Source of the DNA: Salipiger profundus
Lineage (GTDB): Bacteria > Pseudomonadota > Alphaproteobacteria > Rhodobacterales > Rhodobacteraceae
Assembly (NCBI RefSeq): GCF_001969385.1
Contig: NZ_CP014796.1
Coordinates: 2,993,501 to 3,057,500 of the forward strand
Reading direction: 5' to 3'
Length of the DNA: 64,000 nucleotides
Shown here piece by piece: positions 1 through 64,000 of this stretch. How positions within the stretch are numbered: the stretch's first letter is position 1; each line of letters begins with the position of its first letter. A program made the translations under genes and the position numbers. The notes beneath the pieces were generated by a model, which saw only the letters and a list, made by a program, of their open reading frames with translations, was not told the origin of the DNA and did not search any database.

Positions 1-266
1 CACGGTTTGCGGTGCATGGAGCGGGCCCAGTCGCCGGCATGCCGCAGGACGCAGACGATCGCCATGTCGGGCGGGATCGCGGTCATGTGGGGCAGGCCGT
101 GCTTCCATCCGAGATCCTCGGTGGGGCTGAGCGTCGTGTTGCGCCCGATCAGCCGCTTGACGAAATTGGTGCCCGAGCAGCGTTCGCCGAAGACCTGGTA
201 GCGCGTGACCGGATGACCCGTCAGGGCGAACTGCCAGCCCGTTTCGGGGAAATCCTCTGCGATCAT
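1..266 (-). CDS. Sulfotransferase-like P-loop protein (partial)
   Basis: The window edge cuts this minus-strand gene, leaving the first 88 or so residues from an ATG at 266. Near residue 27 the protein reads GERCSGTNFVKRL, which resembles the 5'-phosphosulfate-binding P-loop (RSGTxxL) near the N terminus of sulfotransferases. The following WKHGLP and a beta-strand-like IVCVLRHAGDW fit the second strand of that fold. Codon use matches the neighbours, and the reverse frames carry no better protein. It is divergent from the glycosyltransferase at 383, so the pair may modify a surface polysaccharide. The catalytic C-terminal part is outside the window, so the family call is tentative; another P-loop kinase-like protein is possible. 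Confidence 0.5.
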   Translation of the reverse strand, partial: MIAEDFPETGWQFALTGHPVTRYQVFGERCSGTNFVKRLIGRNTTLSPTEDLGWKHGLPHMTAIPPDMAIVCVLRHAGDWARSMHRKP

Positions 267-382
267 GCGGGCCTCGACGTGGTCTGGCGGTCACGATAGG
301 CGTGCGCCGCACGATTGGCGATTCTCTTTTGCGGGGCGGGTGGATAGGCTTGCCGCGAGCAGTGCGAAGGAGGGCAGGGCGG

Positions 383-1258
383 ATGCAGTCGGTGGCCGCG
401 GCGGTAACGATGGTGCGCGACGACGCCTTCTTCCTCGAAGCGTGGGTGCGCTACTACGGCGGCCTGTTCGGACGCGAAAACTGCTACGTGGTCAATCACG
501 GGCGTGGCGCCGAGGTGGCGCGCATCGCCGAGGGTTGCAACATCATCGGCCTTCCAGGCGATCCGCATCCGAATTTCGACATGAAGCGCTGGCGGCTGTT
601 GAACGGACTGGTGGCTGGGCTGCGCAGCTACTACCGGCAGGTGATCGTGGGCGACGTGGACGAGCTGGTGGTGCTGGACCCGGCCGAGGGGCGCTCGTTG
701 CTCGACTGGCTTGCCGACCAGCCGCTTCGACGGGTGCTCACGCCGGTCGGGCTTGAGGTGATCCACCGGGTCGACCTCGAAGCGGAGCCCATCGGGGCGC
801 AGATCCTCGGGCCGCGACGGCACGTGAGGCTCGCGCCGCATTACTCGAAGCCCTGCGTGATTTCGCTGGGCACGAAGATCTCTCGAGGCGGGCATTTCAC
901 GCAGGCCTCGAAGCTCTTCGCGCCGGATCCGCTTTACCTGTTCCATCTGAAATTCTGCGACTTCGGCCAGTATGTCGAGGCGATGAACCGGCGCAACGCC
1001 GTGACCGAGGCCGTGGGCGTGGGGGTGAAGGACGCTGCGATCGGTCGCCATTGGTTCGCCGAGGCCCGAGGCGAAGACAGGGCCGTCTTCGAGGCCTTCG
1101 CATCGCTTGAGATGCAGGAGGGGTTCGACCTCGGCTGGGTGCGCCGGCGCATGAAGCGAAGCTGGAAGCCGCGCGGGGATACGGGTTACTGGCAGTTCGA
1201 CCGGCCCAATATCGACACGCAGTATCATTTGCCGGAGCGCTTCGTCGGGCAGTTCTGA
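383..1258 (+). CDS. Family 2-type glycosyltransferase (Glyco_tranf_2_4-like)
   Basis: The 291-residue product starts with a short strand (VAAAVTMVRDDAFFLEAWVR) typical of the Glyco_tranf_2_4 family found in roseobacters, in which a sugar nucleotide is bound by a GT-A fold. GDVDELVVLD near residue 92 supplies the DxD-type metal-binding motif. The ATG at 383 is preceded by a strong AGGAGGG about nine bases upstream, whereas an upstream in-frame ATG at 302 would add 27 arginine-rich residues of no recognisable fold and has no ribosome binding site. No membrane segments or signal peptide are seen, so it should be cytosolic. The divergent neighbour looks like a sulfotransferase, which suggests a glycan-modifying role. 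The donor and acceptor cannot be told from sequence. Confidence 0.7.
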   Translation: MQSVAAAVTMVRDDAFFLEAWVRYYGGLFGRENCYVVNHGRGAEVARIAEGCNIIGLPGDPHPNFDMKRWRLLNGLVAGLRSYYRQVIVGDVDELVVLDPAEGRSLLDWLADQPLRRVLTPVGLEVIHRVDLEAEPIGAQILGPRRHVRLAPHYSKPCVISLGTKISRGGHFTQASKLFAPDPLYLFHLKFCDFGQYVEAMNRRNAVTEAVGVGVKDAAIGRHWFAEARGEDRAVFEAFASLEMQEGFDLGWVRRRMKRSWKPRGDTGYWQFDRPNIDTQYHLPERFVGQF

Positions 1259-1271
1259 GGCGCAGTCGCGA

Positions 1272-1814
1272 TCAGTAGCTCCCGGGTGTGGTCGCGAGCG
1301 ACGCCGTTGTCAGCTCTGCGGGCAGAACGGTCGAGACGCTTTCCGAGGCACTCAAGATCATGGCCTGGGCGTTGCCGTCGAGCAGCCCGAACGCGGTCTC
1401 GTAGACGCTGGCCGGCGTGTAGAACAGCGCGGCGGCGGCGATTGCGCCGACGAGCAGCCGGCCAGACGGGGTGCCGCGCCGTGCCCTGCGCCGCGCGATC
1501 AGGAAGCGCACGAGATGCAGCGCAAGCATGACCGCCGAGACCGCCAGAAGCGCGGCCAGCCCGTAGATCACGTAGTCGTGGTAGCGCTCGGGCAGGTCCC
1601 CCTGGCGGAGGCTTATCTCGATATGGTCGCGTTTCCGGGCGACCGAGAACATGAAGTAGGCCCAGATGAAGCCAGCCATCATCATCAGGTAGGGGTGTTG
1701 GACCTGTGCGGTGCCATGATTGTTCGCCGGGGTCGCGCCGTTTTGCGCAGACAGACGATGCAGACGCGCGGTGAAGTCATCATGCGTCATCTTGCGGAAC
1801 GCATATTTTCTCAT
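1272..1814 (-). CDS. Hypothetical membrane protein
   Basis: I do not recognise a family. The 180-residue protein has a polar N terminus of about 40 residues, then three likely membrane segments near residues 44-60 (LMMMAGFIWAYFMFSV), 83-105 (YVIYGLAALLAVSAVMLAL) and 118-135 (LLVGAIAAAALFYTPASV), with an arginine-rich cytoplasmic loop (RRRARRG) between the last two. It converges on the glycosyltransferase, 13 bp from its stop. The start at 1814 has only a weak ribosome binding site; an internal ATG at 1790 (MTHDDFTARL) is an alternative. Third-position GC agrees with neighbouring genes, so it is probably real. Confidence 0.6.
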   Translation of the reverse strand: MRKYAFRKMTHDDFTARLHRLSAQNGATPANNHGTAQVQHPYLMMMAGFIWAYFMFSVARKRDHIEISLRQGDLPERYHDYVIYGLAALLAVSAVMLALHLVRFLIARRRARRGTPSGRLLVGAIAAAALFYTPASVYETAFGLLDGNAQAMILSASESVSTVLPAELTTASLATTPGSY

Positions 1815-2026
1815 GGGTCGTGCCCCCGGGCCGTGTATTCATACTCTCGTCACGGTTCCGGCGGCCCCGGGCGCGGCCCTGCGCATGTGGGGATGATCCG
1901 TTACCGACCTTTTAAGGGGTAGGGGCAAAAAGTGGCGAATTCGTGCGCAGTTTGCGTCGGGGGCGGTGTTTCACTGTGGCGGATCGCGTGGATTTTCCTG
2001 CATTTCGTGGGGTGTTGAACAGCGAA

Positions 2027-2054
2027 ACGCCGCCTCTTTTCCGGGAGGCGGCGT
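2027..2054 (-). terminator. Hairpin downstream of the dipeptidase gene
   Basis: A 10-bp perfect stem (ACGCCGCCTC/GAGGCGGCGT) with an 8-base loop lies in the gap left of the M20 peptidase. On the minus strand it is followed only by a short T-rich stretch, so it is a moderate terminator candidate. It lies just beyond the extra copy of the peptidase 3' end, which suggests it once followed the gene directly. Confidence 0.5.
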
Positions 2055-2087
2055 CTGCTGGTCTGTCATTCTCTGCGTCCGAGGCCG

Positions 2088-2148
2088 GACCCGGCTCAGG
2101 CGCTCATCGCGGCGAGGATACGGGCCCAGCTGCGGGTGCCCTTGTGGA
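2088..2148. repeat. 61-bp direct repeat, copy 1 (relic of dipeptidase 3' end)
   Basis: This 61-bp stretch matches 2235-2295 with one mismatch (A at 2120, G at 2267). Copy 2 is the real 3' end of the minus-strand M20 dipeptidase gene, so copy 1 repeats its last codons and stop outside the gene. The 86 bp between the copies hold a hairpin. Confidence 0.9.
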
Positions 2149-2162
2149 GTGAGGCGCGCCCG

Positions 2163-2187
2163 GAAACCGCTCTGGGGGAGCGGTTTC
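2163..2187. other. Perfect 10-bp hairpin between the 61-bp repeats
   Basis: GAAACCGCTC and GAGCGGTTTC pair perfectly around a TGGGG loop. It lies inside the 86-bp spacer between the two 61-bp repeats. It could end transcription of the dipeptidase in its present form, although no U-run follows on either strand. Confidence 0.5.
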
Positions 2188-2234
2188 AGCGCCGAACGGG
2201 CGGAGCCCGCGTGAGCTTCCACGGCGGACGGTCA

Positions 2235-2295
2235 GACCCGGCTCAGGCGCTCATCGCGGCGAGGATGCGGGCCCAGCTGCGGGTGCCCTTGTGGA
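2235..2295. repeat. 61-bp direct repeat, copy 2 (within dipeptidase gene end)
   Basis: The copy partly coincides with the last codons of the M20 dipeptidase, and its stop codon lies at 2243-2245. It is identical to 2088-2148 except at one base. The start-to-start distance is 147 bp. Confidence 0.9.
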
Positions 2296-3616
2296 AGCTC
2301 TCGAGGTCATACTTCTCGTTGGGCGAGTGGATCTGGTCGTCGTCCTTGCCCCAGCCCACGAGCATCGCGTCCATGCCGAGGATCTTCTTGAAGTAGCCCG
2401 CGATCGGGATCGAGCCGCCGCAGCCGGCATAGGCCGCCGGGTCGGGCCATTCGTCCGACAGCGCCTTGCGCGCGGCCTCGAAGGCGGGATGGGTGGTCTC
2501 CATCTGCGAGGCGGGCGAGCAGCTGTGGTCGGTCCAGGTCACCTTGCAGTCCGCCGGCACCTGCGCCTCGAGCCACGCGCGGAAGTTCTTGCGGATCGCC
2601 TCGGGGTCCTGCGTGCCAACCAGCCGGAAGCTGATCTTGGCGTGGGCCTCGCTGGGCAGCACGGTCTTGAAGCCCTCGCCGGTGTAGCCCGACCAGATGC
2701 CGTTGATCTCGGCGGTGGGGCGCGCCCAGATCATCTCGAGCGGGGTCACGTCCTTTTCGCCCGCCGGGATCGACAGTCCGACGTCGCCGAGGAACGCCTT
2801 GTCGTCGAAGCCGAGGCCCTCCCACTGAGCCTTGATCTCGGGGGTGAGCTCCGGCACGCCCTCGTAGAGTTCGGGCACCTGGATGCGGCCGTCGTCGTCG
2901 AAGAGCTTGCCGAGGATGCGCGTCAGCACCCGCGCCGGGTTCATCGCGATACCGCCATACATGCCCGAATGCAGGTCCTTGCTCGGGCCGGTGATGGTGA
3001 CTTCCTCGCCCAGCAGACCGCGCAGCATGGTCATGATCGCCGGTGTCTTCGACTGGAAGAGGCCGGTGTCGCAGATCAGCGCCAGCTCCGAGGTCAGCTC
3101 CTCGGCGTTCTCCTTCATGAACGGCACGAGCGACGGCGAGCCGCTCTCTTCCTCGCCCTCGAGGAAGAAGGTGATCTTGCAGGGCAGCGATCCGTGCTCG
3201 GCCTTCCAAGCCCGGCAGGCCTCGATGAAGGTCATCAGCTGGCCCTTGTCGTCGGCCGCGCCGCGGCCGCGGATCACCTTGCCCTTGGGGGTCTCCTCGA
3301 TCGCCGGGTCGAAGGGTTCGCGGTCCCAGAGGTTCAGCGGGTCCACCGGCTGCACGTCGTAGTGGCCGTAGAACAGGATGTGCGGGCCGGGGCCGTCGAC
3401 GTGGCCCACCACCATCGGGTGGCCGGGGGTGGGGCGCTTCTCGGCGTCGACGCCGATGGATTTCAGATCCTCGACCAGCCAGTCCGCCGCGCGCTCGCAC
3501 TCTGCCTTGTAGGCCGGGTCGGTCGAGATCGAGGGGATGCGCAGCAGCTCGATCAGACGGTCGGTGGCGGCGGGAAGGTCGGTGTCGATGCGGGAAAGGA
3601 CGGCGTCGAGTGACAT
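2243..3616 (-). CDS. M20 family dipeptidase
   Basis: A 457-residue cytosolic metallopeptidase of the M20 family (DUG1/CNDP/PepV-like) that hydrolyses dipeptides or similar amides using two metal ions. Visible motifs, in order, are FYGHYDVQPVDP (metal-binding His/Asp), GRGAADDKGQLM (bridging Asp), EGEEESGSPSL (general-base Glu-Glu), the dimerisation-domain HSGMYGG, and the C-terminal metal-binding His in DDDQIHSPNEKYD. The ATG at 3616 is preceded by AGGAG. An upstream start would add 18 residues with no ribosome binding site. Length is normal for the family. Its 3' end is partially duplicated just downstream. It stands alone on the minus strand; the substrate is not predictable. Confidence 0.9.
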   Translation of the reverse strand: MSLDAVLSRIDTDLPAATDRLIELLRIPSISTDPAYKAECERAADWLVEDLKSIGVDAEKRPTPGHPMVVGHVDGPGPHILFYGHYDVQPVDPLNLWDREPFDPAIEETPKGKVIRGRGAADDKGQLMTFIEACRAWKAEHGSLPCKITFFLEGEEESGSPSLVPFMKENAEELTSELALICDTGLFQSKTPAIMTMLRGLLGEEVTITGPSKDLHSGMYGGIAMNPARVLTRILGKLFDDDGRIQVPELYEGVPELTPEIKAQWEGLGFDDKAFLGDVGLSIPAGEKDVTPLEMIWARPTAEINGIWSGYTGEGFKTVLPSEAHAKISFRLVGTQDPEAIRKNFRAWLEAQVPADCKVTWTDHSCSPASQMETTHPAFEAARKALSDEWPDPAAYAGCGGSIPIAGYFKKILGMDAMLVGWGKDDDQIHSPNEKYDLESFHKGTRSWARILAAMSA

Positions 3617-3689
3617 CGCGGGCTCCTGAATGCGGTCAATTTGGCGCGAGCCTAGCACCGCACCCGGCACTGTCCAGAGCGGGACACAG

Positions 3690-4022
3690 CTAGAGCGTCA
3701 CGACCGCGAGACCGGCCAGCACCAGCCCCGCGCCAAGCGCCTGCCGCAGGCTCAGCCCCTCGCCGATCATCGTGGCATAGAGCATCACGAGCACCGTCTC
3801 GGCGACGAGGATGGCGATGTAGACGACCGAGAGGTCGGCCTTGCGCATGAGCAGCGCCTCGGCCAGGAAGGCGAGCAGGAAACCCAGTGTTCCCAGAACG
3901 ATACCCACGTCAGGGTGGCCTTGCGAAACCAGCTTGATGCCCGCAGTGGCGACGGCGTAGCCGAACGCGGTGCCGAGGATGAGAAACGTCGAGGGCAGGG
4001 ACAGGGCAAATGCGGACGTCAT
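3690..4022 (-). CDS. SMR/EmrE-like small membrane protein
   Basis: The 110-residue protein has four hydrophobic segments (about residues 6-24, 32-49, 57-76 and 86-108) and the layout of EmrE-type small multidrug resistance or EamA half-proteins. Such proteins work as dimers in the inner membrane, exporting cationic compounds or other small metabolites. The ATG at 4022 is preceded by GAGGA five bases upstream; a longer reading from 4076 lacks a ribosome binding site. A conserved Glu in the first helix, as in EmrE, is not evident, so drug export is uncertain. It is monocistronic and divergent from hemA. Confidence 0.65.
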   Translation of the reverse strand: MTSAFALSLPSTFLILGTAFGYAVATAGIKLVSQGHPDVGIVLGTLGFLLAFLAEALLMRKADLSVVYIAILVAETVLVMLYATMIGEGLSLRQALGAGLVLAGLAVVTL

Positions 4023-4182
4023 GGAAAATCCTCGAAAAGAAGCCGGGATGTATCGAAATGCAAATATCCGGACCATCGCGAAATGCGTGCCATGGGCGGG
4101 CAGGGGCCGCCGGGTGACGATGTGCCGATCGGCGACAAAAGGCGAGTAAGGGAAACCCGACCCGACTTGTCATCCGAAAGTC

Positions 4183-4196
4183 TTGATGCAAATCAA
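4183..4196 (+). promoter_or_regulatory. FNR/FnrL-type box upstream of hemA
   Basis: TTGAT-GCAA-ATCAA is a perfect match to the FNR consensus TTGAT-N4-ATCAA. It lies about 145 bp before the hemA start. In Rhodobacter, hemA is known to be controlled by FnrL in response to oxygen, which makes this a functional candidate and not a chance match. Confidence 0.8.
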
Positions 4197-4339
4197 GGCT
4201 GCGACACTTAGCATCGTTCTAAACCGTGGACAGAAAGATGTGTGAGCGGTATCCATTCACGAACGTGAATGCGGAAAAGCCGCAGAGAGACCGCGCAGCC
4301 TCGGACAACGACGCGGCCAGACCAAGGAAGGAGATACCG

Positions 4340-5563
4340 GTGGATTACACCGCGAAGCTCGACGACGCCCTGAACCGCCTGCACGACGAAGGCCGCTATC
4401 GGACCTTCATCGACATCGAGCGCAAGAAGGGCCAGTTTCCGCATGCGACCTGGCGCAAGGACGATGGCTCGGAACAGCCGATCACCGTCTGGTGCGGCAA
4501 CGACTACCTCGGGATGGGGCAGAACCCGGCGGTGCTCGAGGCCATGCACGAGGCCATCGACGCCACGGGCGCCGGCTCGGGCGGAACGCGCAACATCTCG
4601 GGCACCACGGTCTACCACAAGCGCCTCGAGGCCGAGCTCGCCGACCTTCACGGCAAGGAATCGGCGCTGGTCTTCTCGTCGGCCTACATCGCAAACGACG
4701 CGACGCTCTCGACGCTGCCGAAGCTGTTCCCCGGTCTCATCATCTACTCCGACGAGTTGAACCATGCCTCGATGATCGAGGGCATCAAGCGCAACGGCGG
4801 CGCCAAGCGGATCTTCCGGCACAACGACGTCGCGCATCTGCGCGAGCTTCTGGCCGCCGACGATCCGCGTGCGCCCAAGCTCATCGCCTTTGAATCGGTC
4901 TACTCGATGGACGGCGACTTCGGCCCGATCGAGGAGATCTGCGACCTTGCCGACGAGTTCGGCGCGCTGACCTATCTCGACGAGGTGCATGCGGTCGGCA
5001 TGTATGGCCCGCGCGGCGGCGGCGTGGCCGAGCGCGACCGGCTGGCGCATCGCATCGACATCATCAACGGCACGCTGGGCAAGGCCTTCGGCGTCTTCGG
5101 CGGCTACATCGCGGCCACCGCCAAGATGTGCGACGCGATCCGTTCCTATGCGCCGGGCTTCATCTTCACCACCTCGATCCCACCGGCCATCGCCGCGGGT
5201 GCGGCGGCCTCGATCGCGCATCTCAAGCGGGACCAGGAGCTGCGTGACAGGCACCAGACCCAGGCGAAGATCCTCAAGACCCGGCTGAAGGGCATGGGCC
5301 TTCCGATCATCGACCACGGCAGCCACATCGTGCCGGTCATCGTCGGTGACCCGGTCCATACAAAGAAGCTGTCGGACATGCTGCTCGACGGCTACGGGAT
5401 CTACGTGCAGCCGATCAACTTCCCGACGGTGCCGCGCGGGACCGAGCGTCTGCGCTTCACGCCGTCGCCGGTCCACGGGCCCGAAGAGATGGACAAGCTG
5501 GTGCGCGCACTCGATGCGCTCTGGTCGCATTGCGCACTCAACCGCCAGGAACTGAGCGCCTGA
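4340..5563 (+). CDS. hemA: 5-aminolevulinate synthase
   Basis: This PLP enzyme condenses glycine and succinyl-CoA to 5-aminolevulinate, the first step of heme and tetrapyrrole synthesis by the C4 (Shemin) route typical of alphaproteobacteria. The 407-residue product follows the Rhodobacter enzyme almost throughout: [18 protein letters not shown] at the start, [41 protein letters not shown], and [13 protein letters not shown] with the PLP lysine at residue 248. I chose the GTG at 4340 because AGGAAGGAG precedes it and the length then equals the family's; an earlier ATG at 4226 adds 38 unrelated residues. A perfect FNR box lies upstream, so oxygen control is likely. It appears monocistronic, with a strong terminator downstream. 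Confidence 0.96.
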
Positions 5564-5595
5564 CGCGCCGCGTCGCGGCGTCTCCCGAGTTCGTG

Positions 5596-5631
5596 AAAGG
5601 CCCCCCGGAAAGCCTGTCCGGGGGCCTTTCT
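5596..5631 (+). terminator. Rho-independent terminator of hemA
   Basis: AAAGGCCCCC(C)GG pairs with CCGGGGGCCTTT, giving a 12-bp stem with one bulged C and a 9-base loop. A short T-run is built into the stem. It lies 33 bp past the hemA stop. Confidence 0.8.
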
Positions 5632-5909
5632 GCACCAAGTGCGAAGGGTTCGCGGCGGCTCTGAAGGCACCGCCGAGGCCGCCCGTGATGGGTGAATCCG
5701 CGTTTTCTTTGAAACGTTTCCGTCCGGCGCGGCGTTGGACGAGAGTTTAATCGTCCCGTCGCGGTTCTGCGCAGAACCACGCTCATGCCCCGTGGAATGC
5801 CTGTAAAAGCAGTTGTTCTGTGCTAACGTTGTATCAATAAAACACGTGACGCGAATCGCGAATGCGTGAGTGGGCAGGAACTTGGGACAGCGGTAACTGG
5901 ATTGGACGC
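5632..5909 (+). other. Gap upstream of the RodZ-like gene
   Basis: This stretch is visibly less GC-rich towards its right end (5815-5850, with TTGTATCAATAAAACA) and probably carries the promoter of the RodZ-like gene. I see no RNA gene or repeat in it. Confidence 0.4.
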
Positions 5910-7544
5910 ATGATCGGGCGGAAATCCTCTCGTAAGCCGGAAGATGTCAGCGACGAAGGCCCGCGCGGCTTCGACGACTTCGCGTTGCGCCTTGGCGACG
6001 TGATGCGTGGCGAGCGCGCCACGATGGGCAAATCTCTTCTGGACGTGCAGCGCGAACTGCGCATCAAGGCGAGTTATATCGCCGCCATCGAGAACAGCGA
6101 CCCCTCGGCCTTCGACACGCCCGGTTTCATCGCCGGCTACGTGCGGTCCTATGCCCGCTATCTCGGGATGGACCCCGACGAATGCTACCAGCTCTTCTGC
6201 CATGAAAGCGGCTTCTCGGTCGCGCACGGGATGTCCGACAAGGCGTCCTCGGTCCGCAAGATCGAGCCCGGCGAAACACCGCGTCCGGTGGCCCGCGATC
6301 CTTTCGAGGAGCCGCGCATGCCTTTCGCGCCGGCGGGCGAGTCCTTCCTGTCGCGGGTCGAGCCCGGTGCCATCGGATCGGTGCTCGTGCTGATCGCGCT
6401 CATCGGCGGCATCGGTTACGGTGGCTGGTCGGTGCTGCGCGAAGTGCAGCGCGTACAACTCGCCCCCGTCGACCAGACCCCGGTGGTTCTCAGCGAACTC
6501 GATCCGCTCGACGGCGCCACTGCTGTGCCGCAGGACGAAGATGACGAGGTGGCGAAGGCTGCAAGCGCCGATGGGATGGGGGCGTTCTCGCCGCCGGGCG
6601 CCGACGCGATGGATCGCCTCTACCGGCCGCAGGCGCTTGATGTGCCGGTGTTGGTTGCCCGTGATGCGCCGATCTCCTCGCTCGATCCGTCGACCGTCGG
6701 GGCCTTTGCACAGCGCGGGATGACCGCGCCGTCGGCCGTCGCCGCGCCCGACGGTTCCGAGCGCCAGTTCGCGCAGGTCGTGCCCCAGCCTCCGCGCCAG
6801 ACCGTGCCCGCATCGGCCACCGGTAGCGACGTTACCCTCGTGGCGGTACGGCCCGCATGGGTGCGCGTGCGCAGCGGCAGTGGCGAAGTGCTCTATGAGC
6901 GCGTGATGAATGCCGGCGATACCTGGAACGTGCCGGACAACGTCGTCGAGCCGCAGCTCAATGTAGGCGAGTCCGGTGCCATCTATTTCGCGATGAACGG
7001 TCAGACCTATGGTCCGGTCGGTCCTGCCGGCACCGTGACCCGTGACCTGACGCTCGAGCCCGAGTTGCTCAATGCCGCCTACGAGCCCGCCGATCCGCAG
7101 CGCGACGGCGATCTTGAGCGCATCCTCGGAGACCTCACGCAGTTCGCCGACGCGGGCGGCACCGAGGCCACGCCCGGGCGTCCCAAGGTGCTCGAGGACA
7201 GCGCCCCCGGCGTGATGATGATCGCCGTGCGCCCGGCTTGGGTGCGGGTGCGCGCCGCCGACGGGTCGGTGATCTACGAGGCGACGATGAGCGAGGGTGA
7301 CACCTTCCAGTTGCCGGCGACCGAAGAGCCCGCGACGCTGCGCGTGGGCGAGTCGGGCGCGATCTACTTCGCCGTCAACGGTCAGACCTATGGGCCGGCC
7401 GGGCAGGCCGGCGCGGTGACGAAGAACCTCGCGATGTCGGTCGACAACCTCACGACGACCTACCAGGTGGCCGACGCCTCGCGCGATGCCGCGCTGGAGC
7501 GGGTCGTTGCCGAGCTCAACGCGGCGCCCACCCTGACAGATTGA
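5910..7544 (+). CDS. RodZ-like HTH membrane protein with two C-terminal DUF4115 units
   Basis: The 544-residue protein starts with a cytoplasmic HTH_25-type domain (about residues 23-100: LGDVMRGERATMGKSLLDVQ, KASYIAAIENSD, PGFIAGYVRSYARYLGMDPD). One membrane helix follows near residues 150-172 (IGSVLVLIALIGGIGYGGW), then a Pro/Asp-rich linker. Two copies of the RodZ C-terminal domain lie near 307-405 and 434-540; each contains VRPAWVRVR and VGESGAIYFA.NGQTYGP. In RodZ the HTH end binds MreB and the periplasmic end helps keep rod shape. A single copy of the last domain is usual. The ATG at 5910 fits the domain start, though an in-frame ATG at 5862 is possible; neither has a good ribosome binding site. 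ispG follows, as it does beside rodZ in many proteobacteria. Confidence 0.85.
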   Translation: MIGRKSSRKPEDVSDEGPRGFDDFALRLGDVMRGERATMGKSLLDVQRELRIKASYIAAIENSDPSAFDTPGFIAGYVRSYARYLGMDPDECYQLFCHESGFSVAHGMSDKASSVRKIEPGETPRPVARDPFEEPRMPFAPAGESFLSRVEPGAIGSVLVLIALIGGIGYGGWSVLREVQRVQLAPVDQTPVVLSELDPLDGATAVPQDEDDEVAKAASADGMGAFSPPGADAMDRLYRPQALDVPVLVARDAPISSLDPSTVGAFAQRGMTAPSAVAAPDGSERQFAQVVPQPPRQTVPASATGSDVTLVAVRPAWVRVRSGSGEVLYERVMNAGDTWNVPDNVVEPQLNVGESGAIYFAMNGQTYGPVGPAGTVTRDLTLEPELLNAAYEPADPQRDGDLERILGDLTQFADAGGTEATPGRPKVLEDSAPGVMMIAVRPAWVRVRAADGSVIYEATMSEGDTFQLPATEEPATLRVGESGAIYFAVNGQTYGPAGQAGAVTKNLAMSVDNLTTTYQVADASRDAALERVVAELNAAPTLTD

Positions 7545-7552
7545 TCGAGCGC

Positions 7553-7572
7553 TCCGGCACGCCTGTGCCGGA
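7553..7572 (+). terminator. Hairpin after the RodZ-like gene
   Basis: TCCGGCAC-GCCT-GTGCCGGA is a perfect 8-bp stem 9 bp after the stop. No U-run follows, so transcription may be attenuated and not stopped before ispG. Confidence 0.45.
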
Positions 7573-7682
7573 AGCGTGAGCAGGCACGGCTGACTGTTTT
7601 CGGCAATCGCCCTTTTGTCGGGGCGGCAAGATCGCTAGATTGCGCGGGAAGTCAGCAACGCTCTCTGGAGGGGCTTTCCCGC

Positions 7683-8813
7683 ATGAGCCACAACCCAATC
7701 CGTCCCTGGCGCAACATCGAGCGCCGCAAGTCGCGCCGGATCATGGTGGGCGACGTGCCCGTGGGCGGTGACGCACCGATCAGCGTCCAGACCATGACCA
7801 ACACCATCACGACCGACGTCAAGGCGACGGTGGAGCAGGTCCAGCGCGCCGCCGAGGCGGGGGCGGACATCGTGCGTGTCTCGGTGCCCGATGAAGACAG
7901 TTCGCGGGCGCTCAAGGAAATCGTGCGCGAGAGCCCGGTGCCGATCGTCGCGGACATTCACTTCCACTACAAGCGCGGGATCGAGGCCGCCGAGGCCGGC
8001 GCCGCCTGCCTGCGCATCAACCCCGGCAACATCGGCAGCGAGGAGCGCGTGCGCGAGGTCATCGCCGCCGCCCGCGATCACGGCTGCTCGATGCGGATCG
8101 GCGTCAACGGTGGCTCGCTCGAGAAGCACCTGCTGGAGAAATACGGCGAGCCGTGTCCCGAGGCGATGGTCGAGTCCGCGCTCGATCATATCCGAATTCT
8201 CGAGGACAACGATTTCCACGAGTTCAAGATCTCGGTGAAGGCGTCCGACGTCTTCCTGTCGTCGGCGGCCTACATGGGTCTAGCCGAGGCCACCGACAAG
8301 CCGCTCCATCTCGGTATCACCGAGGCCGGCGGTCTGACCTCGGGCACCATCAAGAGCGCCATCGGCCTCGGCCAGCTTCTCTGGATGGGCATCGGCGACA
8401 CGCTGCGCGTCTCGCTCTCGGCCGACCCGGTCGAAGAGGTCAAGGTCGGCTACGAGATCCTCAAGTCGCTCGGCCTGCGCCACCGCGGCGTGAACATCAT
8501 CTCGTGTCCGTCCTGCGCGCGGCAGGGCTTCGACGTCATCAAGACGGTCGAGAAGCTCGAGGAACGGCTTGAGCACATCAAGACGCCGATGAGCCTGTCG
8601 ATCATCGGCTGCGTGGTGAACGGCCCGGGCGAGGCGCTGATGACCGACGTTGGCTTCACCGGCGGCGGCGCCGGGCGCGGCATGGTCTATCTCGCGGGCA
8701 AGAAGTCGCATTCGATGTCCAACGAGCAGATGATCGACCATATCGTCGAGGAGGTCGAGAAGAAGGCCGCCGAGATCGAAGCGCAGCCCAAGACGCCGGA
8801 AGCGGCGGAGTAG
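7683..8813 (+). CDS. ispG: 4-hydroxy-3-methylbut-2-en-1-yl diphosphate synthase
   Basis: IspG (GcpE) reduces 2-C-methyl-D-erythritol 2,4-cyclodiphosphate to HMBPP in the penultimate step of the MEP isoprenoid pathway, using a [4Fe-4S] cluster. The 376-residue product has the N-terminal TIM-barrel motifs [26 protein letters not shown] and LRINPGNIG. The C-terminal domain carries the cluster cysteines in [12 protein letters not shown] and [10 protein letters not shown]. The ATG at 7683 is preceded by TGGAGGGG. Length is usual for the bacterial enzyme. It lies downstream of the RodZ-like gene and 3 bp before a sensor kinase gene, probably in one transcript. Confidence 0.96.
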
Positions 8814-8816
8814 GAC

Positions 8817-10181
8817 ATGACGGCGGTGGGGGGCGGGAGCAAAGCGATGCGCGCCGACCATCCCGCCGCCACGCTTGTCGATTACGACCAGCTCAAACTG
8901 CTCGAGAACCCCTTTGCGCGCGGCTACCATTTCCGGTTCGCCGCGCTCGGCCTGTGCTGCGCGCTCTACTGGCACATCTATGACCGGCCGGCGCTGTTCA
9001 TCTGGTTTCCCGTCTTCCTTGCCGGGCTCGGGCTGCATTGCCTGGCCCTGCGCAGGCTGCCCGACGGATTCGCGCCGAGCGTTTCTCTGAGATCGATCAT
9101 CGCGACGCAGATCCTGAACGGTCTGTTGCTGGCGTTTCCCGGCCTCTACCTGTGGGTCATCTGGGACGGCTCCGGGCCGGATCGGATCCTGTCGCTGCTC
9201 CTGTTCGCCGCCGCCGGGTTCCAGTCGCTGTCGATGCGGGCCGCGCAGCCGAGCCTGCTGCGCGTCGATCTCGGCGTGGCCTGCGTCACCATCGCGGGGC
9301 GCGTCGGCTGGCTCTGGTGGCAGGCCCCGGCGACACCCGACACGCTGTTGATGAGCATCGCGCTCCTGGCCGCGCTGGCCTGCCTGCTGCGCGCGGGCAC
9401 CGGGGTCCGCAGGGGCGTGGCGCGGGTGCATCGTCATGCCGGCCAGCATCACGCGGACGAGCGCGAGCGGGCCATCCTGCAGTTCACCGGCGGGGTGGCG
9501 CATGACTTCAACAACATGCTGACGGCGGTGCTGGGCAACATGGAGCTTGCCCGGCTCAGCCCTGCGCCCGACGATCGCTCGGCGCTGATGGACGAGGCCG
9601 AGCGCGCGGCGCTTCGGGGCGCGGAACTGACGAGCCGTCTGCTGGCGCTGGCCCGGCGTGACCACCTTGCCCCGCGCGCGGAGGCGCCCGAGGCGCTGCT
9701 TGGCCCGGTGCCGGAGATGGCCGAAATGGTGCTCGGCGCGGGCCAGAGCCTGCGGGTGACGGTCGAGCCGGATCTGCCCGAAGTCCACGTTGACGCGGCA
9801 AAGCTGAGGACGGCGCTGCTGGAGCTGATCTCCAACGCACGGGACGCGCTGCCGGACAGCGGCGGGGAAATCGTGCTCGCCGCGCAGCGCAGCGCCGCCG
9901 ACCCGGAAAAGGCGATCCGGTTCAGCGTCACCGATCGCGGCAAGGGCATTGCCAAGACGATCCAGGGCAGCATCTTTGAGCCCTATTTCACCACGAAGCC
10001 GCGCGGGCAGGGGTCCGGGCTGGGCCTGCCGATGGTGCGTGGTTTCGTCGAGCAGTCTTCTGGCAGAATGGGGGTGTCGTCGCGCCCCGGCGAGCTGACC
10101 GTGGTCTGGCTCGATCTGCCGGTGGTGACAGAGAACGCCGCGCAGCGCAGCCCGAAGGCCGGGCGCATTGCCGGCTTATAG
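8817..10181 (+). CDS. Membrane sensor histidine kinase
   Basis: The 454-residue protein has several hydrophobic helices in its first 200 residues (for example IWFPVFLAGLGLHCLALRRL and MSIALLAALACLLRAG) with no large periplasmic loop. The phosphoacceptor motif is GGVAHDFNNMLTAVLGNMEL near residue 225. The ATP-binding part shows the N box (LLELISNARDALPD), G1 (VTDRGKGI), F box (FEPYFTTK) and G2 (GSGLGLPMV). The DHp motif is of the CckA/hybrid-kinase kind, but no receiver domain is attached and no response regulator is nearby. The gene starts 3 bp after ispG; a second possible start at 8847 (MRADHPAATL) has a better-placed GGGAG. The signal and partner are unknown. Confidence 0.85.
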   Translation: MTAVGGGSKAMRADHPAATLVDYDQLKLLENPFARGYHFRFAALGLCCALYWHIYDRPALFIWFPVFLAGLGLHCLALRRLPDGFAPSVSLRSIIATQILNGLLLAFPGLYLWVIWDGSGPDRILSLLLFAAAGFQSLSMRAAQPSLLRVDLGVACVTIAGRVGWLWWQAPATPDTLLMSIALLAALACLLRAGTGVRRGVARVHRHAGQHHADERERAILQFTGGVAHDFNNMLTAVLGNMELARLSPAPDDRSALMDEAERAALRGAELTSRLLALARRDHLAPRAEAPEALLGPVPEMAEMVLGAGQSLRVTVEPDLPEVHVDAAKLRTALLELISNARDALPDSGGEIVLAAQRSAADPEKAIRFSVTDRGKGIAKTIQGSIFEPYFTTKPRGQGSGLGLPMVRGFVEQSSGRMGVSSRPGELTVVWLDLPVVTENAAQRSPKAGRIAGL

Positions 10182-10198
10182 CGCATCATAAGAGAAGG

Positions 10199-10229
10199 GG
10201 CGGCCCCGCGTGCCTTTCCGGGGGCCGCC
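10199..10229. terminator. Bidirectional hairpin between convergent genes
   Basis: GGCGGCCCC pairs with GGGGCCGCC around a 13-base loop. It sits between the converging kinase gene and the DsbA-like gene and could serve both strands. U-runs are weak. Confidence 0.55.
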
Positions 10230-10238
10230 GCCTGTCGG

Positions 10239-11015
10239 TCAGCTCTCCGAGCGGATCTCTTCGACCACGTCGCGCATGTTCTCGAGCGGCACGTAGCCGC
10301 GCAGCATCTGGTCTCCGAAGACGAAGCTCGGGGTGCCGTTGATCTGCATCCGCTGTGCCAGCGCGCGGGTTTCCTGGATGCGCTGGGTGATCTCCTCGTC
10401 GGACATCCGCGCGATGATGGCATCCGCATCGAGCCCAAGCGTGCCCGCGAGCTTGCGCAGCACCGGCTCCGAGGGCTCGCCCTCCAGCGTCATCAGCGCG
10501 TCGTGGATCGACTTGTAGGCCTCGGGGCCGGCCTCGAGCATGGTGGCGATCGCGAAGCGCGACGAGGTCACCGAGGCCTCGCCGAGGATCGGGAACTCTT
10601 TCAGGATGAAACGGATGTTGCCGTCGCTCTCGAGCAGTTCCTCGACCTCGGGGAAGGCGCGGCGGCAGTAGCCGCAGCGGTAATCCGAGAACTCGACGAT
10701 GGTCACGTCGCCGTCGGGGTTGCCGCCGACGTAAGAGTAGCCGTCACGAAACAGCGCGTCGGCGTTGTCGGCCACGAGTTGCTCGTCGTTGGCGGCCTGC
10801 TGCTGGGCCTGCTTCGCCTCGAGCTGGCTGACGGCTTCCATGATGACCTCGGGGTTTTCCATCAGGTAGGCGCGGACCTGCGCGCCGAAGGCCTCGGTCT
10901 GCTCGGGCGTCATCTCCGAGAAGTCGATGTCCTGCGCCTGTGCGATGGGGGCCGCGGCGAGCATCCCGGCGGTCAGCGTCAGGGTGGTGGCGGTGCGGGT
11001 CAGTCGGGTGAGCAT
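10239..11015 (-). CDS. DsbA/ScsC-like periplasmic thiol-disulfide oxidoreductase
   Basis: The 258-residue protein begins with a Sec signal peptide (cleavage likely after AAAPIAQA, about residue 27). An ScsC-like helical N-terminal segment follows (residues 30-80), then a DsbA-type thioredoxin fold with the active site CGYC in SDYRCGYCRRAFPEVEE and the cis-Pro loop INGTPSFVFGD near the end. It would form or isomerise disulfides in periplasmic proteins. The start at 11015 follows GGAGACCCG. It shares direction with the M48 protease gene 74 bp upstream, so envelope protein quality control is a reasonable common theme. ScsC-type trimerisation is possible from the N-terminal helix, but that is inference. 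Confidence 0.9.
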   Translation of the reverse strand: MLTRLTRTATTLTLTAGMLAAAPIAQAQDIDFSEMTPEQTEAFGAQVRAYLMENPEVIMEAVSQLEAKQAQQQAANDEQLVADNADALFRDGYSYVGGNPDGDVTIVEFSDYRCGYCRRAFPEVEELLESDGNIRFILKEFPILGEASVTSSRFAIATMLEAGPEAYKSIHDALMTLEGEPSEPVLRKLAGTLGLDADAIIARMSDEEITQRIQETRALAQRMQINGTPSFVFGDQMLRGYVPLENMRDVVEEIRSES

Positions 11016-11089
11016 CGGGTCTCCGTTTCCTGTGATGTGTCGGGGCAGTCGCGATCATTCGGCGCCTGCGCGTGTCTCTGTCTCTTGTC

Positions 11090-12433
11090 TCAGCGGTCCT
11101 TCGACGCGCGTTCCGCCGCTTCTAGCACGTCCTGCGCCCGGCGCCACGGGGCGGATCCGCGCGGCAGCAGCCCGGCCGCACGTTTCGCGTGGATGCCCGC
11201 GTCCTTCAGCCGGCCCTGCAGGGCGTAGCGCTGTGCCGTCGCCTCAGAGGCCATGCCAGCGTTGCCGGTCTTGGCGTAGGCCACGGCCAGATCGCGCAGC
11301 ACCCGGCCATCGCGCCAGTCGCGGCCCCGGGCGTCTTCGAGGGTCTTCAGCGCGGCGCCGTATTGCCCGGCGGCAAGCTGCGCGCGGCCGAGCCCGCCAA
11401 GGATCTGCGCGTTGCGCGGGGCAAGCCTGCGGGCCTGATCGTAGACCTGTATCGCCGGGCCGGCCTGCCGGGATTCCAGCAGGATCTCGCCCTTTAGGTC
11501 GCGCAGGAACGGATCCTGCGGGCGCATCGCGATGGCCCCGTCGATGGCGGCGAGCGCGCGGCGCAGGTCCGACTGGCGGTGCCGCGCGACGGCCTCGGAC
11601 ATCAGCGCGATGTCGCGCGAGGGGCTGCGATCGAGCCGCCGCAGCGTCCAGTTCGGCGCGCGCAGGAAGGCCGAGAGCTTGGCGCGCGCGCGGGCGAACC
11701 AGTAGGCGGCGGTGGGATCGGTGCCGGACGCGGCGCCCCTGGCACCCGCCACCAGCCCCGCCATCGCGCGCTGGCGGTCCCGGGTCAGCGGGTGGCTGCG
11801 CATGTAGGGATCCTGCCGTCCGGCCGACAGTGCCTCTTGCCCACGGAACAGCTCGAGCACTTCGAGCGCGCCGTGGGGGTCGATACCGGCGCGCGTCAGT
11901 GTCCGGATCGAGGTAATGTCGGCCGAGCTTTCCTCGGCCCGCGTGTGGCTCAGGAAGTTGCGCATCACCGCGTCCTGCGAGCCGATGAGCACGCCGGCGG
12001 CGGCATCGCCGCTGCCGGTCGCGGCGGCAGTGGCGGCGGCAAGGGCCATGCCGAGCGCGGCGGCGGTGCGCGCGCTGCGCATGTTGCCGAGGCGGCGCGC
12101 GATGTGGCCGTTGGTCATGTGCGCGGCCTCGTGGGCGATCACCGCCTGCAGCGCCTCGGGGCTGTCGAGCTTCATCACCAGCCCGGCGTTCACGTAGATC
12201 GCCTGCGTGTCGACGATGAAGGCGTTGAGCGACATGTCGTCGACCACCATCATCCGCACCTGCGAGGGGCTGAGGCCCGCCGCGCGCAGCACCGGGGCGG
12301 CCAGCGCGTCGAGCGCATGTTCGATGTCGGCGTCGCGCAGCAGCGTCACCGCCCGCGCCGGCGCCGCCGACACGAAAAACAGCGCTGCCAGCAAAAGTCC
12401 GGCCAGCAGCCGGACACGATCCACCGCGAACAT
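11090..12433 (-). CDS. M48 family metalloprotease with TPR repeats (BepA-like)
   Basis: The 447-residue protein carries a signal peptide (residues 1-28, LLLAALFFVSAAPARA), then the M48 zinc-protease domain with HEAAHMTNGH near residue 98 and the third ligand in EESSADI near residue 165. The C-terminal half consists of TPR-like helices (LRRALAAIDGAIAMRPQDP, AGPAIQVYDQARRLAPRNAQ). This matches BepA/YfgC, a periplasmic protease that helps assemble or degrade outer-membrane proteins. It is divergent from the aminotransferase gene with only 56 bp between starts, so their promoters must overlap. The DsbA-like gene lies downstream in the same direction. Confidence 0.92.
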   Translation of the reverse strand: MFAVDRVRLLAGLLLAALFFVSAAPARAVTLLRDADIEHALDALAAPVLRAAGLSPSQVRMMVVDDMSLNAFIVDTQAIYVNAGLVMKLDSPEALQAVIAHEAAHMTNGHIARRLGNMRSARTAAALGMALAAATAAATGSGDAAAGVLIGSQDAVMRNFLSHTRAEESSADITSIRTLTRAGIDPHGALEVLELFRGQEALSAGRQDPYMRSHPLTRDRQRAMAGLVAGARGAASGTDPTAAYWFARARAKLSAFLRAPNWTLRRLDRSPSRDIALMSEAVARHRQSDLRRALAAIDGAIAMRPQDPFLRDLKGEILLESRQAGPAIQVYDQARRLAPRNAQILGGLGRAQLAAGQYGAALKTLEDARGRDWRDGRVLRDLAVAYAKTGNAGMASEATAQRYALQGRLKDAGIHAKRAAGLLPRGSAPWRRAQDVLEAAERASKDR

Positions 12434-12489
12434 TGACCCTCCCCGATATCGCCCTTAAGCGAATAGCCAAGCCACCATGGGAGAGCGGA

Positions 12490-13635
12490 ATGCGAAACTC
12501 AAGCAGGGGGGCGGTCGATCCCTTCATTGTGATGGACGTGATGGAGGCGGCCCGCGTCGCCGAGGAAGCCGGACGTCACATCATCCACCTCGAGGTCGGC
12601 CAGCCGTCCTCGGCGGCGCCGGAACACGCGCGCGCCGTGCTGGCGGAGACCATGAAGAACGACCCGCTGGGCTACACCGTGGCGCTCGGCATTCCGGCCC
12701 TGCGCGCCCGCATCGCGCAGCTTTACGGCGAATGGTACGACATCGACCTCGATCCGAACCGGGTGGTGGTGACGCCGGGCTCTTCAGGTGGCTTCGTGCT
12801 GGCATTCACCGCCTTCTTCGACGCGGGCGACCGTCTGGTCACGGGCCGTCCGGGATACCCCTCCTATCGGCAGATCATGAAGGCGCTCGACATTGCGCCG
12901 GTCGAGATCCCGGCGGCACCCGAGAACGGCTACCAGCTGGTGCCCGACGACCTGAAGGGGCTCGACTACCAGGGGCTGATGATGGCCTCGCCGGCCAACC
13001 CCACCGGCACGATGCTGACCCGCGACGAGCTGGGCGCGATGATCGACACCTGCCAGGGCGACGGCGCGACGTTCCTCTCCGACGAGATCTACCACGGCAT
13101 CGAATACGAGCGCCGCGCGGTCTCGGCGCTCGAGATTTCCGACGACGTCTGCGTCATCAACTCGTTCTCCAAGTATTTTTCGATGACAGGCTGGCGGATC
13201 GGCTGGCTGGTGGTGCCCGAGGGGCAGGTGCGGCAGGTCGAGCGTCTGGCGCAGAACCTCTTCATCTGCCCGTCGCACGCGGCGCAGGTGGCGGCGCTCG
13301 CGGCGATGGACGCGACCGAGGAGCTCAACGCGAACCTCGCGGTCTACGCGAAGAACCGGCAGATCCTGCTCGACGGTCTGCCCGGCGCGGGTTTCGACCG
13401 CATCGCGCCGCCCGACGGCGCCTTCTACGTCTACGCGGACGTGAGCCACATCACCGGCGACAGCCGGGCCTTCGCCGCCGAGATCCTCGACAAGGCGGGC
13501 GTGGCGGTCACGCCGGGGCTCGATTTCGACCCCGACCGCGGGCACGGCACGCTGCGGTTTTCCTATGCCGCCAGCACCGCCGACATTGAGGAAGGGCTGG
13601 TGCGGCTCAAGCGCTTCATGCAGGCGCGGGGCTGA
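12490..13635 (+). CDS. Class I/II pyridoxal-phosphate aminotransferase
   Basis: The 381-residue fold-type I aminotransferase has the family features GHPALRARI-like substrate helix (IPALRARIAQLYG), the glycine-rich PLP site TPGSSGGF, the ASPANPTGTML strand, the DEIYHGIEYE loop, and the PLP lysine in NSFSKYFSMTGWRIGW. It transfers amino groups between an amino acid and a 2-oxo acid; the natural substrate (aspartate, aromatic or other) is not clear. The ATG at 12490 follows GGGAGAGCGG. A longer reading from TTG 12433 overlaps the divergent protease start and is unlikely. It stands alone. Confidence 0.9.
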   Translation: MRNSSRGAVDPFIVMDVMEAARVAEEAGRHIIHLEVGQPSSAAPEHARAVLAETMKNDPLGYTVALGIPALRARIAQLYGEWYDIDLDPNRVVVTPGSSGGFVLAFTAFFDAGDRLVTGRPGYPSYRQIMKALDIAPVEIPAAPENGYQLVPDDLKGLDYQGLMMASPANPTGTMLTRDELGAMIDTCQGDGATFLSDEIYHGIEYERRAVSALEISDDVCVINSFSKYFSMTGWRIGWLVVPEGQVRQVERLAQNLFICPSHAAQVAALAAMDATEELNANLAVYAKNRQILLDGLPGAGFDRIAPPDGAFYVYADVSHITGDSRAFAAEILDKAGVAVTPGLDFDPDRGHGTLRFSYAASTADIEEGLVRLKRFMQARG

Positions 13636-13737
13636 CCGGGCGCTGTATTCCGGGCAAAGATCGTCGGCGCCGCGCCCGATAGGCGAATCCGCGCGCCGCG
13701 TGCTAGGGTCGCGGAAAAACGGACACGTGGCAGGCGG

Positions 13738-14952
13738 ATGAGCAGGATTCTTCTACTTCTGGCGGCGATCTGCGCCGCCTCCTGGGCCGCGGCGCAGGAT
13801 CTTGGCGGCCGCGCGCTTTTCGAGTCGGGCCGGCTCGAGGACGACGGCTGGGGCGACGGCACCGAGCTGTCGCTCACGCTCAGCCAGGGCGTGCCGTGGC
13901 GGGCCTTTACCCTGACCGACCCGGCGCGGCTGATCGTCGATTTCCGCGAGGTCGACTGGACCGGCGCCGATCCCGAGGCGATGGATCGCTCGGACAGCGT
14001 GACCGAGTTGCGCGTCGGCGGGTTCCGCTCGGGCTGGTCCCGGCTGGTGGCGGTGCTGGGTCAACCCATGGTGATCGAGCAGGCCGGCATGCGCGTCGCC
14101 GACGGATCGGGCCGCGCCGAACTGGCGCTGCGCCTCGTGCCGGCGAGCGCCGGGGAGATGGCCGCCGCCTCCGGCACGCCGCGCGATCCGCGCTGGGATC
14201 TGCCCGTGCCCGACGCCACTGTCGCCGCCCCCATGCGCCGCGCGGAAGGCGCCCCGTTACGCATTGTCCTCGACCCGGGCCACGGCGGCATCGACCCCGG
14301 CGCCGAGCGCGACGGACAGAGTGAGGCCGCCCTGATGCTCGCCTTCGCGCGCGAGCTGCGCGACGTGCTGCGCCGCGCCGGCTACGAGGTGGTGCTGACC
14401 CGCGACGACGACGTCTTCGTCTCGCTCGAGGGGCGCGTGGCGCTGGCGCATGACGCGCGGGCCGATCTCTTCGTGTCTCTGCACGCCGACGCCATCGAGG
14501 AGGGGATCGCGCATGGTGCCACGGTCTACACGCTGTCCGACGACGCCTCGGACGCGGCTTCGGCGGCGCTTGCCGAGCGGCACGACCGCGATGACCTTCT
14601 CTCGGGGCTGGACCTGTCGGGCTCCGACGACCGTGTGGCCGACGTTCTGCTCGACCTTGCGCGGCTCGACAACACGCCGCGCGGCGTGGCGCTGGCGCGG
14701 CACCTCGTGGACGGCATCCGCAACGCGGTGGGCACGGTGCACAAGCGCCCGCTGCGGCGTGCCGGTTTCTCGGTGCTCAAGGCCGCCGACATTCCCTCTG
14801 TCCTGGTCGAGGTCGGCTTCCTCTCGACGGCGGCCGATCTCGACAACCTGCAGGACCCGATCTGGCGGGCCGGCATGGCGGCCGGCATCCGCGACGGTAT
14901 CACTGACTGGGCGCTCGAGGACGCGGCGTTGGCGCGGCTGCGCCGTCAGTGA
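13738..14952 (+). CDS. N-acetylmuramoyl-L-alanine amidase (AmiC type)
   Basis: The 404-residue periplasmic enzyme cleaves the amide between N-acetylmuramic acid and L-alanine of peptidoglycan during cell separation. It has a signal peptide (to about residue 20, AASWAAAQ), an AMIN-like beta domain (about 35-140) that would target it to the septum, and the Amidase_3 zinc domain (about 175-395). The zinc site is seen in IVLDPGHGGIDPGA (His), a downstream Glu in the SEAALML region, and DLFVSLHADA (His); the catalytic Glu is in SVLVEVGFLST. It lies 119 bp upstream of the PBP1A gene, a common roseobacter order that joins cell-wall cutting and building. Confidence 0.93.
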   Translation: MSRILLLLAAICAASWAAAQDLGGRALFESGRLEDDGWGDGTELSLTLSQGVPWRAFTLTDPARLIVDFREVDWTGADPEAMDRSDSVTELRVGGFRSGWSRLVAVLGQPMVIEQAGMRVADGSGRAELALRLVPASAGEMAAASGTPRDPRWDLPVPDATVAAPMRRAEGAPLRIVLDPGHGGIDPGAERDGQSEAALMLAFARELRDVLRRAGYEVVLTRDDDVFVSLEGRVALAHDARADLFVSLHADAIEEGIAHGATVYTLSDDASDAASAALAERHDRDDLLSGLDLSGSDDRVADVLLDLARLDNTPRGVALARHLVDGIRNAVGTVHKRPLRRAGFSVLKAADIPSVLVEVGFLSTAADLDNLQDPIWRAGMAAGIRDGITDWALEDAALARLRRQ

Positions 14953-15071
14953 TCCTGTCAATGATCCTGGATGGGCGGGGCGGCGAAATCGCGCGTCGTC
15001 ACGTGCGCGTGTGTTTTGACCCGCTCCCCGGCAGGGTATAAGGGGAACGACAATCTAAAGGGGCAGCCTTG

Positions 15072-17609
15072 GTGACTCGGTTCATTCTATCCTTCTTCGG
15101 CGGAATCTTCAGCGTGATCACGCTGGGGATCATGATGATGGCGCTGTCGATCGGCGCCGTGTTCTGGATTTACGGCCAGGACCTGCCGAGCCACGAGAGC
15201 CTCGCGCAGTATACCCCGCCGACGATCAGCCGGATCTACTCGACCGAGGGCCGGGTCATCGACGAGTTCGCGCAGGAACGCCGCCTGTTCACGCCCGCCG
15301 ACCAGATTCCCGACCTGGTCAAGCGGGCGTTCATCTCGGCCGAGGACAAGAACTTCTACCAGCACCAGGGCTATGACGTGCGCGGCATCGCCGCCGCCGC
15401 CGTCGACGCGGTGAAATCGCGCGGCCGTGACGTGCGTGGTGCCTCGACGATCACCCAGCAGGTGATGAAGAACTTCCTGCTCTCGGGCGACCGCCGTGCC
15501 GAGCGCAAGATCAAGGAGATCATCCTTGCCTCGCGCCTCGAGAAGTCGCTGTCGAAGGAGAAGATCCTCGAGCTCTACCTGAACGAGATCTTCCTCGGGC
15601 AGAACTCCTACGGCGTCACCGCCGCGGCGCAGGTCTACTTCAACAAGTCGCTCTCGGAGCTTGCCCCGCACGAAGCGGCCTTCCTCGCCTCGATGCCCAA
15701 GGCTCCGTCGGACTTCCACCCGGTCCGCAACAAGGACCGGCTCCTCGCGCGCCGCAACTACGTGCTGCGCGAGATGAAGGAGAACGGCTACATCACGCCG
15801 CAGGAATACGAGACCGAGGTGGCGCTGCCGCTGAAGTCCGTGCAGAACGGCGACTTCGAGCCCTACCAGCGCTCGCTGCCGCCGCGCGACTACTTCACCG
15901 ACGAGATCCGCCGCCAGCTCACCGAGGATTTCGGCGAGGGCGAATTCTTCTCGGGCGGCCTGTCGGTGCGTGCGACGCTCGACCCGGAAATGCAGGTCGA
16001 GGGCGCCGAGAGCCTGCGGATCGCGCTCGAGCAATACGACCGGGGTCTCGGCCGCTGGCATGGCACCGGCAAGACCATCCCCGAGGACAGGCTCGGCAGC
16101 GAGGAAGCGTGGCGCGAGGCGCTCGCCAGCACCAGCGTGGCGCGCGACGTCGACCTCGAGAGCGAATGGCGCCCGGCCGTGGTGCTCGAAGTGGGCGACC
16201 AGTCCATGCGGCTCGGGATCGAGGGCGTACCCTTGGACGATCCGCGCGGCAATGCGGTCCCGCGCGATGACATCTCGTGGATGCGCGGCAGCTTCCGCGA
16301 CAACTTCGAGCGCGGCGACGTGGTGCATGTGCGCGAGATGATCACCGATAGCGACGGCAGCTTCATCCGCTGGACGCTGCGGCAGGTGCCGAAGGTGCAG
16401 GGCGCCTTCATGGCGATGGACGTGAACACCGGTCGCGTGATCGCGATGCAGGGCGGCTTCTCCTACCAGGACTCGGTCTTCAACCGCGCGACGCAGGCGC
16501 AGCGGCAACCCGGCTCGTCGTTCAAGCCCTTCGTCTACGCCTCGGCGCTGGATTCGGGCTACGCGCCCTCGACCATCGTCATTGACGCGCCGATCGAGAT
16601 CGACACGCCACAGGGGGTCTGGCGGCCCAAGAACTCGTCGAACACCTACTACGGCCCGACGCCGCTGCGCACCGGGATCGAGCAGTCGCGGAACCTTATG
16701 ACCATCCGTCTCGCGCAGGAAGTCGGGATGGAGACCGTGGGCCGCTACGCCGAGAAGTTCGGGGTCTACGACCACATGGGCCGGGTTCTGGCCAACGCAC
16801 TCGGTGCCGACGAGACGACCCTCTACAAGATGATCTCGGCCTACGCGATGTTCGCCAATGGCGGCGAGCGGGTCGAGCCGACGCTCGTCGACCGGGTGCA
16901 GGACCGCTACGGCCGGACGATCTACAACCACGAGAGTGCCCGAGGCAACGAGCGGGTCTGCGTCGATTGCGCCGACCCGAACCTTCCGCCGGGGCTGGGG
17001 CCGCGGATCGTCAACAACCGCGAGCGGATCATGGACGGGGTGACGGCCTACCAGCTGACCTCGATGATGCAGGGCGTCGTCCAGCGCGGCACCGCCTCGG
17101 GGGTCGTCGACCTGCCGGTGCCGACCGCCGGCAAGACCGGCACCACCAACGATGCCAAGGACGTGTGGTTCATCGGCTTCACCTCGAACATCGTGGCCGG
17201 CTGCTACATCGGCTACGACACGCCCCGTCCGCTCGGCCGCGGCGCCTACGGGGCCTCGATGTGCGGTCCGGTGTTCCAGCGCTTCATGACCAAGGCGGTG
17301 AAGAAATACGGCGGCGGCAAGTTCAAGGTGCCGGAGGCCTGCGAGTTCATCAATATCGACCGCTTTACCGGCGCCCGTGTCGGCGACGGCGCGTCGGGGC
17401 CGAACGTGGTGTCCGAGTGTTTCCGTCGCGGCGAGGAGCCGCTGTTCGGTCTCGAGCTCGACGGTGGCTGGGCGATGAGCGGCAACTTCGACGTGATCCA
17501 GCCCGACGGCAGCACCCGTGCGCGGCAGGTGACCACCTCGACCGGCAAGAAGGCCGTGGTCGGCCCCAAGGCGAGCTTCGGCACGCTGAGCTCGGGCGGT
17601 CTCTACTGA
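15072..17609 (+). CDS. mrcA: Penicillin-binding protein 1A
   Basis: This bifunctional class A PBP polymerises glycan strands and cross-links peptides in the periplasm. The 845-residue protein has one N-terminal membrane anchor (residues 9-35). The glycosyltransferase GT51 domain carries the catalytic Glu in ISAEDKNFYQHQGYD and the GASTITQQVMKNF motif. An OB-like insertion typical of PBP1A lies around residues 320-440. The transpeptidase shows the SxxK nucleophile in GSSFKPF near residue 482, SRN in EQSRNLMT and the KTGTT box in AGKTGTTNDAKDVWF. A GTG at 15072 and a TTG three bases earlier both follow AAAGGGG; I prefer GTG. It follows the amidase gene. Confidence 0.95.
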   Translation: MTRFILSFFGGIFSVITLGIMMMALSIGAVFWIYGQDLPSHESLAQYTPPTISRIYSTEGRVIDEFAQERRLFTPADQIPDLVKRAFISAEDKNFYQHQGYDVRGIAAAAVDAVKSRGRDVRGASTITQQVMKNFLLSGDRRAERKIKEIILASRLEKSLSKEKILELYLNEIFLGQNSYGVTAAAQVYFNKSLSELAPHEAAFLASMPKAPSDFHPVRNKDRLLARRNYVLREMKENGYITPQEYETEVALPLKSVQNGDFEPYQRSLPPRDYFTDEIRRQLTEDFGEGEFFSGGLSVRATLDPEMQVEGAESLRIALEQYDRGLGRWHGTGKTIPEDRLGSEEAWREALASTSVARDVDLESEWRPAVVLEVGDQSMRLGIEGVPLDDPRGNAVPRDDISWMRGSFRDNFERGDVVHVREMITDSDGSFIRWTLRQVPKVQGAFMAMDVNTGRVIAMQGGFSYQDSVFNRATQAQRQPGSSFKPFVYASALDSGYAPSTIVIDAPIEIDTPQGVWRPKNSSNTYYGPTPLRTGIEQSRNLMTIRLAQEVGMETVGRYAEKFGVYDHMGRVLANALGADETTLYKMISAYAMFANGGERVEPTLVDRVQDRYGRTIYNHESARGNERVCVDCADPNLPPGLGPRIVNNRERIMDGVTAYQLTSMMQGVVQRGTASGVVDLPVPTAGKTGTTNDAKDVWFIGFTSNIVAGCYIGYDTPRPLGRGAYGASMCGPVFQRFMTKAVKKYGGGKFKVPEACEFINIDRFTGARVGDGASGPNVVSECFRRGEEPLFGLELDGGWAMSGNFDVIQPDGSTRARQVTTSTGKKAVVGPKASFGTLSSGGLY

Positions 17610-17684
17610 GAACGGACGACCTGGGCCGGGGCTGGGCGTAAGTCCGCTCCGCTCCGCCGGGTCCGGCTGCGGACGTGACGGGCG

Positions 17685-17753
17685 GCAGGGGGCTCTGCCC
17701 CCTCTGCGGCGTTGCCGCATTCACCCCCGAGGGTATTTGCGGAACCGGAGAAG
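17685..17753 (+). repeat. Intergenic double-hairpin repeat, copy A
   Basis: Hairpin 1 is GGGGGC-TCT-GCCCCC (17688-17702) and hairpin 2 is TGCGGC-GTT-GCCGCA (17705-17719), followed by the tail TTCACCCCCGAGGGTATTTG and a GAG/AAG-rich end. It lies between the PBP1A and prfB genes. It is one of seven related copies in this window. Confidence 0.9.
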
Positions 17754-17850
17754 GGCCGGGGCGGGTTTACGCCGCCGCGGCGCTTGAAGGGGCGGCGGCG
17801 CTGGTTTATGTCCCGCTGACCACCGAGACATCCTGATGAGAGCCCAAGCC

Positions 17851-18972
17851 ATGCGCGCCGAGACCCAGAGAACCGTCGAAAAGATCGAGAAGTCGCTCGA
17901 CCTGCTGGCCCAGCGGCTGGACGTGGAGACGGCGCAGCACCGGCTCGAGGAGTTCAATGCCCGCGTCGAGGATCCGAACCTCTGGGACGATCCGCAGGCG
18001 GCGCAGAAGCTCATGCGCGACCGGCAGATGCTGGTTGACGCCATCGAGACCTACGAGTCGATCAAGCAGGAGCTGTCGGACCAGGTCGAACTGATCGAGC
18101 TGGGCGAGATTGAGGACGATGCCGAGGTCGTCGAGGATGCCGAGGCGGCGCTGGCGGCGTTGTCGGAGAAGTCGGGTCAGAAGGAGCTCGAGGCGCTGCT
18201 CGACGGCGAAGCGGACGGCAACGACACTTTCCTCGAGATCAACGCGGGTGCCGGCGGCACCGAGGCCTGCGACTGGGCCGCGATGCTGCAGCGGATGTAT
18301 GTCCGCTGGGCGGAGAAGCGCGGCTACGAGGTCGAGCTGCAGTCGGAGGAACCGGGCGCCGAGGCGGGGATCAAGTCCTGCGCCTACAAGATCTCGGGGC
18401 CGAACGCCTATGGCTGGCTGAAATCGGAGAGCGGCGTGCACCGGCTGGTGCGGATCTCGCCCTTCGGCAAGGGCACGCGCGAGACCTCCTTCGCCTCAGT
18501 CTGGGTCTACCCGGTGGTCGACGACAACATCGAGATCGAGGTGAACCCCGCCGACATCCGCGTCGACACCTACCGCTCGTCCGGCGCCGGCGGCCAGCAC
18601 GTGAACACCACCGACTCGGCGGTGCGGATCACCCACGCGCCCACCGGCATCGTGGTCACGAGCTCGGAGAAGTCGCAGCACCAGAACCGCGACATCGCCA
18701 TGAAGGCGCTGAAATCGCGGCTCTACCAGATGGAACTGGAGAAGCGGCACGCCGAGATCAACGCCCAGCACGAGGCCAAGGGCGACGCCGGCTGGGGCAA
18801 CCAGATCCGGTCCTACGTGCTGCAGCCCTACCAGATGGTGAAGGACCTGCGCACCAGCCACGAGACCAGCGACACGCAGGGCGTGCTCGACGGCAACCTT
18901 GATCCGTTCATGGCGGCGACACTGGCGCAGCAGGCGACCGGCAAGTCGCGCGCCGACGCCAACGCCGACTGA
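17851..18972 (+). CDS. prfB: Peptide chain release factor 2
   Basis: RF2 recognises UGA and UAA stop codons and releases the finished peptide on the ribosome. The 373-residue product has the N-terminal helical domain ([17 protein letters not shown]), the SPF anticodon-like tripeptide in RISPFGKG, and the catalytic GGQ in [15 protein letters not shown] near residue 246. The frame is continuous from the start: there is no internal UGA and no programmed +1 shift site as in E. coli. The ATG at 17851 gives the family's usual N terminus (MRAETQ...); another in-frame ATG at 17836 adds five residues. A strong hairpin follows the gene. Confidence 0.95.
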
Positions 18973-19017
18973 TCCCGGACGTTTTCGCCGGTCGTTCGGC
19001 GATACCCCGATTGAATG

Positions 19018-19052
19018 CGGCCCGCGGTGACATCCTCACCGCGGGCCGTTTC
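19018..19052 (+). terminator. Terminator of prfB
   Basis: A perfect 13-bp stem (CGGCCCGCGGTGA/TCACCGCGGGCCG) with loop CATCC is followed by TTTCG, 45 bp after the prfB stop. Confidence 0.8.
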
Positions 19053-19141
19053 GCGTCGTGGTGCAAAACGGTTGCGTGGCGACGGGGCTTTCGGGTTATT
19101 CTCGGTGCGGGAGACAGGGTCTGACCTGAGGGAGGGACGGG

Positions 19142-19951
19142 ATGACCGATACGCCACAGCCCGGGGTGCCGACGTTCGCGCGGGTGTCCTTCGCGACGCT
19201 GGCCGAGGCGCTGAAACGCGGATTCGCCGACATGAGGCGCGCGCCCGGTTTCGCGCTGGTCTTCGCCGGGGTCTACGTGCTTGCCGGGCTGGCCATGGCC
19301 GGGGTCACCTGGATCACCGGACAGAGCTACTGGCTGGTCTTCGCGGCGATCGGCTTCCCGCTGCTCGGGCCGTTCGCGGCGGTCGGCTTCTACGATGTCA
19401 GCCGCCGGCTGGAGCGTGGTCTGCCGCTGGACTGGATGCAGATCTTCAGCGTGATCTTTCGCCAGTCGAAGCGCCAGCTGCCGTCGATCTGCGCGGTGAT
19501 CGTGATCGTCTTCCTGTTCTGGTTCTTCCTTGCGCACATGATCTTTGCCCTGTTCATGGGGCTGTCGGTGATGACCAACGTATCATCGAGCTACGCCGTG
19601 TTCCTGACGCCGAACGGGCTGGGGATGCTGGGCTTCGGCACGGTGGTGGGGGCGGGGTTCGCGGCGCTGCTCTACATGATCACGGTGCTTGCGCTGCCGC
19701 TGCTGCTGGACCGGGAGATCGATTTCGTGACCGCGATGATCACCTCGTTCCAGTATGTCCTGGCCAACCCGGTGGTCATGTTCACATGGGGGGTCTTCAT
19801 CGCCGGGGTGACGCTGCTCGCGATGCTGCCGGCGTTCCTCGGGCTGTTCGTCGTGCTGCCGCTGCTCGGACACGCGACATGGCATCTCTACGACCTGCTG
19901 CGCGGCGAGGAGACGGCGCAGGGGCACGTGACCGGCGTGCCGGCCACCTGA
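19142..19951 (+). CDS. DUF2189 family integral membrane protein
   Basis: The 269-residue protein matches the DUF2189 family of alphaproteobacterial membrane proteins, whose function is unknown. A short cytoplasmic N terminus includes [17 protein letters not shown], a signature just before the first helix. About six membrane segments follow (for example [59 protein letters not shown]). The C terminus carries [11 protein letters not shown], also typical of the family. GGAGGGACGGG precedes the ATG. It is downstream of the prfB terminator and converges on an XRE-type regulator. Confidence 0.8.
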
Positions 19952-19971
19952 CGGGGGCCGCGTCCCGGGTC

Positions 19972-20790
19972 TCAGACGAAAGGCTCGCCGATGCGGAGCT
20001 GGCGGCGATGGAAGGGGACAAGATCGTCGGCGGCGACGTAGCCTGCGGAGCGCGCGGCGCGCAGGACCTGCCGTGTGTCATGCCCGAGATACTCGTAGAC
20101 CAGCCGCGCGGCGCGACGGCCGGTGGGGTTTTCCTGCGTGGTCCGCACGACGTATCCGACCCAGTAGTGCTTGGCGAGGGCCGGCATCCGCGACAGGTAG
20201 TTGAAAGAGGTCGTGACCGCGTCGCGGCGGCTGACGAGCATGGCGATGCCCTCGGCCTGTGGCAGCACCATGCCCCGGAACTCGCGGGTCTGCGGATCGG
20301 TCGGCATGTTGTGCAGGGCCAGCGCCTCCTTGGGTTCGAAGCCGCGCAGGAAGGTGAAGCCGTCCTCGCGCCGGATGTGCACGAGGCCGACCACGAAACG
20401 CTCGCTGTCGGTGAAGGCCGCGCGGGAGAAGTGGTAGAAGCCCGAGGGGAAGGTTTCCTCGCTCAGGTCGGACATGCCGGCACCGACGAAGTCGGTGATG
20501 AACGGATGGTTCAGCAGCCCTGCCTTCGGTTTGCTCAATTGGGCAACCGGTTCGAGCAGGATACGGGCATCTACACCGAAAAAGCTGCAGATGCGGTCGA
20601 GTACATCTGGACGCGGGAAGCTTTCACCGGCGAGATACCGGTTAAATTGTGTCCGGTTTATTCCGAGATCGCGGCAGAGCGCCGATATGGACGCCGCGGA
20701 CTGTGACATCTCACGAAGATTCGCACCAAAGATCCCGCGTAGCTCGGCGGGGTTCGGCTGCGATGCCGACCGACTATCATTTCGCGTCAT
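19972..20790 (-). CDS. XRE-type helix-turn-helix regulator
   Basis: The roughly 272-residue protein has an N-terminal helix-turn-helix domain: ISALCRDLGINRTQFNRYL, then GESFPRPDVLDRICSFFGVD. A C-terminal domain of about 190 residues, with no family I can name, follows and is probably a ligand- or protein-binding part (it includes FPSGFYHFSRAAFTDSERF and GYVVRTTQENPTGRRAARLV). This layout recurs in Rhodobacteraceae. ATG 20790 is chosen because a GGA lies about eight bases upstream; a second ATG at 20802 adds four residues. The upstream gap has a GCGTCA-N4-TGACGC inverted repeat at 20879-20894 that could be its operator. The target genes are unknown. Confidence 0.75.
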   Translation of the reverse strand: MTRNDSRSASQPNPAELRGIFGANLREMSQSAASISALCRDLGINRTQFNRYLAGESFPRPDVLDRICSFFGVDARILLEPVAQLSKPKAGLLNHPFITDFVGAGMSDLSEETFPSGFYHFSRAAFTDSERFVVGLVHIRREDGFTFLRGFEPKEALALHNMPTDPQTREFRGMVLPQAEGIAMLVSRRDAVTTSFNYLSRMPALAKHYWVGYVVRTTQENPTGRRAARLVYEYLGHDTRQVLRAARSAGYVAADDLVPFHRRQLRIGEPFV

Positions 20791-20878
20791 ATCGCAGTCC
20801 ATTTGTGCGAATTCGAAGTGAAATCAGCTGAGTAAGCGACAGCCGCACGTTGAAATACTCCGAGGTTGATGCCGGTTG

Positions 20879-20894
20879 GCGTCAGGTGTGACGC
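20879..20894. promoter_or_regulatory. Inverted repeat, candidate operator
   Basis: GCGTCA-GGTG-TGACGC is a perfect 6-bp inverted repeat in the 224-bp gap between the XRE-type regulator and the next plus-strand gene. It could be a site for that regulator. The same arms recur at 52380-52395. Confidence 0.35.
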
Positions 20895-21014
20895 TTAATA
20901 GCACCATGTCTTACCCGATATGGCACAAATTGCAAGCCTGCGACACGTTTCGTTGGATGTGCTGACGCGGGTAAATGGGGGACGCTGTCTTCGAGAGAGT
21001 GAAGGGCTTCAATT

Positions 21015-21401
21015 ATGACGGAAAAGATGTGCGGCGTCGTTCTTTGGGCCGACCAGTCTGATCAGAAAGCGGTGATCTGGTGTGAGGACCACGGAGACCT
21101 TGCCTATTATCACGACAAGGACGCCAGTTCGCACGACGGGGTCGCCCTGGATGCGGGTGACCTGATCCAGTTCGAGCTTCTTCAGGAGCATGACCTGCGG
21201 CTCGTGCGCAATCCGACGCGGCTGGTGCAGCGTCAGTTCGTGGGGCTGGCGCATGACCTGCGCAGCAGCGCGGACCATGATCAGGGGGCCGTGAATTTCC
21301 CGCCGGCGCGGCCGTCGCATGTCTCGGGACGGCGCGGCTCGAACGTGGTGCCTTTTCCCAATCGCAACATGCGCCTGGATACGCTGAAGGTCAGCTGCTG
21401 A
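21015..21401 (+). CDS. Conserved small protein with a cold-shock-like N terminus
   Basis: The 128-residue protein has an N-terminal segment (KMCGVVLWADQSDQKAVIWC, then EDHGDLAYY and LDAGDLIQFEL) whose strand pattern suggests a small OB or cold-shock-like barrel, followed by a basic, disordered C terminus (PPARPSHVSGRRGSN). I do not know a named family. A nucleic-acid-binding role is a guess based on fold pattern and basic tail. The ATG at 21015 lies after GAGAGTGAAGGGC, so translation looks real. It converges on ilvH, with a hairpin between them. Confidence 0.6.
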   Translation: MTEKMCGVVLWADQSDQKAVIWCEDHGDLAYYHDKDASSHDGVALDAGDLIQFELLQEHDLRLVRNPTRLVQRQFVGLAHDLRSSADHDQGAVNFPPARPSHVSGRRGSNVVPFPNRNMRLDTLKVSC

Positions 21402-21425
21402 GCCGGCCCGACCTTCGGAAAGGAG

Positions 21426-21447
21426 GCGGGCGCATTGGAGCGCCCGC
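21426..21447. terminator. Hairpin between convergent small gene and ilvH
   Basis: GCGGGCGC-ATTGGA-GCGCCCGC is a perfect 8-bp stem lying between two converging genes. It could end transcription of both. No U-run is seen. Confidence 0.5.
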
Positions 21448-21461
21448 ATCGATAAGATGTT

Positions 21462-22025
21462 TCAGGTGTTGCCGCGCGACAGTGCCGCGACGCCGGTCCG
21501 CGCCACCTGCACCAGCCCGAGGGGGCGCATGAGGTCGGCGAAGGCGTCGATCTTCTCGGGCGACCCGGTCAGCTGGAAGATGAAGCTCTCCAGCGTCGAA
21601 TCCACAACATTGGCGCGGAAGATATCGGCGAGGCGCAGCGCCTCGACCCGCTTCTCGCCCTGTCCGTTCACCTTCATCAGCGCCAGCTCACGCTCGACCG
21701 AGCTGCCCTCGGCCGTCAGGTCCCGCACGTCGCGGACCGAAACGATGCGGCCGAGCTGCGCCTTGATCTGCTCGATCACCTGCGGCGTGCCGGTGGTGAC
21801 GATGGTGATGCGCGACAGGTGGCCTTCGTGGTCGACCTCGGCCACGGTCAGGCTGTCGATGTTGTAGCCACGCCCCGAGAACAGCCCGATGACGCGCGCC
21901 AGCACGCCCGGCTCGTTCTCGACCAATACGGTGATCGTGTGCGCCTCCTGCACGTCCGAGAAGGTCGGGCGCAGGTTGTAGGCGGAGTGCTTGTTCGAGC
22001 CCTTCTTGATGTGTAGCGCGGACAT
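21462..22025 (-). CDS. ilvH: Acetolactate synthase small (regulatory) subunit
   Basis: The 187-residue subunit carries an ACT domain at residues 25-95 (TITVLVENEPGVLARVIGLF, SGRGYNIDSLTVA) that binds valine for feedback inhibition. The C-terminal domain (KVNGQGEKRVEALRLADIFR) activates the large subunit. The enzyme makes acetolactate or acetohydroxybutyrate, the first common step of Val/Leu/Ile synthesis. The ATG at 22025 follows AAGGA; a longer reading from 22067 has no ribosome binding site. It lies 97 bp downstream of ilvB on the same strand and is probably controlled by the same leader attenuator. Confidence 0.95.
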   Translation of the reverse strand: MSALHIKKGSNKHSAYNLRPTFSDVQEAHTITVLVENEPGVLARVIGLFSGRGYNIDSLTVAEVDHEGHLSRITIVTTGTPQVIEQIKAQLGRIVSVRDVRDLTAEGSSVERELALMKVNGQGEKRVEALRLADIFRANVVDSTLESFIFQLTGSPEKIDAFADLMRPLGLVQVARTGVAALSRGNT

Positions 22026-22122
22026 CTGGAATCCTTTCCGGTCGGAAACAGGGGAGGTCGGACGCAAGTCCGGGAAGGCTGGGGCAGGGCGCCCTGGGAT
22101 CGGCGCCCTGCGGAACGGCGGA

Positions 22123-23877
<1,755 letters not shown>

Positions 23878-23919
23878 CGCGTGTCTCCGTTTACGACGTC
23901 ATTCATTGTCTGCGGCAAT

Positions 23920-23946
23920 AAAAAAGCCCCCGAGGGTGTCGGGGGC
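23920..23946 (-). terminator. Attenuator terminator upstream of ilvB
   Basis: On the minus strand, GCCCCCGA-CACCC-TCGGGGGC forms a perfect 8-bp stem followed by a run of six U's, a textbook intrinsic terminator. It lies 43 bp before the ilvB start and after the leader peptide stop, so it would stop transcription before the structural genes. Confidence 0.9.
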
Positions 23947-23989
23947 GCATGGGGGACCAATATGGTTCCGGGTTACCGGCCCATGCGCC
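23944..23989 (-). promoter_or_regulatory. Antiterminator pairing of the ilvB leader
   Basis: On the minus strand, GGCGCATGGG (23989-23980, inside the leader peptide codons) is perfectly complementary to CCCATGCGCC (23953-23944). The second arm overlaps the first three bases of the terminator stem, so the two structures compete. A ribosome held at the Leu-Val-Leu-Ile-Val codons leaves the first arm free; one reaching the stop covers it. A weaker hairpin (GGAACCA/TGGTCC) sits in the loop. Confidence 0.75.
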
Positions 23990-24020
23990 ATTTTCCTACG
24001 ATCAGTACCAGCCGTTCCAT
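23973..24020 (-). CDS. ilvB leader peptide (15 aa)
   Basis: This short frame encodes MERLVLIVGKWRMGR and a UAA stop. AGGAG lies seven bases before the ATG. Five consecutive residues (4-8) are Leu-Val-Leu-Ile-Val, the end products of the pathway controlled by the downstream ilvB-ilvH genes. Together with the antiterminator and terminator this is a ribosome-stalling attenuator: when charged branched-chain tRNAs are scarce the ribosome pauses, the antiterminator forms and ilvB is transcribed. Such leaders are known for branched-chain operons in proteobacteria. The assignment rests on sequence and pairing only. Confidence 0.88.
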   Translation of the reverse strand: MERLVLIVGKWRMGR

Positions 24021-24306
24021 GCCGGGGCTCCTAGATTGCGCGGGGCGAGTATTAGGAGGACGGGGGCCGGGCGTCAACTGCGGAATCGGGGCCTGATCCA
24101 AGTTTATCTTTCCGGATGTTTCAAAAATCTGCCTTCGGTGGATACTTTCGGAAAGAAAATCGGCCATTCCGGAAATAGGGCAGCGCTATTCACCTATCGG
24201 AGGCACCTTGCGATCACCTGTTCACGCGCCTTCGTGAATTGCATGAAACATGCTTTGGGGGCAGCTTTGCGCCATAAGCCCAGTTCAATGTGCAAGGGAT
24301 GGTGAC

Positions 24307-24519
24307 ATGACGTTCTATCGCAGATCCAACCGGCCGGTGCGGGATTTCACCATGGTGAAGGCCTGCGTTCTTCTGGCGCTTCTGGCGTTCGTGCAGGTGC
24401 TCGGCGCGCTTCCGGGCGACGAGGGCAAGGTGGCGCGCGACGCCATGTCGGAGCCGCTGGTGATCCCGGCGCTGGCGCAGCCTGCCGATGACAGCGCGTC
24501 CAAGGGTCGCATGATCTGA
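24307..24519 (+). CDS. Small hypothetical membrane or secreted protein
   Basis: A possible 70-residue protein with a basic N terminus (MTFYRRSNRPVRDF), one hydrophobic stretch (VKACVLLALLAFVQVLGAL, residues 17-35), then a polar tail ending in DSASKGRMI. This looks like a signal-anchored peptide. AAGGGA lies about eight bases upstream. Codon use is compatible with a real gene, but there is no family match I can name. It is divergent from the ilvB leader and converges on the response regulator gene. It could be a chance frame in high-GC DNA. Confidence 0.5.
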   Translation: MTFYRRSNRPVRDFTMVKACVLLALLAFVQVLGALPGDEGKVARDAMSEPLVIPALAQPADDSASKGRMI

Positions 24520-24649
24520 CGACGGCGGGCTGCCCAACCGGTGCGGCCCGACCACCGACGCGTCCCGCGCATCAGGCGATGCGTTTTGAGCGAATGCAGC
24601 CGGGGCTCTGCCCGACAGACCGTCTGCACGCCACCGCGCGCGAAGGGCC

Positions 24650-25294
24650 TCAGCCGTTGACGCCGGTGCCCTGCAGCACGCCGTGTTCCAGCGCGTAGCG
24701 CGTGAGACCGGCGGTCGAACTGATCCCCAGCTTGCGCTTGATGTTCTTGCGATGCGTCTCGACCGTGCGCACCGAGATGTCGAGCGCCTGCGCCACCGCC
24801 TTGTTCGACTTCCCCTGCGCGAGTTGCAGCAGCACCGTCTGTTCGCGGTTGGTAAGCTGTTCACGCCCCCCGGACATCACCGGCTTAAGCGCGCCCTCGG
24901 CACCGGTGCAGAGGTAGCGCTCGCCCGCCATCACCGCGTCGATCGCGCGTTTCACCTCGTCGCTGGGCACGTCCTTCAGCACGTAGCCCATCGCCCCGTG
25001 GTCGAGCGCGGTCGAGACGTATTCGGGCGTGTCGTGCATCGACAGCACGAGGATGCGGGTCTCGGGGCGCTGTTCGAGGATCATCTCGGTCGCCGACAGC
25101 CCGTTCAGCCCGGGCATGTTGAGGTCCATGAGGATCACGTCCGGTGCCAGGGCCTCGAGCCGGTCGATCATCTGCTGGCCGTCCGACAGTGTCGCGGCGA
25201 TCTCGATGTCGTCGTAGCTGTCGAGAATGGCCTCGATCCCCTCGGCCACGAGGGGGTGGTCATCGACGATGGCAACACGGGTCGGACGGGTCAT
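24650..25294 (-). CDS. NarL/FixJ-type response regulator
   Basis: The 214-residue regulator has a receiver domain (residues 5-120) with the acidic pocket in AIVDDHPLVAEG, the phosphoacceptor Asp in VILMDLNMPG and the Lys in GYVLKDVPSDEV. A LuxR-type HTH domain follows (residues 145-205: LTNREQTVLLQLAQGKSNKA, VETHRKNIKRKLGI). It overlaps the sensor kinase gene by 4 bp (ATGA), so the two are translated together and make up one two-component system. The pair lies divergent from a TRAP transporter operon, so that operon is the likely target, as with other kinase/regulator pairs beside TRAP genes. Confidence 0.92.
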   Translation of the reverse strand: MTRPTRVAIVDDHPLVAEGIEAILDSYDDIEIAATLSDGQQMIDRLEALAPDVILMDLNMPGLNGLSATEMILEQRPETRILVLSMHDTPEYVSTALDHGAMGYVLKDVPSDEVKRAIDAVMAGERYLCTGAEGALKPVMSGGREQLTNREQTVLLQLAQGKSNKAVAQALDISVRTVETHRKNIKRKLGISSTAGLTRYALEHGVLQGTGVNG

Positions 25295-26712
25295 GCGCTT
25301 GCCCTCGGGGGTTGCGAACTGCCCTCTTCAGGCGGCAGCAGGTGTGTCAGGGGGATCTGCGCCTCGATAGCCGTGCCGGCGCGCGAGGACAAGACGCGAA
25401 GGGTGCCGCCGAGCTGGTCCATCCGTTCCTGCATGTTGCGCAGGCCGATGCCGGGCCGGCCCTTCGGCGTGTCGGGGTCGATGCCGGTGCCGTTGTCGGA
25501 AATGCGCAGCGTCGCGCCTCGGCGGTGCCCCCGGAGGTCCATCTCGACCCGGCTGGCGCCGGAATGGCGCTCGATGTTGGTCAGCGCTTCCTGCGCGATG
25601 CGGTAGAGCGCGATACGCCCCTCGCGGTCGAGCCGGTTGCGGAAGACCACGGTCTCGAAGTTGGTCTCTATGCCGGTGCGGGTGCTGAAGTCGTCGGCGA
25701 GCGCCTTGAGCGCCGGGCCGAGGCCGAGATCGTCGAGCATTCCCGGCCGCAGGTCGCGGCTGATGCGCCGCACCTCCTGGATCGCGCCCGACAGGTTCTC
25801 CTGTCCCCGCTCGAGCGCGTCCCCGGCCCGGGCGTCGCCGGTCGAGAGCCGGCGACGGGCCACGTCGAGCGCGTATTTCACCCCGACGAGGATCTGGCTG
25901 ATGCCGTCGTGCAGTTCACGTGCGACGCGGCCGCGCTCTTCCTCCTGCGCGTCGAACACCCGCTGGGTGAGTTCCTTGAGCTTGGCATCCGCCAGCCGCC
26001 GCTCGCGCAGGTTCATCATCAGGCCCGAGAAGAACACCATCAGCAGCGCCATCAGGGTGATGCCGCCGATATAGAGGAAGGTGCGCCGCACCTGCTGCTG
26101 CACCCCGGCCTGGGCGGCGGCCACCTGTTCGACGATGTCGTCGATCCACACCCCGGTGCCGACCGCCCACTGCCAGTCCTGGAAACCGAGCACGAAGGTG
26201 ATCATCCGCGCCTCTTCCCCGGTCGAGGGCTTCGGCCAGAGATAGCTGTGGTAGCCCGAGCCCTGCCGCGCGATCTCGATGAGCCGGTCGGTGATCGGCG
26301 TGCCCTCGCTGTCCGTGAGCCCCGACCAGTTGCGGCCGATCATCTCGGTGCGGCGCGGCGAGACGAGGTTGTTGCCGTCGTAGTCGTAGACGAAGAACGA
26401 GCCGTCCTCGCCGTAGATCATTGCCGCGAGGATCTGTGCGACCCGGGTCTTCGCCGCCACGTCGTCGGGAGCCGCGCTGCCGTAGATGAAGTAGAAGCCG
26501 TTGCGCGCCTGCGTCACGTAGTTGCGCAACTCGTCCTTCTTGGTCTCGATGAGCTGGGTCTCGAGCGCGCGGATCTCGCGCTCGGACATGGCGCGGGCCT
26601 GCCACGAGACAACGACCGCGATGGCGGCCGCCGCGAGGATCAGCGGCACCGAAGCGAGCAGAAACAGTTTCTGTCCGTAGCTCAGGCGCAGGCGGTCGAG
26701 AATCGTGGGCAT
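25291..26712 (-). CDS. Cache-domain sensor histidine kinase (HisKA_3 type)
   Basis: The 473-residue kinase begins with a membrane helix (LFLLASVPLILAAAAIAVVV, residues 15-34), a periplasmic single-Cache-like sensor domain (about residues 40-210, including YGEDGSFFVYDYDGNNLVSP and FVLGFQDWQWAVGTGVWIDD) and a second helix (IGGITLMALLMVFFSGLMM). The HisKA_3 dimerisation part has the phosphoacceptor His in VARELHDGISQILVGVKYAL. The HATPase_c domain shows the G1 motif ISDNGTGID and GIGLRNMQERM. Cache domains bind small organic acids or amino acids outside the cell, which fits the adjacent TRAP substrate-binding gene. It overlaps the response regulator start by 4 bp. Confidence 0.92.
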   Translation of the reverse strand: MPTILDRLRLSYGQKLFLLASVPLILAAAAIAVVVSWQARAMSEREIRALETQLIETKKDELRNYVTQARNGFYFIYGSAAPDDVAAKTRVAQILAAMIYGEDGSFFVYDYDGNNLVSPRRTEMIGRNWSGLTDSEGTPITDRLIEIARQGSGYHSYLWPKPSTGEEARMITFVLGFQDWQWAVGTGVWIDDIVEQVAAAQAGVQQQVRRTFLYIGGITLMALLMVFFSGLMMNLRERRLADAKLKELTQRVFDAQEEERGRVARELHDGISQILVGVKYALDVARRRLSTGDARAGDALERGQENLSGAIQEVRRISRDLRPGMLDDLGLGPALKALADDFSTRTGIETNFETVVFRNRLDREGRIALYRIAQEALTNIERHSGASRVEMDLRGHRRGATLRISDNGTGIDPDTPKGRPGIGLRNMQERMDQLGGTLRVLSSRAGTAIEAQIPLTHLLPPEEGSSQPPRASA

Positions 26713-26943
26713 GGCTCCGGATAGTCGCTGATTCGGATCTGATCAAACCACGAAACGTCGGACTTCCCCAACGGAAGCGCGTTCGAAAATCTCTGAAATG
26801 CGGGGCTTTGACGCAAGATTGCTGCCCACCTCCGTAGCAATGGGTATTCCCCGACAAACGGTCACAATCTAGTGTGAGCCCACTTCACGATCCGCGCGGG
26901 CCGAAGGAGCGGCCACGCGCAACAGTACCATGGGAGGATATAC

Positions 26944-28029
26944 ATGGATCGTCGTTCCTTTCTGAGGGCCACCACCGCGGGTGGCGCTGCTGCTGCCGCG
27001 TCCGCGCTCGCCGCGCCGGCCTACGCGCAGGGCAAGCGCACGCTGACACTCGTCACCACCTGGGGCCGCGGCCTTGCCGGTGTGCATGACAGCGCGCAGT
27101 ACTGCGCCGACCAGATCACCGCCGCCACCGACGGCGACCTCACGGTCGAGCTGAAGGCCGCGGGCGAGCTCGTGGGCGCCTTCGAGGTATTCGATGCCGT
27201 TTCGGCCGGCCAAGCCGACATGTACCACGGTGTCGATTACTACTTCCTCGGCCAGCACCCGGCGCTGTCGTTCTTCAGCCAGGTGCCGTTCGGCATGAAC
27301 TTCATGGAATACGCCAACTGGTTCTACCACGACGGCGGCCAGGAGCTCGGCGACGAACTGTATTCGATCTTCGGCATGAAGGCGTTCCCGGCCGGCAACA
27401 CCGGCCCGCAGTCCGGCGGCTGGTTCTCGAAGGAGATCAACTCGCCCGAGGACTTCCAGGGCCTCAAGTTCCGGATGCCGGGCCAGGGCGGCCAGGTGCT
27501 GGGCAAGCTGGGCGCGAGCGTCCAGAACCTGCCGGGCGCGGAAGTCTACCAGGCGCTCAGCTCTGGCGCGATCGACGGCACCGAGTGGATCGGTCCCTGG
27601 GCCGACGAGAAGGCCGGTTTCCAGGAGATCACCAAGATCTACTACACCGCCGGTTTCCACGAGCCGGGTCCGAACCTGAACCTCACCATGAACCTCGAGG
27701 TCTTCGAGAGCCTGTCGCCGGGCCATCAGAAGATCGTCGAGCAGGTGGCGCGCGCGTCGAACCTGTGGACCATGTCGCTGTTCATGGCGAACAACTCGGC
27801 CGCGCTGCAGCGTCTGCAGTCCGGCGGCGTGAAGCTGATGGAATTCCCCGACAGCGTCTGGGATGCCTTCGGCGCCGCGGCCAAGGAAGTCATGGAAGAG
27901 CCCATGGACGACGAGATCTACGCCAAGTGCTACGAGAGCTTCAACGAGTCCCTGCGGTCCTCGGCGAAGTGGATCAGCCGCTCGGAAGGCTCGTTCTCGG
28001 CGCAGCGTAACCGCGTCATGGGTCTCTGA
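26944..28029 (+). CDS. TRAP transporter substrate-binding protein (TakP-like)
   Basis: The 361-residue periplasmic binding protein resembles Rhodobacter TakP, which binds 2-oxo acids. It has a twin-arginine signal peptide (DRRSFLRATTAGGAAAAASA, cleavage near PAYAQG). Family signatures follow: GNTGPQSGGWFSKEIN, DFQGLKFRMPGQGG and GAIDGTEWIGPWADEKAGF, matching the TakP pattern GNTGxQxGGWF and DATEWVGP. GGGAGG lies just before the ATG. It leads a plus-strand operon with the two membrane subunits and is divergent from a two-component system. The substrate is probably a 2-oxo or hydroxy acid, but that is inferred from similarity alone. Confidence 0.9.
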   Translation: MDRRSFLRATTAGGAAAAASALAAPAYAQGKRTLTLVTTWGRGLAGVHDSAQYCADQITAATDGDLTVELKAAGELVGAFEVFDAVSAGQADMYHGVDYYFLGQHPALSFFSQVPFGMNFMEYANWFYHDGGQELGDELYSIFGMKAFPAGNTGPQSGGWFSKEINSPEDFQGLKFRMPGQGGQVLGKLGASVQNLPGAEVYQALSSGAIDGTEWIGPWADEKAGFQEITKIYYTAGFHEPGPNLNLTMNLEVFESLSPGHQKIVEQVARASNLWTMSLFMANNSAALQRLQSGGVKLMEFPDSVWDAFGAAAKEVMEEPMDDEIYAKCYESFNESLRSSAKWISRSEGSFSAQRNRVMGL

Positions 28030-28050
28030 TCCGCAAGCATTCGCATCAGG

Positions 28051-28073
28051 CGCCCCCGCGAGCCGCGGGGGCG
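28051..28073 (+). other. Intercistronic hairpin after the TRAP binding-protein gene
   Basis: CGCCCCCGCG-AGC-CGCGGGGGCG is a perfect 10-bp stem 22 bp after the stop, followed only by TTCC. It is well placed as a partial terminator or mRNA-stability element that lowers expression of the permease genes relative to the binding protein. Confidence 0.65.
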
Positions 28074-28155
28074 TTCCTGCTTTGACCATGCCGGCCCGGC
28101 GACCCGCGACCGCCGGGCGGCATCACACAACAAAGACAATCGGGGGGCTCAGGTC

Positions 28156-29085
28156 ATGGAAGAGACGGCCTCGGGCGGCGCGTTCGGAGCGATCCTTGAC
28201 GCGCTGGTCCTGTTCTTCGGCAATATCCTCATGTCCTTCTGGAATCTCGGCTACGCCCTGACGCATCCGTCGAGCTGGCTGAACTGGTCGGACAAGGAAG
28301 CGGTCATGCGCTTCGTGTACTACGGCGCGTCGCCGGAACTGTTCTACGTCGTGCTGACGACCTTCCTGGTGCTCACCGCCCTCGGGATGTGGCGCCACCG
28401 CATCATGTGGGGCATGGTGCGCGGGCTCGAGGCGTTCCACAACACCGTCGGCCGTATCGCCGCCTGGGCGGGCCTCGTCATGGTGCTGCAGCAGGTCGTC
28501 ATCATCTTCGTGCAGCGCATCTTCGCGCGGCCCGACCTGTCCTTCGGCTTCGGCGTCCCGGCCACCTTCGACGTCAGCTGGTGGAGCGAGGAGCTCAAGC
28601 TCTACAACGCCATCGTCGTGACGCTCTGCCTTGCCTACACCTTCGTGCAGGGCGGGCACGTCCGCGTCGACCTCATCTACTCGCCGGTGAAATACCGCAC
28701 AAAGAAGATGATCGACATGTTCGGAAGCCTGTTCTTCATGCTGCCGATGGCCACGCTCATCTGGCTCTACTCGTGGTTCTTCCTGTGGCGGCATCTCATC
28801 GTGCCCAAGCCGTCGGCCTCGGAAGGGCTCGACCGGCTGCTGATGAAGTCCCGCGCGCTGCGCTGGAACGTCGAGACCATCGGCTTCAGCCCCAACGGCT
28901 TCTCGGCCTACTTCCTGTTCAAGATCCTGATCGTGCTGATGTGCGGCTTCATCTTCCTGCAGGGCGTGACCTTCTTCTGGCGCTCGTATCTCGAGTGGAA
29001 GGAAGGCCCCGAGAGCGAGGGCAAATACCACGATCACGACCGTATCGAGGCTGGTGAAGAAGCCTACGATCACGCGGAATTCTGA
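28156..29085 (+). CDS. TRAP transporter small permease, enlarged (DctQ)
   Basis: At 309 residues this is much larger than the usual DctQ (160-200). The core four-helix DctQ pattern is seen around residues 60-290 (ELFYVVLTTFLVLTALGMW, GGHVRVDLIYSPVKYRTKKM, GSLFFMLPMATLIWLYSWFF). Extra segments are an N-terminal helix and loop before it (ILDALVLFFGNILMSFWNL) and an insertion of about 50 residues near 115-145. The VDL in GGHVRVDL is the family signature. It lies in the membrane with DctM and is needed for sodium-driven uptake. It follows the binding-protein gene and is followed 14 bp later by the large permease gene. Confidence 0.85.
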   Translation: MEETASGGAFGAILDALVLFFGNILMSFWNLGYALTHPSSWLNWSDKEAVMRFVYYGASPELFYVVLTTFLVLTALGMWRHRIMWGMVRGLEAFHNTVGRIAAWAGLVMVLQQVVIIFVQRIFARPDLSFGFGVPATFDVSWWSEELKLYNAIVVTLCLAYTFVQGGHVRVDLIYSPVKYRTKKMIDMFGSLFFMLPMATLIWLYSWFFLWRHLIVPKPSASEGLDRLLMKSRALRWNVETIGFSPNGFSAYFLFKILIVLMCGFIFLQGVTFFWRSYLEWKEGPESEGKYHDHDRIEAGEEAYDHAEF

Positions 29086-29099
29086 GAGGGACACCCTAA

Positions 29100-31454
29100 A
29101 TGCTATTCGGACTCGATGGCGTCGAGATCGGCCTGATCATCGTCTTTCTCACGCTCTTTTCCGCCATTCTCTCGGGCTTCCCGGTGGCCTTCGCCATCGG
29201 CGGCGCCGGGGTCATCTCCTTCGGCATCATCGCCGCGCTCGACAGCGCGGGGCTGCTCGTTCATCAAGCCATCGACACCGGCTCGCAGGCCTATCGCGAC
29301 CTCGTCGCGAGCGGGGTGAAGGAAGATGTCATATCCATCTTCCGCTACCCGGACCTGCCGCGCTACGCGCAGCCGGTCTTCGACCGCGGCTGGGAAACGG
29401 CGCTCGACCGCAACGTTTCGTTCATCGTGAACCGCATCAACGAGCGGGTCATCGCGGGCCAGAGCATCGAGACGCTGCTCGCCGTGCTGATGTTCGTGAT
29501 GATGGGCATCGTGCTGGAGCGCTCCAAGATCGCCGACGACCTTCTCAAGACCATGGCGCGGGTGTTCGGACCGCTGCCCGGCGGTCTTGCGGTGTCGATC
29601 GTCGTCGTGGGCGCGTTCCTTGCTGCCTCGACCGGGATCGTCGGCGCGACCGTGGTGACCATGGGCCTGCTGGCGCTGCCCACGATGCTGCGCAACAACT
29701 ACTCGCCGGAACTCGCGACGGGCGTGATCGCGGCCTCGGGGACGCTGGGGCAGATCATCCCGCCGTCGATCGTGATCGTGCTGCTGGGCACGCTCGCGGG
29801 CGATCTCTACTCGACCGCGCAGGAGGCCCGCGCGCAGTCGCTGGGCTGCACCGACGCGCTGACCTACCTCGGCGAGCCGGCGGTGGTCTCGGTCGGCACC
29901 CTGTTCCAGGCGGCGCTGCTGCCGGGCATCCTGCTGGCGGGCCTCTACGCGGCCTATGCCTTCGGCTTCGCGATGTTCAACCCGTCCAAGGCACCGCCGG
30001 TGCGGGGCGAGGCGGGCCTTGGCGAGCCGGTCACCCGCGGCGAGGCCTTCACCTGGTATCTCGGCGTGCCGCTGCTGATCATCGTGGCCACCATCGGCCT
30101 GTCGCAGATCAACGTCGTCGGCTCGCAGTCGCTGACCGTGTCGAGCTTCTCCGAGGCCGGCCAGACCGCCAGCCTGCGCACCAGCGTGAGCGAGGAGTGC
30201 CAGGCGGCGATGATCGACCTGCACGGCCAGTCCGCCTGGGACGAGGCGGTTGCCGAGCAGGCGGCCATCGACGAGGCCGGCGGCATCGAGCAGAGCGAGC
30301 GCCTCACGCAGGAGCAGATCGCCGAGCGCTATGCCGCCAAGATCGACGCCGCCGCGCCGATCGGCACCGGTATCGCGATCCTGTCGGTGCTGTTCGGCAT
30401 CGTGCTGGCCTGGGGCAGGGCGGTGTCACCCTCGTCCGAGCCGCTGCCGCTGCTCGTGGGCGCGGGCGGCATCGTGCTGGGGCTCATCGTCGACGCGCTG
30501 TTCCTCGGCCCGCAGAGCTCGTCGGGGCTGACCGTGGTGCTGATGGCGGTGCCATGGCTCATCACCCTGTGGGGTGCCAAGCATGCCGCGCAGCGCCTGT
30601 CGCAGAACGAGCTCATCCGCGTGGTCTTTCCGCCGCTGGTGCTGATCGTCGCGGTGCTGGGCTCGATCCTCGGCGGCATCACCAACCCGACGCCCGCCGC
30701 GGCACTGGGCGCGGCCGGCGCGATCATGCTCGCTGCCTACCGCAAGCTCGGAGAGCTGGACCGTTCGCCGAAGATCATCCTCTACTCGACCTTCGCGGTG
30801 ATCATCATGATCCTCGTGGGGACGAACTTCGATCTTCGGGTCAACGCCGAGGAGGTCAGCGCCGAAAGCTGGATCGCCTTCCTCGTGGCGCAGGCGGCCT
30901 ATCTCTACGCGCTGTTCGGCCTGTTCTTCGCCTGCTGGGTGCTGCTCAAGCAGGGGGTTCTCGGGCCTGCCGTGCGCGAGACGGCGAAGGTGACGTCGAT
31001 GGTGTTCACCATCCTCGTGGCCTCGCAGCTGCTGAACCTCGTGGTGATCTCCTTCGGGGGCGAGCACTACATCCAGCAGTTCCTCAAGAGCTTCGACGAC
31101 GAGCACAAGGTCTTCCTGATCGTCATGCTGGTGCTCTTCATCCTCGGCTTCGTGCTCGACTTCCTCGAGATCATCTACATCGTGGTGCCGATCGTGGGGC
31201 CGGTGATCTACGGCGGCTCGTTCGATCCGAAGTGGGTGACCATCATGATCGCGGTGAACCTGCAGACCTCGTTCCTGACACCGCCGTTCGGCTTCGCGCT
31301 GTTCTACCTGCGCGGGGTTGCACCGGCATCGGTCACCACGGGGCACATCTACCGCGGGGTGCTGCCCTTCGTGCTGATCCAGGTGGCGGGTCTGGCGCTG
31401 CTCTGGTTCGCACCGGGCATCGTGACCATCATTCCGGACCTGATCCCGAACTGA
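29100..31454 (+). CDS. TRAP transporter large permease, enlarged (DctM)
   Basis: The 784-residue permease carries the DctM core motifs ASGTLGQIIPPSIVIVLLGT and the repeat-like TNPTPAAALGAAGAIM and LQTSFLTPPFGFALFYLRGV. The normal family length is about 430. The excess lies in a loop near residues 52-115 and in a central block near 330-520 that contains acidic, Gln-rich sequence (QAAMIDLHGQSAWDEAVAEQ) and further helices. In other enlarged TRAP permeases extra segments are known, but the functional meaning here is open. It would move the substrate handed over by the TakP-like protein, using the sodium gradient. A strong terminator follows. Confidence 0.85.
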   Translation: MLFGLDGVEIGLIIVFLTLFSAILSGFPVAFAIGGAGVISFGIIAALDSAGLLVHQAIDTGSQAYRDLVASGVKEDVISIFRYPDLPRYAQPVFDRGWETALDRNVSFIVNRINERVIAGQSIETLLAVLMFVMMGIVLERSKIADDLLKTMARVFGPLPGGLAVSIVVVGAFLAASTGIVGATVVTMGLLALPTMLRNNYSPELATGVIAASGTLGQIIPPSIVIVLLGTLAGDLYSTAQEARAQSLGCTDALTYLGEPAVVSVGTLFQAALLPGILLAGLYAAYAFGFAMFNPSKAPPVRGEAGLGEPVTRGEAFTWYLGVPLLIIVATIGLSQINVVGSQSLTVSSFSEAGQTASLRTSVSEECQAAMIDLHGQSAWDEAVAEQAAIDEAGGIEQSERLTQEQIAERYAAKIDAAAPIGTGIAILSVLFGIVLAWGRAVSPSSEPLPLLVGAGGIVLGLIVDALFLGPQSSSGLTVVLMAVPWLITLWGAKHAAQRLSQNELIRVVFPPLVLIVAVLGSILGGITNPTPAAALGAAGAIMLAAYRKLGELDRSPKIILYSTFAVIIMILVGTNFDLRVNAEEVSAESWIAFLVAQAAYLYALFGLFFACWVLLKQGVLGPAVRETAKVTSMVFTILVASQLLNLVVISFGGEHYIQQFLKSFDDEHKVFLIVMLVLFILGFVLDFLEIIYIVVPIVGPVIYGGSFDPKWVTIMIAVNLQTSFLTPPFGFALFYLRGVAPASVTTGHIYRGVLPFVLIQVAGLALLWFAPGIVTIIPDLIPN

Positions 31455-31480
31455 TCGGGGACGGAGCCTGCGAAACCGAA

Positions 31481-31509
31481 AGGAGCGGCCTTCGGGCCGC
31501 TCCTTTTTT
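31481..31509 (+). terminator. Terminator of the TakP-type TRAP operon
   Basis: AGGAGCGGCC-TTCG-GGCCGCTCCT is a perfect 10-bp stem followed by five more T's, an ideal intrinsic terminator 26 bp after the DctM stop. Confidence 0.93.
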
Positions 31510-31559
31510 CGTTTCGGGCAAGGCTGGTTCCGGTCTCGGTCTGTCCGCCAATCGGGGCC

Positions 31560-32000
31560 TCAGCCGCCGCGCAGGATCTCGTCGGCGATCAGGTAGTGTT
31601 CCGCGCCGCCGACGGTGACACGGAGACCGTCCCCCTCGCGCGCGGTCTCGAGCACAGACGGCGCATCCGACGACACGAGCGCCCCGTTCCGGAATTCGAG
31701 AATGCGCTGCGGCCCGCCGGGGATGGCCACGAGAACGACCGTGCGGCCATCGTCGCTGCGCATCACTCTGTAGGGACAGGAGAGCGTCTGCGCTGGCGTT
31801 GCGCCGCAGGGCAGGCGGTCCCGAGCGGGCGGCATGGTTTCGGACTCGCTCGCATCCGTCGCGGGCTGCAGGAAGGCGAGCAGCGGCAGGCGTTCGCAGC
31901 CGGCAAGCGCCAGCGCGGCAAGCATGGGCGCGGCGAGCCCCGGAAGACGCCTCGGCGCGTGGCGGCGGTTCGATGGCAATAGGCCGGTCCTTCGCGTCAT
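31560..32000 (-). CDS. Small lipoprotein
   Basis: The 146-residue protein has a lipobox, with ALALAGCERLP marking lipidation near residue 34, after a basic start (MTRRTGLLPSNRRHAPRR). The mature part is a short domain (SCPYRVMRSDDGRTVVLVAI, RNGALVSSDAPSVLETAREG) with no family I can name; a small beta domain is likely. It overlaps the preceding SH3-protein gene by 4 bp (ATGA), so the two are co-translated and may work together at the cell envelope. The cysteine and hydrophobic run are clear, so lipidation is well supported; the function is not. Confidence 0.75.
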   Translation of the reverse strand: MTRRTGLLPSNRRHAPRRLPGLAAPMLAALALAGCERLPLLAFLQPATDASESETMPPARDRLPCGATPAQTLSCPYRVMRSDDGRTVVLVAIPGGPQRILEFRNGALVSSDAPSVLETAREGDGLRVTVGGAEHYLIADEILRGG

Positions 32001-32938
32001 TCGATCCTCAGCACGAGGCGGAATTTCCGCCGCTCGCGTCCAGGGTTGACCACCTCGATCACCTGGTCTCCGGACCGCGCGAGGCGGCCGTGGTAGGCTT
32101 CGCTCGACGGTGAGAGGCGCTTTGGCGGGGTCTGGCCGGGACCGATGACACGGTAGCCGAGCCCCTTGCCCTCGAGCCGCAGGTCGAGCTGCTGGCCCTT
32201 CCGCGCCGAGACCAGGAAGCGGATCGCGGCGCCGGCGGCCAGCCGGTTTTCCAGCACGGTGCTGCTGGCGCCCGGTTCGAAGGTCACGCGCTCGCTGTGC
32301 GTTGCCCCGGCCTGCGGGCGCTGCGACGGTGCGGTTGCGCCGTGTCCCGGGCGTGAGAGGTAGCGCGCCTCGACCCAGCCGTCGCCGCGTTGGGCGTTGC
32401 CCACGCGAACCTGGCACCACGGCGTGCCGCTCTCACGGTTGCAGCGCAGGATGCGGACGCGGTCGCCGTCCGAGAGTCCGCCGAGCACGCGCCCCCGGCT
32501 CGAGGGGCGGTCGTGCAGCGGCAGCATATCGTTGCGCGGGGCTCCGCGGATCTCGACCGTTTCGCCGACGTGGAACTCCGGAGCCTGCGCAGCCGGGCGC
32601 TTTCCCTGGCCCGGCAGCGCGCCGGGGCGAGGCTTGCCGTCCGTGAAGAAGCTCGTCATCCGCGCGCCGCTCGGCTCGAAGGCGCAGGCGAACTCCTCGG
32701 TGCGGGTCGCGAGAAAGATCCGGCCCTTCACGTGGTGCAGCCCGTCGCGGTCGCGATGGTCGTAGTGCATCTGCGTGCGTGCCCGGTCCTGCCGGTAGTA
32801 ACGGCGGGCGGTGTCGGCGCAGGCCGCCATCATGCCGTCGCGGGACTGCACGGCGGTCTTGGCCGCAACCGGGGCCGGCAGGGAGGGCAGGGCGAGAAGC
32901 GCCAGCAGCGGCGCGGCGAGAAGCGGTTTCATGGCCAT
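31997..32938 (-). CDS. Secreted SH3-domain protein
   Basis: The 313-residue protein begins with a Sec signal peptide (residues 1-26, ending near PAPVAA). A bacterial SH3-like segment lies around residues 115-185 (NDMLPLHDRPSSRGRVLGGL, then SDGDRVRILRCNRESGTPWC and GDGWVEARYL). Its C-terminal region of about 100 residues (AAGAAIRFLVSARKGQQLDL, HGRLARSGDQVIEVVNPGRE) resembles domains found after SH3 modules in secreted proteins of this group, such as inhibitor-like modules. It may bind peptidoglycan or another polymer. Start could be residue 1 or 3. The gene overlaps the lipoprotein gene. Confidence 0.75.
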   Translation of the reverse strand: MAMKPLLAAPLLALLALPSLPAPVAAKTAVQSRDGMMAACADTARRYYRQDRARTQMHYDHRDRDGLHHVKGRIFLATRTEEFACAFEPSGARMTSFFTDGKPRPGALPGQGKRPAAQAPEFHVGETVEIRGAPRNDMLPLHDRPSSRGRVLGGLSDGDRVRILRCNRESGTPWCQVRVGNAQRGDGWVEARYLSRPGHGATAPSQRPQAGATHSERVTFEPGASSTVLENRLAAGAAIRFLVSARKGQQLDLRLEGKGLGYRVIGPGQTPPKRLSPSSEAYHGRLARSGDQVIEVVNPGRERRKFRLVLRIE

Positions 32939-33038
32939 GGGTCTCCGTGATGCCGAGGGGCGGGCGACATGCCACGAGTATCGCGCCGCCCGCCTTCATG
33001 GCGCAACGGAAATCACCGGCCGTCCGTTCCGCGCGCGG

Positions 33039-34025
33039 TCAACCGCCGGGGCCGGGAAGATAGGTGCGCTCTTCGATGGGCGTGGCCGCGATGGCGTCGC
33101 GGATCATCTGCAGCAGGATCATCTCGGCCCGGTTCAGCACCGCCTGCGGGTTCCACACGAGATGCACGTCGATCGCCGGAAGCTCGGAGAAGGGCGGCAC
33201 CTGCCAGAGCAGCCCGTCGGCCACATCGCGCTGCGCCACATGGACCGGCAGCGGGCCGATCCCGAGTCCGGCGATGATCATCCGGCGCACCTCTTCGAGA
33301 TTGCTCGAGGTGCCGTTGATCCGCATGCCGAGCCTCGATTGCGCGCGCATCAGGGCCACCGGTTTCAGCACGTCCTCGAGCCGGTCGGTGTCGAAGCTGA
33401 CCGTGGGCATGCCGTCGAGATCGTCCGGCGTGAGCCCCTCGCGTCCGAAGAGGGGATGGTAGGGTCCGCAGAACAGGCCGAAGAACTCGCGATAGAGGCG
33501 GCTGTATTCCAGCCGCGGATTGCGTGCCCGGACAAGGCAGATCGCGAAGGAGGCCCGCTTGGCCGAGACCTCGGCCAGCGCCTGCGCGCTCGAATGCACG
33601 TCGATCGACAGGCTCGCGCCGGGATGGGCGGCGTGGAACTCGGCCAGGACGCGATCAAAGAATGGGCAGACCACGTGACTGGCCACGGCAAGCTTCACAT
33701 GGCCCCGCACCTCGTCGGTCATCTCGCGCAGCAGCGTCGAGAGCCGCAGGATCGAGCCGTTGATCTCGACCGCCTCGCGGTAGAGCAGCTGGCCCGCCTC
33801 GGTCAGATCGTAGCGCCCCGGTTGCCGGTAGATGAGCTTCCGCCCGACGCGATCTTCCAGTCTTTTCAAGGCGGAAGAGACCGAGGGCTGCTTGAGCCGC
33901 AGCCGTGCCGCGGCCTCGGTCACCGACCGGGATTCGGCCAGCACGACGAAGGTGCGCAGCAGGTTCCAGTCTAGCTCGCGGGCGATGCGCTCAGGATCGT
34001 AGGGATCGGGCTGTATTTGTCTCAT
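33039..34025 (-). CDS. LysR-type regulator, divergent from potB
   Basis: The 328-residue regulator has an N-terminal winged-helix domain (residues 18-77: WNLLRTFVVLAESRSVTEAA, LKQPSVSSALKRLEDRVGRK) and a LysR substrate-binding domain (about 105-315) with the two subdomain pattern (HVKLAVASHVVCPFFDRVLA, RRMIIAGLGIGPLPVHVAQR). It is divergent from the polyamine-type ABC operon at 34112, with an ATCG-N7-CGAT site at 34030-34044 immediately by its own start codon. LysR proteins usually control the divergent operon and themselves. The inducer is likely a compound taken up or degraded by that operon. Confidence 0.92.
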   Translation of the reverse strand: MRQIQPDPYDPERIARELDWNLLRTFVVLAESRSVTEAAARLRLKQPSVSSALKRLEDRVGRKLIYRQPGRYDLTEAGQLLYREAVEINGSILRLSTLLREMTDEVRGHVKLAVASHVVCPFFDRVLAEFHAAHPGASLSIDVHSSAQALAEVSAKRASFAICLVRARNPRLEYSRLYREFFGLFCGPYHPLFGREGLTPDDLDGMPTVSFDTDRLEDVLKPVALMRAQSRLGMRINGTSSNLEEVRRMIIAGLGIGPLPVHVAQRDVADGLLWQVPPFSELPAIDVHLVWNPQAVLNRAEMILLQMIRDAIAATPIEERTYLPGPGG

Positions 34026-34029
34026 CTAT

Positions 34030-34044
34030 ATCGAACATTCCGAT
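34030..34044. promoter_or_regulatory. Candidate LysR box between the regulator and potB
   Basis: ATCG-AACATTC-CGAT is an interrupted palindrome with 4-bp arms and 15 bp in total, as expected for LysR proteins. It lies 5 bp from the regulator's start codon and 68 bp before potB, in the only gap between the divergent genes. Confidence 0.55.
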
Positions 34045-34111
34045 TATCTATTTGATCAATGTGCCCCCGAGCCGAAGCATCGTCCACAGAAAATCGTTCG
34101 AGGAATCGCAT

Positions 34112-34978
34112 ATGTCGGTCGAGGCCCGCGAGGCACGTCAGCCCTGGATCCTGCTTTCACCCGCGTTGGCGGCGGTCACGCTGCTGCTGATCGTGCCGCT
34201 CTGCTTCATCGTGGTCTACAGTTTCTGGCTGCGCACGGCGACCGGCGCGGATCAGGCCGGCTTCTACCTCGACAACTGGCGCGAGGCTCTGACCGACCGC
34301 TTCTACCGCGACATCCTGCTGAACACGCTGAAGATCGCCGGCATCACGACGCTGGTCTGCGCCCTGATGGGCTACCCCTCGGCGTATTTCATCGCCCGTT
34401 CGCGCGGCAACAAGGCGATGCTGCTGCTGCTGCTCATGCTGCCGTTCTGGATCAGCTACATCATACGCACGATGAGTTGGATCAACATCCTCGGGGTCTC
34501 CGGCGCGCTGAACTCGGTTCTGCTGTGGAGTGGGCTGATCTCGGAGCCGGTCCAGATGCTCTACAACGAGACGACGGTGATCCTCGGCCTCGTGCACTTC
34601 CTGCTGCCGTTCATGATCCTCAACATCTTCGTCAGCCTCGACGGCATCGACGTGACGCTCGAGGACGCGGCCAACTCGCTGGGCGCGACGAAATGGCAGA
34701 GCTTCCTGCAGGTGACGCTGCCGCTGTCACTGCCCGGTCTCGCGGCGGGCGGACTGCTGTGCTTCGTGCTGGGGGCGGGCACCTACATCACGCCGCTGGT
34801 GCTCGGCGGACCGACCGACGCGATGTTCGCCAACCTCGTGTTCGAGGCGATCATCACCCAGCTCAACTGGCCGCTGGGCTCGGCGCTGTCGCTGATGCTG
34901 CTGGTGGTGCTGGGCATCCTTGTGGGCATCTACAACCGCTATCTCGGCATGGCGCAACTGATGAAGGGGCTGGGCTGA
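34112..34978 (+). CDS. ABC transporter permease, polyamine type (PotB-like)
   Basis: The 288-residue inner-membrane permease has about six helices. The binding-protein-dependent transport motif, which docks onto the ATPase, lies near residues 185-210 (LEDAANSLGATKWQSFLQVT, with EAA-x3-G spacing). The PotB-type start (WILLSPALAAVTLLLIVPLC) is clear. The ATG at 34112 is the first with GAGGAATCG in front; a longer frame exists but overlaps the LysR gene. It overlaps potC by 1 bp at its stop. Polyamines, amines or related cationic compounds are the usual cargo of this family, but it can also move opines and 2-aminoethylphosphonate. Confidence 0.92.
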   Translation: MSVEAREARQPWILLSPALAAVTLLLIVPLCFIVVYSFWLRTATGADQAGFYLDNWREALTDRFYRDILLNTLKIAGITTLVCALMGYPSAYFIARSRGNKAMLLLLLMLPFWISYIIRTMSWINILGVSGALNSVLLWSGLISEPVQMLYNETTVILGLVHFLLPFMILNIFVSLDGIDVTLEDAANSLGATKWQSFLQVTLPLSLPGLAAGGLLCFVLGAGTYITPLVLGGPTDAMFANLVFEAIITQLNWPLGSALSLMLLVVLGILVGIYNRYLGMAQLMKGLG

Positions 34979-35760
34979 TGGGCTGGTTTTTCATTCGCGG
35001 CTACGCGATCCTCGTCTACCTGTTCATGTTCCTGCCCGTCGCGGTGGTGGTGCTGCTCAGCTTCAACGCGTCGCAGTTCGGCAGCTTCCCGATGACCGGC
35101 TTCTCGTTCCGCTGGTTCGTGGAACTGGCGCAGAACGACGCGATCCTGCGGGCGTTCCGCACGTCCGTGATCCTCGGGCTGCTGACGGCGCTGATCTCGA
35201 CCACGCTGGGCGTGCTCGCGAGCCTCGCGCTGGTGCGCTACCGGGTGCCGGGGGCCAACATGGTCTCGACCCTGCTGATCGCGCCGATCCTCGTGCCCGA
35301 GGTGGTGCTCGCGGTGGCGCTGCTGCTGTTCCTCAACGTGCTGGGCGTCAACAAGAGCTTCGGCCTGCTGCTCTTCGGTCACGTGATCTTCACGCTGCCC
35401 TTCGTGATCCTCGTGGTGCAGGCGCGGCTGGTGTCGATCCGCCGCGACGTCGAGGAGGCCGCCATGAGCCTCGGCGCGAGCCCGCGGCAGACGTTCTTCC
35501 AGATCACCCTGCCGCTGATGCTGCCGGCGGTGCTGGCGGGCGGGCTCTTCGCCTTCACCATCAGCTTCGACGACATCACCGGCACGCTGTTCTGGAAGCC
35601 GGGCGGGGTCGAGACGGTGCCCACCCAGATCTTCGCCATGCTGCGCAACTCGATCAGCCCCGAGATCAACGCGCTCGGCACCGTGATGATCGTGATGACC
35701 GTCGGCCTGCCGCTGCTGGGCGCCGGCATCGCAAGGCAGCTTTCCAAGAAGGGCGGCTGA
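34978..35760 (+). CDS. ABC transporter permease, polyamine type (PotC-like)
   Basis: The 260-residue second permease begins GWFFIRGYAILVYLFMFLPV, followed by the PotC-like SFNASQFGSFPMTGFSFRW. The EAA loop is seen in DVEEAAMSLGASPRQTFFQI near residue 160. The start codon overlaps the stop of potB (TGATG), so the two are translated together and would form a heterodimer in the membrane. It is followed by the binding-protein gene after 50 bp. Six helices and the length both match the family. Confidence 0.92.
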   Translation: MGWFFIRGYAILVYLFMFLPVAVVVLLSFNASQFGSFPMTGFSFRWFVELAQNDAILRAFRTSVILGLLTALISTTLGVLASLALVRYRVPGANMVSTLLIAPILVPEVVLAVALLLFLNVLGVNKSFGLLLFGHVIFTLPFVILVVQARLVSIRRDVEEAAMSLGASPRQTFFQITLPLMLPAVLAGGLFAFTISFDDITGTLFWKPGGVETVPTQIFAMLRNSISPEINALGTVMIVMTVGLPLLGAGIARQLSKKGG

Positions 35761-35810
35761 GATCGCCCGGATTATTCCGACAGAGTGTTCCGACAAGGAG
35801 TGAGAAGACG

Positions 35811-36956
35811 ATGAAGAAGATGGACAACACCACCCGCTACGAGCGCCTGCGCGAGCGCTACATGAACGGCGACGTCGACCGGCGCACGTTCCTCGGCCTG
35901 ATGGGGGCCGCGGGCGCGGCCTACGGTCTTGTCACGCCCTACCGCGCCTTAGCGCAGGACGTGAGCCAGGTGCGTTTCGACGGCTGGGGCGGCGTCGTGT
36001 CGGAGGCGTTCCGCAAGCATGCCTTCGACCCCTACACCAAGAAGACCGGCATCGAGGTCGTCGACGGCACCTTCGGCGGTGGCGATGAGTATCTCAGCCG
36101 GGTCAAGGCGAGCCAGCCGGGCGAATACAACATCGCCCACCTGTCCGGCGTCTTCGACTACGCGCGCTATCACAACCTCGGGCTGTCGTCCGAGCTCAAC
36201 GAGGACAACATCCCCAACCTGCAATACGTGATCCCCAAGCTGGTCGACGTGTTCCGCAAGGTGTCGGGCGGGGCGCTGTCCTGCGTGCCCTACGATTACG
36301 GCACCACCGGGCTTGCCTACAACCGCAAGCACATCTCGGACGACGAGATGAAGGAGAAGGGTGCGAAGATCCTCATCGACGAGGCCTACAAGGGCAAGAT
36401 CTCGGGCTGGGGCGACTGGCGCACGCGGATCTGGTTCGCCTCGCTGCAGACCGGGCAGGACCCGAACGGGGCCGAGGACATGGACGCCGTGTGGGATGCC
36501 ATCCGCGCCCACCGCGATCTCGCGCTGAAATACTGGACCTCGGGCGCCGAGCTGATGTCGCTGCTGGCCGAGGAAGAGGTCTACGTCACCGAGGGCTGGT
36601 CGGGCCGGATCTACGCGCTGCAGGAGCAGGGCCACGACATCGGCTACTACGATCCGCCGAACGGCTACGGCTGGCAGGAGTGTCTCTTCGTGCTCAAGGG
36701 CTCGCCGATGGAGGCCTGCGAGGAGCTGCTGAACTTCATGCTGGCGCCCGAAACGTCGATCGCCGTGGCCGAGGGGCAGAACTACCCGCCGGCGCTCGAC
36801 CCCAACAAGGTCGATCTCGGCGAGAAGATCCCGACGCTGCCGGCCTTCGATCCGAACGGCACGCTCGAAGGGCTGACCTTCGCCGATCCCGAGTACTGGA
36901 ACGGCCACGAGGCGGAATGGTCCAAGACCTTCGGCCGGGTCCAGAAGGGCTACTGA
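35811..36956 (+). CDS. ABC transporter substrate-binding protein, polyamine type (PotD-like)
   Basis: The 381-residue periplasmic protein has an extended N-terminal region with a likely twin-arginine signal (DRRTFLGLMGAAGAAYG, cleavage near ALAQ at residue 49). The fold is PotD-type (SBP_bac_8): RFDGWGGVVSEAFRKHAF at the start, NIAHLSGVFDYARYHNLGL, CVPYDYGTTGLAYNRK and GWSGRIYALQEQGHDIGYYD, the last near the ligand pocket. PotD proteins bind spermidine or putrescine with acidic residues; whether those are kept here needs a model. Its gene lies between the permease and ATPase genes, with a hairpin behind it that may raise its relative expression. Confidence 0.9.
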   Translation: MKKMDNTTRYERLRERYMNGDVDRRTFLGLMGAAGAAYGLVTPYRALAQDVSQVRFDGWGGVVSEAFRKHAFDPYTKKTGIEVVDGTFGGGDEYLSRVKASQPGEYNIAHLSGVFDYARYHNLGLSSELNEDNIPNLQYVIPKLVDVFRKVSGGALSCVPYDYGTTGLAYNRKHISDDEMKEKGAKILIDEAYKGKISGWGDWRTRIWFASLQTGQDPNGAEDMDAVWDAIRAHRDLALKYWTSGAELMSLLAEEEVYVTEGWSGRIYALQEQGHDIGYYDPPNGYGWQECLFVLKGSPMEACEELLNFMLAPETSIAVAEGQNYPPALDPNKVDLGEKIPTLPAFDPNGTLEGLTFADPEYWNGHEAEWSKTFGRVQKGY

Positions 36957-36967
36957 GGCCAGCCGCC

Positions 36968-36996
36968 AGCCGCCCCGGGCCTGATCCGGGGCGGCT
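36968..36996 (+). other. Intercistronic hairpin between potD-like and potA-like genes
   Basis: AGCCGCCCCGG pairs perfectly with CCGGGGCGGCT around GCCTGAT. It lies 11 bp after the binding-protein stop and has no U-run, so it likely protects the 3' end of that part of the mRNA or partly terminates it. Confidence 0.6.
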
Positions 36997-37025
36997 GAGC
37001 CCGACGCCCGAGCAAGGACACACAC

Positions 37026-38111
37026 ATGAGCTCCGTCACCCTGCGCAACGTCGTGAAGCGCTTCCACAAGTTCACGGCGGTGCATGAAACCAACCTCGAG
37101 ATCCCCGAGGGCGCCTTTGTCACGTTGCTCGGCCCCTCGGGCTGCGGCAAGACCACGAACCTGCGCATGATCGCCGGGCTGCTCGATCCGACCAAGGGCG
37201 AGATCCTCATCGGCGGGCGCGCGGTCAACAACGTGCCGATCCACAAGCGCAACCTCGGGATCGTGTTCCAGAACTACGCGCTCTTTCCGCACAAGACCGT
37301 GGCCGAGAACGTCGCCTTCGGTCTGAAATACCGCGACATTCCAAGTTCCGAGATCGCCGGCCGCGTGCAGGCCGCGCTGGATCTCGTGCAGCTCCCGCAT
37401 GTGGGCGAACGCTACCCCAAGGCGCTGTCGGGCGGCCAGCAGCAGCGCATCGCGCTGGCCCGTGCGATCGTCATCGAACCCGACGTGCTGCTGCTCGACG
37501 AGCCGCTCTCGGCGCTCGACGCCAACCTGCGCGAGGACATGCGCGTGGAGTTGAAACGGATCCAGGACAAGATCGGCGTCACCACCGTCTTCGTCACCCA
37601 CGACCAGTCCGAGGCGCTGGCGATGTCCGACAAGATCGTCGTGATGAGCGCGGGTCGGGTCGAGCAGATGGGCAGCCCCGACGAGGTCTACAACAACCCT
37701 GCAAGCGCCTTCGTGGCGAACTTCCTCGGGGCGTCGAACATGCTGCCCGCGCGCTGCACGTCGACCGGCGCCGAGGGCACGACGCTCGATGTCGCGCCCT
37801 TTGGTCCGGTCGCGATCCCCGCCGCCAAGGCGCAGCGGCTCGACGGGGCGGGGCCTGCCACGCTGGTCCTGCGCGCCGAGAAGCTGCAGGTGCTGTCCCC
37901 CGGCAGCGCGCCCCCCGAAATGATCACCGCGCCGGCCACGGTCGAGACCGTCGACTACCAGGGCCAGACGGTGCGCTACTTCCTGCGGCTCGGCGACCGC
38001 CAGCTGCAGGCGCTCAACATGATCGACGAGAAACCATTCGAAGAAGGCGCGCAGGTCGAGATCGGCTTTCGTCCGAAGGACTGCTCCGCGCTGCCCGGGG
38101 AGGCGGAATGA
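37026..38111 (+). CDS. ABC transporter ATPase, polyamine type (PotA-like)
   Basis: The 361-residue ATPase powers the transporter from the cytoplasmic face. It has Walker A in GPSGCGKTTNLRMIAGL, the Q-loop in VFQNYALFPHKTVAENV, the signature LSGGQQQRIALARA, Walker B in VLLLDEPLSALD and the switch His in FVTHDQSEALAMSDK. The C-terminal TOBE regulatory domain covers about residues 275-355. Its start codon follows AGGACACACAC. It overlaps the class III aminotransferase gene by 4 bp (ATGA), which shows that transport and catabolic genes form a single transcription unit. Confidence 0.95.
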   Translation: MSSVTLRNVVKRFHKFTAVHETNLEIPEGAFVTLLGPSGCGKTTNLRMIAGLLDPTKGEILIGGRAVNNVPIHKRNLGIVFQNYALFPHKTVAENVAFGLKYRDIPSSEIAGRVQAALDLVQLPHVGERYPKALSGGQQQRIALARAIVIEPDVLLLDEPLSALDANLREDMRVELKRIQDKIGVTTVFVTHDQSEALAMSDKIVVMSAGRVEQMGSPDEVYNNPASAFVANFLGASNMLPARCTSTGAEGTTLDVAPFGPVAIPAAKAQRLDGAGPATLVLRAEKLQVLSPGSAPPEMITAPATVETVDYQGQTVRYFLRLGDRQLQALNMIDEKPFEEGAQVEIGFRPKDCSALPGEAE

Positions 38112-39445
38112 GCCACCTTTTCTACCAGGGGCACGGTCGCAAGCCCGTGCTCGACCAGGCGCGCGGCGTCTACATGTGGGACACCGACGGCCGACGCTAC
38201 CTCGACGGCTCGTCGGGGGCGATGGTCTGCAACATCGGCCATTCCAACCCGCGCGTGCTGGCGGCGATGCGCGAGCAGATGGACCGCGCCACCTTCGGCT
38301 ACCGTCTGCACTTCGAGACCGAGGCCTCGGAGCGGCTTGCGGCCAAGACCGTCGAGAAGATGCCCGAGGGGCTGTCGAAGGTGTTCTTCGTCTCCGGCGG
38401 CTCGGAGGCGATCGAAAGCGCCATGAAGCTCGCCCGGCAATATGCCGTGGCCATCGGGCAGGGGAGCCGCTGGAAGGTGATCTCGCGCAGCCCGTCCTAC
38501 CACGGATGCACGCTGGGCGCGCTGGCGGTGACCGGCTACCGCAGCCTCACAGAGCCCTTCGCGCCGATGATGCGCGAGATGCCCAAGGTGCCCGCGCCGC
38601 GAGCCTATCTTGATGGCCTCGACCCCGACGACCCCGCCACCGGACACCATTATGCCGACATGCTCGAGGCGCAGATCCTGCGCGAGGGCCCCGAGAGCGT
38701 GCTGGCCTTCGTGCTCGAGCCGGTGGGCGGGGCCTCGACCGGGGCGCTGGTGCCGCCGGAGGGCTACATGGCCCGCATCCGCGAGATTTGCGACCGCCAT
38801 GGCGTGCTTCTCATCATGGACGAGGTGATGACCGGCGCCGGGCGCACCGGCGCGTTCCTCGGCTGCGAGCACTGGAACACCCGGCCCGACATCGTGGTGA
38901 TGTCCAAGGGCTTCGCCGCCGGCTACGCGCCGCTCGGTGGCATCGTGGCGCCCGACTGGCTCGTCGGGCCGGTGCTCGACCAGGGCGGCTTCGCGCATGG
39001 CTTCACCTATGCCGGCAACCCGCTGGCCTGTGCCGCCGGTGCCGCCGTGCTCGACGAGATCGACCGGCAGGGGCTGGTCGGGAACGCCGCCATCATGGGC
39101 GAGAAGCTCAAGGCGCGGCTGCACGCGCTTGCGCAGAAGCATGAGATCATCGGGGACGTGCGCGGCAAGGGGCTGCTCACCGCCTTCGAGTTCATGTCCG
39201 ACCCGGTGACCAAGGCGCCGCTGCCGAAGGAGCTGCGTGCCTTCGACCGTTTCGTGCAGATCGCCTACGAGAACGGTCTCATCGTCTACTCGCGCCGGAC
39301 CCGCGACGGGGTGGAGGGCGACCATATCCTCGTCTGTCCGCCGCTCATCGTCACCGATGCCCATCTCGACGAGATCGTCGAGGGGCTCGACCTGTCGCTC
39401 GCGCAGTTCCGCGCCGAGCTTCCGGCACTCGACAAGGTCCACTGA
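38108..39445 (+). CDS. Class III aminotransferase
   Basis: The 445-residue PLP enzyme has the class III features HFETEASERLAAK, VSGGSEAIESAMKLARQYAV, the SYHG PLP-contacting loop in RSPSYHGCTLGALAVTGY, the metal-like DEVMTGAGRTG, and PLP lysine at residue 267 in VVMSKGFAAGYAPLGGI. Class III enzymes act on omega-amino, beta-amino or diamine groups, with pyruvate or 2-oxoglutarate as partner. The overlap with the ATPase gene upstream and the immediate start of the DUF849 gene downstream suggest it acts on the imported substrate. If its product is a beta-keto acid, the next enzyme could use it directly; that is inference. Confidence 0.92.
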   Translation: MSHLFYQGHGRKPVLDQARGVYMWDTDGRRYLDGSSGAMVCNIGHSNPRVLAAMREQMDRATFGYRLHFETEASERLAAKTVEKMPEGLSKVFFVSGGSEAIESAMKLARQYAVAIGQGSRWKVISRSPSYHGCTLGALAVTGYRSLTEPFAPMMREMPKVPAPRAYLDGLDPDDPATGHHYADMLEAQILREGPESVLAFVLEPVGGASTGALVPPEGYMARIREICDRHGVLLIMDEVMTGAGRTGAFLGCEHWNTRPDIVVMSKGFAAGYAPLGGIVAPDWLVGPVLDQGGFAHGFTYAGNPLACAAGAAVLDEIDRQGLVGNAAIMGEKLKARLHALAQKHEIIGDVRGKGLLTAFEFMSDPVTKAPLPKELRAFDRFVQIAYENGLIVYSRRTRDGVEGDHILVCPPLIVTDAHLDEIVEGLDLSLAQFRAELPALDKVH

Positions 39446-40372
39446 ATGTCCAAGATCCTCATCACCTGCGCGCTGACGGGCTCGATCCACACGCCCTCGA
39501 TGTCGCCCTACCTGCCGGTCACCGCCGACGAGATCGTCGAGCAGGGGCTGGCGGCGGCCGAGGCGGGCGCCGCGATCCTGCACCTGCATGCGCGCGATCC
39601 CGACACCGGCCGGCCCTCGGCCGCGCCCGAGCATTACGACGCCTTCCTGCCGCGCCTGAAACAGGCGAGCGACGCGGTGCTCAACCTCACCACCGGAGGC
39701 AGCGCCGTGATGACGCTCGACGAGCGGCTCGCCGGGCCCAAGGCGGCGGAGCCCGAGATGTGCTCGCTCAACATGGGCAGCATGAACTTCGCGCTCTACC
39801 CGCTGGCGCAGCGCATCGACACCTGGATGCACGACTGGGAAAAGCCGTTCCTCGAAGGCTCGGACGATCTCATCTTCAAGAACACGCCGCGCGACATCGC
39901 GCATGTGCTGACCGAGATGGGCGAGAAACGCGGCGCGCGGTTCGAGTTCGAATGCTACGACGTCGGACATCTCTACATGCTGCGGCATTTCATGGATCGC
40001 GGCATGGTGCCCGGCACGCCCTTCCTGCAGTTCGTCTTCGGCGTGCTGGGGGGCATCGGGCCGGACCCGGAGAACCTCGTCCACATGAAGCACATTGCCG
40101 ACAAGCTCTTCCCCGATGGCTACCAGTTCTCGGTGCTGGCGGCGGGGCGTCACCAGATGCCGCTCGCGACCATGGCGGCGGCGCTGGGCGGGCACGTCCG
40201 TGTCGGTCTCGAGGACAGCCTGACCATCGCGCGCGGGACGCTGGCGAAATCCAACGCCGAGCAGGTCGCCAAGATCCGCCGCATCGTCGAGGAGCTGGGA
40301 CGCGAGCCCGCCACCCCCGACGAGGCGCGCGCGATGCTGGGCCTCAAGGGCGCGGACAGGACGGCGATATGA
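39446..40372 (+). CDS. Beta-keto acid cleavage enzyme (BKACE, DUF849)
   Basis: The 308-residue TIM-barrel enzyme belongs to the DUF849/BKACE family. These zinc enzymes cleave a beta-keto acid with acetyl-CoA to acetoacetate and an acyl-CoA; the first known member works in lysine fermentation. Zinc-binding HLHARDP near residue 48 (HxH motif), GGSAVMTLDERLAG, and the C-terminal GLEDSLTIARGTLAKSN are all visible. Its ATG directly follows the aminotransferase stop with no gap, and the GNAT gene overlaps its 3' end by 4 bp. In this setting it likely takes the keto acid made by the aminotransferase. The side chain it accepts is unknown and decides the pathway. Confidence 0.9.
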   Translation: MSKILITCALTGSIHTPSMSPYLPVTADEIVEQGLAAAEAGAAILHLHARDPDTGRPSAAPEHYDAFLPRLKQASDAVLNLTTGGSAVMTLDERLAGPKAAEPEMCSLNMGSMNFALYPLAQRIDTWMHDWEKPFLEGSDDLIFKNTPRDIAHVLTEMGEKRGARFEFECYDVGHLYMLRHFMDRGMVPGTPFLQFVFGVLGGIGPDPENLVHMKHIADKLFPDGYQFSVLAAGRHQMPLATMAAALGGHVRVGLEDSLTIARGTLAKSNAEQVAKIRRIVEELGREPATPDEARAMLGLKGADRTAI

Positions 40373-40857
40373 GCGTGACATTCCGACAGGCCGGGGCGGG
40401 CGACGTGCCCGCCCTCAACGCCGCGCTGGCACGGCTCTCGGCGGACATCGGCGACACCCACCGCGCCTCGGACGAGGACCTGCGGCGCGCGGGCTTCGGC
40501 GCCCATCCGGCGTTTCGCGCGGTCCTTGCGGAGACGGCGGAGGGGCTCGTAGGAGTCGCGCTCTACTCGCCTGCCATGTCGACCTCGAAGGGGCTGGTGG
40601 TGACCTACGTCGCCGATCTATGGATCTCGCCGGACCTGCGCGGCCAGCGGCTGGGGCCGCGGCTGCTGGCGGCGGTCGCCCGGGATGCGGCCGAGACCTG
40701 GGGCGCTCGGGCGCTGAAGCTCAACGTCTACCATGCAAGCCCCGACGCGCGGCGCTTCTACGACCGGCTGGGCTTCGTCGCGGCCACACAGCACACCGAG
40801 ATGTTCCTGGACGAGGCCCGGACGGCGGATCTTGCAACACATGGAGAAAAGGCATGA
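40369..40857 (+). CDS. GNAT family N-acetyltransferase
   Basis: The 162-residue enzyme transfers an acetyl group from acetyl-CoA to an amine. The GNAT acetyl-CoA-binding motif A is seen in ADLWISPDLRGQRLGPRLLA near residue 80-100, and motif B in LNVYHASPDARRFYDRLGFV near residue 120-140. It overlaps the DUF849 gene before it and the acetylpolyamine amidohydrolase gene after it (each ATGA), so all three are translated together. Diamine or polyamine acetyltransferases belong to this superfamily. In this operon it could cap a free amino group of the imported substrate, with the deacetylase acting later. Substrate is inferred from context only. Confidence 0.85.
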   Translation: MSVTFRQAGAGDVPALNAALARLSADIGDTHRASDEDLRRAGFGAHPAFRAVLAETAEGLVGVALYSPAMSTSKGLVVTYVADLWISPDLRGQRLGPRLLAAVARDAAETWGARALKLNVYHASPDARRFYDRLGFVAATQHTEMFLDEARTADLATHGEKA

Positions 40858-41876
40858 AGGCATTCTTCGACGCCCGGCAGTGGAAGCACGCGCCGCAGCA
40901 CTTCATGGCGAACGGCACGCTGCTGCCCAACCCCGAAGAGCCGCGCCGGATCGAGATCCTGACCGACGCTGCCGAAGCCGCCGGTTGCCGGTTCGAGATG
41001 CCCGACGACGCGGGGCTCGGGCCCATCGCGGCGCTGCACACCGCCGAATACATCACCTTCCTGCGCAACATCTATACCCGCTGGCGGCGGATCGATGGCG
41101 CGGGCGCGGAGGTCATTCCCAACATCCACCCCGCCAATCGCACCGACGGCTATCCGAAATCGGCGGTGGGGCAGGCGGGCTGGCACCAGGCGGATACAGC
41201 CTGTCCGATCGCCGAGCATACCTTCGAAGCCGCCTACTGGTCGGCTCAGAGCGCCATCGCGGGGGCCGACCACCTGCTTGCGGGCGGTGACATGGCCTAT
41301 GCGCTCTCGCGGCCGCCGGGGCACCACGCCTTTGCCGATCTCGCCGGCGGCTTCTGCTTCTTCAACAACGCCGGCATCGCCGCCGAACGGCTGCGCGCAG
41401 CCGGCCTGCGCCCGGCCATCGTCGATGTCGACGTGCACCACGGCAACGGCACGCAGGGGATATTCTACGAGCGGGGCGACGTGCTGACGGTGTCGATCCA
41501 CGCCGATCCCGCGCGGTTCTACCCGTTTTTCTGGGGCCATGCGCAGGAGCGCGGCGCGGGCGCGGGGCTGGGGACGAACCTCAACCTGCCGCTTGCACGC
41601 GGCACCGGCGATGACGACTACCTCGGCACGCTGGCGACGGCGTTGGAGCGCTGCGACAGCTTCGGGGCGGACGTGATCGTTGTGGCGCTGGGCCTCGATG
41701 CGTCCATCGACGACCCGTTCCAAGGGCTCGCGGTCACGCAGGAGGGCTTCACCCGCATCGGCGCGGCGCTGGCCGCTACCGGGCGCAAGCTGCTCTTCCT
41801 GCAGGAAGGCGGCTACGTCAGCGAGACGCTCGGCGCCAACCTGACCCACGTGCTGACCGGCGCGACGGGGGGCTGA
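40854..41876 (+). CDS. Acetylpolyamine amidohydrolase (histone deacetylase family)
   Basis: This 340-residue zinc deacetylase resembles bacterial acetylpolyamine amidohydrolase more than short HDAC-like enzymes. The catalytic His pair is in RPPGHHAFADLAGGF (residues 157-158), the zinc ligands are Asp193 and His195 in DVDVHHGNG and Asp282 in GLDASIDDP, and GGY near the C terminus gives the catalytic Tyr. The L1 insertion near 75-115 (with YTRWRRIDGAG) is of the kind that narrows the entrance in such enzymes. It would release acetate from N-acetylated diamines or polyamines. It closes an operon with a polyamine-type transporter and an acetyltransferase, which supports that use. Confidence 0.9.
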   Translation: MKAFFDARQWKHAPQHFMANGTLLPNPEEPRRIEILTDAAEAAGCRFEMPDDAGLGPIAALHTAEYITFLRNIYTRWRRIDGAGAEVIPNIHPANRTDGYPKSAVGQAGWHQADTACPIAEHTFEAAYWSAQSAIAGADHLLAGGDMAYALSRPPGHHAFADLAGGFCFFNNAGIAAERLRAAGLRPAIVDVDVHHGNGTQGIFYERGDVLTVSIHADPARFYPFFWGHAQERGAGAGLGTNLNLPLARGTGDDDYLGTLATALERCDSFGADVIVVALGLDASIDDPFQGLAVTQEGFTRIGAALAATGRKLLFLQEGGYVSETLGANLTHVLTGATGG

Positions 41877-41882
41877 ACCCGG

Positions 41883-42773
41883 TCAGCCGGCGATCTCGCG
41901 CAGCAGCCAGTCTCGGAAGCGCTGGACGTGCGGGCTCGACCGCGATCGCTCCGGCAGGATCAGCGCGTAATGCTCGCCGGTCTCGAAGCGGCGCGGCGCG
42001 GCCAGCGCCAGCGCGCCCCGCTCGAGCGCCGGCCGGGCGACGATCTCGGGTACGATGCCCACGCCGAGTCCGGCGATGGCGGCGTCGACGATCATGTCGA
42101 AATGATCGAGCCGCGCGCCGCGCAGGATGCGGCGGGGATCGGTCTCGGAGCCCCGGAACCAGTCGAGCCAGAGCGTCGGGCGGGTGGATTGCTGCAGCAG
42201 CGGCAGCTCCAGAAGCTCGGCATCGCTCAGCGCCGCGCGGCCGCGCAGCAGCGCTGGCGCGGCGACGATCACCATCGTCTCGGGCAGAACCGGCTCCGAG
42301 GTGACACCGGGCATGTCATGCCCGCTGCGCATAATCGCAAGGTCGAGCGGCTCGCGGCCGAAGTCCACCGGCAGCAGCCGCGCACTGAGGTCGAGGCTGA
42401 TCTCGGGAGCCTCGCGCGCAAAGCCCGAGAGCCGCGGGATGAGCCAGATCCGCGCGAGGCTCGGCAGCACCGCCATGCGCAGCACGGCGTCGCGCCCGCC
42501 GAAGGCCATGACCCCCATTGCCGCCTCGTCGAGCCCGGCGAGCAGATGTTCGGCCCGGTCAAGGAAGGCATGGCCCGCAGGCGAAAGCACGAGCCGCTGG
42601 CGCACGCGGTTGAAGAGCGCAACGCCCAGCCGGTCCTCGAGCGAGGCGAGCGAACGCGAGATCGCGCTCTGCGTCAGCCCGAGGCTTTCGGCAGCCATCG
42701 TCGTGGTGCCGCGCCGGGCGCAGGCGGTGAAGGCCTCGAGCTCGGCCACGGAGGGGATGTAGGCTTTGCGCAT
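41883..42773 (-). CDS. LysR-type regulator divergent from gcdH
   Basis: The 296-residue regulator has the N-terminal winged helix (VAELEAFTACARRGTTTMAA, LTQSAISRSLASLEDRLGVA) and the substrate-binding domain (about residues 90-290, with GLGVGIVPEIVARPALERGA near the end). It is divergent from the glutaryl-CoA dehydrogenase gene, and the space between them has an ATGAG-N5-CTCAT palindrome. A LysR protein next to gcdH is a known arrangement in proteobacteria (GcdR), in which glutarate or glutaryl-CoA signals lysine breakdown. It converges on the amidohydrolase gene with 6 bp between stops, so its transcript overlaps the end of the other operon. Confidence 0.9.
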   Translation of the reverse strand: MRKAYIPSVAELEAFTACARRGTTTMAAESLGLTQSAISRSLASLEDRLGVALFNRVRQRLVLSPAGHAFLDRAEHLLAGLDEAAMGVMAFGGRDAVLRMAVLPSLARIWLIPRLSGFAREAPEISLDLSARLLPVDFGREPLDLAIMRSGHDMPGVTSEPVLPETMVIVAAPALLRGRAALSDAELLELPLLQQSTRPTLWLDWFRGSETDPRRILRGARLDHFDMIVDAAIAGLGVGIVPEIVARPALERGALALAAPRRFETGEHYALILPERSRSSPHVQRFRDWLLREIAG

Positions 42774-42807
42774 GCACCTTTTCTAGCGGTGGGAAGCGCT
42801 TGAGGCT

Positions 42808-42822
42808 ATGAGTTTTCCTCAT
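42808..42822. promoter_or_regulatory. Candidate LysR box in the gcdH promoter gap
   Basis: ATGAG-TTTTC-CTCAT is a 5-bp inverted repeat of the T-N11-A type. It lies 34 bp from the regulator's start and 81 bp before gcdH, between the two divergent genes. Confidence 0.55.
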
Positions 42823-42903
42823 TCCTTGCGCAAATTAATTCGTTTCCATGTGCGGGGCATCTTGCGTAGGGTGCGGGCCGAGACGAGACAAGGATTGAGA
42901 CAG

Positions 42904-44124
42904 ATGGCCGACGCCCCCGCTCTTCGCCCCAAGGACAACCCCGCGCTCGCGGGTTTCTCGTGGGAGGATCCGTTCCTCTTCGACGCGCAGCTCGAGGAAG
43001 ACGAGCGCATGATCGCCGAGAGCGCCCGCGCCTTCGCGCAGGACAAGCTCATGCCCCGGGTCGAGCACGCCTACATGGACGAGCAGACCGACCCGGAGAT
43101 CTTCGCCGAGATGGGCGCGCAGGGGCTGCTGGGGGTCACGGTGCCCGAGCAATATGGCGGCATCGGCGCGGGCTACGTGAGCTACGGGCTTGTCGCGCGC
43201 GAGATCGAGCGGGTCGACAGTGGCTACCGCTCGATGATGTCGGTGCAGTCGAGCCTCGTGATGTATCCGATCTATGCCTACGGCTCCGAGGCGCAGCGGC
43301 AGAAATACCTGCCGAAACTCGCGAGCGGCGAATGGATCGGCTGCTTCGGCCTGACCGAGCCCGACGCCGGCTCGGACCCGGCGGGCATGAAGACCCGCGC
43401 GGTGAAGACCGAGGGCGGCTACCGGCTCAAGGGTGCGAAGATGTGGATCTCGAACAGCCCGCTGGCGGATGTCTTCGTGGTCTGGGCGAAGTCCGAGGCG
43501 CATGGCGGCAAGATCCGCGGCTTCGTGCTCGAGAAGGGCATGAAGGGGCTGTCGGCGCCGAAGATCGGCGGCAAGCTGAGCCTGCGCGCGAGCATCACCG
43601 GCGAGATCGTCATGGATGACGTCGAGGTCGGCGAGGATGCGCTGCTGCCGAACGTCGAGGGGCTCAAGGGGCCGTTCGGCTGCCTCAACCGCGCGCGCTA
43701 CGGCATCGCATGGGGCGTGATGGGCGCGGCCGAGTTCTGCTGGATGCAGGCGCGGCAATACGGGCTCGATCGCAAGCAGTTCGACAAGCCGATCGCCGGG
43801 ACGCAGCTGTTCCAGAAGAAGCTTGCCGACATGCAGACCGAGATCGCGCTGGGACTGCAGGCGGCGCTGCGGGTTGGGCGGCTCATGGACGGCGCGCAGG
43901 CGGCTCCCGAGATGATCTCGCTCATCAAGCGCAACAACTGCGGCAAGGCACTCGACATCGCGCGGATGGCCCGCGACATGCACGGCGGCAACGGCATCCA
44001 GATCGAATACGGCGTGATGCGTCACGCGGCGAACCTCGAGACGGTGAACACCTACGAGGGCACGCACGACGTGCACGCGCTGATCCTCGGGCGGGCACAG
44101 ACCGGCATCCAGGCGTTTTTCTGA
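42904..44124 (+). CDS. gcdH: Glutaryl-CoA dehydrogenase
   Basis: The 406-residue FAD enzyme dehydrogenates and decarboxylates glutaryl-CoA to crotonyl-CoA in lysine and glutarate breakdown. It has the acyl-CoA dehydrogenase core: [20 protein letters not shown] (FAD site), [18 protein letters not shown], and catalytic Glu in [19 protein letters not shown]. The start ([20 protein letters not shown]) and ending are of the GcdH type and not the short-chain kind. ATG 42904 is preceded by AAGGA about nine bases upstream. It is the only gene on this transcript; the divergent LysR gene probably controls it. Copy B of the intergenic repeat follows. Confidence 0.92.
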
Positions 44125-44194
44125 GGGCGTCGTTCCTCGGGGCTGTTGGTGCGGGCCGGCGGATTGCCGGAGGGCCTCGGCCTTGTTGAGATCG

Positions 44195-44263
44195 CAGGGG
44201 GCGCTGCCCCCTCTGCGGCTGCGCCGCATTCACCCCCGAGGGTATTTGTCAAAGAGAAGAAGC
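44195..44263 (+). repeat. Intergenic double-hairpin repeat, copy B
   Basis: GGGGGC-GCT-GCCCCC (44197-44211) and TGCGGC-TGC-GCCGCA (44214-44228), followed by TTCACCCCCGAGGGTATTTG and a GAGAAGAAG end. It lies between the 3' ends of gcdH and the converging hemolysin III-like gene. Nearly identical to copy F. Confidence 0.92.
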
Positions 44264-44280
44264 AGGGGCGTGGCGCGTGG

Positions 44281-44922
44281 TCAGCGGGCGACGAGGATGA
44301 TCGCGGCGTAGTGGCTGACCGCGGCGGCGAGCACGTGGCCGTGCCAGATGGCGCGGGCGTAGGGGATGCGCGTCGAGTGGTGGAAGATCGTGCCCACCGT
44401 GTAGGCGAGGCCGCCGGCCACCAGCAGGGTCAGCGCCTCGGGCGTGAGGTTGGTGAGGAAGGGCCAGGCGGTGAGCCCGCCCAGCCAGCCCTGCGCGAGG
44501 TAGAGCGCGAAGCCAAGCCGCGCCCAGCGGTGGATCGAGGTGAGCTTCAGCGTGATGCCGATGGCGGAGATCGTCCATGAGGCGGCGGTGAGCGCGATGC
44601 CGGCGGTGCCGCCGATGCCGAGCAGCGCCATCGGCGTGTAGGTGCCCGAGATCAGCAGGTAGATGGCCGCGTGATCGAAGCGGCGCAGCACCGCCCGCGT
44701 CGGCGCGTGAAGGGTCAGGTTGTAGGCCGCCGAGAAGGAAAAGCTGCCGATCAGTCCCGCCGCGTAGGGCACGAGGGGCCAGACCGCGCCGGGCGCGGCG
44801 GCAAGCGTGGCCCAGACGAAGAGCGCCGAGACCGCCCCCACCGCGAAACAGACCCCCAGCACGAGCACGATGCCGTCGGCGATATGCTCTGGAAGGGAAT
44901 GTGAGAGAATGTGGCGGGTCAT
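44281..44922 (-). CDS. Hemolysin III family membrane protein (TrhA/YqfA)
   Basis: The 213-residue protein has seven membrane helices and the family's conserved zinc-type residues: His in SFSFSAAYNLTLHA, the run RRFDHAAIYLLISGTYTPM near the middle, and the final HHSTRIPYARAIWHGHVLAA. The family (PAQR/hemolysin III) includes E. coli TrhA, which affects membrane energetics; its enzymatic role is unclear. The start is chosen at 44922 because a family-typical MTRHILSHSLPEHIADGIVL begins there. It converges on gcdH across repeat copy B and is separated from the fadB-like gene upstream by about 310 bp. Confidence 0.85.
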   Translation of the reverse strand: MTRHILSHSLPEHIADGIVLVLGVCFAVGAVSALFVWATLAAAPGAVWPLVPYAAGLIGSFSFSAAYNLTLHAPTRAVLRRFDHAAIYLLISGTYTPMALLGIGGTAGIALTAASWTISAIGITLKLTSIHRWARLGFALYLAQGWLGGLTAWPFLTNLTPEALTLLVAGGLAYTVGTIFHHSTRIPYARAIWHGHVLAAAVSHYAAIILVAR

Positions 44923-45192
44923 GGCGATGGTCTTCTGTCCGTGGTGCTGTCCTGTCGCTGGTCGGTCGGCGGTGTGTCCGCGGCCATTTCGACGCGGGGC
45001 ATTGAGCATAGGCCGGCGGGACCGTTCTGGCGAGCCCCTGCGCAGAGACGTGATGCGCGGCGCCGGTTTGTGACAGCGATTTGATGAGCGATCTGCATTC
45101 GGCGGCCCTTTCCAAGCGACGCTATCAATGCGGGCTTGGGGGAATCGCGTCGTTAGCTCGACGCTAGCCGTGAATGGTTTCAGGCCGGTGAA
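44923..45192. other. Gap between TrhA start and the fadB terminator
   Basis: This stretch upstream of the hemolysin III-like gene probably carries its promoter. I see no gene or clear repeat in it, only a short imperfect inverted repeat near 45145-45165 (TTAGCTCGACGCTAGC). Confidence 0.35.
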
Positions 45193-45227
45193 GGCATCGC
45201 CCCGGGCCGTTCTGGCGGGGCGATGCC
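45193..45227 (-). terminator. Terminator of the fadA-fadB unit
   Basis: GGCATCGCCCC pairs perfectly over 11 bp with GGGGCGATGCC, with a 13-base loop. On the minus strand it lies 10 bp after the fadB stop and ends in TTCACC; the U-run is short. Confidence 0.65.
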
Positions 45228-45236
45228 GGTCGCATG

Positions 45237-47435
45237 TCAGGCCGCGGCCTTGTCGGAGGCGAAGCGCTCGTAGAACGTCTCGCCGTCTTCGGCCATGTCG
45301 CGCAGGAGCTGCGGGCAGGCGAAGCGGGGGCCATAGGTTTCGCTCAGGGCATCGCAGCGCTCGGCGGCATAGGCGGCGCCCAGCATGTCGAGCCAGCTGA
45401 ACGGGCCGCCCGACCACGGTGCGAAGCCCCAGCCGAGGATGGCGCCGACGTCGCCCTCGCGGATGTCCTCGAGCACGCCTTCCTCGAGCGCGCGCACCGC
45501 CTCGAGCACCTGTGCGAAGAGCAGGCGATGCTGCACCTCGGTGAGCGCGGGCTGGGTCTCGGACAGCGGGTATGTCGCCGAGAGCCCCTCCCAGAGGCCG
45601 CTGCGCTTGCCCTTCTCGTCGTAGGCGTAGAAGCCGGCGCCGGCCTTGCGCCCGAGCCGGCCCTCATCGGCGAGCCAGAACAGCACCTCATCCACCGCGC
45701 CATCGGCATAGGCGTCGCCCATCGCCGCGCGGGTCGCCCTGGCGATCTTCACGCCGAGGTCGATCGAGGTCTCGTCGACCAGTTGCAGCGGGCCCAGTGG
45801 CATGCCGACGAGCTTCGCCGCGTTCTCGATGAGCGCGGGCGAGACGCCCTCGGCCACCATGCGGATGCCCTCGTTGATGTAGGGGATGATGCAGCGGTTG
45901 GCGTAGAAGAAGCGCGCGTCGTTTACCACGATCGGCGTCTTGCGGATCTGGCGCACGAAATCGAGCGCCTTGGCCACCGCCCGGTCGCCGGTCTCGCGGC
46001 CCTTGATGATCTCGACCAGCATCATCTTCTCGACCGGCGAGAAGAAGTGGATCCCGATGAACTGCTCCGGAGTATCCGATGCTTTCGCCAGTTCCGAGAT
46101 CGGCAGGGTCGAGGTGTTGGTGGCGAAGATGCAGTCCGGGCCCACGTGCTTGAGCACCTCTTGCGTGACCCCGGCCTTGACCTTCGGGTCCTCGAAGACC
46201 GCCTCGACGATCAGGTCGCAGCCGGCAAGCTGCGCGTAATCGTCGGTGGCGGTGATCTTCGAGAGCACTGCCTCCTTCTTCTCGGGCGTGGCCTTGCGGC
46301 GGGCAATGCCCTTGTCCATGTAGTCCGCGGTGTAGCCCTTGCCCTTCTCGGCGGCCTCGCGCGACTGGTCGAGCAGCACCACCTCGATGCCGGCCTGCGC
46401 CGCGACGAAGGTGATGCCCGCGCCCATCATGCCGGCGCCGAGCACGCCGAGCTTCTTCACCGACTGGTCGGGAGCCTCGGGGCGGTTCGCACCCTTCTCG
46501 AGCGCTTCCTTGTTGATGAAGAGCGACCGGATCATCGCCGAGGAGGAGGGGTTCAGCAACACGTTGGTGAACCAGCGCGCCTCGATCTTGAGCGCGGTGT
46601 CGAAGGGCACGAGTGCGCCCTCGTAGACGGCGCTGAGCATGGCCTTGGCCGCCGGGTAGACCCCCTTGGTCTTGCCGTTGACCATGGCGCTGGCGCCGAC
46701 GAAGGTCATGAAACCCGCCGGGTGATAGGGCGCGCCGCCGGGCATCTTCCAGCCCTTGGCGTCCCAGGGTTTCACGATGTCGGCGTCCTTGGCTGCGAGC
46801 ACCCACTGCTTGGCAGCGTCCAGCGGATCGTCGCAGACCTCGTCGATCAGGCCGGCGGCCTTGGCCTTTTTCGGGTCCGAGAGCTTGCCCTCGAGCAGGA
46901 AGGGCGAGGCCGCCATGGCGCCGAGCTTGCGGCTGAGCCGCGTGGTGCCGCCGGCGCCGGGGAAGATGCCGACCATGATCTCGGGCAGGCCGATCTTGGC
47001 CTTCGGGTTGTCGGCCGCGAAGATCCGGTGGCAGGCCAGCGGGATCTCGAAGCCGATGCCGAGCGCGGTGCCGGGCAGGACGCAGGCGATCGGCTTGCCG
47101 CCCTTGTTGCGCTCGTCCATGCCCGCGCGTTCGATCTTTCGCAGGATGGTGTGGATGGACATGATGCCCTCGAAGATGCCGGCGGCGGGATCGTCACCGC
47201 CATCGTCGCGCATCTTTGCGATCACGTTGAGATCCATGCCGCCGGCGAAGCTGCCGGGCTTGCCGCTGGTGATGACGATGCCCTTGATCGCGTCGTCGGC
47301 GAGCGCGTTGTCGATCAGCCCGTCGAGCTGGTGGAAGCCCTCGATGCTCATCACGTTCATCGATTTGCCCGGCGTGTCCCAGGTGATGGTGGCGACGCCC
47401 TCGGCGTCGGTGGCGATGGTGAAATGCTGCGTCAT
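45237..47435 (-). CDS. Multifunctional fatty-acid oxidation enzyme (FadB/FadJ-like)
   Basis: The 732-residue protein joins enoyl-CoA hydratase and 3-hydroxyacyl-CoA dehydrogenase. The hydratase half (residues 1-190) has [17 protein letters not shown] for the oxyanion hole and the acidic residues of [20 protein letters not shown]. The NAD-binding domain (about 310-495) begins [19 protein letters not shown], with the catalytic His in [13 protein letters not shown]. Two 3HCDH C-terminal domains follow (about 500-590 and 620-720). It is the alpha subunit of a beta-oxidation complex with the thiolase encoded just upstream (14 bp). GGGGAGG lies before the start. Its length is in the usual range of 700-740. 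Confidence 0.93.
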
Positions 47436-47449
47436 GTCTTTGCCTCCCC

Positions 47450-48661
47450 TTACACGCGCTCGATGATCGTGGCCGCGCCCATGCCGGACGCGACGCAGAG
47501 CGTGGCAAGGCCTGTGCCCTTGCCGCTGCGCTCGAGCTCGTCGAGCAGCGTGCCGATGATGATGGCGCCCGTGGCGCCCAGCGGATGCCCCAGCGCGATG
47601 GCGCCGCCGTTCACATTGACCCTGGAATGATCGACGTCGAAGGCCTGCATGAAGCGCAACACCACCGAGGCGAAGGCCTCGTTCACTTCGAAAAGGTCGA
47701 TGTCGCCGATGCCCATGCCGCTGTCGCGCAGGATCTTTTCGGTCACCGGCACAGGGCCGGTCAGCATGATGGTCGGATCGGTGCCGATCTTGGCGGTGGC
47801 ACGGATGCGGGCGCGTGGCTTGAGACCATGCCCCTCGCCAAAGGCCTTCGAGCCGATCAGCACGCCGGCGGCGCCGTCGACGATGCCCGAGCTGTTGCCC
47901 GCGTGGTGCACGTGCTCGATGCGCTCGAGATGCGGGTATTTCATCAGTGCGAGCTGGTCGAAGCCGGGCATGACCTCGCCCATCTCCTTGAAACTCGGCT
48001 TCAGTGCGCCGAGCGCCTGCATGTCGGTGCCGGGGCGCATGGCCTCGTCCCGTTCAAGAATCGCGAGACCGTTCTGGTCGCGCACCGGGACCACCGATTT
48101 CGAGAAGCGACCGTCCGCCCAGGCGGCGGCGGCGCGGTTCTGGGATTCGATCGCGAGCGCGTCCACGTCGTCGCGGCTGAAGCCGTACTCGGTGGCGATG
48201 ATGTCGGCCGAGATGCCCTGTGGCACGAAGTAGCTCTTCATCGCAAGGCTCGGATCGACCGCGATCGCCGCGCCGTCGCTGCCCATGGCGACGCGTCCCA
48301 TCATTTCGACGCCGCCGGCGATATAGGCCTCGCCGGCGCCACCCTGAACCTGGTTCGCGGCAAGGTTCACCGCCTCCATCCCGGAAGCGCAGAAGCGGTT
48401 GATTGACAGGCCCGGAATGCGCTGGTCGAGGTCCGAGGCCAGCACGGCCGAGCGCGCGAGGCAGCCGCCCTGTTCGGCGACCTGGGTGGCATTGCCCCAG
48501 ATCACGTCTTCGACCGCGTGGCCCTCGAGGCCGTTGCGCTCGGCGAGCGCGTTCAGCGTCAGCGCCGAGAGGCGCAGCGAGGTCACCTCGTGCAGTGCGC
48601 CGTCCTTGCGGCCCTTGCCGCGCGGCGTGCGCAGCGCGTCGTAGATATAGGCGTCGGTCAT
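47450..48661 (-). CDS. Acetyl-CoA acyltransferase (3-ketoacyl-CoA thiolase, FadA/FadI-like)
   Basis: The 403-residue thiolase cleaves 3-ketoacyl-CoA with CoA to give acetyl-CoA and a shortened acyl-CoA. The nucleophile Cys is in [17 protein letters not shown] near residue 92, the His in [16 protein letters not shown] and the second Cys in [10 protein letters not shown] near the end. GAGGAGGAGC precedes the ATG at 48661; a longer reading exists but starts 102 residues earlier in unrelated sequence. It is followed 14 bp later by the fadB-like gene, forming the classic two-subunit pair, and preceded by a GST gene in the same direction. Confidence 0.93.
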
Positions 48662-48777
48662 GTGCTCCTCCTCGTCCGCCCGGCACGCGGGCGTCATGTC
48701 GTTTTCGGTTGTGACGGGCGGTCTCCTCCGCCCGTCAGAATGTGCATTGTTTGCGCGCTTTGAACGCCCGGTCGGGC

Positions 48778-49416
48778 TCAGACCCGATCTGCGGGCGATC
48801 CCGGCATCAGGTCGTAGGGGTGTTTCCAGCCGTCGAGCGCCTCGATGTTCGACAGCCAGCGGTCGATTTCCGGCCAGTCGGCGCGGGTGAAGCCGAAGGG
48901 CTCCGGGTAGAAGAGATAGCCGCAGCAGGAGAAATCGGCGTTGGTCGGGCCGTCGCCGACGACCCACTCCCGGCCCGCCAGATGCGCGTCGAGCACCTGG
49001 TACGCGGCCTTCAGGCGCCCCTGCATGAATGCGATCACCTCGGCAGGCCGCTTCGCTTCGGACAGGAAGTTCGCGAGGAAGCGGGTCATGCCGGCCTGGC
49101 TCGAGAGCTTGTGGTTGTCCCAGAACACCCAGCGCATGACCTCACGTGCCTCTTCCGGCGTCGTGCCGCCGAACTTTCCGCACTTCTCCGTCACGTAGGA
49201 CTGGATGACGCCGGACTGGGTGAGCCGGATGTCGCCGTCGACCATGACCGGTGCCTCGCCCATCTCGTTGACCGAGGCGCGGTATTCCGGTGTCCGGGTC
49301 TCGCCATTGAAGAAGTCGACCTTTACCGGCTCCCAGTCCAGCCCGGAGAGCTCGAGCGGCAGCGCCGCCTTGTAGGCATTGCCGGATTCGCCGAAGCAGT
49401 AGAGCTTGATCGTCAT
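48778..49416 (-). CDS. Glutathione S-transferase family protein
   Basis: The 212-residue protein has an N-terminal thioredoxin-like GST domain (residues 1-78; TIKLYCFGESGNAYKAALPL at the start, with EAPVMVDGDIRLTQSGVIQS as the glutathione-contacting Ser and cis-Pro region) and a C-terminal helical domain with the N-capping Asp in GDGPTNADFSCCGYLFYP. The ATG at 49416 follows AAAGGA; an upstream start adds 21 residues of intergenic repeat-like sequence. It is followed by the thiolase gene at 116 bp. GSTs recur beside fadAB in roseobacters, but the substrate is unknown. Confidence 0.88.
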   Translation of the reverse strand: MTIKLYCFGESGNAYKAALPLELSGLDWEPVKVDFFNGETRTPEYRASVNEMGEAPVMVDGDIRLTQSGVIQSYVTEKCGKFGGTTPEEAREVMRWVFWDNHKLSSQAGMTRFLANFLSEAKRPAEVIAFMQGRLKAAYQVLDAHLAGREWVVGDGPTNADFSCCGYLFYPEPFGFTRADWPEIDRWLSNIEALDGWKHPYDLMPGSPADRV

Positions 49417-49456
49417 CGCGTTGTCCTTTGCTGGTTGCGGGGCGGCGCGGATCGGA

Positions 49457-49510
49457 GTGGGGGCTTCGCGCCCCCACACCCCCGCGAGGGTATTTGAAAA
49501 GAGAAGAAGA
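49457..49510 (+). repeat. Intergenic hairpin repeat, copy C (short form)
   Basis: GGGGGC-TTCGC-GCCCCC (49459-49475) followed by ACACCCCCGCGAGGGTATTTG and GAGAAGAAG. The second hairpin of copies A, B and F is missing. It lies upstream of the GST gene. Confidence 0.85.
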
Positions 49511-49689
49511 CCGCAGCGTGGGTAACTTCATTTTAATCTCACACGGCCATCCTGTGTCCGCGGTACAGGCTGAGGAGCCGATGACCGCAAGAGGAGAAGC
49601 CCCGCCGTTGCCACCGCAGGGTCGCACGGCGGGGTGGACCGATTGCCACCCAGCGCTTCATCTCTTCGGGTTCGATACGCGGTTCGTCC
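49511..49689. other. Sequence between inverted repeat copies C and D
   Basis: This 179-bp stretch lies between two repeat copies that point towards each other. It has no convincing gene. A minus-strand frame of about 40 codons (MKRWVAIGPPRRATLRWQRR onward) exists but has no family resemblance. A GGTTCGATAC near 49670 resembles a T-arm, but no tRNA cloverleaf fits. Confidence 0.4.
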
Positions 49690-49742
49690 CTTCTTCTCTT
49701 TCCAAATACCCTCACGGGGGTCCGGGGGTGTGAAACCCCCGG
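49690..49742 (-). repeat. Intergenic hairpin repeat, copy D (inverted)
   Basis: Minus-strand form of the tail (CTTCTTCTCTTTCC-AAATACCCTC on the plus strand) with a CCGGGGG/CCCCCGG hairpin instead of the GGGGGC one. It faces copy C across 179 bp. Confidence 0.75.
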
Positions 49743-49783
49743 TTCCTGCCAATGGGGCAGGGAGGCGGGGTTCCGCTTCCGGA

Positions 49784-49996
49784 TCACCGTTTCCGCTCCT
49801 CCAGCTCGGCGTTGAACAGCCGCAGCCGGTGTCCGAGCAGTTCGTCATCGGTCACGCTGTCGAAATTCTCGAAGAGAAATGACAGCGCCTCGCCCTCGTC
49901 GAGCCCGGCGGCGGCGGCGAACCGACGCAACCCGCGATAGCCGTCCTCGGTCATCGCGACGGAAAAGCGGCGGGTCAGGCGAAAGCGTTTCGGCAT
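49784..49996 (-). CDS. Small hypothetical protein
   Basis: The 70-residue protein starts MPKRFRLTRRFSVAMTEDGY and continues with two helical stretches (RRFAAAAGLDEGEALSFLFE, TDDELLGHRLRLFNAELEER). It has a basic beta-strand start followed by helices, a layout like small ribbon-helix-helix DNA-binding proteins, although no exact family can be named. The nearby Fad genes run in the same direction. The start lies 45 bp from the acyl-CoA dehydrogenase gene's end, across a hairpin. A role as an accessory regulator is possible but unproven. Confidence 0.6.
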   Translation of the reverse strand: MPKRFRLTRRFSVAMTEDGYRGLRRFAAAAGLDEGEALSFLFENFDSVTDDELLGHRLRLFNAELEERKR

Positions 49997-50012
49997 TGCA
50001 TGTCTCCGGCGT

Positions 50013-50037
50013 AGGGTGGGCGGTTTCCGCCCACCCT
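50013..50037. repeat. GGGTGGG-type hairpin between acyl-CoA dehydrogenase and small gene
   Basis: AGGGTGGGCGG-TTT-CCGCCCACCCT is a perfect 11-bp stem 4 bp after the dehydrogenase stop. A related GTAGGGTGGG...CCCACCC hairpin occurs at 63780-63800. It may serve as the terminator of the dehydrogenase gene. Confidence 0.8.
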
Positions 50038-50041
50038 CGCG

Positions 50042-51820
50042 TCAGAAGCTTTCCGCGTCCAGCGCCATCACCGGGGCCGCGCCGCTCTCGATCCGGGCGC
50101 GGTGCATCGACGTCGCCGGTAGCTGCCGCGCCATGTAGTAGCGCCCCGTGGCGATCTTGGCGTTTAGGAACGCCTTGTCGCCGCCGGCCTCGAGACCCTT
50201 GCGCGCCGCCAGTGCCATGCGCCCCCACATGAACCCCAGGCAGACATGCCCGAAGAGGTGCATGAAATCATAGGATCCCGAAAGCGCCTCGTCGGGAGAT
50301 TTCATGCCGTTCTGCATGAAGAACATCGCCGCCGACTGCAGGTCCTTCGACGCGGCCTTCAGCGGCTCGAGGAACTGCGTGTCGAAATCGGCATCGGCGC
50401 CCTTGTTCTCGGCGATGAAGCTCTTGACCATCTCGAAGAAGCCCATCACTGGCTTGCCGCCATCCGCGGCGAGCTTGCGGCCCACGAGGTCCAAGGACTG
50501 CACGCCGTTGGTACCCTCGTAGATCATCGTGATCCGCGCGTCCCGAACGAACTGCTCGAGCCCCCATTCGCGGGTGAAGCCCGAGCCCCCGAGCGTCTGC
50601 TGGGCAAGCACGCAGGTCTCGAAGCCCTTGTCGGTCAGGAAGCCCTTGATCACCGGGGTCAGCAGCGAGATCAGCCCCTCGGCCTGCTTGTCCTGCGAGC
50701 GGTGCGCCTGGTCGATCAGCGATGCGCCCCAGAACACGAAGGCGCGGGCGCCCTCGGTGATGGATTTCTGGTCCATCAGGTTCCGGCGCACATCGGGGTG
50801 CACCATGATCGTGTCCGCGGGTGCGTCGGGCATCTGCGCGCCGGTCACCGCGCGGCCCTGCTGGCGCTCCTTCGCGAAGCCGAGCGCGTTTTCGTAGGCC
50901 ACGACGCCCTGCGCGTAGCCTTGCAGGCCCACGCCCAGCCGCGCCTCGTTCATCATGGTGAACATGGCGCGCATCCCCTTGTGCGCCTCGCCCACGAGGA
51001 AGCCGGTCGCGCCGTCGTAGTTCATCACGCAGGTGGCGTTGCCGTGGATCCCCATCTTGCTTTCGAGCCCGCCGCAGCTCACCGCGTTGCGCGCGCCGAG
51101 CGAGCCGTCCTCGTTCACCAGGAATTTCGGAACGATGAAGAGCGAGATGCCCTTCACGCCCTCGGGGCCGCCGGGGATCTTCGCCAGCACGAGGTGCACG
51201 ATGTTCTCGACCATGTCGTGCTCGCCGGCCGAGATCCAGATCTTGTTGCCGGTGATGCGGTAGCTGCCGTCGTCCTGCGGCTCCGCCCTGGTGCGGATGA
51301 GCCCGAGGTCGGTGCCGCAATGCGGCTCGGTCAGGTTCATGGTGCCGCCCCATTCGCAGCTCACCATCTTCGGCAGGTAGGTGGCCTTCTGCTCCTCCGA
51401 GCCATGCGCGTGGATCGCGTTGTAGGCCCCGTGGGTCAGGCCCTGGTACATGTTGAAGGCCATGTTGGCGGCCGAGAACATTTCGCCCACCGCCGTCGAC
51501 ATCAGGTAGGGCAGGCCCTGGCCGCCATACTCCGGATCGCAGTCGAGCGCGGTCCAGCCGCCCTCGCGCATCTGGTCGAAGGCCGCCTTGAAGCCATCGG
51601 GCGTACGCACGACGCCGTTTTCGAGCCGGCAACCCTGCGCGTCGCCCACGGGGTTGAGCGGTGCCAGCACGTTCTCCGCGAGTTTCGCGGCCTCCTCGAG
51701 AATCGCGCCGGTGGTGTCGCGGTCAAGCTCCTCGTAGCCGGGAATTCCGGCCTGGCTGACCTCCAGGACGTCGTGCAGCAGGAACTGCATGTCCCGGACG
51801 GGGGCGGTGTAGCTTGGCAT
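50042..51820 (-). CDS. Long acyl-CoA dehydrogenase (DmdC-like architecture)
   Basis: The 592-residue FAD enzyme has the standard acyl-CoA dehydrogenase core ([40 protein letters not shown], catalytic Glu in [20 protein letters not shown] near residue 440) plus an extra C-terminal helical domain (residues 470-590). This layout is shared by DmdC, which oxidises methylmercaptopropionyl-CoA in DMSP-degrading roseobacters, and by long-chain relatives; sequence alone does not settle the substrate. The position beside fadAB and two MerR regulators points to general acyl-CoA oxidation. The ATG at 51820 follows AGGAGGAGAGTC. It lies 30 bp from the MerR gene upstream. Confidence 0.88.
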
Positions 51821-51850
51821 GACTCTCCTCCTAGATGCCGTGGGCCGGTG

Positions 51851-52249
51851 TCAGCCGGCCTTTCGATGCTGGATCTGGCCGAGCATCCGCTCGCCCCACT
51901 CCAGCTGTTCCTTCAGTTCGTTGATCGCGGTGTTCAGCTCGTCGCGCTGACGGATCAGGTCGTCGAGCCGCGCCTGTGCGATCTCGTAGGTGCGGGCGAT
52001 CTGCGTCTGCTGCTGGTCGCCCATGTCGTAGAGGTCGAGCAGCTGGCGGATCTCTTCCAGGCTGAAGCCGAAGCGCTTGCCGCGCAGGATCAGCTTCAGG
52101 CGGGCGCGGTCGCGCCGGGTGAAGAGCCGTTTCTGCCCCTCGCGCCTAGGGAAGAGCAGCTCCTTCTGCTCGTAGAAGCGCAGGGTCCGGGGCGTGACTT
52201 CGAAGAGGTCGCACATCTCGCGGATCGTCATAAATTGCTCGTCGCTCAT
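51851..52249 (-). CDS. MerR family regulator (first of two)
   Basis: The 132-residue regulator has the MerR HTH at the N terminus (FMTIREMCDLFEVTPRTLRF, YEQKELLFPRREGQKRLFTR) and a long coiled coil (about residues 85-125: RTYEIAQARLDDLIRQRDEL). It lacks a C-terminal effector domain of Cys type, so metal sensing is unlikely. Family relatives such as LiuR and PsrA-like MerR proteins control acyl-CoA and branched-chain breakdown. It is the first gene of a unit with the long acyl-CoA dehydrogenase, 30 bp apart. The ATG at 52249 is preferred; a TTG nine bases upstream is possible. Operators are discussed for 52327-52395. Confidence 0.85.
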   Translation of the reverse strand: MSDEQFMTIREMCDLFEVTPRTLRFYEQKELLFPRREGQKRLFTRRDRARLKLILRGKRFGFSLEEIRQLLDLYDMGDQQQTQIARTYEIAQARLDDLIRQRDELNTAINELKEQLEWGERMLGQIQHRKAG

Positions 52250-52326
52250 CGGTTTCAAAGCCTCACGTTGCGTTAGGGTGCGCGGTGAGGTGCGCTTTCT
52301 GAGCCCGTCTTACAATGGGAAATTTG

Positions 52327-52371
52327 GTTGACGTAACAGGGACGCCACGTCACTTTCAGGTTGACGTAACT
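52327..52371. promoter_or_regulatory. Pair of 12-bp direct repeats, candidate MerR operators
   Basis: GGTTGACGTAAC occurs exactly at 52327-52338 and 52360-52371, 33 bp apart, about three turns of DNA. They lie upstream of the first MerR gene, in a gap rich in TTGACGTAA and GCGTCAC words. Such arrangement fits cooperative regulator binding. Confidence 0.55.
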
Positions 52372-52379
52372 TCCTTTCG

Positions 52380-52395
52380 CGTCACTGCTGACGCG
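52380..52395. promoter_or_regulatory. Inverted repeat beside the MerR operator pair
   Basis: GCGTCA-CTGC-TGACGC, 6-bp arms with a 4-base spacer. Its arms match those of the repeat at 20879-20894. It lies 9 bp from the second direct repeat and may belong to the same regulatory region. Confidence 0.45.
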
Positions 52396-52554
52396 TCACA
52401 ATATTCTTGCATTCGAATGCAATAAGACGACATCCCGCGCAAACTCCACCGAACTCGGCCAATCCGGCATCGGCGAATTTTCGCAATCTTCTTAACGGTA
52501 TCGGCGGTCGCGTGCCTGCGCATGGGGCGATTGGGGGGCCACGCTGGCGGCCGT

Positions 52555-52929
52555 TCAGGGGGCCAGCGTCTTCGCGGTCTCGTCCCGGAGGCTCCGGAGC
52601 TCCTCCATCGCCTCGTCGAGTTGGCGGCGTTGCTCGGCGAGCTCCAGGAGCTGACGGTCCGCCATCTCCACCCAGGTGCGCATCTGCGCCTCGGTCCCGT
52701 CGCTGTCGCGCATCTCCAGCCACTGTCGGATGTCCTCGAGCTGGAAGCCGAACTTGCGCCCGCGCATGATGAGCTTCATGCGGGCGACCTCGCGCGGACC
52801 GTAGAACCGCGAGCGTCCCTCGCGATCCGGTGCGAGCAGCTCGATATATTCGTAGTAGCGCAGGGTGCGCGGCGTGACCTCGAAGGCCTCGCACATTTCC
52901 TTGAAGCTGAGACGGCGGGTGTCGCTCAT
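52555..52929 (-). CDS. MerR family regulator (second of two)
   Basis: The 124-residue regulator is a paralogue of the neighbour at 51851: HTH segment LSFKEMCEAFEVTPRTLRYY, YEYIELLAPDREGRSRFYGP, basic helix ARMKLIMRGRKFGFQLEDIR and a C-terminal coiled coil. Large identical stretches (EMC..FEVTPRTLR.YE) show a duplication. It ends 306 bp before the first MerR start, with the operator-like repeats between. Both are on the minus strand, transcribed towards the acyl-CoA dehydrogenase. A heterodimer or a paralogue with different effectors is possible. Confidence 0.85.
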   Translation of the reverse strand: MSDTRRLSFKEMCEAFEVTPRTLRYYEYIELLAPDREGRSRFYGPREVARMKLIMRGRKFGFQLEDIRQWLEMRDSDGTEAQMRTWVEMADRQLLELAEQRRQLDEAMEELRSLRDETAKTLAP

Positions 52930-53070
52930 CTTCTCCTCCTAAGCTCGCCCGAGACGGAACCTAGTCCGTTGCGGGGCAGGGGGCAACACGCCCCGACGCA
53001 GCGGCGCCCTTGCCCTTGCACAGGCGCCTGCGGGCCCGCATAAGAAAGGCGCGACGCAAGGAGATCCGCG

Positions 53071-53496
53071 ATGTGCGCCGACAAGGCCGAGCTGGCCCGC
53101 AGCTTCATCCGCCTGATTCCCCAGGCGCGGGCGCTGAACATGGACATCCTCGAGATCGGCGAGGGCATCGCCGTCATCCGCATGCCCTATGATCCCGAAC
53201 TGATCGGTGACCCCGACACCGGCGTGATCCACGGCGGCGCGGTCTCGACCCTGATGGACACCTGCGGCGGTGCCGCGACCATGGCGCACCCGTCGAACCC
53301 GGGTGGCACGGCGACCATCAGCCTGCGCATCGACTACCTGCGCGGCGCGACGCCGGGGCAGGCGATCGTGGCCCGGGCGGAATGCCATCACGTGACCCGC
53401 TCGGTGGCCTTCGTGCGCGCCACCGCGCATGACGACGACACCGGCAATCCGGTCGCCACCGCCACCGGCACCTTCACCGTGGAGCGCAAGCCATGA
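53071..53496 (+). CDS. PaaI-type hotdog thioesterase (first of two)
   Basis: The 141-residue protein has the PaaI/hotdog fold: the helix (ARSFIRLIPQARALNMDILE), the conserved GVIHGGAVSTLMDTCGGAAT (HGG with the catalytic Asp in a nearby position), and the strands ATISLRIDYLRGATPGQAIV. Such enzymes hydrolyse acyl-CoA thioesters in the cytosol. Its stop overlaps the start of a second thioesterase gene by 4 bp (ATGA), so the two are made together and may form a heterodimer. It is divergent from the MerR-regulated acyl-CoA genes, consistent with a role in freeing CoA. Confidence 0.88.
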   Translation: MCADKAELARSFIRLIPQARALNMDILEIGEGIAVIRMPYDPELIGDPDTGVIHGGAVSTLMDTCGGAATMAHPSNPGGTATISLRIDYLRGATPGQAIVARAECHHVTRSVAFVRATAHDDDTGNPVATATGTFTVERKP

Positions 53497-54002
53497 GCCG
53501 GTCCCGCCCCGAGCCGATGCAGGTGGTCAAGCAGCGCCGCGACGCCGCGCTCGCGGCGCTGGCCGGACGGGTGCCCTACATCCGCTTCCTGAACATCGGC
53601 TTCGACCGCCGCGGCGACGAGCTGACCGGCGTGCTGAACTTCGACGAGAAGCTCATCGGCAACCCGCAACTGCCGGCGCTGCACGGCGGCGTCACCGCCG
53701 CGTTCCTCGAGGTCACCTCGATCATCACCCTGAGCTGGGGCCTGCTCTGGGAAGACGTCGAGACCGGGACCCTCACCCTCGAGGAACTCGAGGCCGGCGC
53801 GCTTCCGCGCCTGCCCAAGACCATCGACTTTACCGTGGACTACCTGCGCTCGGGGCTGCCGCGCGACGCCTACGCCCGCGCCCATGTCACCCGCTCGGGC
53901 CGACGCTACGCCAGCGTTCGCGCCGAGGCCTGGCAGGACAACCACAACCGTCCCATCGCGCAGGCCCACGCGCATTTCCTGATGCCCCGCAAGGAAGCCT
54001 GA
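53493..54002 (+). CDS. PaaI-type hotdog thioesterase (second of two)
   Basis: The 169-residue protein shares the hotdog features of its partner, with the pattern LPALHGGVTAAFLEVTSIIT and strands TIDFTVDYLRSGLPRDAYAR. Its central segment is less typical: the residue after HGG is V and a basic catalytic Asp/Glu is shifted to the Glu of AFLEV. It starts with an ATG that overlaps the first thioesterase's stop and shows clear divergence from it (about one third identity by eye). Together they look like an old tandem duplication that became an obligate pair. Confidence 0.82.
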   Translation: MSRSRPEPMQVVKQRRDAALAALAGRVPYIRFLNIGFDRRGDELTGVLNFDEKLIGNPQLPALHGGVTAAFLEVTSIITLSWGLLWEDVETGTLTLEELEAGALPRLPKTIDFTVDYLRSGLPRDAYARAHVTRSGRRYASVRAEAWQDNHNRPIAQAHAHFLMPRKEA

Positions 54003-54029
54003 GCACCGGTCGCCGCGTGCCGCGCCCGG

Positions 54030-54107
54030 CCTTTCTCCGGTTCGACAAATACCCTCGGGGGAGTCCGCGCGCAGGCGCGGACGGGGGCAGAGCCCCCGCT
54101 GCCCCCT
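54030..54107 (-). repeat. Intergenic double-hairpin repeat, copy E (inverted)
   Basis: Plus strand reads CAAATACCCTCGGGGGA, then GTCCGCGC-GCAG-GCGCGGAC (54063-54082) and GGGGGC-AGA-GCCCCC (54083-54097). The second hairpin arms differ from copies A/B/F but keep the pairing. It lies between the thioesterase pair and the MATE gene. Confidence 0.88.
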
Positions 54108-54128
54108 CCGCCACGTGAAAGACGCCGC

Positions 54129-55490
54129 ATGACCGAGATCCGCACGCCGATCACACACGCGCGCGTCCTGAAGATCGCGCTGCCGATCCTGCTCTCGAAC
54201 GTCACGATCCCGATCCTCGGGGCCGTCGACACCGGCGTCGTCGGCCAGATCCCGCAGCCCGAGCCCATCGCCGCGGTCGGTGTCGGTGCCATCGTGATCT
54301 CGGCGGTCTACTGGATCTTCGGCTTCCTGCGCATGGGCACGGTCGGTCTCGCGGCACAGGCGGCGGGCGCCGGCGACCGCGACGAGGTCGCGGCGCTGCT
54401 GTCGCGCGCCCTGCTGATCGGCCTCGCCGGCGGAGCACTGTTGATCCTCCTGCAACCGCTCATCTTCGCCGGCGCCTTCGCCGTGTCGCCGGCCTCTCCC
54501 GAGGTCGAGGCCCTGGCGCGCGAGTACATGCGCATCCGGATCTGGTCGGCGCCGGCGGCCATCGCGATCTACGGCATCACCGGGTGGCTCATCGCGCAGG
54601 AGCGGACCCGCAGCGTCTTCGCCCTCCAACTCTGGATGAACGGGATCAACGTCTGCCTCGACCTCGTTTTCGTCCTCGGCCTCGACCGGGGCGTGGGGGG
54701 CGTTGCCACCGCGACCTTCCTCGCGGAATACGCGGGGCTTGCCATGGGCCTGTGGCTCTGCCGCAAGACCCTGGCCCGTGGCGCCGCGCGCGACATCGCA
54801 CGCATTTTCGACGGCGCCCGGCTGATGCGCATGGCGGCGGTCAACACCGACATCCTGATCCGGTCCCTGCTGCTGCAGGCGGTCTTCGTCACCTTCCTGC
54901 TGCTGGGTGGCCGGTTCGGCGACGAGACGCTGGCGGCGAACCAGGTGCTGCTGCAGTTCCTGATGATCACCGGCTACGCGCTCGACGGCTTCGCCTTTGC
55001 CGCCGAGGCGCTGGTGGGGCGGGCCTTCGGGGCGGGCCAGCTTGCACACCTGCGGCGGGGCGCGCTGCTCACCAGCCTCTGGGCGGTGGCCGTCGCCGTG
55101 CTGATGGCGTTGGGATTCCTGCTTTTGGGGCCGGCGATGATCGACGTGATGGCAGCCGATCCGGCGGTGCGCGCCGAGGCGCGGCTCTACCTGCCGTGGA
55201 TGGTGGCAGCGCCGGTCATGCAGCTCGGGCTGACCATGTTCGACGGCATCTTCATCGGCGCCACGCGCTCGCGCGACATGCGAAACATGATGGTCCTGTC
55301 CTCGGCGCTGTATTTCGCCGCGCTGCCGCTGCTGATCGGGCCGCTCGGCAACCACGGCCTGTGGCTGGCGATGCATGTCTCCTTCGTCGCGCGCGGCGTC
55401 ACGCTGGCGCTGCGCTACCCGGCGCTCGAGCGGGCGGCGGCGGCGCATGGCGCGACGTCCGGGGCTGGACCGCTGGGACGCGCCGCCTAA
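54129..55490 (+). CDS. MATE family efflux transporter
   Basis: The 453-residue inner-membrane protein has about twelve helices in two homologous halves (start ILKIALPILLSNVTIPILGA; MATE-typical DTGVVGQIPQP and GAIVISAVYWIFGFLRMGTV; second half beginning ARLMRMAAVNTDILIRSLLL). DinF/NorM-type MATE proteins use sodium or proton gradients to export cationic drugs or metabolites. The length is normal. It follows repeat copy E and starts 21 bp past its end. No regulatory gene sits beside it, and the substrate cannot be told. Confidence 0.9.
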   Translation: MTEIRTPITHARVLKIALPILLSNVTIPILGAVDTGVVGQIPQPEPIAAVGVGAIVISAVYWIFGFLRMGTVGLAAQAAGAGDRDEVAALLSRALLIGLAGGALLILLQPLIFAGAFAVSPASPEVEALAREYMRIRIWSAPAAIAIYGITGWLIAQERTRSVFALQLWMNGINVCLDLVFVLGLDRGVGGVATATFLAEYAGLAMGLWLCRKTLARGAARDIARIFDGARLMRMAAVNTDILIRSLLLQAVFVTFLLLGGRFGDETLAANQVLLQFLMITGYALDGFAFAAEALVGRAFGAGQLAHLRRGALLTSLWAVAVAVLMALGFLLLGPAMIDVMAADPAVRAEARLYLPWMVAAPVMQLGLTMFDGIFIGATRSRDMRNMMVLSSALYFAALPLLIGPLGNHGLWLAMHVSFVARGVTLALRYPALERAAAAHGATSGAGPLGRAA

Positions 55491-55526
55491 ACTGCTCTAG
55501 TCAGGGATGTCTTGAGGGAAACACGC

Positions 55527-56078
55527 ATGACACGCATCATGGGACTGTCGGGCAGCCTGCGCCGGCTGTCGTTCAACACCGGCCTGCTGCACGCTGCCGC
55601 GGAACTCGCCCCCGAGGGCGTGACGCTGGAACCGCACACGATCCACGGCGTGCCGCTATACGACGCCGATCTCGAGGCGGACGGCACGCCGGAGCCGGTG
55701 CTGGCCCTGCGCCGGGCGCTCGAGGCGAGCGACGGCCTGCTGCTGGTCACGCCCGAATACAACAACTCGATTCCGGGCGTCTTCAAGAACGCGGTTGACT
55801 GGATGGCCTCGGGGCCGGGCGCCGATCTTTTCCGCGGCAAGCCGGTGGCGATCGTCGGGGCCTCGCCGGGCGGTTTCGGCACGATGCTGTCGCAGAACGC
55901 CTGGCTGCCGGTGCTGCGCGCACTCGGTACCCGTCCCTGGTGCGAGGGGCGGATGCTGGTCTCAAAGGCCGGCGGTCTGTTCGACGACACCGGACGGCTC
56001 ACCGATGCAGCGACCCGCGAACGGCTGGCCGGCTTCGTGGCAGGTTTTGCCCGCGAGATCGATGAGGGCGCGGGCTGA
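55527..56078 (+). CDS. NADPH-dependent FMN reductase
   Basis: The 183-residue flavodoxin-like enzyme reduces FMN or quinones with NAD(P)H. Its phosphate-binding loop GLSGSLRRLSFNTGLLHAAA opens the protein, and LVTPEYNNSIPGVFKNAVDW near residue 75 is the FMN-ring contact motif. The C-terminal part has VAIVGASPGGFGTMLSQNAW. ATG 55527 follows GAGGG; an upstream TTG adds five residues. It lies 36 bp after the MATE gene on the same strand. Copy F of the intergenic repeat follows downstream before trpB. Confidence 0.9.
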   Translation: MTRIMGLSGSLRRLSFNTGLLHAAAELAPEGVTLEPHTIHGVPLYDADLEADGTPEPVLALRRALEASDGLLLVTPEYNNSIPGVFKNAVDWMASGPGADLFRGKPVAIVGASPGGFGTMLSQNAWLPVLRALGTRPWCEGRMLVSKAGGLFDDTGRLTDAATRERLAGFVAGFAREIDEGAG

Positions 56079-56195
56079 GAGCGGGGCAGGGGCGGGGCGG
56101 CTCCTGCCGGTCCGTCGGAGCTTTCGGGCAGCGTCGGTGCGCGCCCGTGGATGCGTGAGCGCACCGGACCGGGTGCCGGTCGGGGTTGGAGAGGG

Positions 56196-56264
56196 CACGG
56201 GGGCTCTGCCCCCTCTGCGGCTGCGCCGCATTCACCCCCGAGGGTATTTGGGAAAGAGAAGAAG
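56196..56264 (+). repeat. Intergenic double-hairpin repeat, copy F
   Basis: GGGGGC-TCT-GCCCCC (56199-56213), TGCGGC-TGC-GCCGCA (56216-56230), TTCACCCCCGAGGGTATTTG, then GGAAAGAGAAGAAG. It lies between the FMN reductase gene and trpB. It is the closest match to copy B, over about 65 bp. Confidence 0.93.
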
Positions 56265-56329
56265 ATGCGGGGCTGGTCGCGGGGGCGGTGATGCTCTAGA
56301 GAAGGGCCATTGCGAGACGGAGAAGCGCG

Positions 56330-57556
56330 ATGGACGATCTGGTCAATTCCTTCATGAACGGTCCCGACGAGAAGGGGCGCTTCGGCATTTACGGCGGACG
56401 CTTCGTGTCCGAGACGCTGATGCCGCTGATCCTCGAACTCGAGGAACAATACGAGCGCGCCAAGACGGACCAGAGCTTCTGGGACGAGATGGACCACCTG
56501 TGGAAACACTACGTGGGCCGGCCCTCGCCGCTGTATTTCGCCGAGCGCATGACCGAGGAACTGGGCGGCGCGAAGATCTACCTCAAGCGCGACGAGCTGA
56601 ACCACACCGGCGCGCACAAGATCAACAACGTGCTGGGCCAGATCATCCTTGCCAAGCGCATGGGCAAGACCCGCATCCTCGCCGAGACCGGTGCCGGCCA
56701 GCACGGCGTGGCGACCGCCACCGTCTGCGCCAAGTTCGGTCTGAAATGCGTGGTCTACATGGGGGCGCATGACGTCGAGCGCCAGCAGCCCAACGTGTTC
56801 CGCATGCGCCTGCTGGGCGCCGAGGTGGTGCCGGTGACCAGTGGTCGCGGCACGCTCAAGGACGCGATGAACGACGCGCTGCGCGACTGGGTCACCAACG
56901 TGCACGACACGTTCTACTGCATCGGCACCGTCGCGGGGCCGCACCCCTACCCGGCGATGGTGCGCGATTTCCAGGCGGTCATCGGCAAGGAAGTGCGATG
57001 GCAGTTGCCAGAGCACGAGGGCGAGGGGCGTCTGCCCGACACCGTGATCGCCGCCATCGGTGGCGGCTCGAACGCCATGGGGCTGTTCTACCCGTTCCTC
57101 GACGACCCCTCGGTCAACATCATCGGCGTCGAGGCCGGCGGCAAGGGTGTCGACGAGAAGATGGAGCATTGCGCCTCGCTCACCGGCGGACGGCCCGGCG
57201 TGCTGCACGGCAACCGGACCTACCTGCTGCAGGACGACGACGGCCAGATCCTCGAGGGCTTCTCGATCTCGGCGGGCCTCGACTACCCGGGCATCGGGCC
57301 CGAGCATTCCTGGCTGCACGACACGGGGCGGGCAAAGTACGTCTCGATCACCGACAAGGAAGCGCTGGAGGCGTTCCAGTTCTCCTGCCGGACCGAGGGC
57401 ATCATCCCCGCGCTCGAACCCAGCCACGCGCTGGCGCACGTCATGAAGATCGCGCCGACGCTGCCCAAGGACCATGTCATCGTGTCGAACATGTGCGGGC
57501 GTGGCGACAAGGACATCTTCGCGGTGGCCAAGCACCTCGGGCAGGATCTCGGGTGA
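56330..57556 (+). CDS. trpB: Tryptophan synthase beta chain
   Basis: The 408-residue PLP enzyme joins indole and serine to make tryptophan. The PLP lysine lies in [19 protein letters not shown] near residue 97; other motifs are [20 protein letters not shown], the GGGSNA phosphate-binding loop in [14 protein letters not shown], and CGRGDKD near the C terminus. The start ([20 protein letters not shown]) is usual for alphaproteobacteria. trpA and trpF are not beside it in this window, which is uncommon. The MATE and FMN reductase genes upstream are unrelated. It is followed by a 147-bp gap, then trkH. Preceded by repeat copy F. Confidence 0.95.
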
Positions 57557-57703
57557 CCCGCCTCCGGTCGCGGGGCATAGGCCCCCGACCGTGACGGACA
57601 CGCGAGACAGCCGGCGGCAGGCGTGAGGGCCGCGCCACGCGGCACTGTGGCCTCCGCATCTTGCGGGGGCGTGCGCAACTGGGGCCGGCGCCGAGAGACA
57701 GCC

Positions 57704-59125
57704 ATGAGCTTCGTCGTCTACATCAACGGACTGGTGATGGTCTTCTTCGCCGCGCTCATGGAGGTGGACGCGGCGTTCTTTCCCGAAACGGCCGAGGTCT
57801 TCGGGCTCGCGGGCTTCCTGGCAGGCACCGTGGGCGTGCTGCTGAGCATCGCCGCCTCGACCGCATCACGCGATCTTCGACGACTGCATACCTTCGTGCT
57901 GACTGCCTCGATCTGGCTGGTGGCGGCGATCGTCGGCGCGGTGCCGCTCTGGCTGTGGCAGCTTGCCCCCGTTGATGCATTGTTCGAGGCGATGTCGGGG
58001 ATCACCACCACCGGCTCGACGGTGATGAGCGGGCTCGACGACACGCCGCGCGGCGTCATCCTCTGGCGCGCCATCCTGCAGGCCGTGGGCGGCGTCGGCT
58101 TCATCGTCACCGGCATCGCGCTGCTGCCGATCCTGCGGGTCGGCGGCATGCAGCTCTTTCGCACCGAAAGCTCGGACAAGGGCGACAAGGAACTGCGCAA
58201 CGCCGCCGTCTTCGCCTCGGCGACGCTGCAGGTCTATCTCTGCCTGATGGGAGTCTGCGCGCTGGTCTACGTGGCCGGCGGCATGGGGCCGTTCGACGCG
58301 ATCACACATGCCATGACGACGCTCTCGACCGGCGGCTACTCGGGTTACGACGCATCGTTCGGGCATTTCCAGAGCCCGTTCCTGCAATGGGCGGCGACGC
58401 TCTTCATGCTGCTCGGGGCGCTGCCCTTCGCGTGGTACATCCGGGGCATCTATCGCCGCCGGTTCCGCAGCGAACAGGTCGAGGCGATGCTGGTCACGCT
58501 CGCGGTGGTCATCGGCGGGCTGACGCTCTGGCTGGTGCTGACCCGGCACGAGGCGCCGCTCACGGCGTTGCGGATGGTGGCCTTCAACGTGGTCTCGGTG
58601 GTCACCACCACCGGCTTCGCGACCACCGACTACACGCTCTGGGGGCCCTTCGCGGCGATGGCGTTCTTCATCCTGACCGCCGTCGGCGGCTGCACCGGCT
58701 CGACCGCCGGCGGCGCCAAGGCGATGCGCTGGCTGCTGATCGCCCGCGCGGTCTGGCACCAGCTGAGGATGATCCAGTCGCCGCACCGGGTGGCGGTGAT
58801 CCGCTACGAGGGGCAGGCGGTCGAGGATGACGTGATGGCCGGCGTCATCTCGTTCTTCTCGATCTACATGGCGACCTTCATGACGCTGGTGGGCGTGCTG
58901 GCGCTCTTCGGGCTCGATCTCGCGACGGCGATGAGCGGCGCGCTCACCGCGCTTGCGAATGTCGGTCCCGGGGTCGGCGACATCATCGGACCCGCGGGCA
59001 ACTTCGCCGCGCTGAGCGACCCGGTGAAGCTCGTGCTGGTGCTGGGCATGTATCTCGGCCGGCTCGAGATGCTGACCGTCTTCGTCTTCCTGACCCCGGC
59101 CTTCTGGCGCGAACTGACTGCCTGA
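57704..59125 (+). CDS. TrkH-type potassium transporter subunit
   Basis: The 473-residue inner-membrane protein carries the TrkH/KtrB fold with four P-loop-like selectivity elements. Visible are SGITTTGSTVMSGLD, the second segment MTTLSTGGYSGYD, VVTTTGFATTDYT and TALANVGPGVGDIIG, each with the glycine that lines the pore. Two-helix units surround each. It moves K+ into the cell, usually with a cytoplasmic TrkA protein. No trkA is seen in this window. The ATG at 57704 has a weak GAGAG ahead of it; an earlier frame would add 27 residues of no use. TRAP genes follow at 180 bp. Confidence 0.88.
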   Translation: MSFVVYINGLVMVFFAALMEVDAAFFPETAEVFGLAGFLAGTVGVLLSIAASTASRDLRRLHTFVLTASIWLVAAIVGAVPLWLWQLAPVDALFEAMSGITTTGSTVMSGLDDTPRGVILWRAILQAVGGVGFIVTGIALLPILRVGGMQLFRTESSDKGDKELRNAAVFASATLQVYLCLMGVCALVYVAGGMGPFDAITHAMTTLSTGGYSGYDASFGHFQSPFLQWAATLFMLLGALPFAWYIRGIYRRRFRSEQVEAMLVTLAVVIGGLTLWLVLTRHEAPLTALRMVAFNVVSVVTTTGFATTDYTLWGPFAAMAFFILTAVGGCTGSTAGGAKAMRWLLIARAVWHQLRMIQSPHRVAVIRYEGQAVEDDVMAGVISFFSIYMATFMTLVGVLALFGLDLATAMSGALTALANVGPGVGDIIGPAGNFAALSDPVKLVLVLGMYLGRLEMLTVFVFLTPAFWRELTA

Positions 59126-59305
59126 TCCGAGGGCAGCGCGGGGCGCCCGTGACCGGCCCCTGCGCGCCCCGAAAGCCACGGACGGCGGAAAGGCCGCGGC
59201 GCCTCTTGCGCCGGGCGGGGCTTTGCAGGACAGATGGGGCAACCCGCCACGGGCCCCGCGTCGCGCGGTCGGACCGGTGGGAGGACAACGAACAGGGACA
59301 CGCCC

Positions 59306-60319
59306 ATGAAAACTATCATGCCCGCCACCGCGCTGAGCCTGCTGCTCGCATCTGCCGCCCATGCCGAAACCGTGCTTACCGTCGCCAACTGGCTGCCGCC
59401 GTCGCATCCTCTGGTGAGCGAGCTGATCGTTCCGATGACCGAGCAGATCGCCGAGGCCACCGACGGCGAGGTGACCGCCAACATCCTGCCCGCGCCGCTC
59501 GGGCCGCCGCAGGCGCATTTCGACTTCGCGGTGAACGGCGTCGCCGACATCACCTTCGGCGTGCAGGGCTACAACCCGGGCCGGTTCAAGACCACGAACA
59601 TCGTCGAGTTGCCGTTCCTCGGCGAGACCGCCGAGAGCATCTCAGTCGCCTACTGGCGCGTCTTCGACGAGATGCTGCGCGACGCCGGCGAATACGACCA
59701 GGTCAAGGTGCTGGCAGTGTTCAGCCACGGGCCCGGCGAAATCTTTCTCAACGAAGGCGACGTGTCCTCGCCCGACGTGCTTGACGGTGTGAAGATCCGC
59801 GTCGGCGGCGGCATCGTGCACGAGATCGCCTCGGCGCTCGGGGCGGTTCCGGTCGAGGGGCCTTCGTCCAAGGCCTACGAGTTGCTGAGCCAGGGCGTCG
59901 CGGACGGGATCTTCTTCCCCTACGAGTCGGTCAACTTCTTCAAGCTGATCCCGCAGCTGGAAACCGCGATCGACGTGCCGGGCGGGCTCTACAATACCTC
60001 GTTCTACATCGCGATGAACAAGGCGAAGTGGGAGAGCCTGAGCCCCGAGGTGCAGGCGCAGATCGACAGCGTGACCGGCGAGGCGCTGGCGCGCATGGCC
60101 GGCCGGATGTGGGATGCCGCCGACGCCGAGGGCCGCGCCGCCATGGAGGGCGAGATCGCCATCACCCCTGCGACCGAGGCGCAGCTTGCGGCCTGGGACG
60201 AGGCACTGTCGCCGCTGGTGCAGGCCAAGCTCGACGAGGCGGCCGAGGCCGGCATCGACGCACAGGCGGCCTACGAGATGCTGAAATCCGAGATCGCGAA
60301 GGAAGCGGGCACGGAATGA
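59306..60319 (+). CDS. TRAP transporter substrate-binding protein (DctP type)
   Basis: The 337-residue periplasmic protein has a signal peptide (residues 1-21, ending near SAAHAET) and the DctP family layout: LTVANWLPPSHPLVSELIVP, then ITFGVQGYNPGRFKTTNIVE and GVADGIFFPYESVNFFKLIP. A helix-rich C terminus (about 250-330, with EAQLAAWDEALSPLVQAKLD) is typical. The first step of high-affinity uptake of a carboxylate or related anion is likely. The ATG at 59306 is in frame with a signal peptide; the next gene overlaps it by 4 bp. A second TRAP set is unrelated to the TakP-type set at 26.9-31.5 kb. Confidence 0.92.
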   Translation: MKTIMPATALSLLLASAAHAETVLTVANWLPPSHPLVSELIVPMTEQIAEATDGEVTANILPAPLGPPQAHFDFAVNGVADITFGVQGYNPGRFKTTNIVELPFLGETAESISVAYWRVFDEMLRDAGEYDQVKVLAVFSHGPGEIFLNEGDVSSPDVLDGVKIRVGGGIVHEIASALGAVPVEGPSSKAYELLSQGVADGIFFPYESVNFFKLIPQLETAIDVPGGLYNTSFYIAMNKAKWESLSPEVQAQIDSVTGEALARMAGRMWDAADAEGRAAMEGEIAITPATEAQLAAWDEALSPLVQAKLDEAAEAGIDAQAAYEMLKSEIAKEAGTE

Positions 60320-60819
60320 GCGCGCCTGCGCCCAGTCACAGCGGCGCGCCCGCGGGTGCGTTACGGACGGCCCTCGCCCTGCTGGGGGGCGTGCTGCTGC
60401 TCGGCCTCATGGGGATGACGGTGGTCGACGTGATCGGGCGCTACGTCTTCAACGCGCCGCTGGTGGGGGCGACGGAGCTGACCGAACTGCTGCTGGCGGC
60501 GGTGATCTTCCTCGGCCTGCCGGCTGTGGCGCTGGCGGAGGAACACGTGACGGTCGATCTCGTAACCGACCGGATGCCGCCGCGCCTCCAGCCGTGGCGG
60601 CTGGCGCTGGCGGGCCTGTTCTCGGCCGTGGTGCTCGCCGTGGTGACATGGCGGATCTGGATCTACGCGGGCCAGATCGGCAGCTACGGCGGCGCCACCA
60701 ACAGCCTGCGCATCCCGATCGCGCCGCTTGGCTATTTCTGCGCGGTCTGCACCGGGCTCGGCGCGGCGATCACCGCGCTGGTGCCGCTGCCCCGGCTGTT
60801 CCGCGCGCTTAAGGACTGA
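60316..60819 (+). CDS. TRAP transporter small permease (DctQ)
   Basis: The 167-residue membrane protein has four helices and DctQ signatures: GMTVVDVIGRYVFNAPLVGA at the first and second helix, the conserved EEHVTVDLVTDRMPPR loop, and GGATNSLRIPIAPLGYFCAV before the last helix. Normal length for the family, unlike the enlarged DctQ at 28.1 kb. The start codon overlaps the SBP gene's stop, and the next gene follows after 5 bp. It joins DctM in the membrane to form the sodium-linked channel. Confidence 0.92.
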   Translation: MSAPAPSHSGAPAGALRTALALLGGVLLLGLMGMTVVDVIGRYVFNAPLVGATELTELLLAAVIFLGLPAVALAEEHVTVDLVTDRMPPRLQPWRLALAGLFSAVVLAVVTWRIWIYAGQIGSYGGATNSLRIPIAPLGYFCAVCTGLGAAITALVPLPRLFRALKD

Positions 60820-60824
60820 AGCAC

Positions 60825-62105
60825 ATGGACTACTGGCCCATCGGCATGGCGGTTCTCACCGTGCTGCTCCTGCTCGGCGTGCCGATCTCGATGGCACTGG
60901 CGGGGGTGGGGCTCGCGGGCGTCGCCTCGATCATCGGCTGGATGCCGGCGCTGTCGCTGATCGGTTCGGCCTTCTTCGACAATGGCCGCGACTACTCGCT
61001 GTCGGTGCTGCCGCTGTTCCTGATGATGGGCAATTTCGTGGTGCAGTCGGGCATCGCCGAGGAGCTCTACACCTCGGCCTACGCGTGGCTCAGGCACCGC
61101 AAGGGCGGGCTCGCCATGGCCACGGTCGTCGCCTGCGGCGCGTTTTCCTCGGTCTGTGGCTCGTCGATGGCCACGGCGGCGACGATGACCCGGATCGGGC
61201 TGCCCTCGATGCGGCGCTTCGGCTATCCCGACCGGCTGTCGACCGCCTCGATCGCGGCCGGCGGCACGCTGGGCATCCTGATCCCGCCCTCGGTGATCCT
61301 CGTGTTCTACGGCATCCTCACCCAGCAGGACATCGGGCGGCTGTTCCTCGCCGGGCTGATCCCGGGGCTGATCGGCGTGATCGGCTATGCCATCGCCGTG
61401 CGCATCTCGATCGCGCTGGGGAAGATCGACCTGCCGACCGAGTCGAAACTGCCGCTGAGCGACCGCATCCGCGCGCTCAAGGGCACCGCCGGCGCGTTGG
61501 TGCTCTTCGTCTTCGTCATGGGCGGCATCTACCTCGGGGTGTTCACGCCCACCGAAAGCGCCGGCATGGGCGCCGGCGGCGCCTTCCTGCTGGTGCTGCT
61601 CTCGGGCAAGTTCACGCGTGAGGGGATGATCTCGGTTCTCTACGACACGATGAAGACCACCTCGATGATGTTCTTCATCCTCTTCGGCGCGCTGACCTTC
61701 ACCAACTACGTCAACATGTCGGGCATGACCGGCGACATCCAGACGTTCCTCGCGCTCTTCGGAGATACGCCGCTGGTGACGATCCTCGTCATCCTCTGCA
61801 TCTACCTCGCGCTCGGCTGCCTGCTCGAGAGCCTGTCGATGATCATGCTGACGGTGCCGGTCTTCTACCCGATCATGGCGGCGCAGGGCGTGGACCTCGT
61901 GTGGTTCGGCATCTTTGTCGTCATGGTGACCGAGATTTCCTACATCACGCCGCCGGTTGGCATGAACGCCTTCGTGCTGCGCTCGGTGGTGCCCGACGTG
62001 CCGCTCGGCACGATCTTCCGCGGCCTCGGACCCTTCGTCGCGATGGACGTGCTGCGCGTGGCGCTGCTGACGGCCTTCCCGGGGCTGGTGCTGCTGCTCA
62101 CCTGA
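60825..62105 (+). CDS. TRAP transporter large permease (DctM)
   Basis: The 426-residue permease has the family's standard length and about eleven to twelve helices. Motifs include SVCGSSMATAATMTRIGLPS, GGTLGILIPPSVILVFYGIL and the second-half counterpart VTEISYITPPVGMNAFVLRS. It forms the main path for substrate and sodium, in a complex with the DctQ from the preceding gene. It ends the plus-strand set; a repeat copy and the converging FAD oxidoreductase gene follow. The transported compound may be a substrate of that oxidoreductase, but no direct link is visible. Confidence 0.93.
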   Translation: MDYWPIGMAVLTVLLLLGVPISMALAGVGLAGVASIIGWMPALSLIGSAFFDNGRDYSLSVLPLFLMMGNFVVQSGIAEELYTSAYAWLRHRKGGLAMATVVACGAFSSVCGSSMATAATMTRIGLPSMRRFGYPDRLSTASIAAGGTLGILIPPSVILVFYGILTQQDIGRLFLAGLIPGLIGVIGYAIAVRISIALGKIDLPTESKLPLSDRIRALKGTAGALVLFVFVMGGIYLGVFTPTESAGMGAGGAFLLVLLSGKFTREGMISVLYDTMKTTSMMFFILFGALTFTNYVNMSGMTGDIQTFLALFGDTPLVTILVILCIYLALGCLLESLSMIMLTVPVFYPIMAAQGVDLVWFGIFVVMVTEISYITPPVGMNAFVLRSVVPDVPLGTIFRGLGPFVAMDVLRVALLTAFPGLVLLLT

Positions 62106-62194
62106 GCGCTCCAGCAGCTCGCCCGGGCCGCACCGGGCTTCCACCAGGCTGCAAAGTCAGTCCCGAGGCCCACCACCCGCCGCGAACGGCCAGG

Positions 62195-62256
62195 GCTTCT
62201 TCTGGCCAGAAATATTCCCGGGGGAGTCGCCGCAGGCGACGGGGGCAGCGCCCCCG
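62195..62256 (-). repeat. Intergenic double-hairpin repeat, copy G (inverted)
   Basis: Plus strand: CTTCTTCTGGCCAGAAATATTCCCGGGGGA, GTCGCC-GCA-GGCGAC (62226-62240), GGGGGC-AGC-GCCCCC (62241-62255). The tail has diverged (ATATTCCC for ATACCCTC). It lies between converging TRAP and FAD oxidoreductase genes. Confidence 0.85.
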
Positions 62257-62266
62257 ACCCGCTGCC

Positions 62267-63553
62267 TCAGGCGCCACGCGCGCCGACGAGGTGCATCGCG
62301 CTCGCGCCGGCCTCGTAGTAGCGCGCCTTGAGCCGCGTCAGGCTCTCGGCATGGGCACGGACCGGCGCGAGCGGCAGAGCGTCGGCAGTGTCGTCCAGCA
62401 GCGCCCGCGCCAGCGACTGCCCGAAGATCGTGCCCGGACCGATGCCGCGCCCGGAATAGCCGAAGCAGGCATAGCCGCGCGGGCCGATCTCGGTGATCTT
62501 GGGAATGTGGTCCGACGTCATCGCGATGCGCCCGCACCAGCCATGCTCGAAGGGCAGGTCGGCCGCCTCGGGAAAGAGCTCCCGGAGCTTGCGCCGCGCC
62601 CAGGCGGCATGGATGCCGCCACCGGGGCCACCGAGGTCGCCCATGCCGCCGATGATCAGCCGCCCGTCCGCGTCGGTGCGGAACGACGACATCACCAGCG
62701 CGGTGTCCCAGCAGCCCTCGCCCCCGGGCAGGATGCGTGCACGGAGGCTCGCGGGCAGCGGCGCGGTGGCGAACTGGCCGAAATGCACCGGCGTGTAGGC
62801 CGGCGGCCGCGCGCCGGGGAAGGGTGCGTGGTAGGCGTTTGTCGCCATCAGCAGCGCGCCGGCGCGCAGGCTCTCGCCGTTGCAGGCCAGCCGCCAGCCG
62901 TCGCCGTCGCGGGCAACCTCGGTGACGGGGCTCTGTTCGAAAAGCAGGGCGCCCGCATCGCGCGCGGCCCGGGCGAGCCCGCGGACATAGGCCAGCGGTT
63001 GCACCGTGCCCGCCCGCGGATCGAGGAGCGCGCCGTGCACCGCCCGGCTTCCGACCCGCCTCGCCGCCTCGCTCGCATCGAGAAGCTGCAGCGGTGCGCC
63101 ATGAGCGTTGCCTTGGCGGCAGCGCGCCTCGAGGTCGGTCATGCCCGAGGGCGCATGGGCGCAATGCAGGGTGCCGTTGCGCACCGGCTCGCAGGCGATC
63201 CCCTCACGCGCGATGAGGCCGTAGACCACGTCCGGCGCCTCGGCGAGCCGGGCGATCAGGCGCCGGCCGGCGGCGTCGCCCATCTCGGCGAGGATGTCGT
63301 CGGGCTTGAGCCAGAGCCCGGCGTTGGCGAGCCCGACGTTGCGCCCCGAGCCGCCGTATCCGATCTCCCGGGCTTCGAGCACCGCCACGCGCGCGCCGCG
63401 CCGCGCCGCCTCGAGCGCCGCCGAGCAGCCGGTGAAGCCGCCACCGATCACCGCGAGATCGACGCTCAGGCCTCGGTCGAGCGGGCCCGCCCTGAACAGT
63501 TCGCGACTGCTGCGGTGCCAGAGGGATGTGTCGGTCTCAAGGTGCGTGGTCAT
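62267..63553 (-). CDS. FAD-dependent oxidoreductase, glycine/D-amino-acid oxidase family
   Basis: The 428-residue protein begins its FAD-binding Rossmann fold near residue 30 (DLAVIGGGFTGCSAALEAAR, VAVLEAREIGYGGSGRNVGL). The DAO-type domain then continues (GTVQPLAYVRGLARAARDAG, with GYACFGYSGRGIGPGTIFGQ near the end). Family members include PuuB gamma-glutamylputrescine oxidase and sarcosine or D-amino-acid oxidases. The ATG at 63553 follows GAGAG; a longer reading with 80 more residues is unsupported. The N-terminal WHRSSRELFRAGPLDRGLSV is reminiscent of amine-oxidase relatives. It oxidises some amine or amino acid; substrate unknown. Confidence 0.85.
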   Translation of the reverse strand: MTTHLETDTSLWHRSSRELFRAGPLDRGLSVDLAVIGGGFTGCSAALEAARRGARVAVLEAREIGYGGSGRNVGLANAGLWLKPDDILAEMGDAAGRRLIARLAEAPDVVYGLIAREGIACEPVRNGTLHCAHAPSGMTDLEARCRQGNAHGAPLQLLDASEAARRVGSRAVHGALLDPRAGTVQPLAYVRGLARAARDAGALLFEQSPVTEVARDGDGWRLACNGESLRAGALLMATNAYHAPFPGARPPAYTPVHFGQFATAPLPASLRARILPGGEGCWDTALVMSSFRTDADGRLIIGGMGDLGGPGGGIHAAWARRKLRELFPEAADLPFEHGWCGRIAMTSDHIPKITEIGPRGYACFGYSGRGIGPGTIFGQSLARALLDDTADALPLAPVRAHAESLTRLKARYYEAGASAMHLVGARGA

Positions 63554-63779
63554 CGCCGGTCTCTCGCTTGCGTGCAGCGCCGCGATCCCCGACTCGCGCC
63601 GGGTGAACCGCGGCATCCTGTGCCTTGATATACCGCGATTAATCCCGTCTGTCCCCGGAATTGACACGCACCCGTGGGACGCGCGCCGGCCTGCCCGGAA
63701 ATGCGGCAGGCGGGACACGCGTGCGGTGCTGGCGCCGCGCGTGCTCTTTAGCTTGAGACCCGGCGAACCAAGGCCCGTA

Positions 63780-63800
63780 GGGTGGGGTATCAACCCACCC
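63780..63800. repeat. GGGTGGG-type hairpin, second copy
   Basis: GGGTGGG-GTATCAA-CCCACCC, a 7-bp stem preceded by GTA, next to the stop of the FAD-linked oxidase gene. It resembles the longer hairpin at 50013-50037 and may act as its terminator. Confidence 0.7.
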
Positions 63801-63805
63801 CTTGC

Positions 63806-64000
63806 CTAGCCCTGACGCACCAGCTTGCCGGGGTTCAGGATGCCGAGCGGGTCGAGCGCCTGCTTGATCTCGCCCATCACGTCCCAGCCGGCGCCGTGTT
63901 CGGCCTCCATGTAGGGCAGCTTGCCCATGCCCACGCCATGCTCGCCCGTGCAGGTGCCGCCCAGCCGCAGGGCGCGTTCGGCCATGCGATGCGACAGTCG
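63806..64000 (-). CDS. FAD-linked oxidase C terminus (D-lactate dehydrogenase/glycolate oxidase type, partial)
   Basis: Only the last 64 residues are in the window, up to the TAG at 63806-63808. The read ends with the family's conserved C-terminal pattern: [18 protein letters not shown], then [16 protein letters not shown]. This is found at the end of FAD-binding type 4 oxidases of the DLD/GlcD group, which oxidise 2-hydroxy acids such as D-lactate or glycolate and pass electrons to the membrane. The start and FAD domain are beyond the right edge. It lies in the same direction as the amine-oxidase-like gene, 253 bp upstream of it, so they may be co-transcribed. Confidence 0.88.

Follow-up and report, generated by a model that had tools for sequence, protein, structure and literature searches.

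Organization of the operon

The window analysed here is a 64,000-nucleotide stretch of the Salipiger profundus genome, within which eight consecutive genes on the forward strand join an ABC transporter to four enzymes. The transporter section opens with a PotB-like permease (34112..34978, +; 198.8 bits to NCBIfam PRK09497, below its cut-off of 348) and a PotC-like permease (34978..35760, +; 209.3 bits to PRK09500, below its cut-off of 326). These are followed by a periplasmic solute-binding protein of the SBP_bac_8 family that is only remotely PotD-like (35811..36956, +; 74.2 bits to Pfam, 38.4 bits to a PotD model with a cut-off of 582) and by an ATP-binding protein of the PotA/PhnT/UgpC type with Pfam ABC_tran and TOBE_2 domains (37026..38111, +). 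None of the four transporter proteins reaches the NCBIfam cut-offs for PotA, PotB, PotC or PotD, and the PotB-like permease also lies marginally below its Pfam cut-off (25.7 vs 26.4). Judged by these scores, the 'Pot' label for the transporter is loose.

The enzymes are a class III aminotransferase (38108..39445, +; 332 bits to Aminotran_3), a BKACE/DUF849 protein (PF05853; 39446..40372, +; 371.7 bits, cut-off 24.8), a GNAT acetyltransferase of the thialysine/ornithine/diamine type (40369..40857, +; 49.5 bits to Acetyltransf_1) and a zinc amidohydrolase of the HDAC fold (40854..41876, +; 233.9 bits to Hist_deacetyl). A sequence-only reading had listed these eight genes, and its content, order, strand and coordinates were right, as judged from the ORF coordinates and, for the four enzymes, from Pfam. 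According to the same reading, most joints are 4-bp overlaps; only three of the seven are (potA/aminotransferase, BKACE/GNAT and GNAT/HDAC-like). Elsewhere, the potB and potC genes overlap by 1 bp, the aminotransferase and BKACE genes abut, and gaps of 50 bp and 69 bp separate potC from potD and potD from potA, respectively. Divergent from the operon lies a LysR-type regulator gene (33039..34025, -; Pfam HTH_1 and LysR_substrate), which probably controls it.

Conservation of the gene block

Two samples of relatives were used to determine whether these genes travel together. Among 198 evenly drawn genomes of the family, the GNAT gene is present at E<=1e-20 in 27, including the window's own. Read by eye, 15 of these carry the aminotransferase, BKACE, GNAT and HDAC-like genes together, 10 keep one or more of the other three next to the GNAT gene and two keep none there, so that a core neighbour adjoins it in 25 of 27. 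The second sample comprises 79 loci, obtained from 561 confirmed stretches by taking the best 80 in deacetylase similarity and removing one duplicate (L127); several of its organisms recur in the family sample. Gene presence was scored by tblastn with identity thresholds, and absence means not found at those settings. By this measure the aminotransferase is present in 75/79, BKACE in 72/79 and GNAT in 63/79 of these best-matching loci, with BKACE not found in seven and GNAT not found in 16. The combinations beside the deacetylase are aminotransferase, BKACE and GNAT (58 loci), aminotransferase and BKACE (13), aminotransferase and GNAT (four) and, on a cut contig, BKACE and GNAT (one), and the deacetylase stands alone in three. 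A relative of the LysR gene lies near the core in 71 of the same 79. The gene block is thus conserved beyond chance, and the loss of gene order in relatives that the sequence-only reading had named as grounds for abandoning its proposal is not what either sample shows. The block is common to many marine bacteria.

Properties of the four enzymes

The best PDB match of the aminotransferase is 3i4j, and we predict that it converts a 3-amino-omega-acetamido acid to the 3-oxo acid. For the acetyltransferase, a profile (A3) finds a thialysine acetyltransferase first (12jc, 96.1 bits) and then diamine and ornithine N5-acetyltransferases, which supports the predicted acetylation of a distal amine. The further solved matches are 2bei (79.1 bits), 3bj7 (58.5 bits) and 8xj5 (57.1 bits), and the diamine acetyltransferase at 58.5 bits is of a polyamine type, which fits the beta-amino acid reading less well.

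BKACE enzymes have been grouped by substrate, according to an excerpt of PMC4922564. Of the BKACE enzymes in this comparison whose substrates are listed, the nearest is BKACE15 from Paracoccus denitrificans (8rio/8rip), a close relative at 367 bits whose catalytic residues E171 and R254 correspond here to E169 and R252, conserved in 98/98 aligned rows. An excerpt of PMC11961710 names beta-ketohexanoate and 3,5-dioxohexanoate among the beta-keto acids that BKACE15 accepts, all of this kind being uncharged, which would fit an acetyl-capped chain; the same excerpt ascribes its gene context to aromatic degradation, unlike the context found here. The protein scores 494.8 bits against NF053538, the NCBIfam model for the 3,5-dioxohexanoate:acetyl-CoA enzyme, above the equivalog cut-off of 430, and this name speaks against the pathway proposed below. 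We considered such phloroglucinol-type cleavage and set it aside; the model name is probably too broad, because no other operon gene fits phloroglucinol breakdown. Kce, the 3-keto-5-aminohexanoate cleavage enzyme of lysine fermentation, shares the BKACE family and reaction type, but the operon protein falls below the equivalog cut-off of its model NF052387 (238.8 bits vs 382), and an acetylated rather than a free amine would be expected here. A search of 299 genomes returned no genuine Kce proteins and no control match either.

The HDAC-like enzyme is closest in the PDB to acetylpolyamine amidohydrolases (3men, 9gkz, 3q9b), such as those of Mycoplana ramosa and Pseudomonas, and shares their fold and catalytic residues: the His pair, metal ligands and Tyr are kept in 115/115 unique sequences. 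It differs from them in gene context and in the positions equivalent to E106 and E117 of the Mycoplana enzyme, which are non-acidic in 115/115 (V/I/T/A/G and A/S, respectively). Excerpts of PMC11532494 and PMC5454378 state that these glutamates bind polyamine nitrogens and that the Pseudomonas polyamine deacetylase ApaH also lacks Glu106, with His at this position. The 115 include 16 homologues encoded away from the aminotransferase, all of which have lost both glutamates, so the loss marks a wider clade and not the operon alone. In a phylum sample of 398 genomes, a relative of the HDAC-like enzyme is found in 89 (E<=1e-60) and, by eye, lies beside BKACE in only 14.

Exchange of the cassette behind the aminotransferase

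The strongest evidence for the function of the block comes from four loci in which both BKACE and the HDAC-like enzyme are missing and a 3-oxoacid CoA-transferase takes their place. L043 reads potBCDA, aminotransferase, GNAT, CoA-transferase A and B; L046 reads aminotransferase, GNAT, CoA-transferase A and B, ArgE/DapE; and the near copies L199 and L204 read LysR, transporter, aminotransferase, CoA-transferase A and B, ArgE/DapE deacylase, thiolase. An ArgE/DapE deacylase is therefore present in three of the four and a thiolase in two. In a tree built by a quick method, the four aminotransferases linked to CoA-transferase fall at three places among those linked to BKACE, and the starred branches force at least three changes. 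Two unrelated enzyme sets thus fill the same slots behind one aminotransferase. Because the exchanged sets sit behind nested aminotransferases, the product of the aminotransferase is probably a 3-oxo acid, and an N-acyl cap is probably taken off afterwards. Both the beta-keto acid product and the deacylation step proposed from the sequence alone gain support from this exchange.

A proposed acetyl-protected pathway

Taken together, we favour the view, with a probability of roughly 60%, that the operon serves the acetyl-protected breakdown of a beta,omega-diamino acid. L-beta-lysine, or N6-acetyl-beta-lysine, is the most likely candidate for the actual substrate, an assignment that we make tentatively and at somewhat less than even odds. 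In this scheme, the ABC transporter would import the substrate and the GNAT enzyme would acetylate its distal amine, preventing cyclisation of the later amino-keto acid. The aminotransferase would then turn the 3-amine into a ketone, giving 6-acetamido-3-oxohexanoate, which BKACE would convert with acetyl-CoA to acetoacetate and 4-acetamidobutanoyl-CoA. Finally, the HDAC-like amidohydrolase would release acetate from the cleaved product to yield 4-aminobutanoate, or its CoA ester, and 4-aminobutanoate would enter succinate metabolism. The window's own genome has two SSADH genes over cut-off; searches of it for a GABA aminotransferase and an acetoacetyl-CoA synthetase gave no match over cut-off.

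Relation to known beta-lysine systems

Aerobic beta-lysine degradation by the same steps was reportedly worked out in a Pseudomonas by the Barker laboratory in 1979-81. Its enzymes include N6-acetyl-beta-lysine transaminase (EC 2.6.1.65) and 4-acetamidobutyryl-CoA deacetylase (EC 3.5.1.51), and the route is reported to run through acetylation, transamination, CoA-dependent 3-keto acid cleavage and deacetylation, the same logical order as proposed here. To our knowledge it is biochemistry without genes, and we know of no assignment of its cleavage enzyme and deacetylase to families. A further parallel is the Bacillus subtilis yodP-yodQ-yodR-yodS-yodT/kamA cluster, which likewise combines a GNAT enzyme, a CoA-dependent step on a 3-keto acid and a deacylase. 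With their CoA-transferase, the variants L043, L046, L199 and L204 come even closer to it. The set common to both systems (aminotransferase, acetyltransferase, 3-keto acid CoA step, deacylase) is found together in the window and also in the variants. In light of these two precedents, the suggestion that this chemistry is undescribed is probably wrong. A literature search found no paper on the Pseudomonas pathway or the yod chemistry, and no description of the operon or its pathway, as judged by titles, abstract starts and term counts.

Unlike the operon, the yod cluster contains a lysine 2,3-aminomutase and is not known to include a transporter, BKACE or an HDAC-like enzyme. No lysine 2,3-aminomutase was found in the window's own genome at E<=1e-3, and a KamA-motif scan of 126 related loci gave five matches, all judged by eye to be other ORFs. 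Among 25 KamA-like loci of Pseudomonadota, whose KamA matches were below cut-off and whose flanks covered only ~1.5 kb, none had relatives of the operon genes close by; with such flanks and matches, adjacency to KamA tests the beta-lysine assignment only weakly. The yod aminotransferase shares its best PDB match with that of the operon, as an excerpt of PMC6522883 lists 3i4j for YodT; the same excerpt assigns both KamA (BSU19690) and YodT (BSU19740) to SigE.

Alternative substrates

The relatives also carry D-amino-acid modules, which the sequence-only reading did not foresee and beta-lysine does not need. In the 79 loci (from the best 80 of 561), these are a DauA homologue in 43, an M20 amidohydrolase with an alanine-racemase family protein in nine and a DgcA/DgcN-like pair in two, and the kinds never co-occur in one locus. 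Such mutually exclusive modules favour an alternative in which the operon degrades D-/L-alpha-lysine (or ornithine). Here, the GNAT enzyme would cap the distal amine, the aminotransferase would act on the alpha-amine, the HDAC-like enzyme would uncap the shortened product and BKACE would act on a later 3-oxo acid, while relatives would feed in the D-form via a D-amino-acid dehydrogenase, a racemase or an N-acetylation/epimerisation pair. The thialysine and ornithine names among the GNAT relatives agree with this, as do the DauA homologues, which keep the E87 equivalent in 48/53 aligned rows and R222, R305, Y53 and Y249 in 53/53, residues that presumably point to basic D-amino acids. However, an alpha-keto acid is not a known substrate kind of either BKACE or the 3-oxoacid CoA-transferase and thiolase, the enzymes behind the aminotransferase, and no module was found near the core in 25 of the 79 loci or in the window. 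We consider alpha-lysine (or ornithine) an unlikely substrate.

Slightly lower still we place the same chemistry on another distal-amine beta-amino acid (e.g. beta-ornithine or 3,5-diaminohexanoate), or a deacetylase and a BKACE belonging to two small pathways that share one transporter. All substrate evidence is indirect, and GNAT or BKACE is each missing from some of the 79 loci drawn from the best 80 of 561, which would suit either version; against them, the four enzyme genes overlap or abut, and the CoA-transferase loci lack BKACE and the HDAC-like enzyme jointly. Uptake and use of an acetylated polyamine or diamine through Pot-type transport, deacetylation and transamination is very improbable: the Pot-like transporter, the PDB neighbours of the HDAC-like enzyme and the diamine acetyltransferases among the GNAT relatives would suit it, but no beta-keto acid on which BKACE or CoA-transferase could act is evident in such a route, and the polyamine-derived substrate once suggested is less supported because relatives replace the transporter with polar amino acid and branched-chain-type systems and the two polyamine-binding glutamates are absent, although ApaH also lacks one of them.

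Implications of the proposed beta,omega-diamino acid pathway

If acetyl-protected breakdown of a beta,omega-diamino acid is correct, the operon offers candidate genes for a little-studied route, among them N6-acetyl-beta-lysine transaminase and 4-acetamidobutyryl-CoA deacetylase, for which we know of no assigned genes. It would also correct the automatic names of the 'phloroglucinol-type' cleavage enzyme and of the 'acetylpolyamine' or histone deacetylase-family hydrolase, and would open to direct test whether marine Rhodobacterales use D-amino acids and compounds of the beta-lysine type. A broader proposition, which we regard as doubtful, is that rare lysine isomers as a class are degraded by a widespread, mainly marine alphaproteobacterial, acetyl-capped route through BKACE and the HDAC-like enzyme, which would have evolved by whole-cassette exchange and be joined by three D-amino-acid entry modules that exclude one another. 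Import and degradation would then cover D-alpha-lysine and beta-lysine (or relatives) together, and the HDAC-like clade would represent a new type of small-molecule deacetylase for omega-acetamido acids or their CoA esters.

Ectoine degradation was also considered and rejected, as the block contains no ectoine genes. At L043, ORFs that by eye look like EctA, EctB and EctC adjoin the block.

Operon organization and conservation

The eight genes at 34026..41876 on the + strand exist in the order given by the sequence-only reading, namely two permeases, a binding protein and the ATPase of a Pot/spermidine-like ABC transporter, followed by a core of class III aminotransferase, DUF849 beta-keto acid cleavage enzyme (BKACE), GNAT acetyltransferase and HDAC-fold amidohydrolase (deacetylase). 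The 4-bp overlaps described there at most joints are found at three of seven (potA/aminotransferase, BKACE/GNAT and GNAT/deacetylase). The aminotransferase and BKACE genes abut, potB and potC share 1 bp, and gaps of 50 bp and 69 bp separate potC from potD and potD from potA, leaving the tighter joints in the operon's second half. A divergent LysR gene (33039-34025) lies upstream. Directly after the operon, at 41883-44124, a second LysR gene (41883-42773) and an acyl-CoA dehydrogenase gene, glutaryl-CoA-type by eye, form a divergent pair. Among the loci compared side by side, close relatives of this pair adjoin the operon only in L059, and it is therefore not counted in the operon.

The GNAT was detected at E<=1e-20 in 27 of 198 family genomes, the window's own included, and the only other member of the window's genus in the sample had none at this threshold. 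By eye, all four core genes occur together in 15 of the 27, at least one other core gene accompanies the GNAT in 10 further genomes, and none is beside it in two (L037 and L052). A deacetylase-profile scan of one genome per species gave 561 confirmed stretches, and the best 80, with one duplicate dropped, form a set of 79 loci. The aminotransferase, BKACE and GNAT are present in 58/79 of these best loci, aminotransferase and BKACE without GNAT in 13, aminotransferase and GNAT without BKACE in 4, the deacetylase alone in 3, and BKACE and GNAT in 1, where the contig ends just upstream; a LysR relative is close to the core in 71. In a phylum sample of 398 genomes, the deacetylase matched in 89 (E<=1e-60) and BKACE in 44 (E<=1e-85), but the two stand side by side, by eye, in only 14, own genome included, so most deacetylase relatives in the phylum lie outside such an operon. 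The nearest named relatives of the GNAT and deacetylase, among the matches listed, belong to Salipiger and its kin, consistent with a rhodobacteral genome. Marine carriers of the operon include Salipiger bermudensis and Roseibium aggregatum.

Cassette exchange behind the aminotransferase

The most telling result comes from loci that lack BKACE. Two plasmids that are near copies of one another, from Alisedimentitalea scapharcae (L199) and Rhodobacteraceae bacterium M382 (L204), carry LysR, a polar transporter and the aminotransferase (64% identical in L199 to that of the window), then 3-oxoacid CoA-transferase A and B, with an ArgE/DapE deacylase and a thiolase behind them. In L046 the order is aminotransferase, GNAT, CoA-transferase A and B, ArgE/DapE, and in L043 it is Pot transporter, aminotransferase, GNAT, CoA-transferase A and B, with neither BKACE nor deacetylase seen in these two loci. 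In a tree of 109 aminotransferases built by a quick method, the four CoA-transferase-linked enzymes occupy three positions within the BKACE-linked set, and the starred branches require a minimum of three changes. BKACE with acetyl-CoA, or CoA-transferase with thiolase, converts a 3-oxo acid to a shorter acyl-CoA, and the HDAC-like enzyme and ArgE/DapE deacylase each hydrolyse N-acyl amides. That cassettes of matching chemistry were swapped behind the aminotransferase therefore argues for a 3-oxo acid as its product and for the removal of an acyl cap. Six loci with aminotransferase, GNAT and deacetylase have neither BKACE nor CoA-transferase nearby (L042, whose genome region is also represented by L136; L075; L082; L086; L177; and L178), and these count against the completeness of the swap picture.

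Several neighbouring genes were also noted. Directly after the operon variant of L043, at 11545-14517, ORFs resemble ectR and ectABC of ectoine synthesis by eye. In 8/8 of L173-L179 (family f10) and L205 (a Sinorhizobium plasmid), the aminotransferase gene is immediately preceded by an N,N-dimethylformamidase-like (DMFA2_C) gene; the Shinella plasmid L203 has no DMFA2_C gene. The window's own genome carries a second locus (L187, G000:C1:2790500-2810000) whose products include an HDAC-like protein (45%), a deacylase of the ArgE/DapE type (53%) and a class III aminotransferase (33%); genes for ABC transporter ATPases are found a few kb from it, and it is possibly a paralogous acetyl-cap system.

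A predicted acetyl-capped pathway

In the proposed pathway, the ABC transporter would import the substrate and the distal amine would be acetylated, which for beta-lysine would give N6-acetyl-beta-lysine. Transamination at C3 would yield 6-acetamido-3-oxohexanoate, BKACE would cleave this to acetoacetate and an omega-acetamidoacyl-CoA, here 4-acetamidobutanoyl-CoA, and deacetylation would lead to 4-aminobutanoate. The 5.4 Mb genome has two succinate-semialdehyde dehydrogenase genes above cut-off, and no GABA aminotransferase or acetoacetyl-CoA synthetase above cut-off.

The GNAT profile matches thialysine acetyltransferase (12jc, 96.1 bits), an unnamed probable acetyltransferase (2fe7, 94.8), diamine acetyltransferases 2 (2bei, 79.1) and 1 (3bj7, 58.5) and ornithine N5-acetyltransferase NATA1 (8xj5, 57.1) in the PDB. 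The named enzymes among these are known for acetylating distal amines, in either diamino acids or polyamines. The acetyl-protected diamine or beta-amino acid chemistry proposed by the sequence-only reading is thus supported for the most part, and strengthened by these relatives and the cassette swap, with the exact substrate a prediction. Its claim to novelty is weakened by earlier work: H. A. Barker's group reportedly worked out the same path around 1979-81 for a beta-lysine-using Pseudomonas, and we take the Bacillus yod/kamA cluster to be its gene-level parallel. The window's aminotransferase has 3i4j as its best PDB match, which is also the nearest structure of YodT in the excerpted text of a B. 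subtilis PLP-enzyme survey, where YodT (BSU19740) and KamA (BSU19690) are both assigned to SigE (PMC6522883).

All 115 unique HDAC-like sequences retain the His pair, the metal ligands and the Tyr. In the Mycoplana enzyme, Glu106 and Glu117 bind polyamine nitrogens according to excerpts of PMC11532494 and PMC5454378; the corresponding residues here are acidic in 0/115. This loss is also seen in the 16 of the 115 sequences that do not adjoin the aminotransferase, and therefore marks the clade rather than the operon. A Pseudomonas enzyme with His at 106 is nevertheless described as active on polyamines (PMC11532494, excerpts).

For BKACE (39446-40372), the equivalents of the BKACE15 base E171 and of R254, positions taken from excerpts of PMC11961710 and hand-mapped onto the BKACE15 alignment, are invariant in 98/98 rows. 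BKACE15, the nearest relative with a known substrate list among those compared, accepts uncharged chains such as beta-ketohexanoate (PMC11961710, excerpts), which would fit an acetyl-capped chain; the entries of two closer solved relatives, 3e02 and 3e49, give no function. The window's BKACE passes the NCBIfam 3,5-dioxohexanoate equivalog NF053538 (494.8 versus a cut-off of 430) and falls below the lysine-fermentation model (238.8 versus 382). NF053538 seems too broad, because the other operon genes do not suit phloroglucinol breakdown.

Substrate source and transporter exchange

Lysine 2,3-aminomutase was not found in the genome, and beta-lysine would therefore need import. KamA-like genes of L189, L192 and L193 (Pseudomonadota) adjoin an ATP-grasp-like ORF of D-Ala-D-Ala ligase type by eye, a neighbourhood that suggests another use of beta-lysine there.

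An alpha-amino acid as true substrate is unlikely, although D-alpha-amino-acid modules, absent from the window, lie near the core in relatives (L059-L138). A D-arginine-dehydrogenase-like (DauA-like) protein is encoded near the deacetylase in 43 of the 79 best loci, accompanied by RidA in 24; an M20 amidohydrolase with an alanine-racemase-family protein occurs in 9, and a DgcA/DgcN-like pair, both far below NCBIfam cut-offs, in 2. The three kinds are mutually exclusive (two together in 0/79). One DauA-like protein has 3nyc as best PDB match (292 bits), and residues presumed to bind the side chain and the carboxylate are kept in 48/53 and 53/53 rows. These modules handle D-alpha-amino acids and the beta-lysine route has no need of them. 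In an operon devoted to rare lysine isomers they may provide for D-lysine as well, or, less probably, they indicate that an alpha-amino acid is the true substrate.

Transporter type also differs between relatives. Among the 79 best loci, potD of the Pot type is present in 52, a polar-amino-acid binding protein in 19 (in L088 away from the core and alongside a Pot-type operon) and the branched-chain type in 2; none was seen in 7, mostly cut contigs or a lone deacetylase. The polar binding protein of L077 scores highest with cystine and lysine/arginine/ornithine models, all below cut-off. This exchange favours an amino acid over a polyamine as cargo. A creatininase-family gene lies within the transporter block in 5 of the 79.
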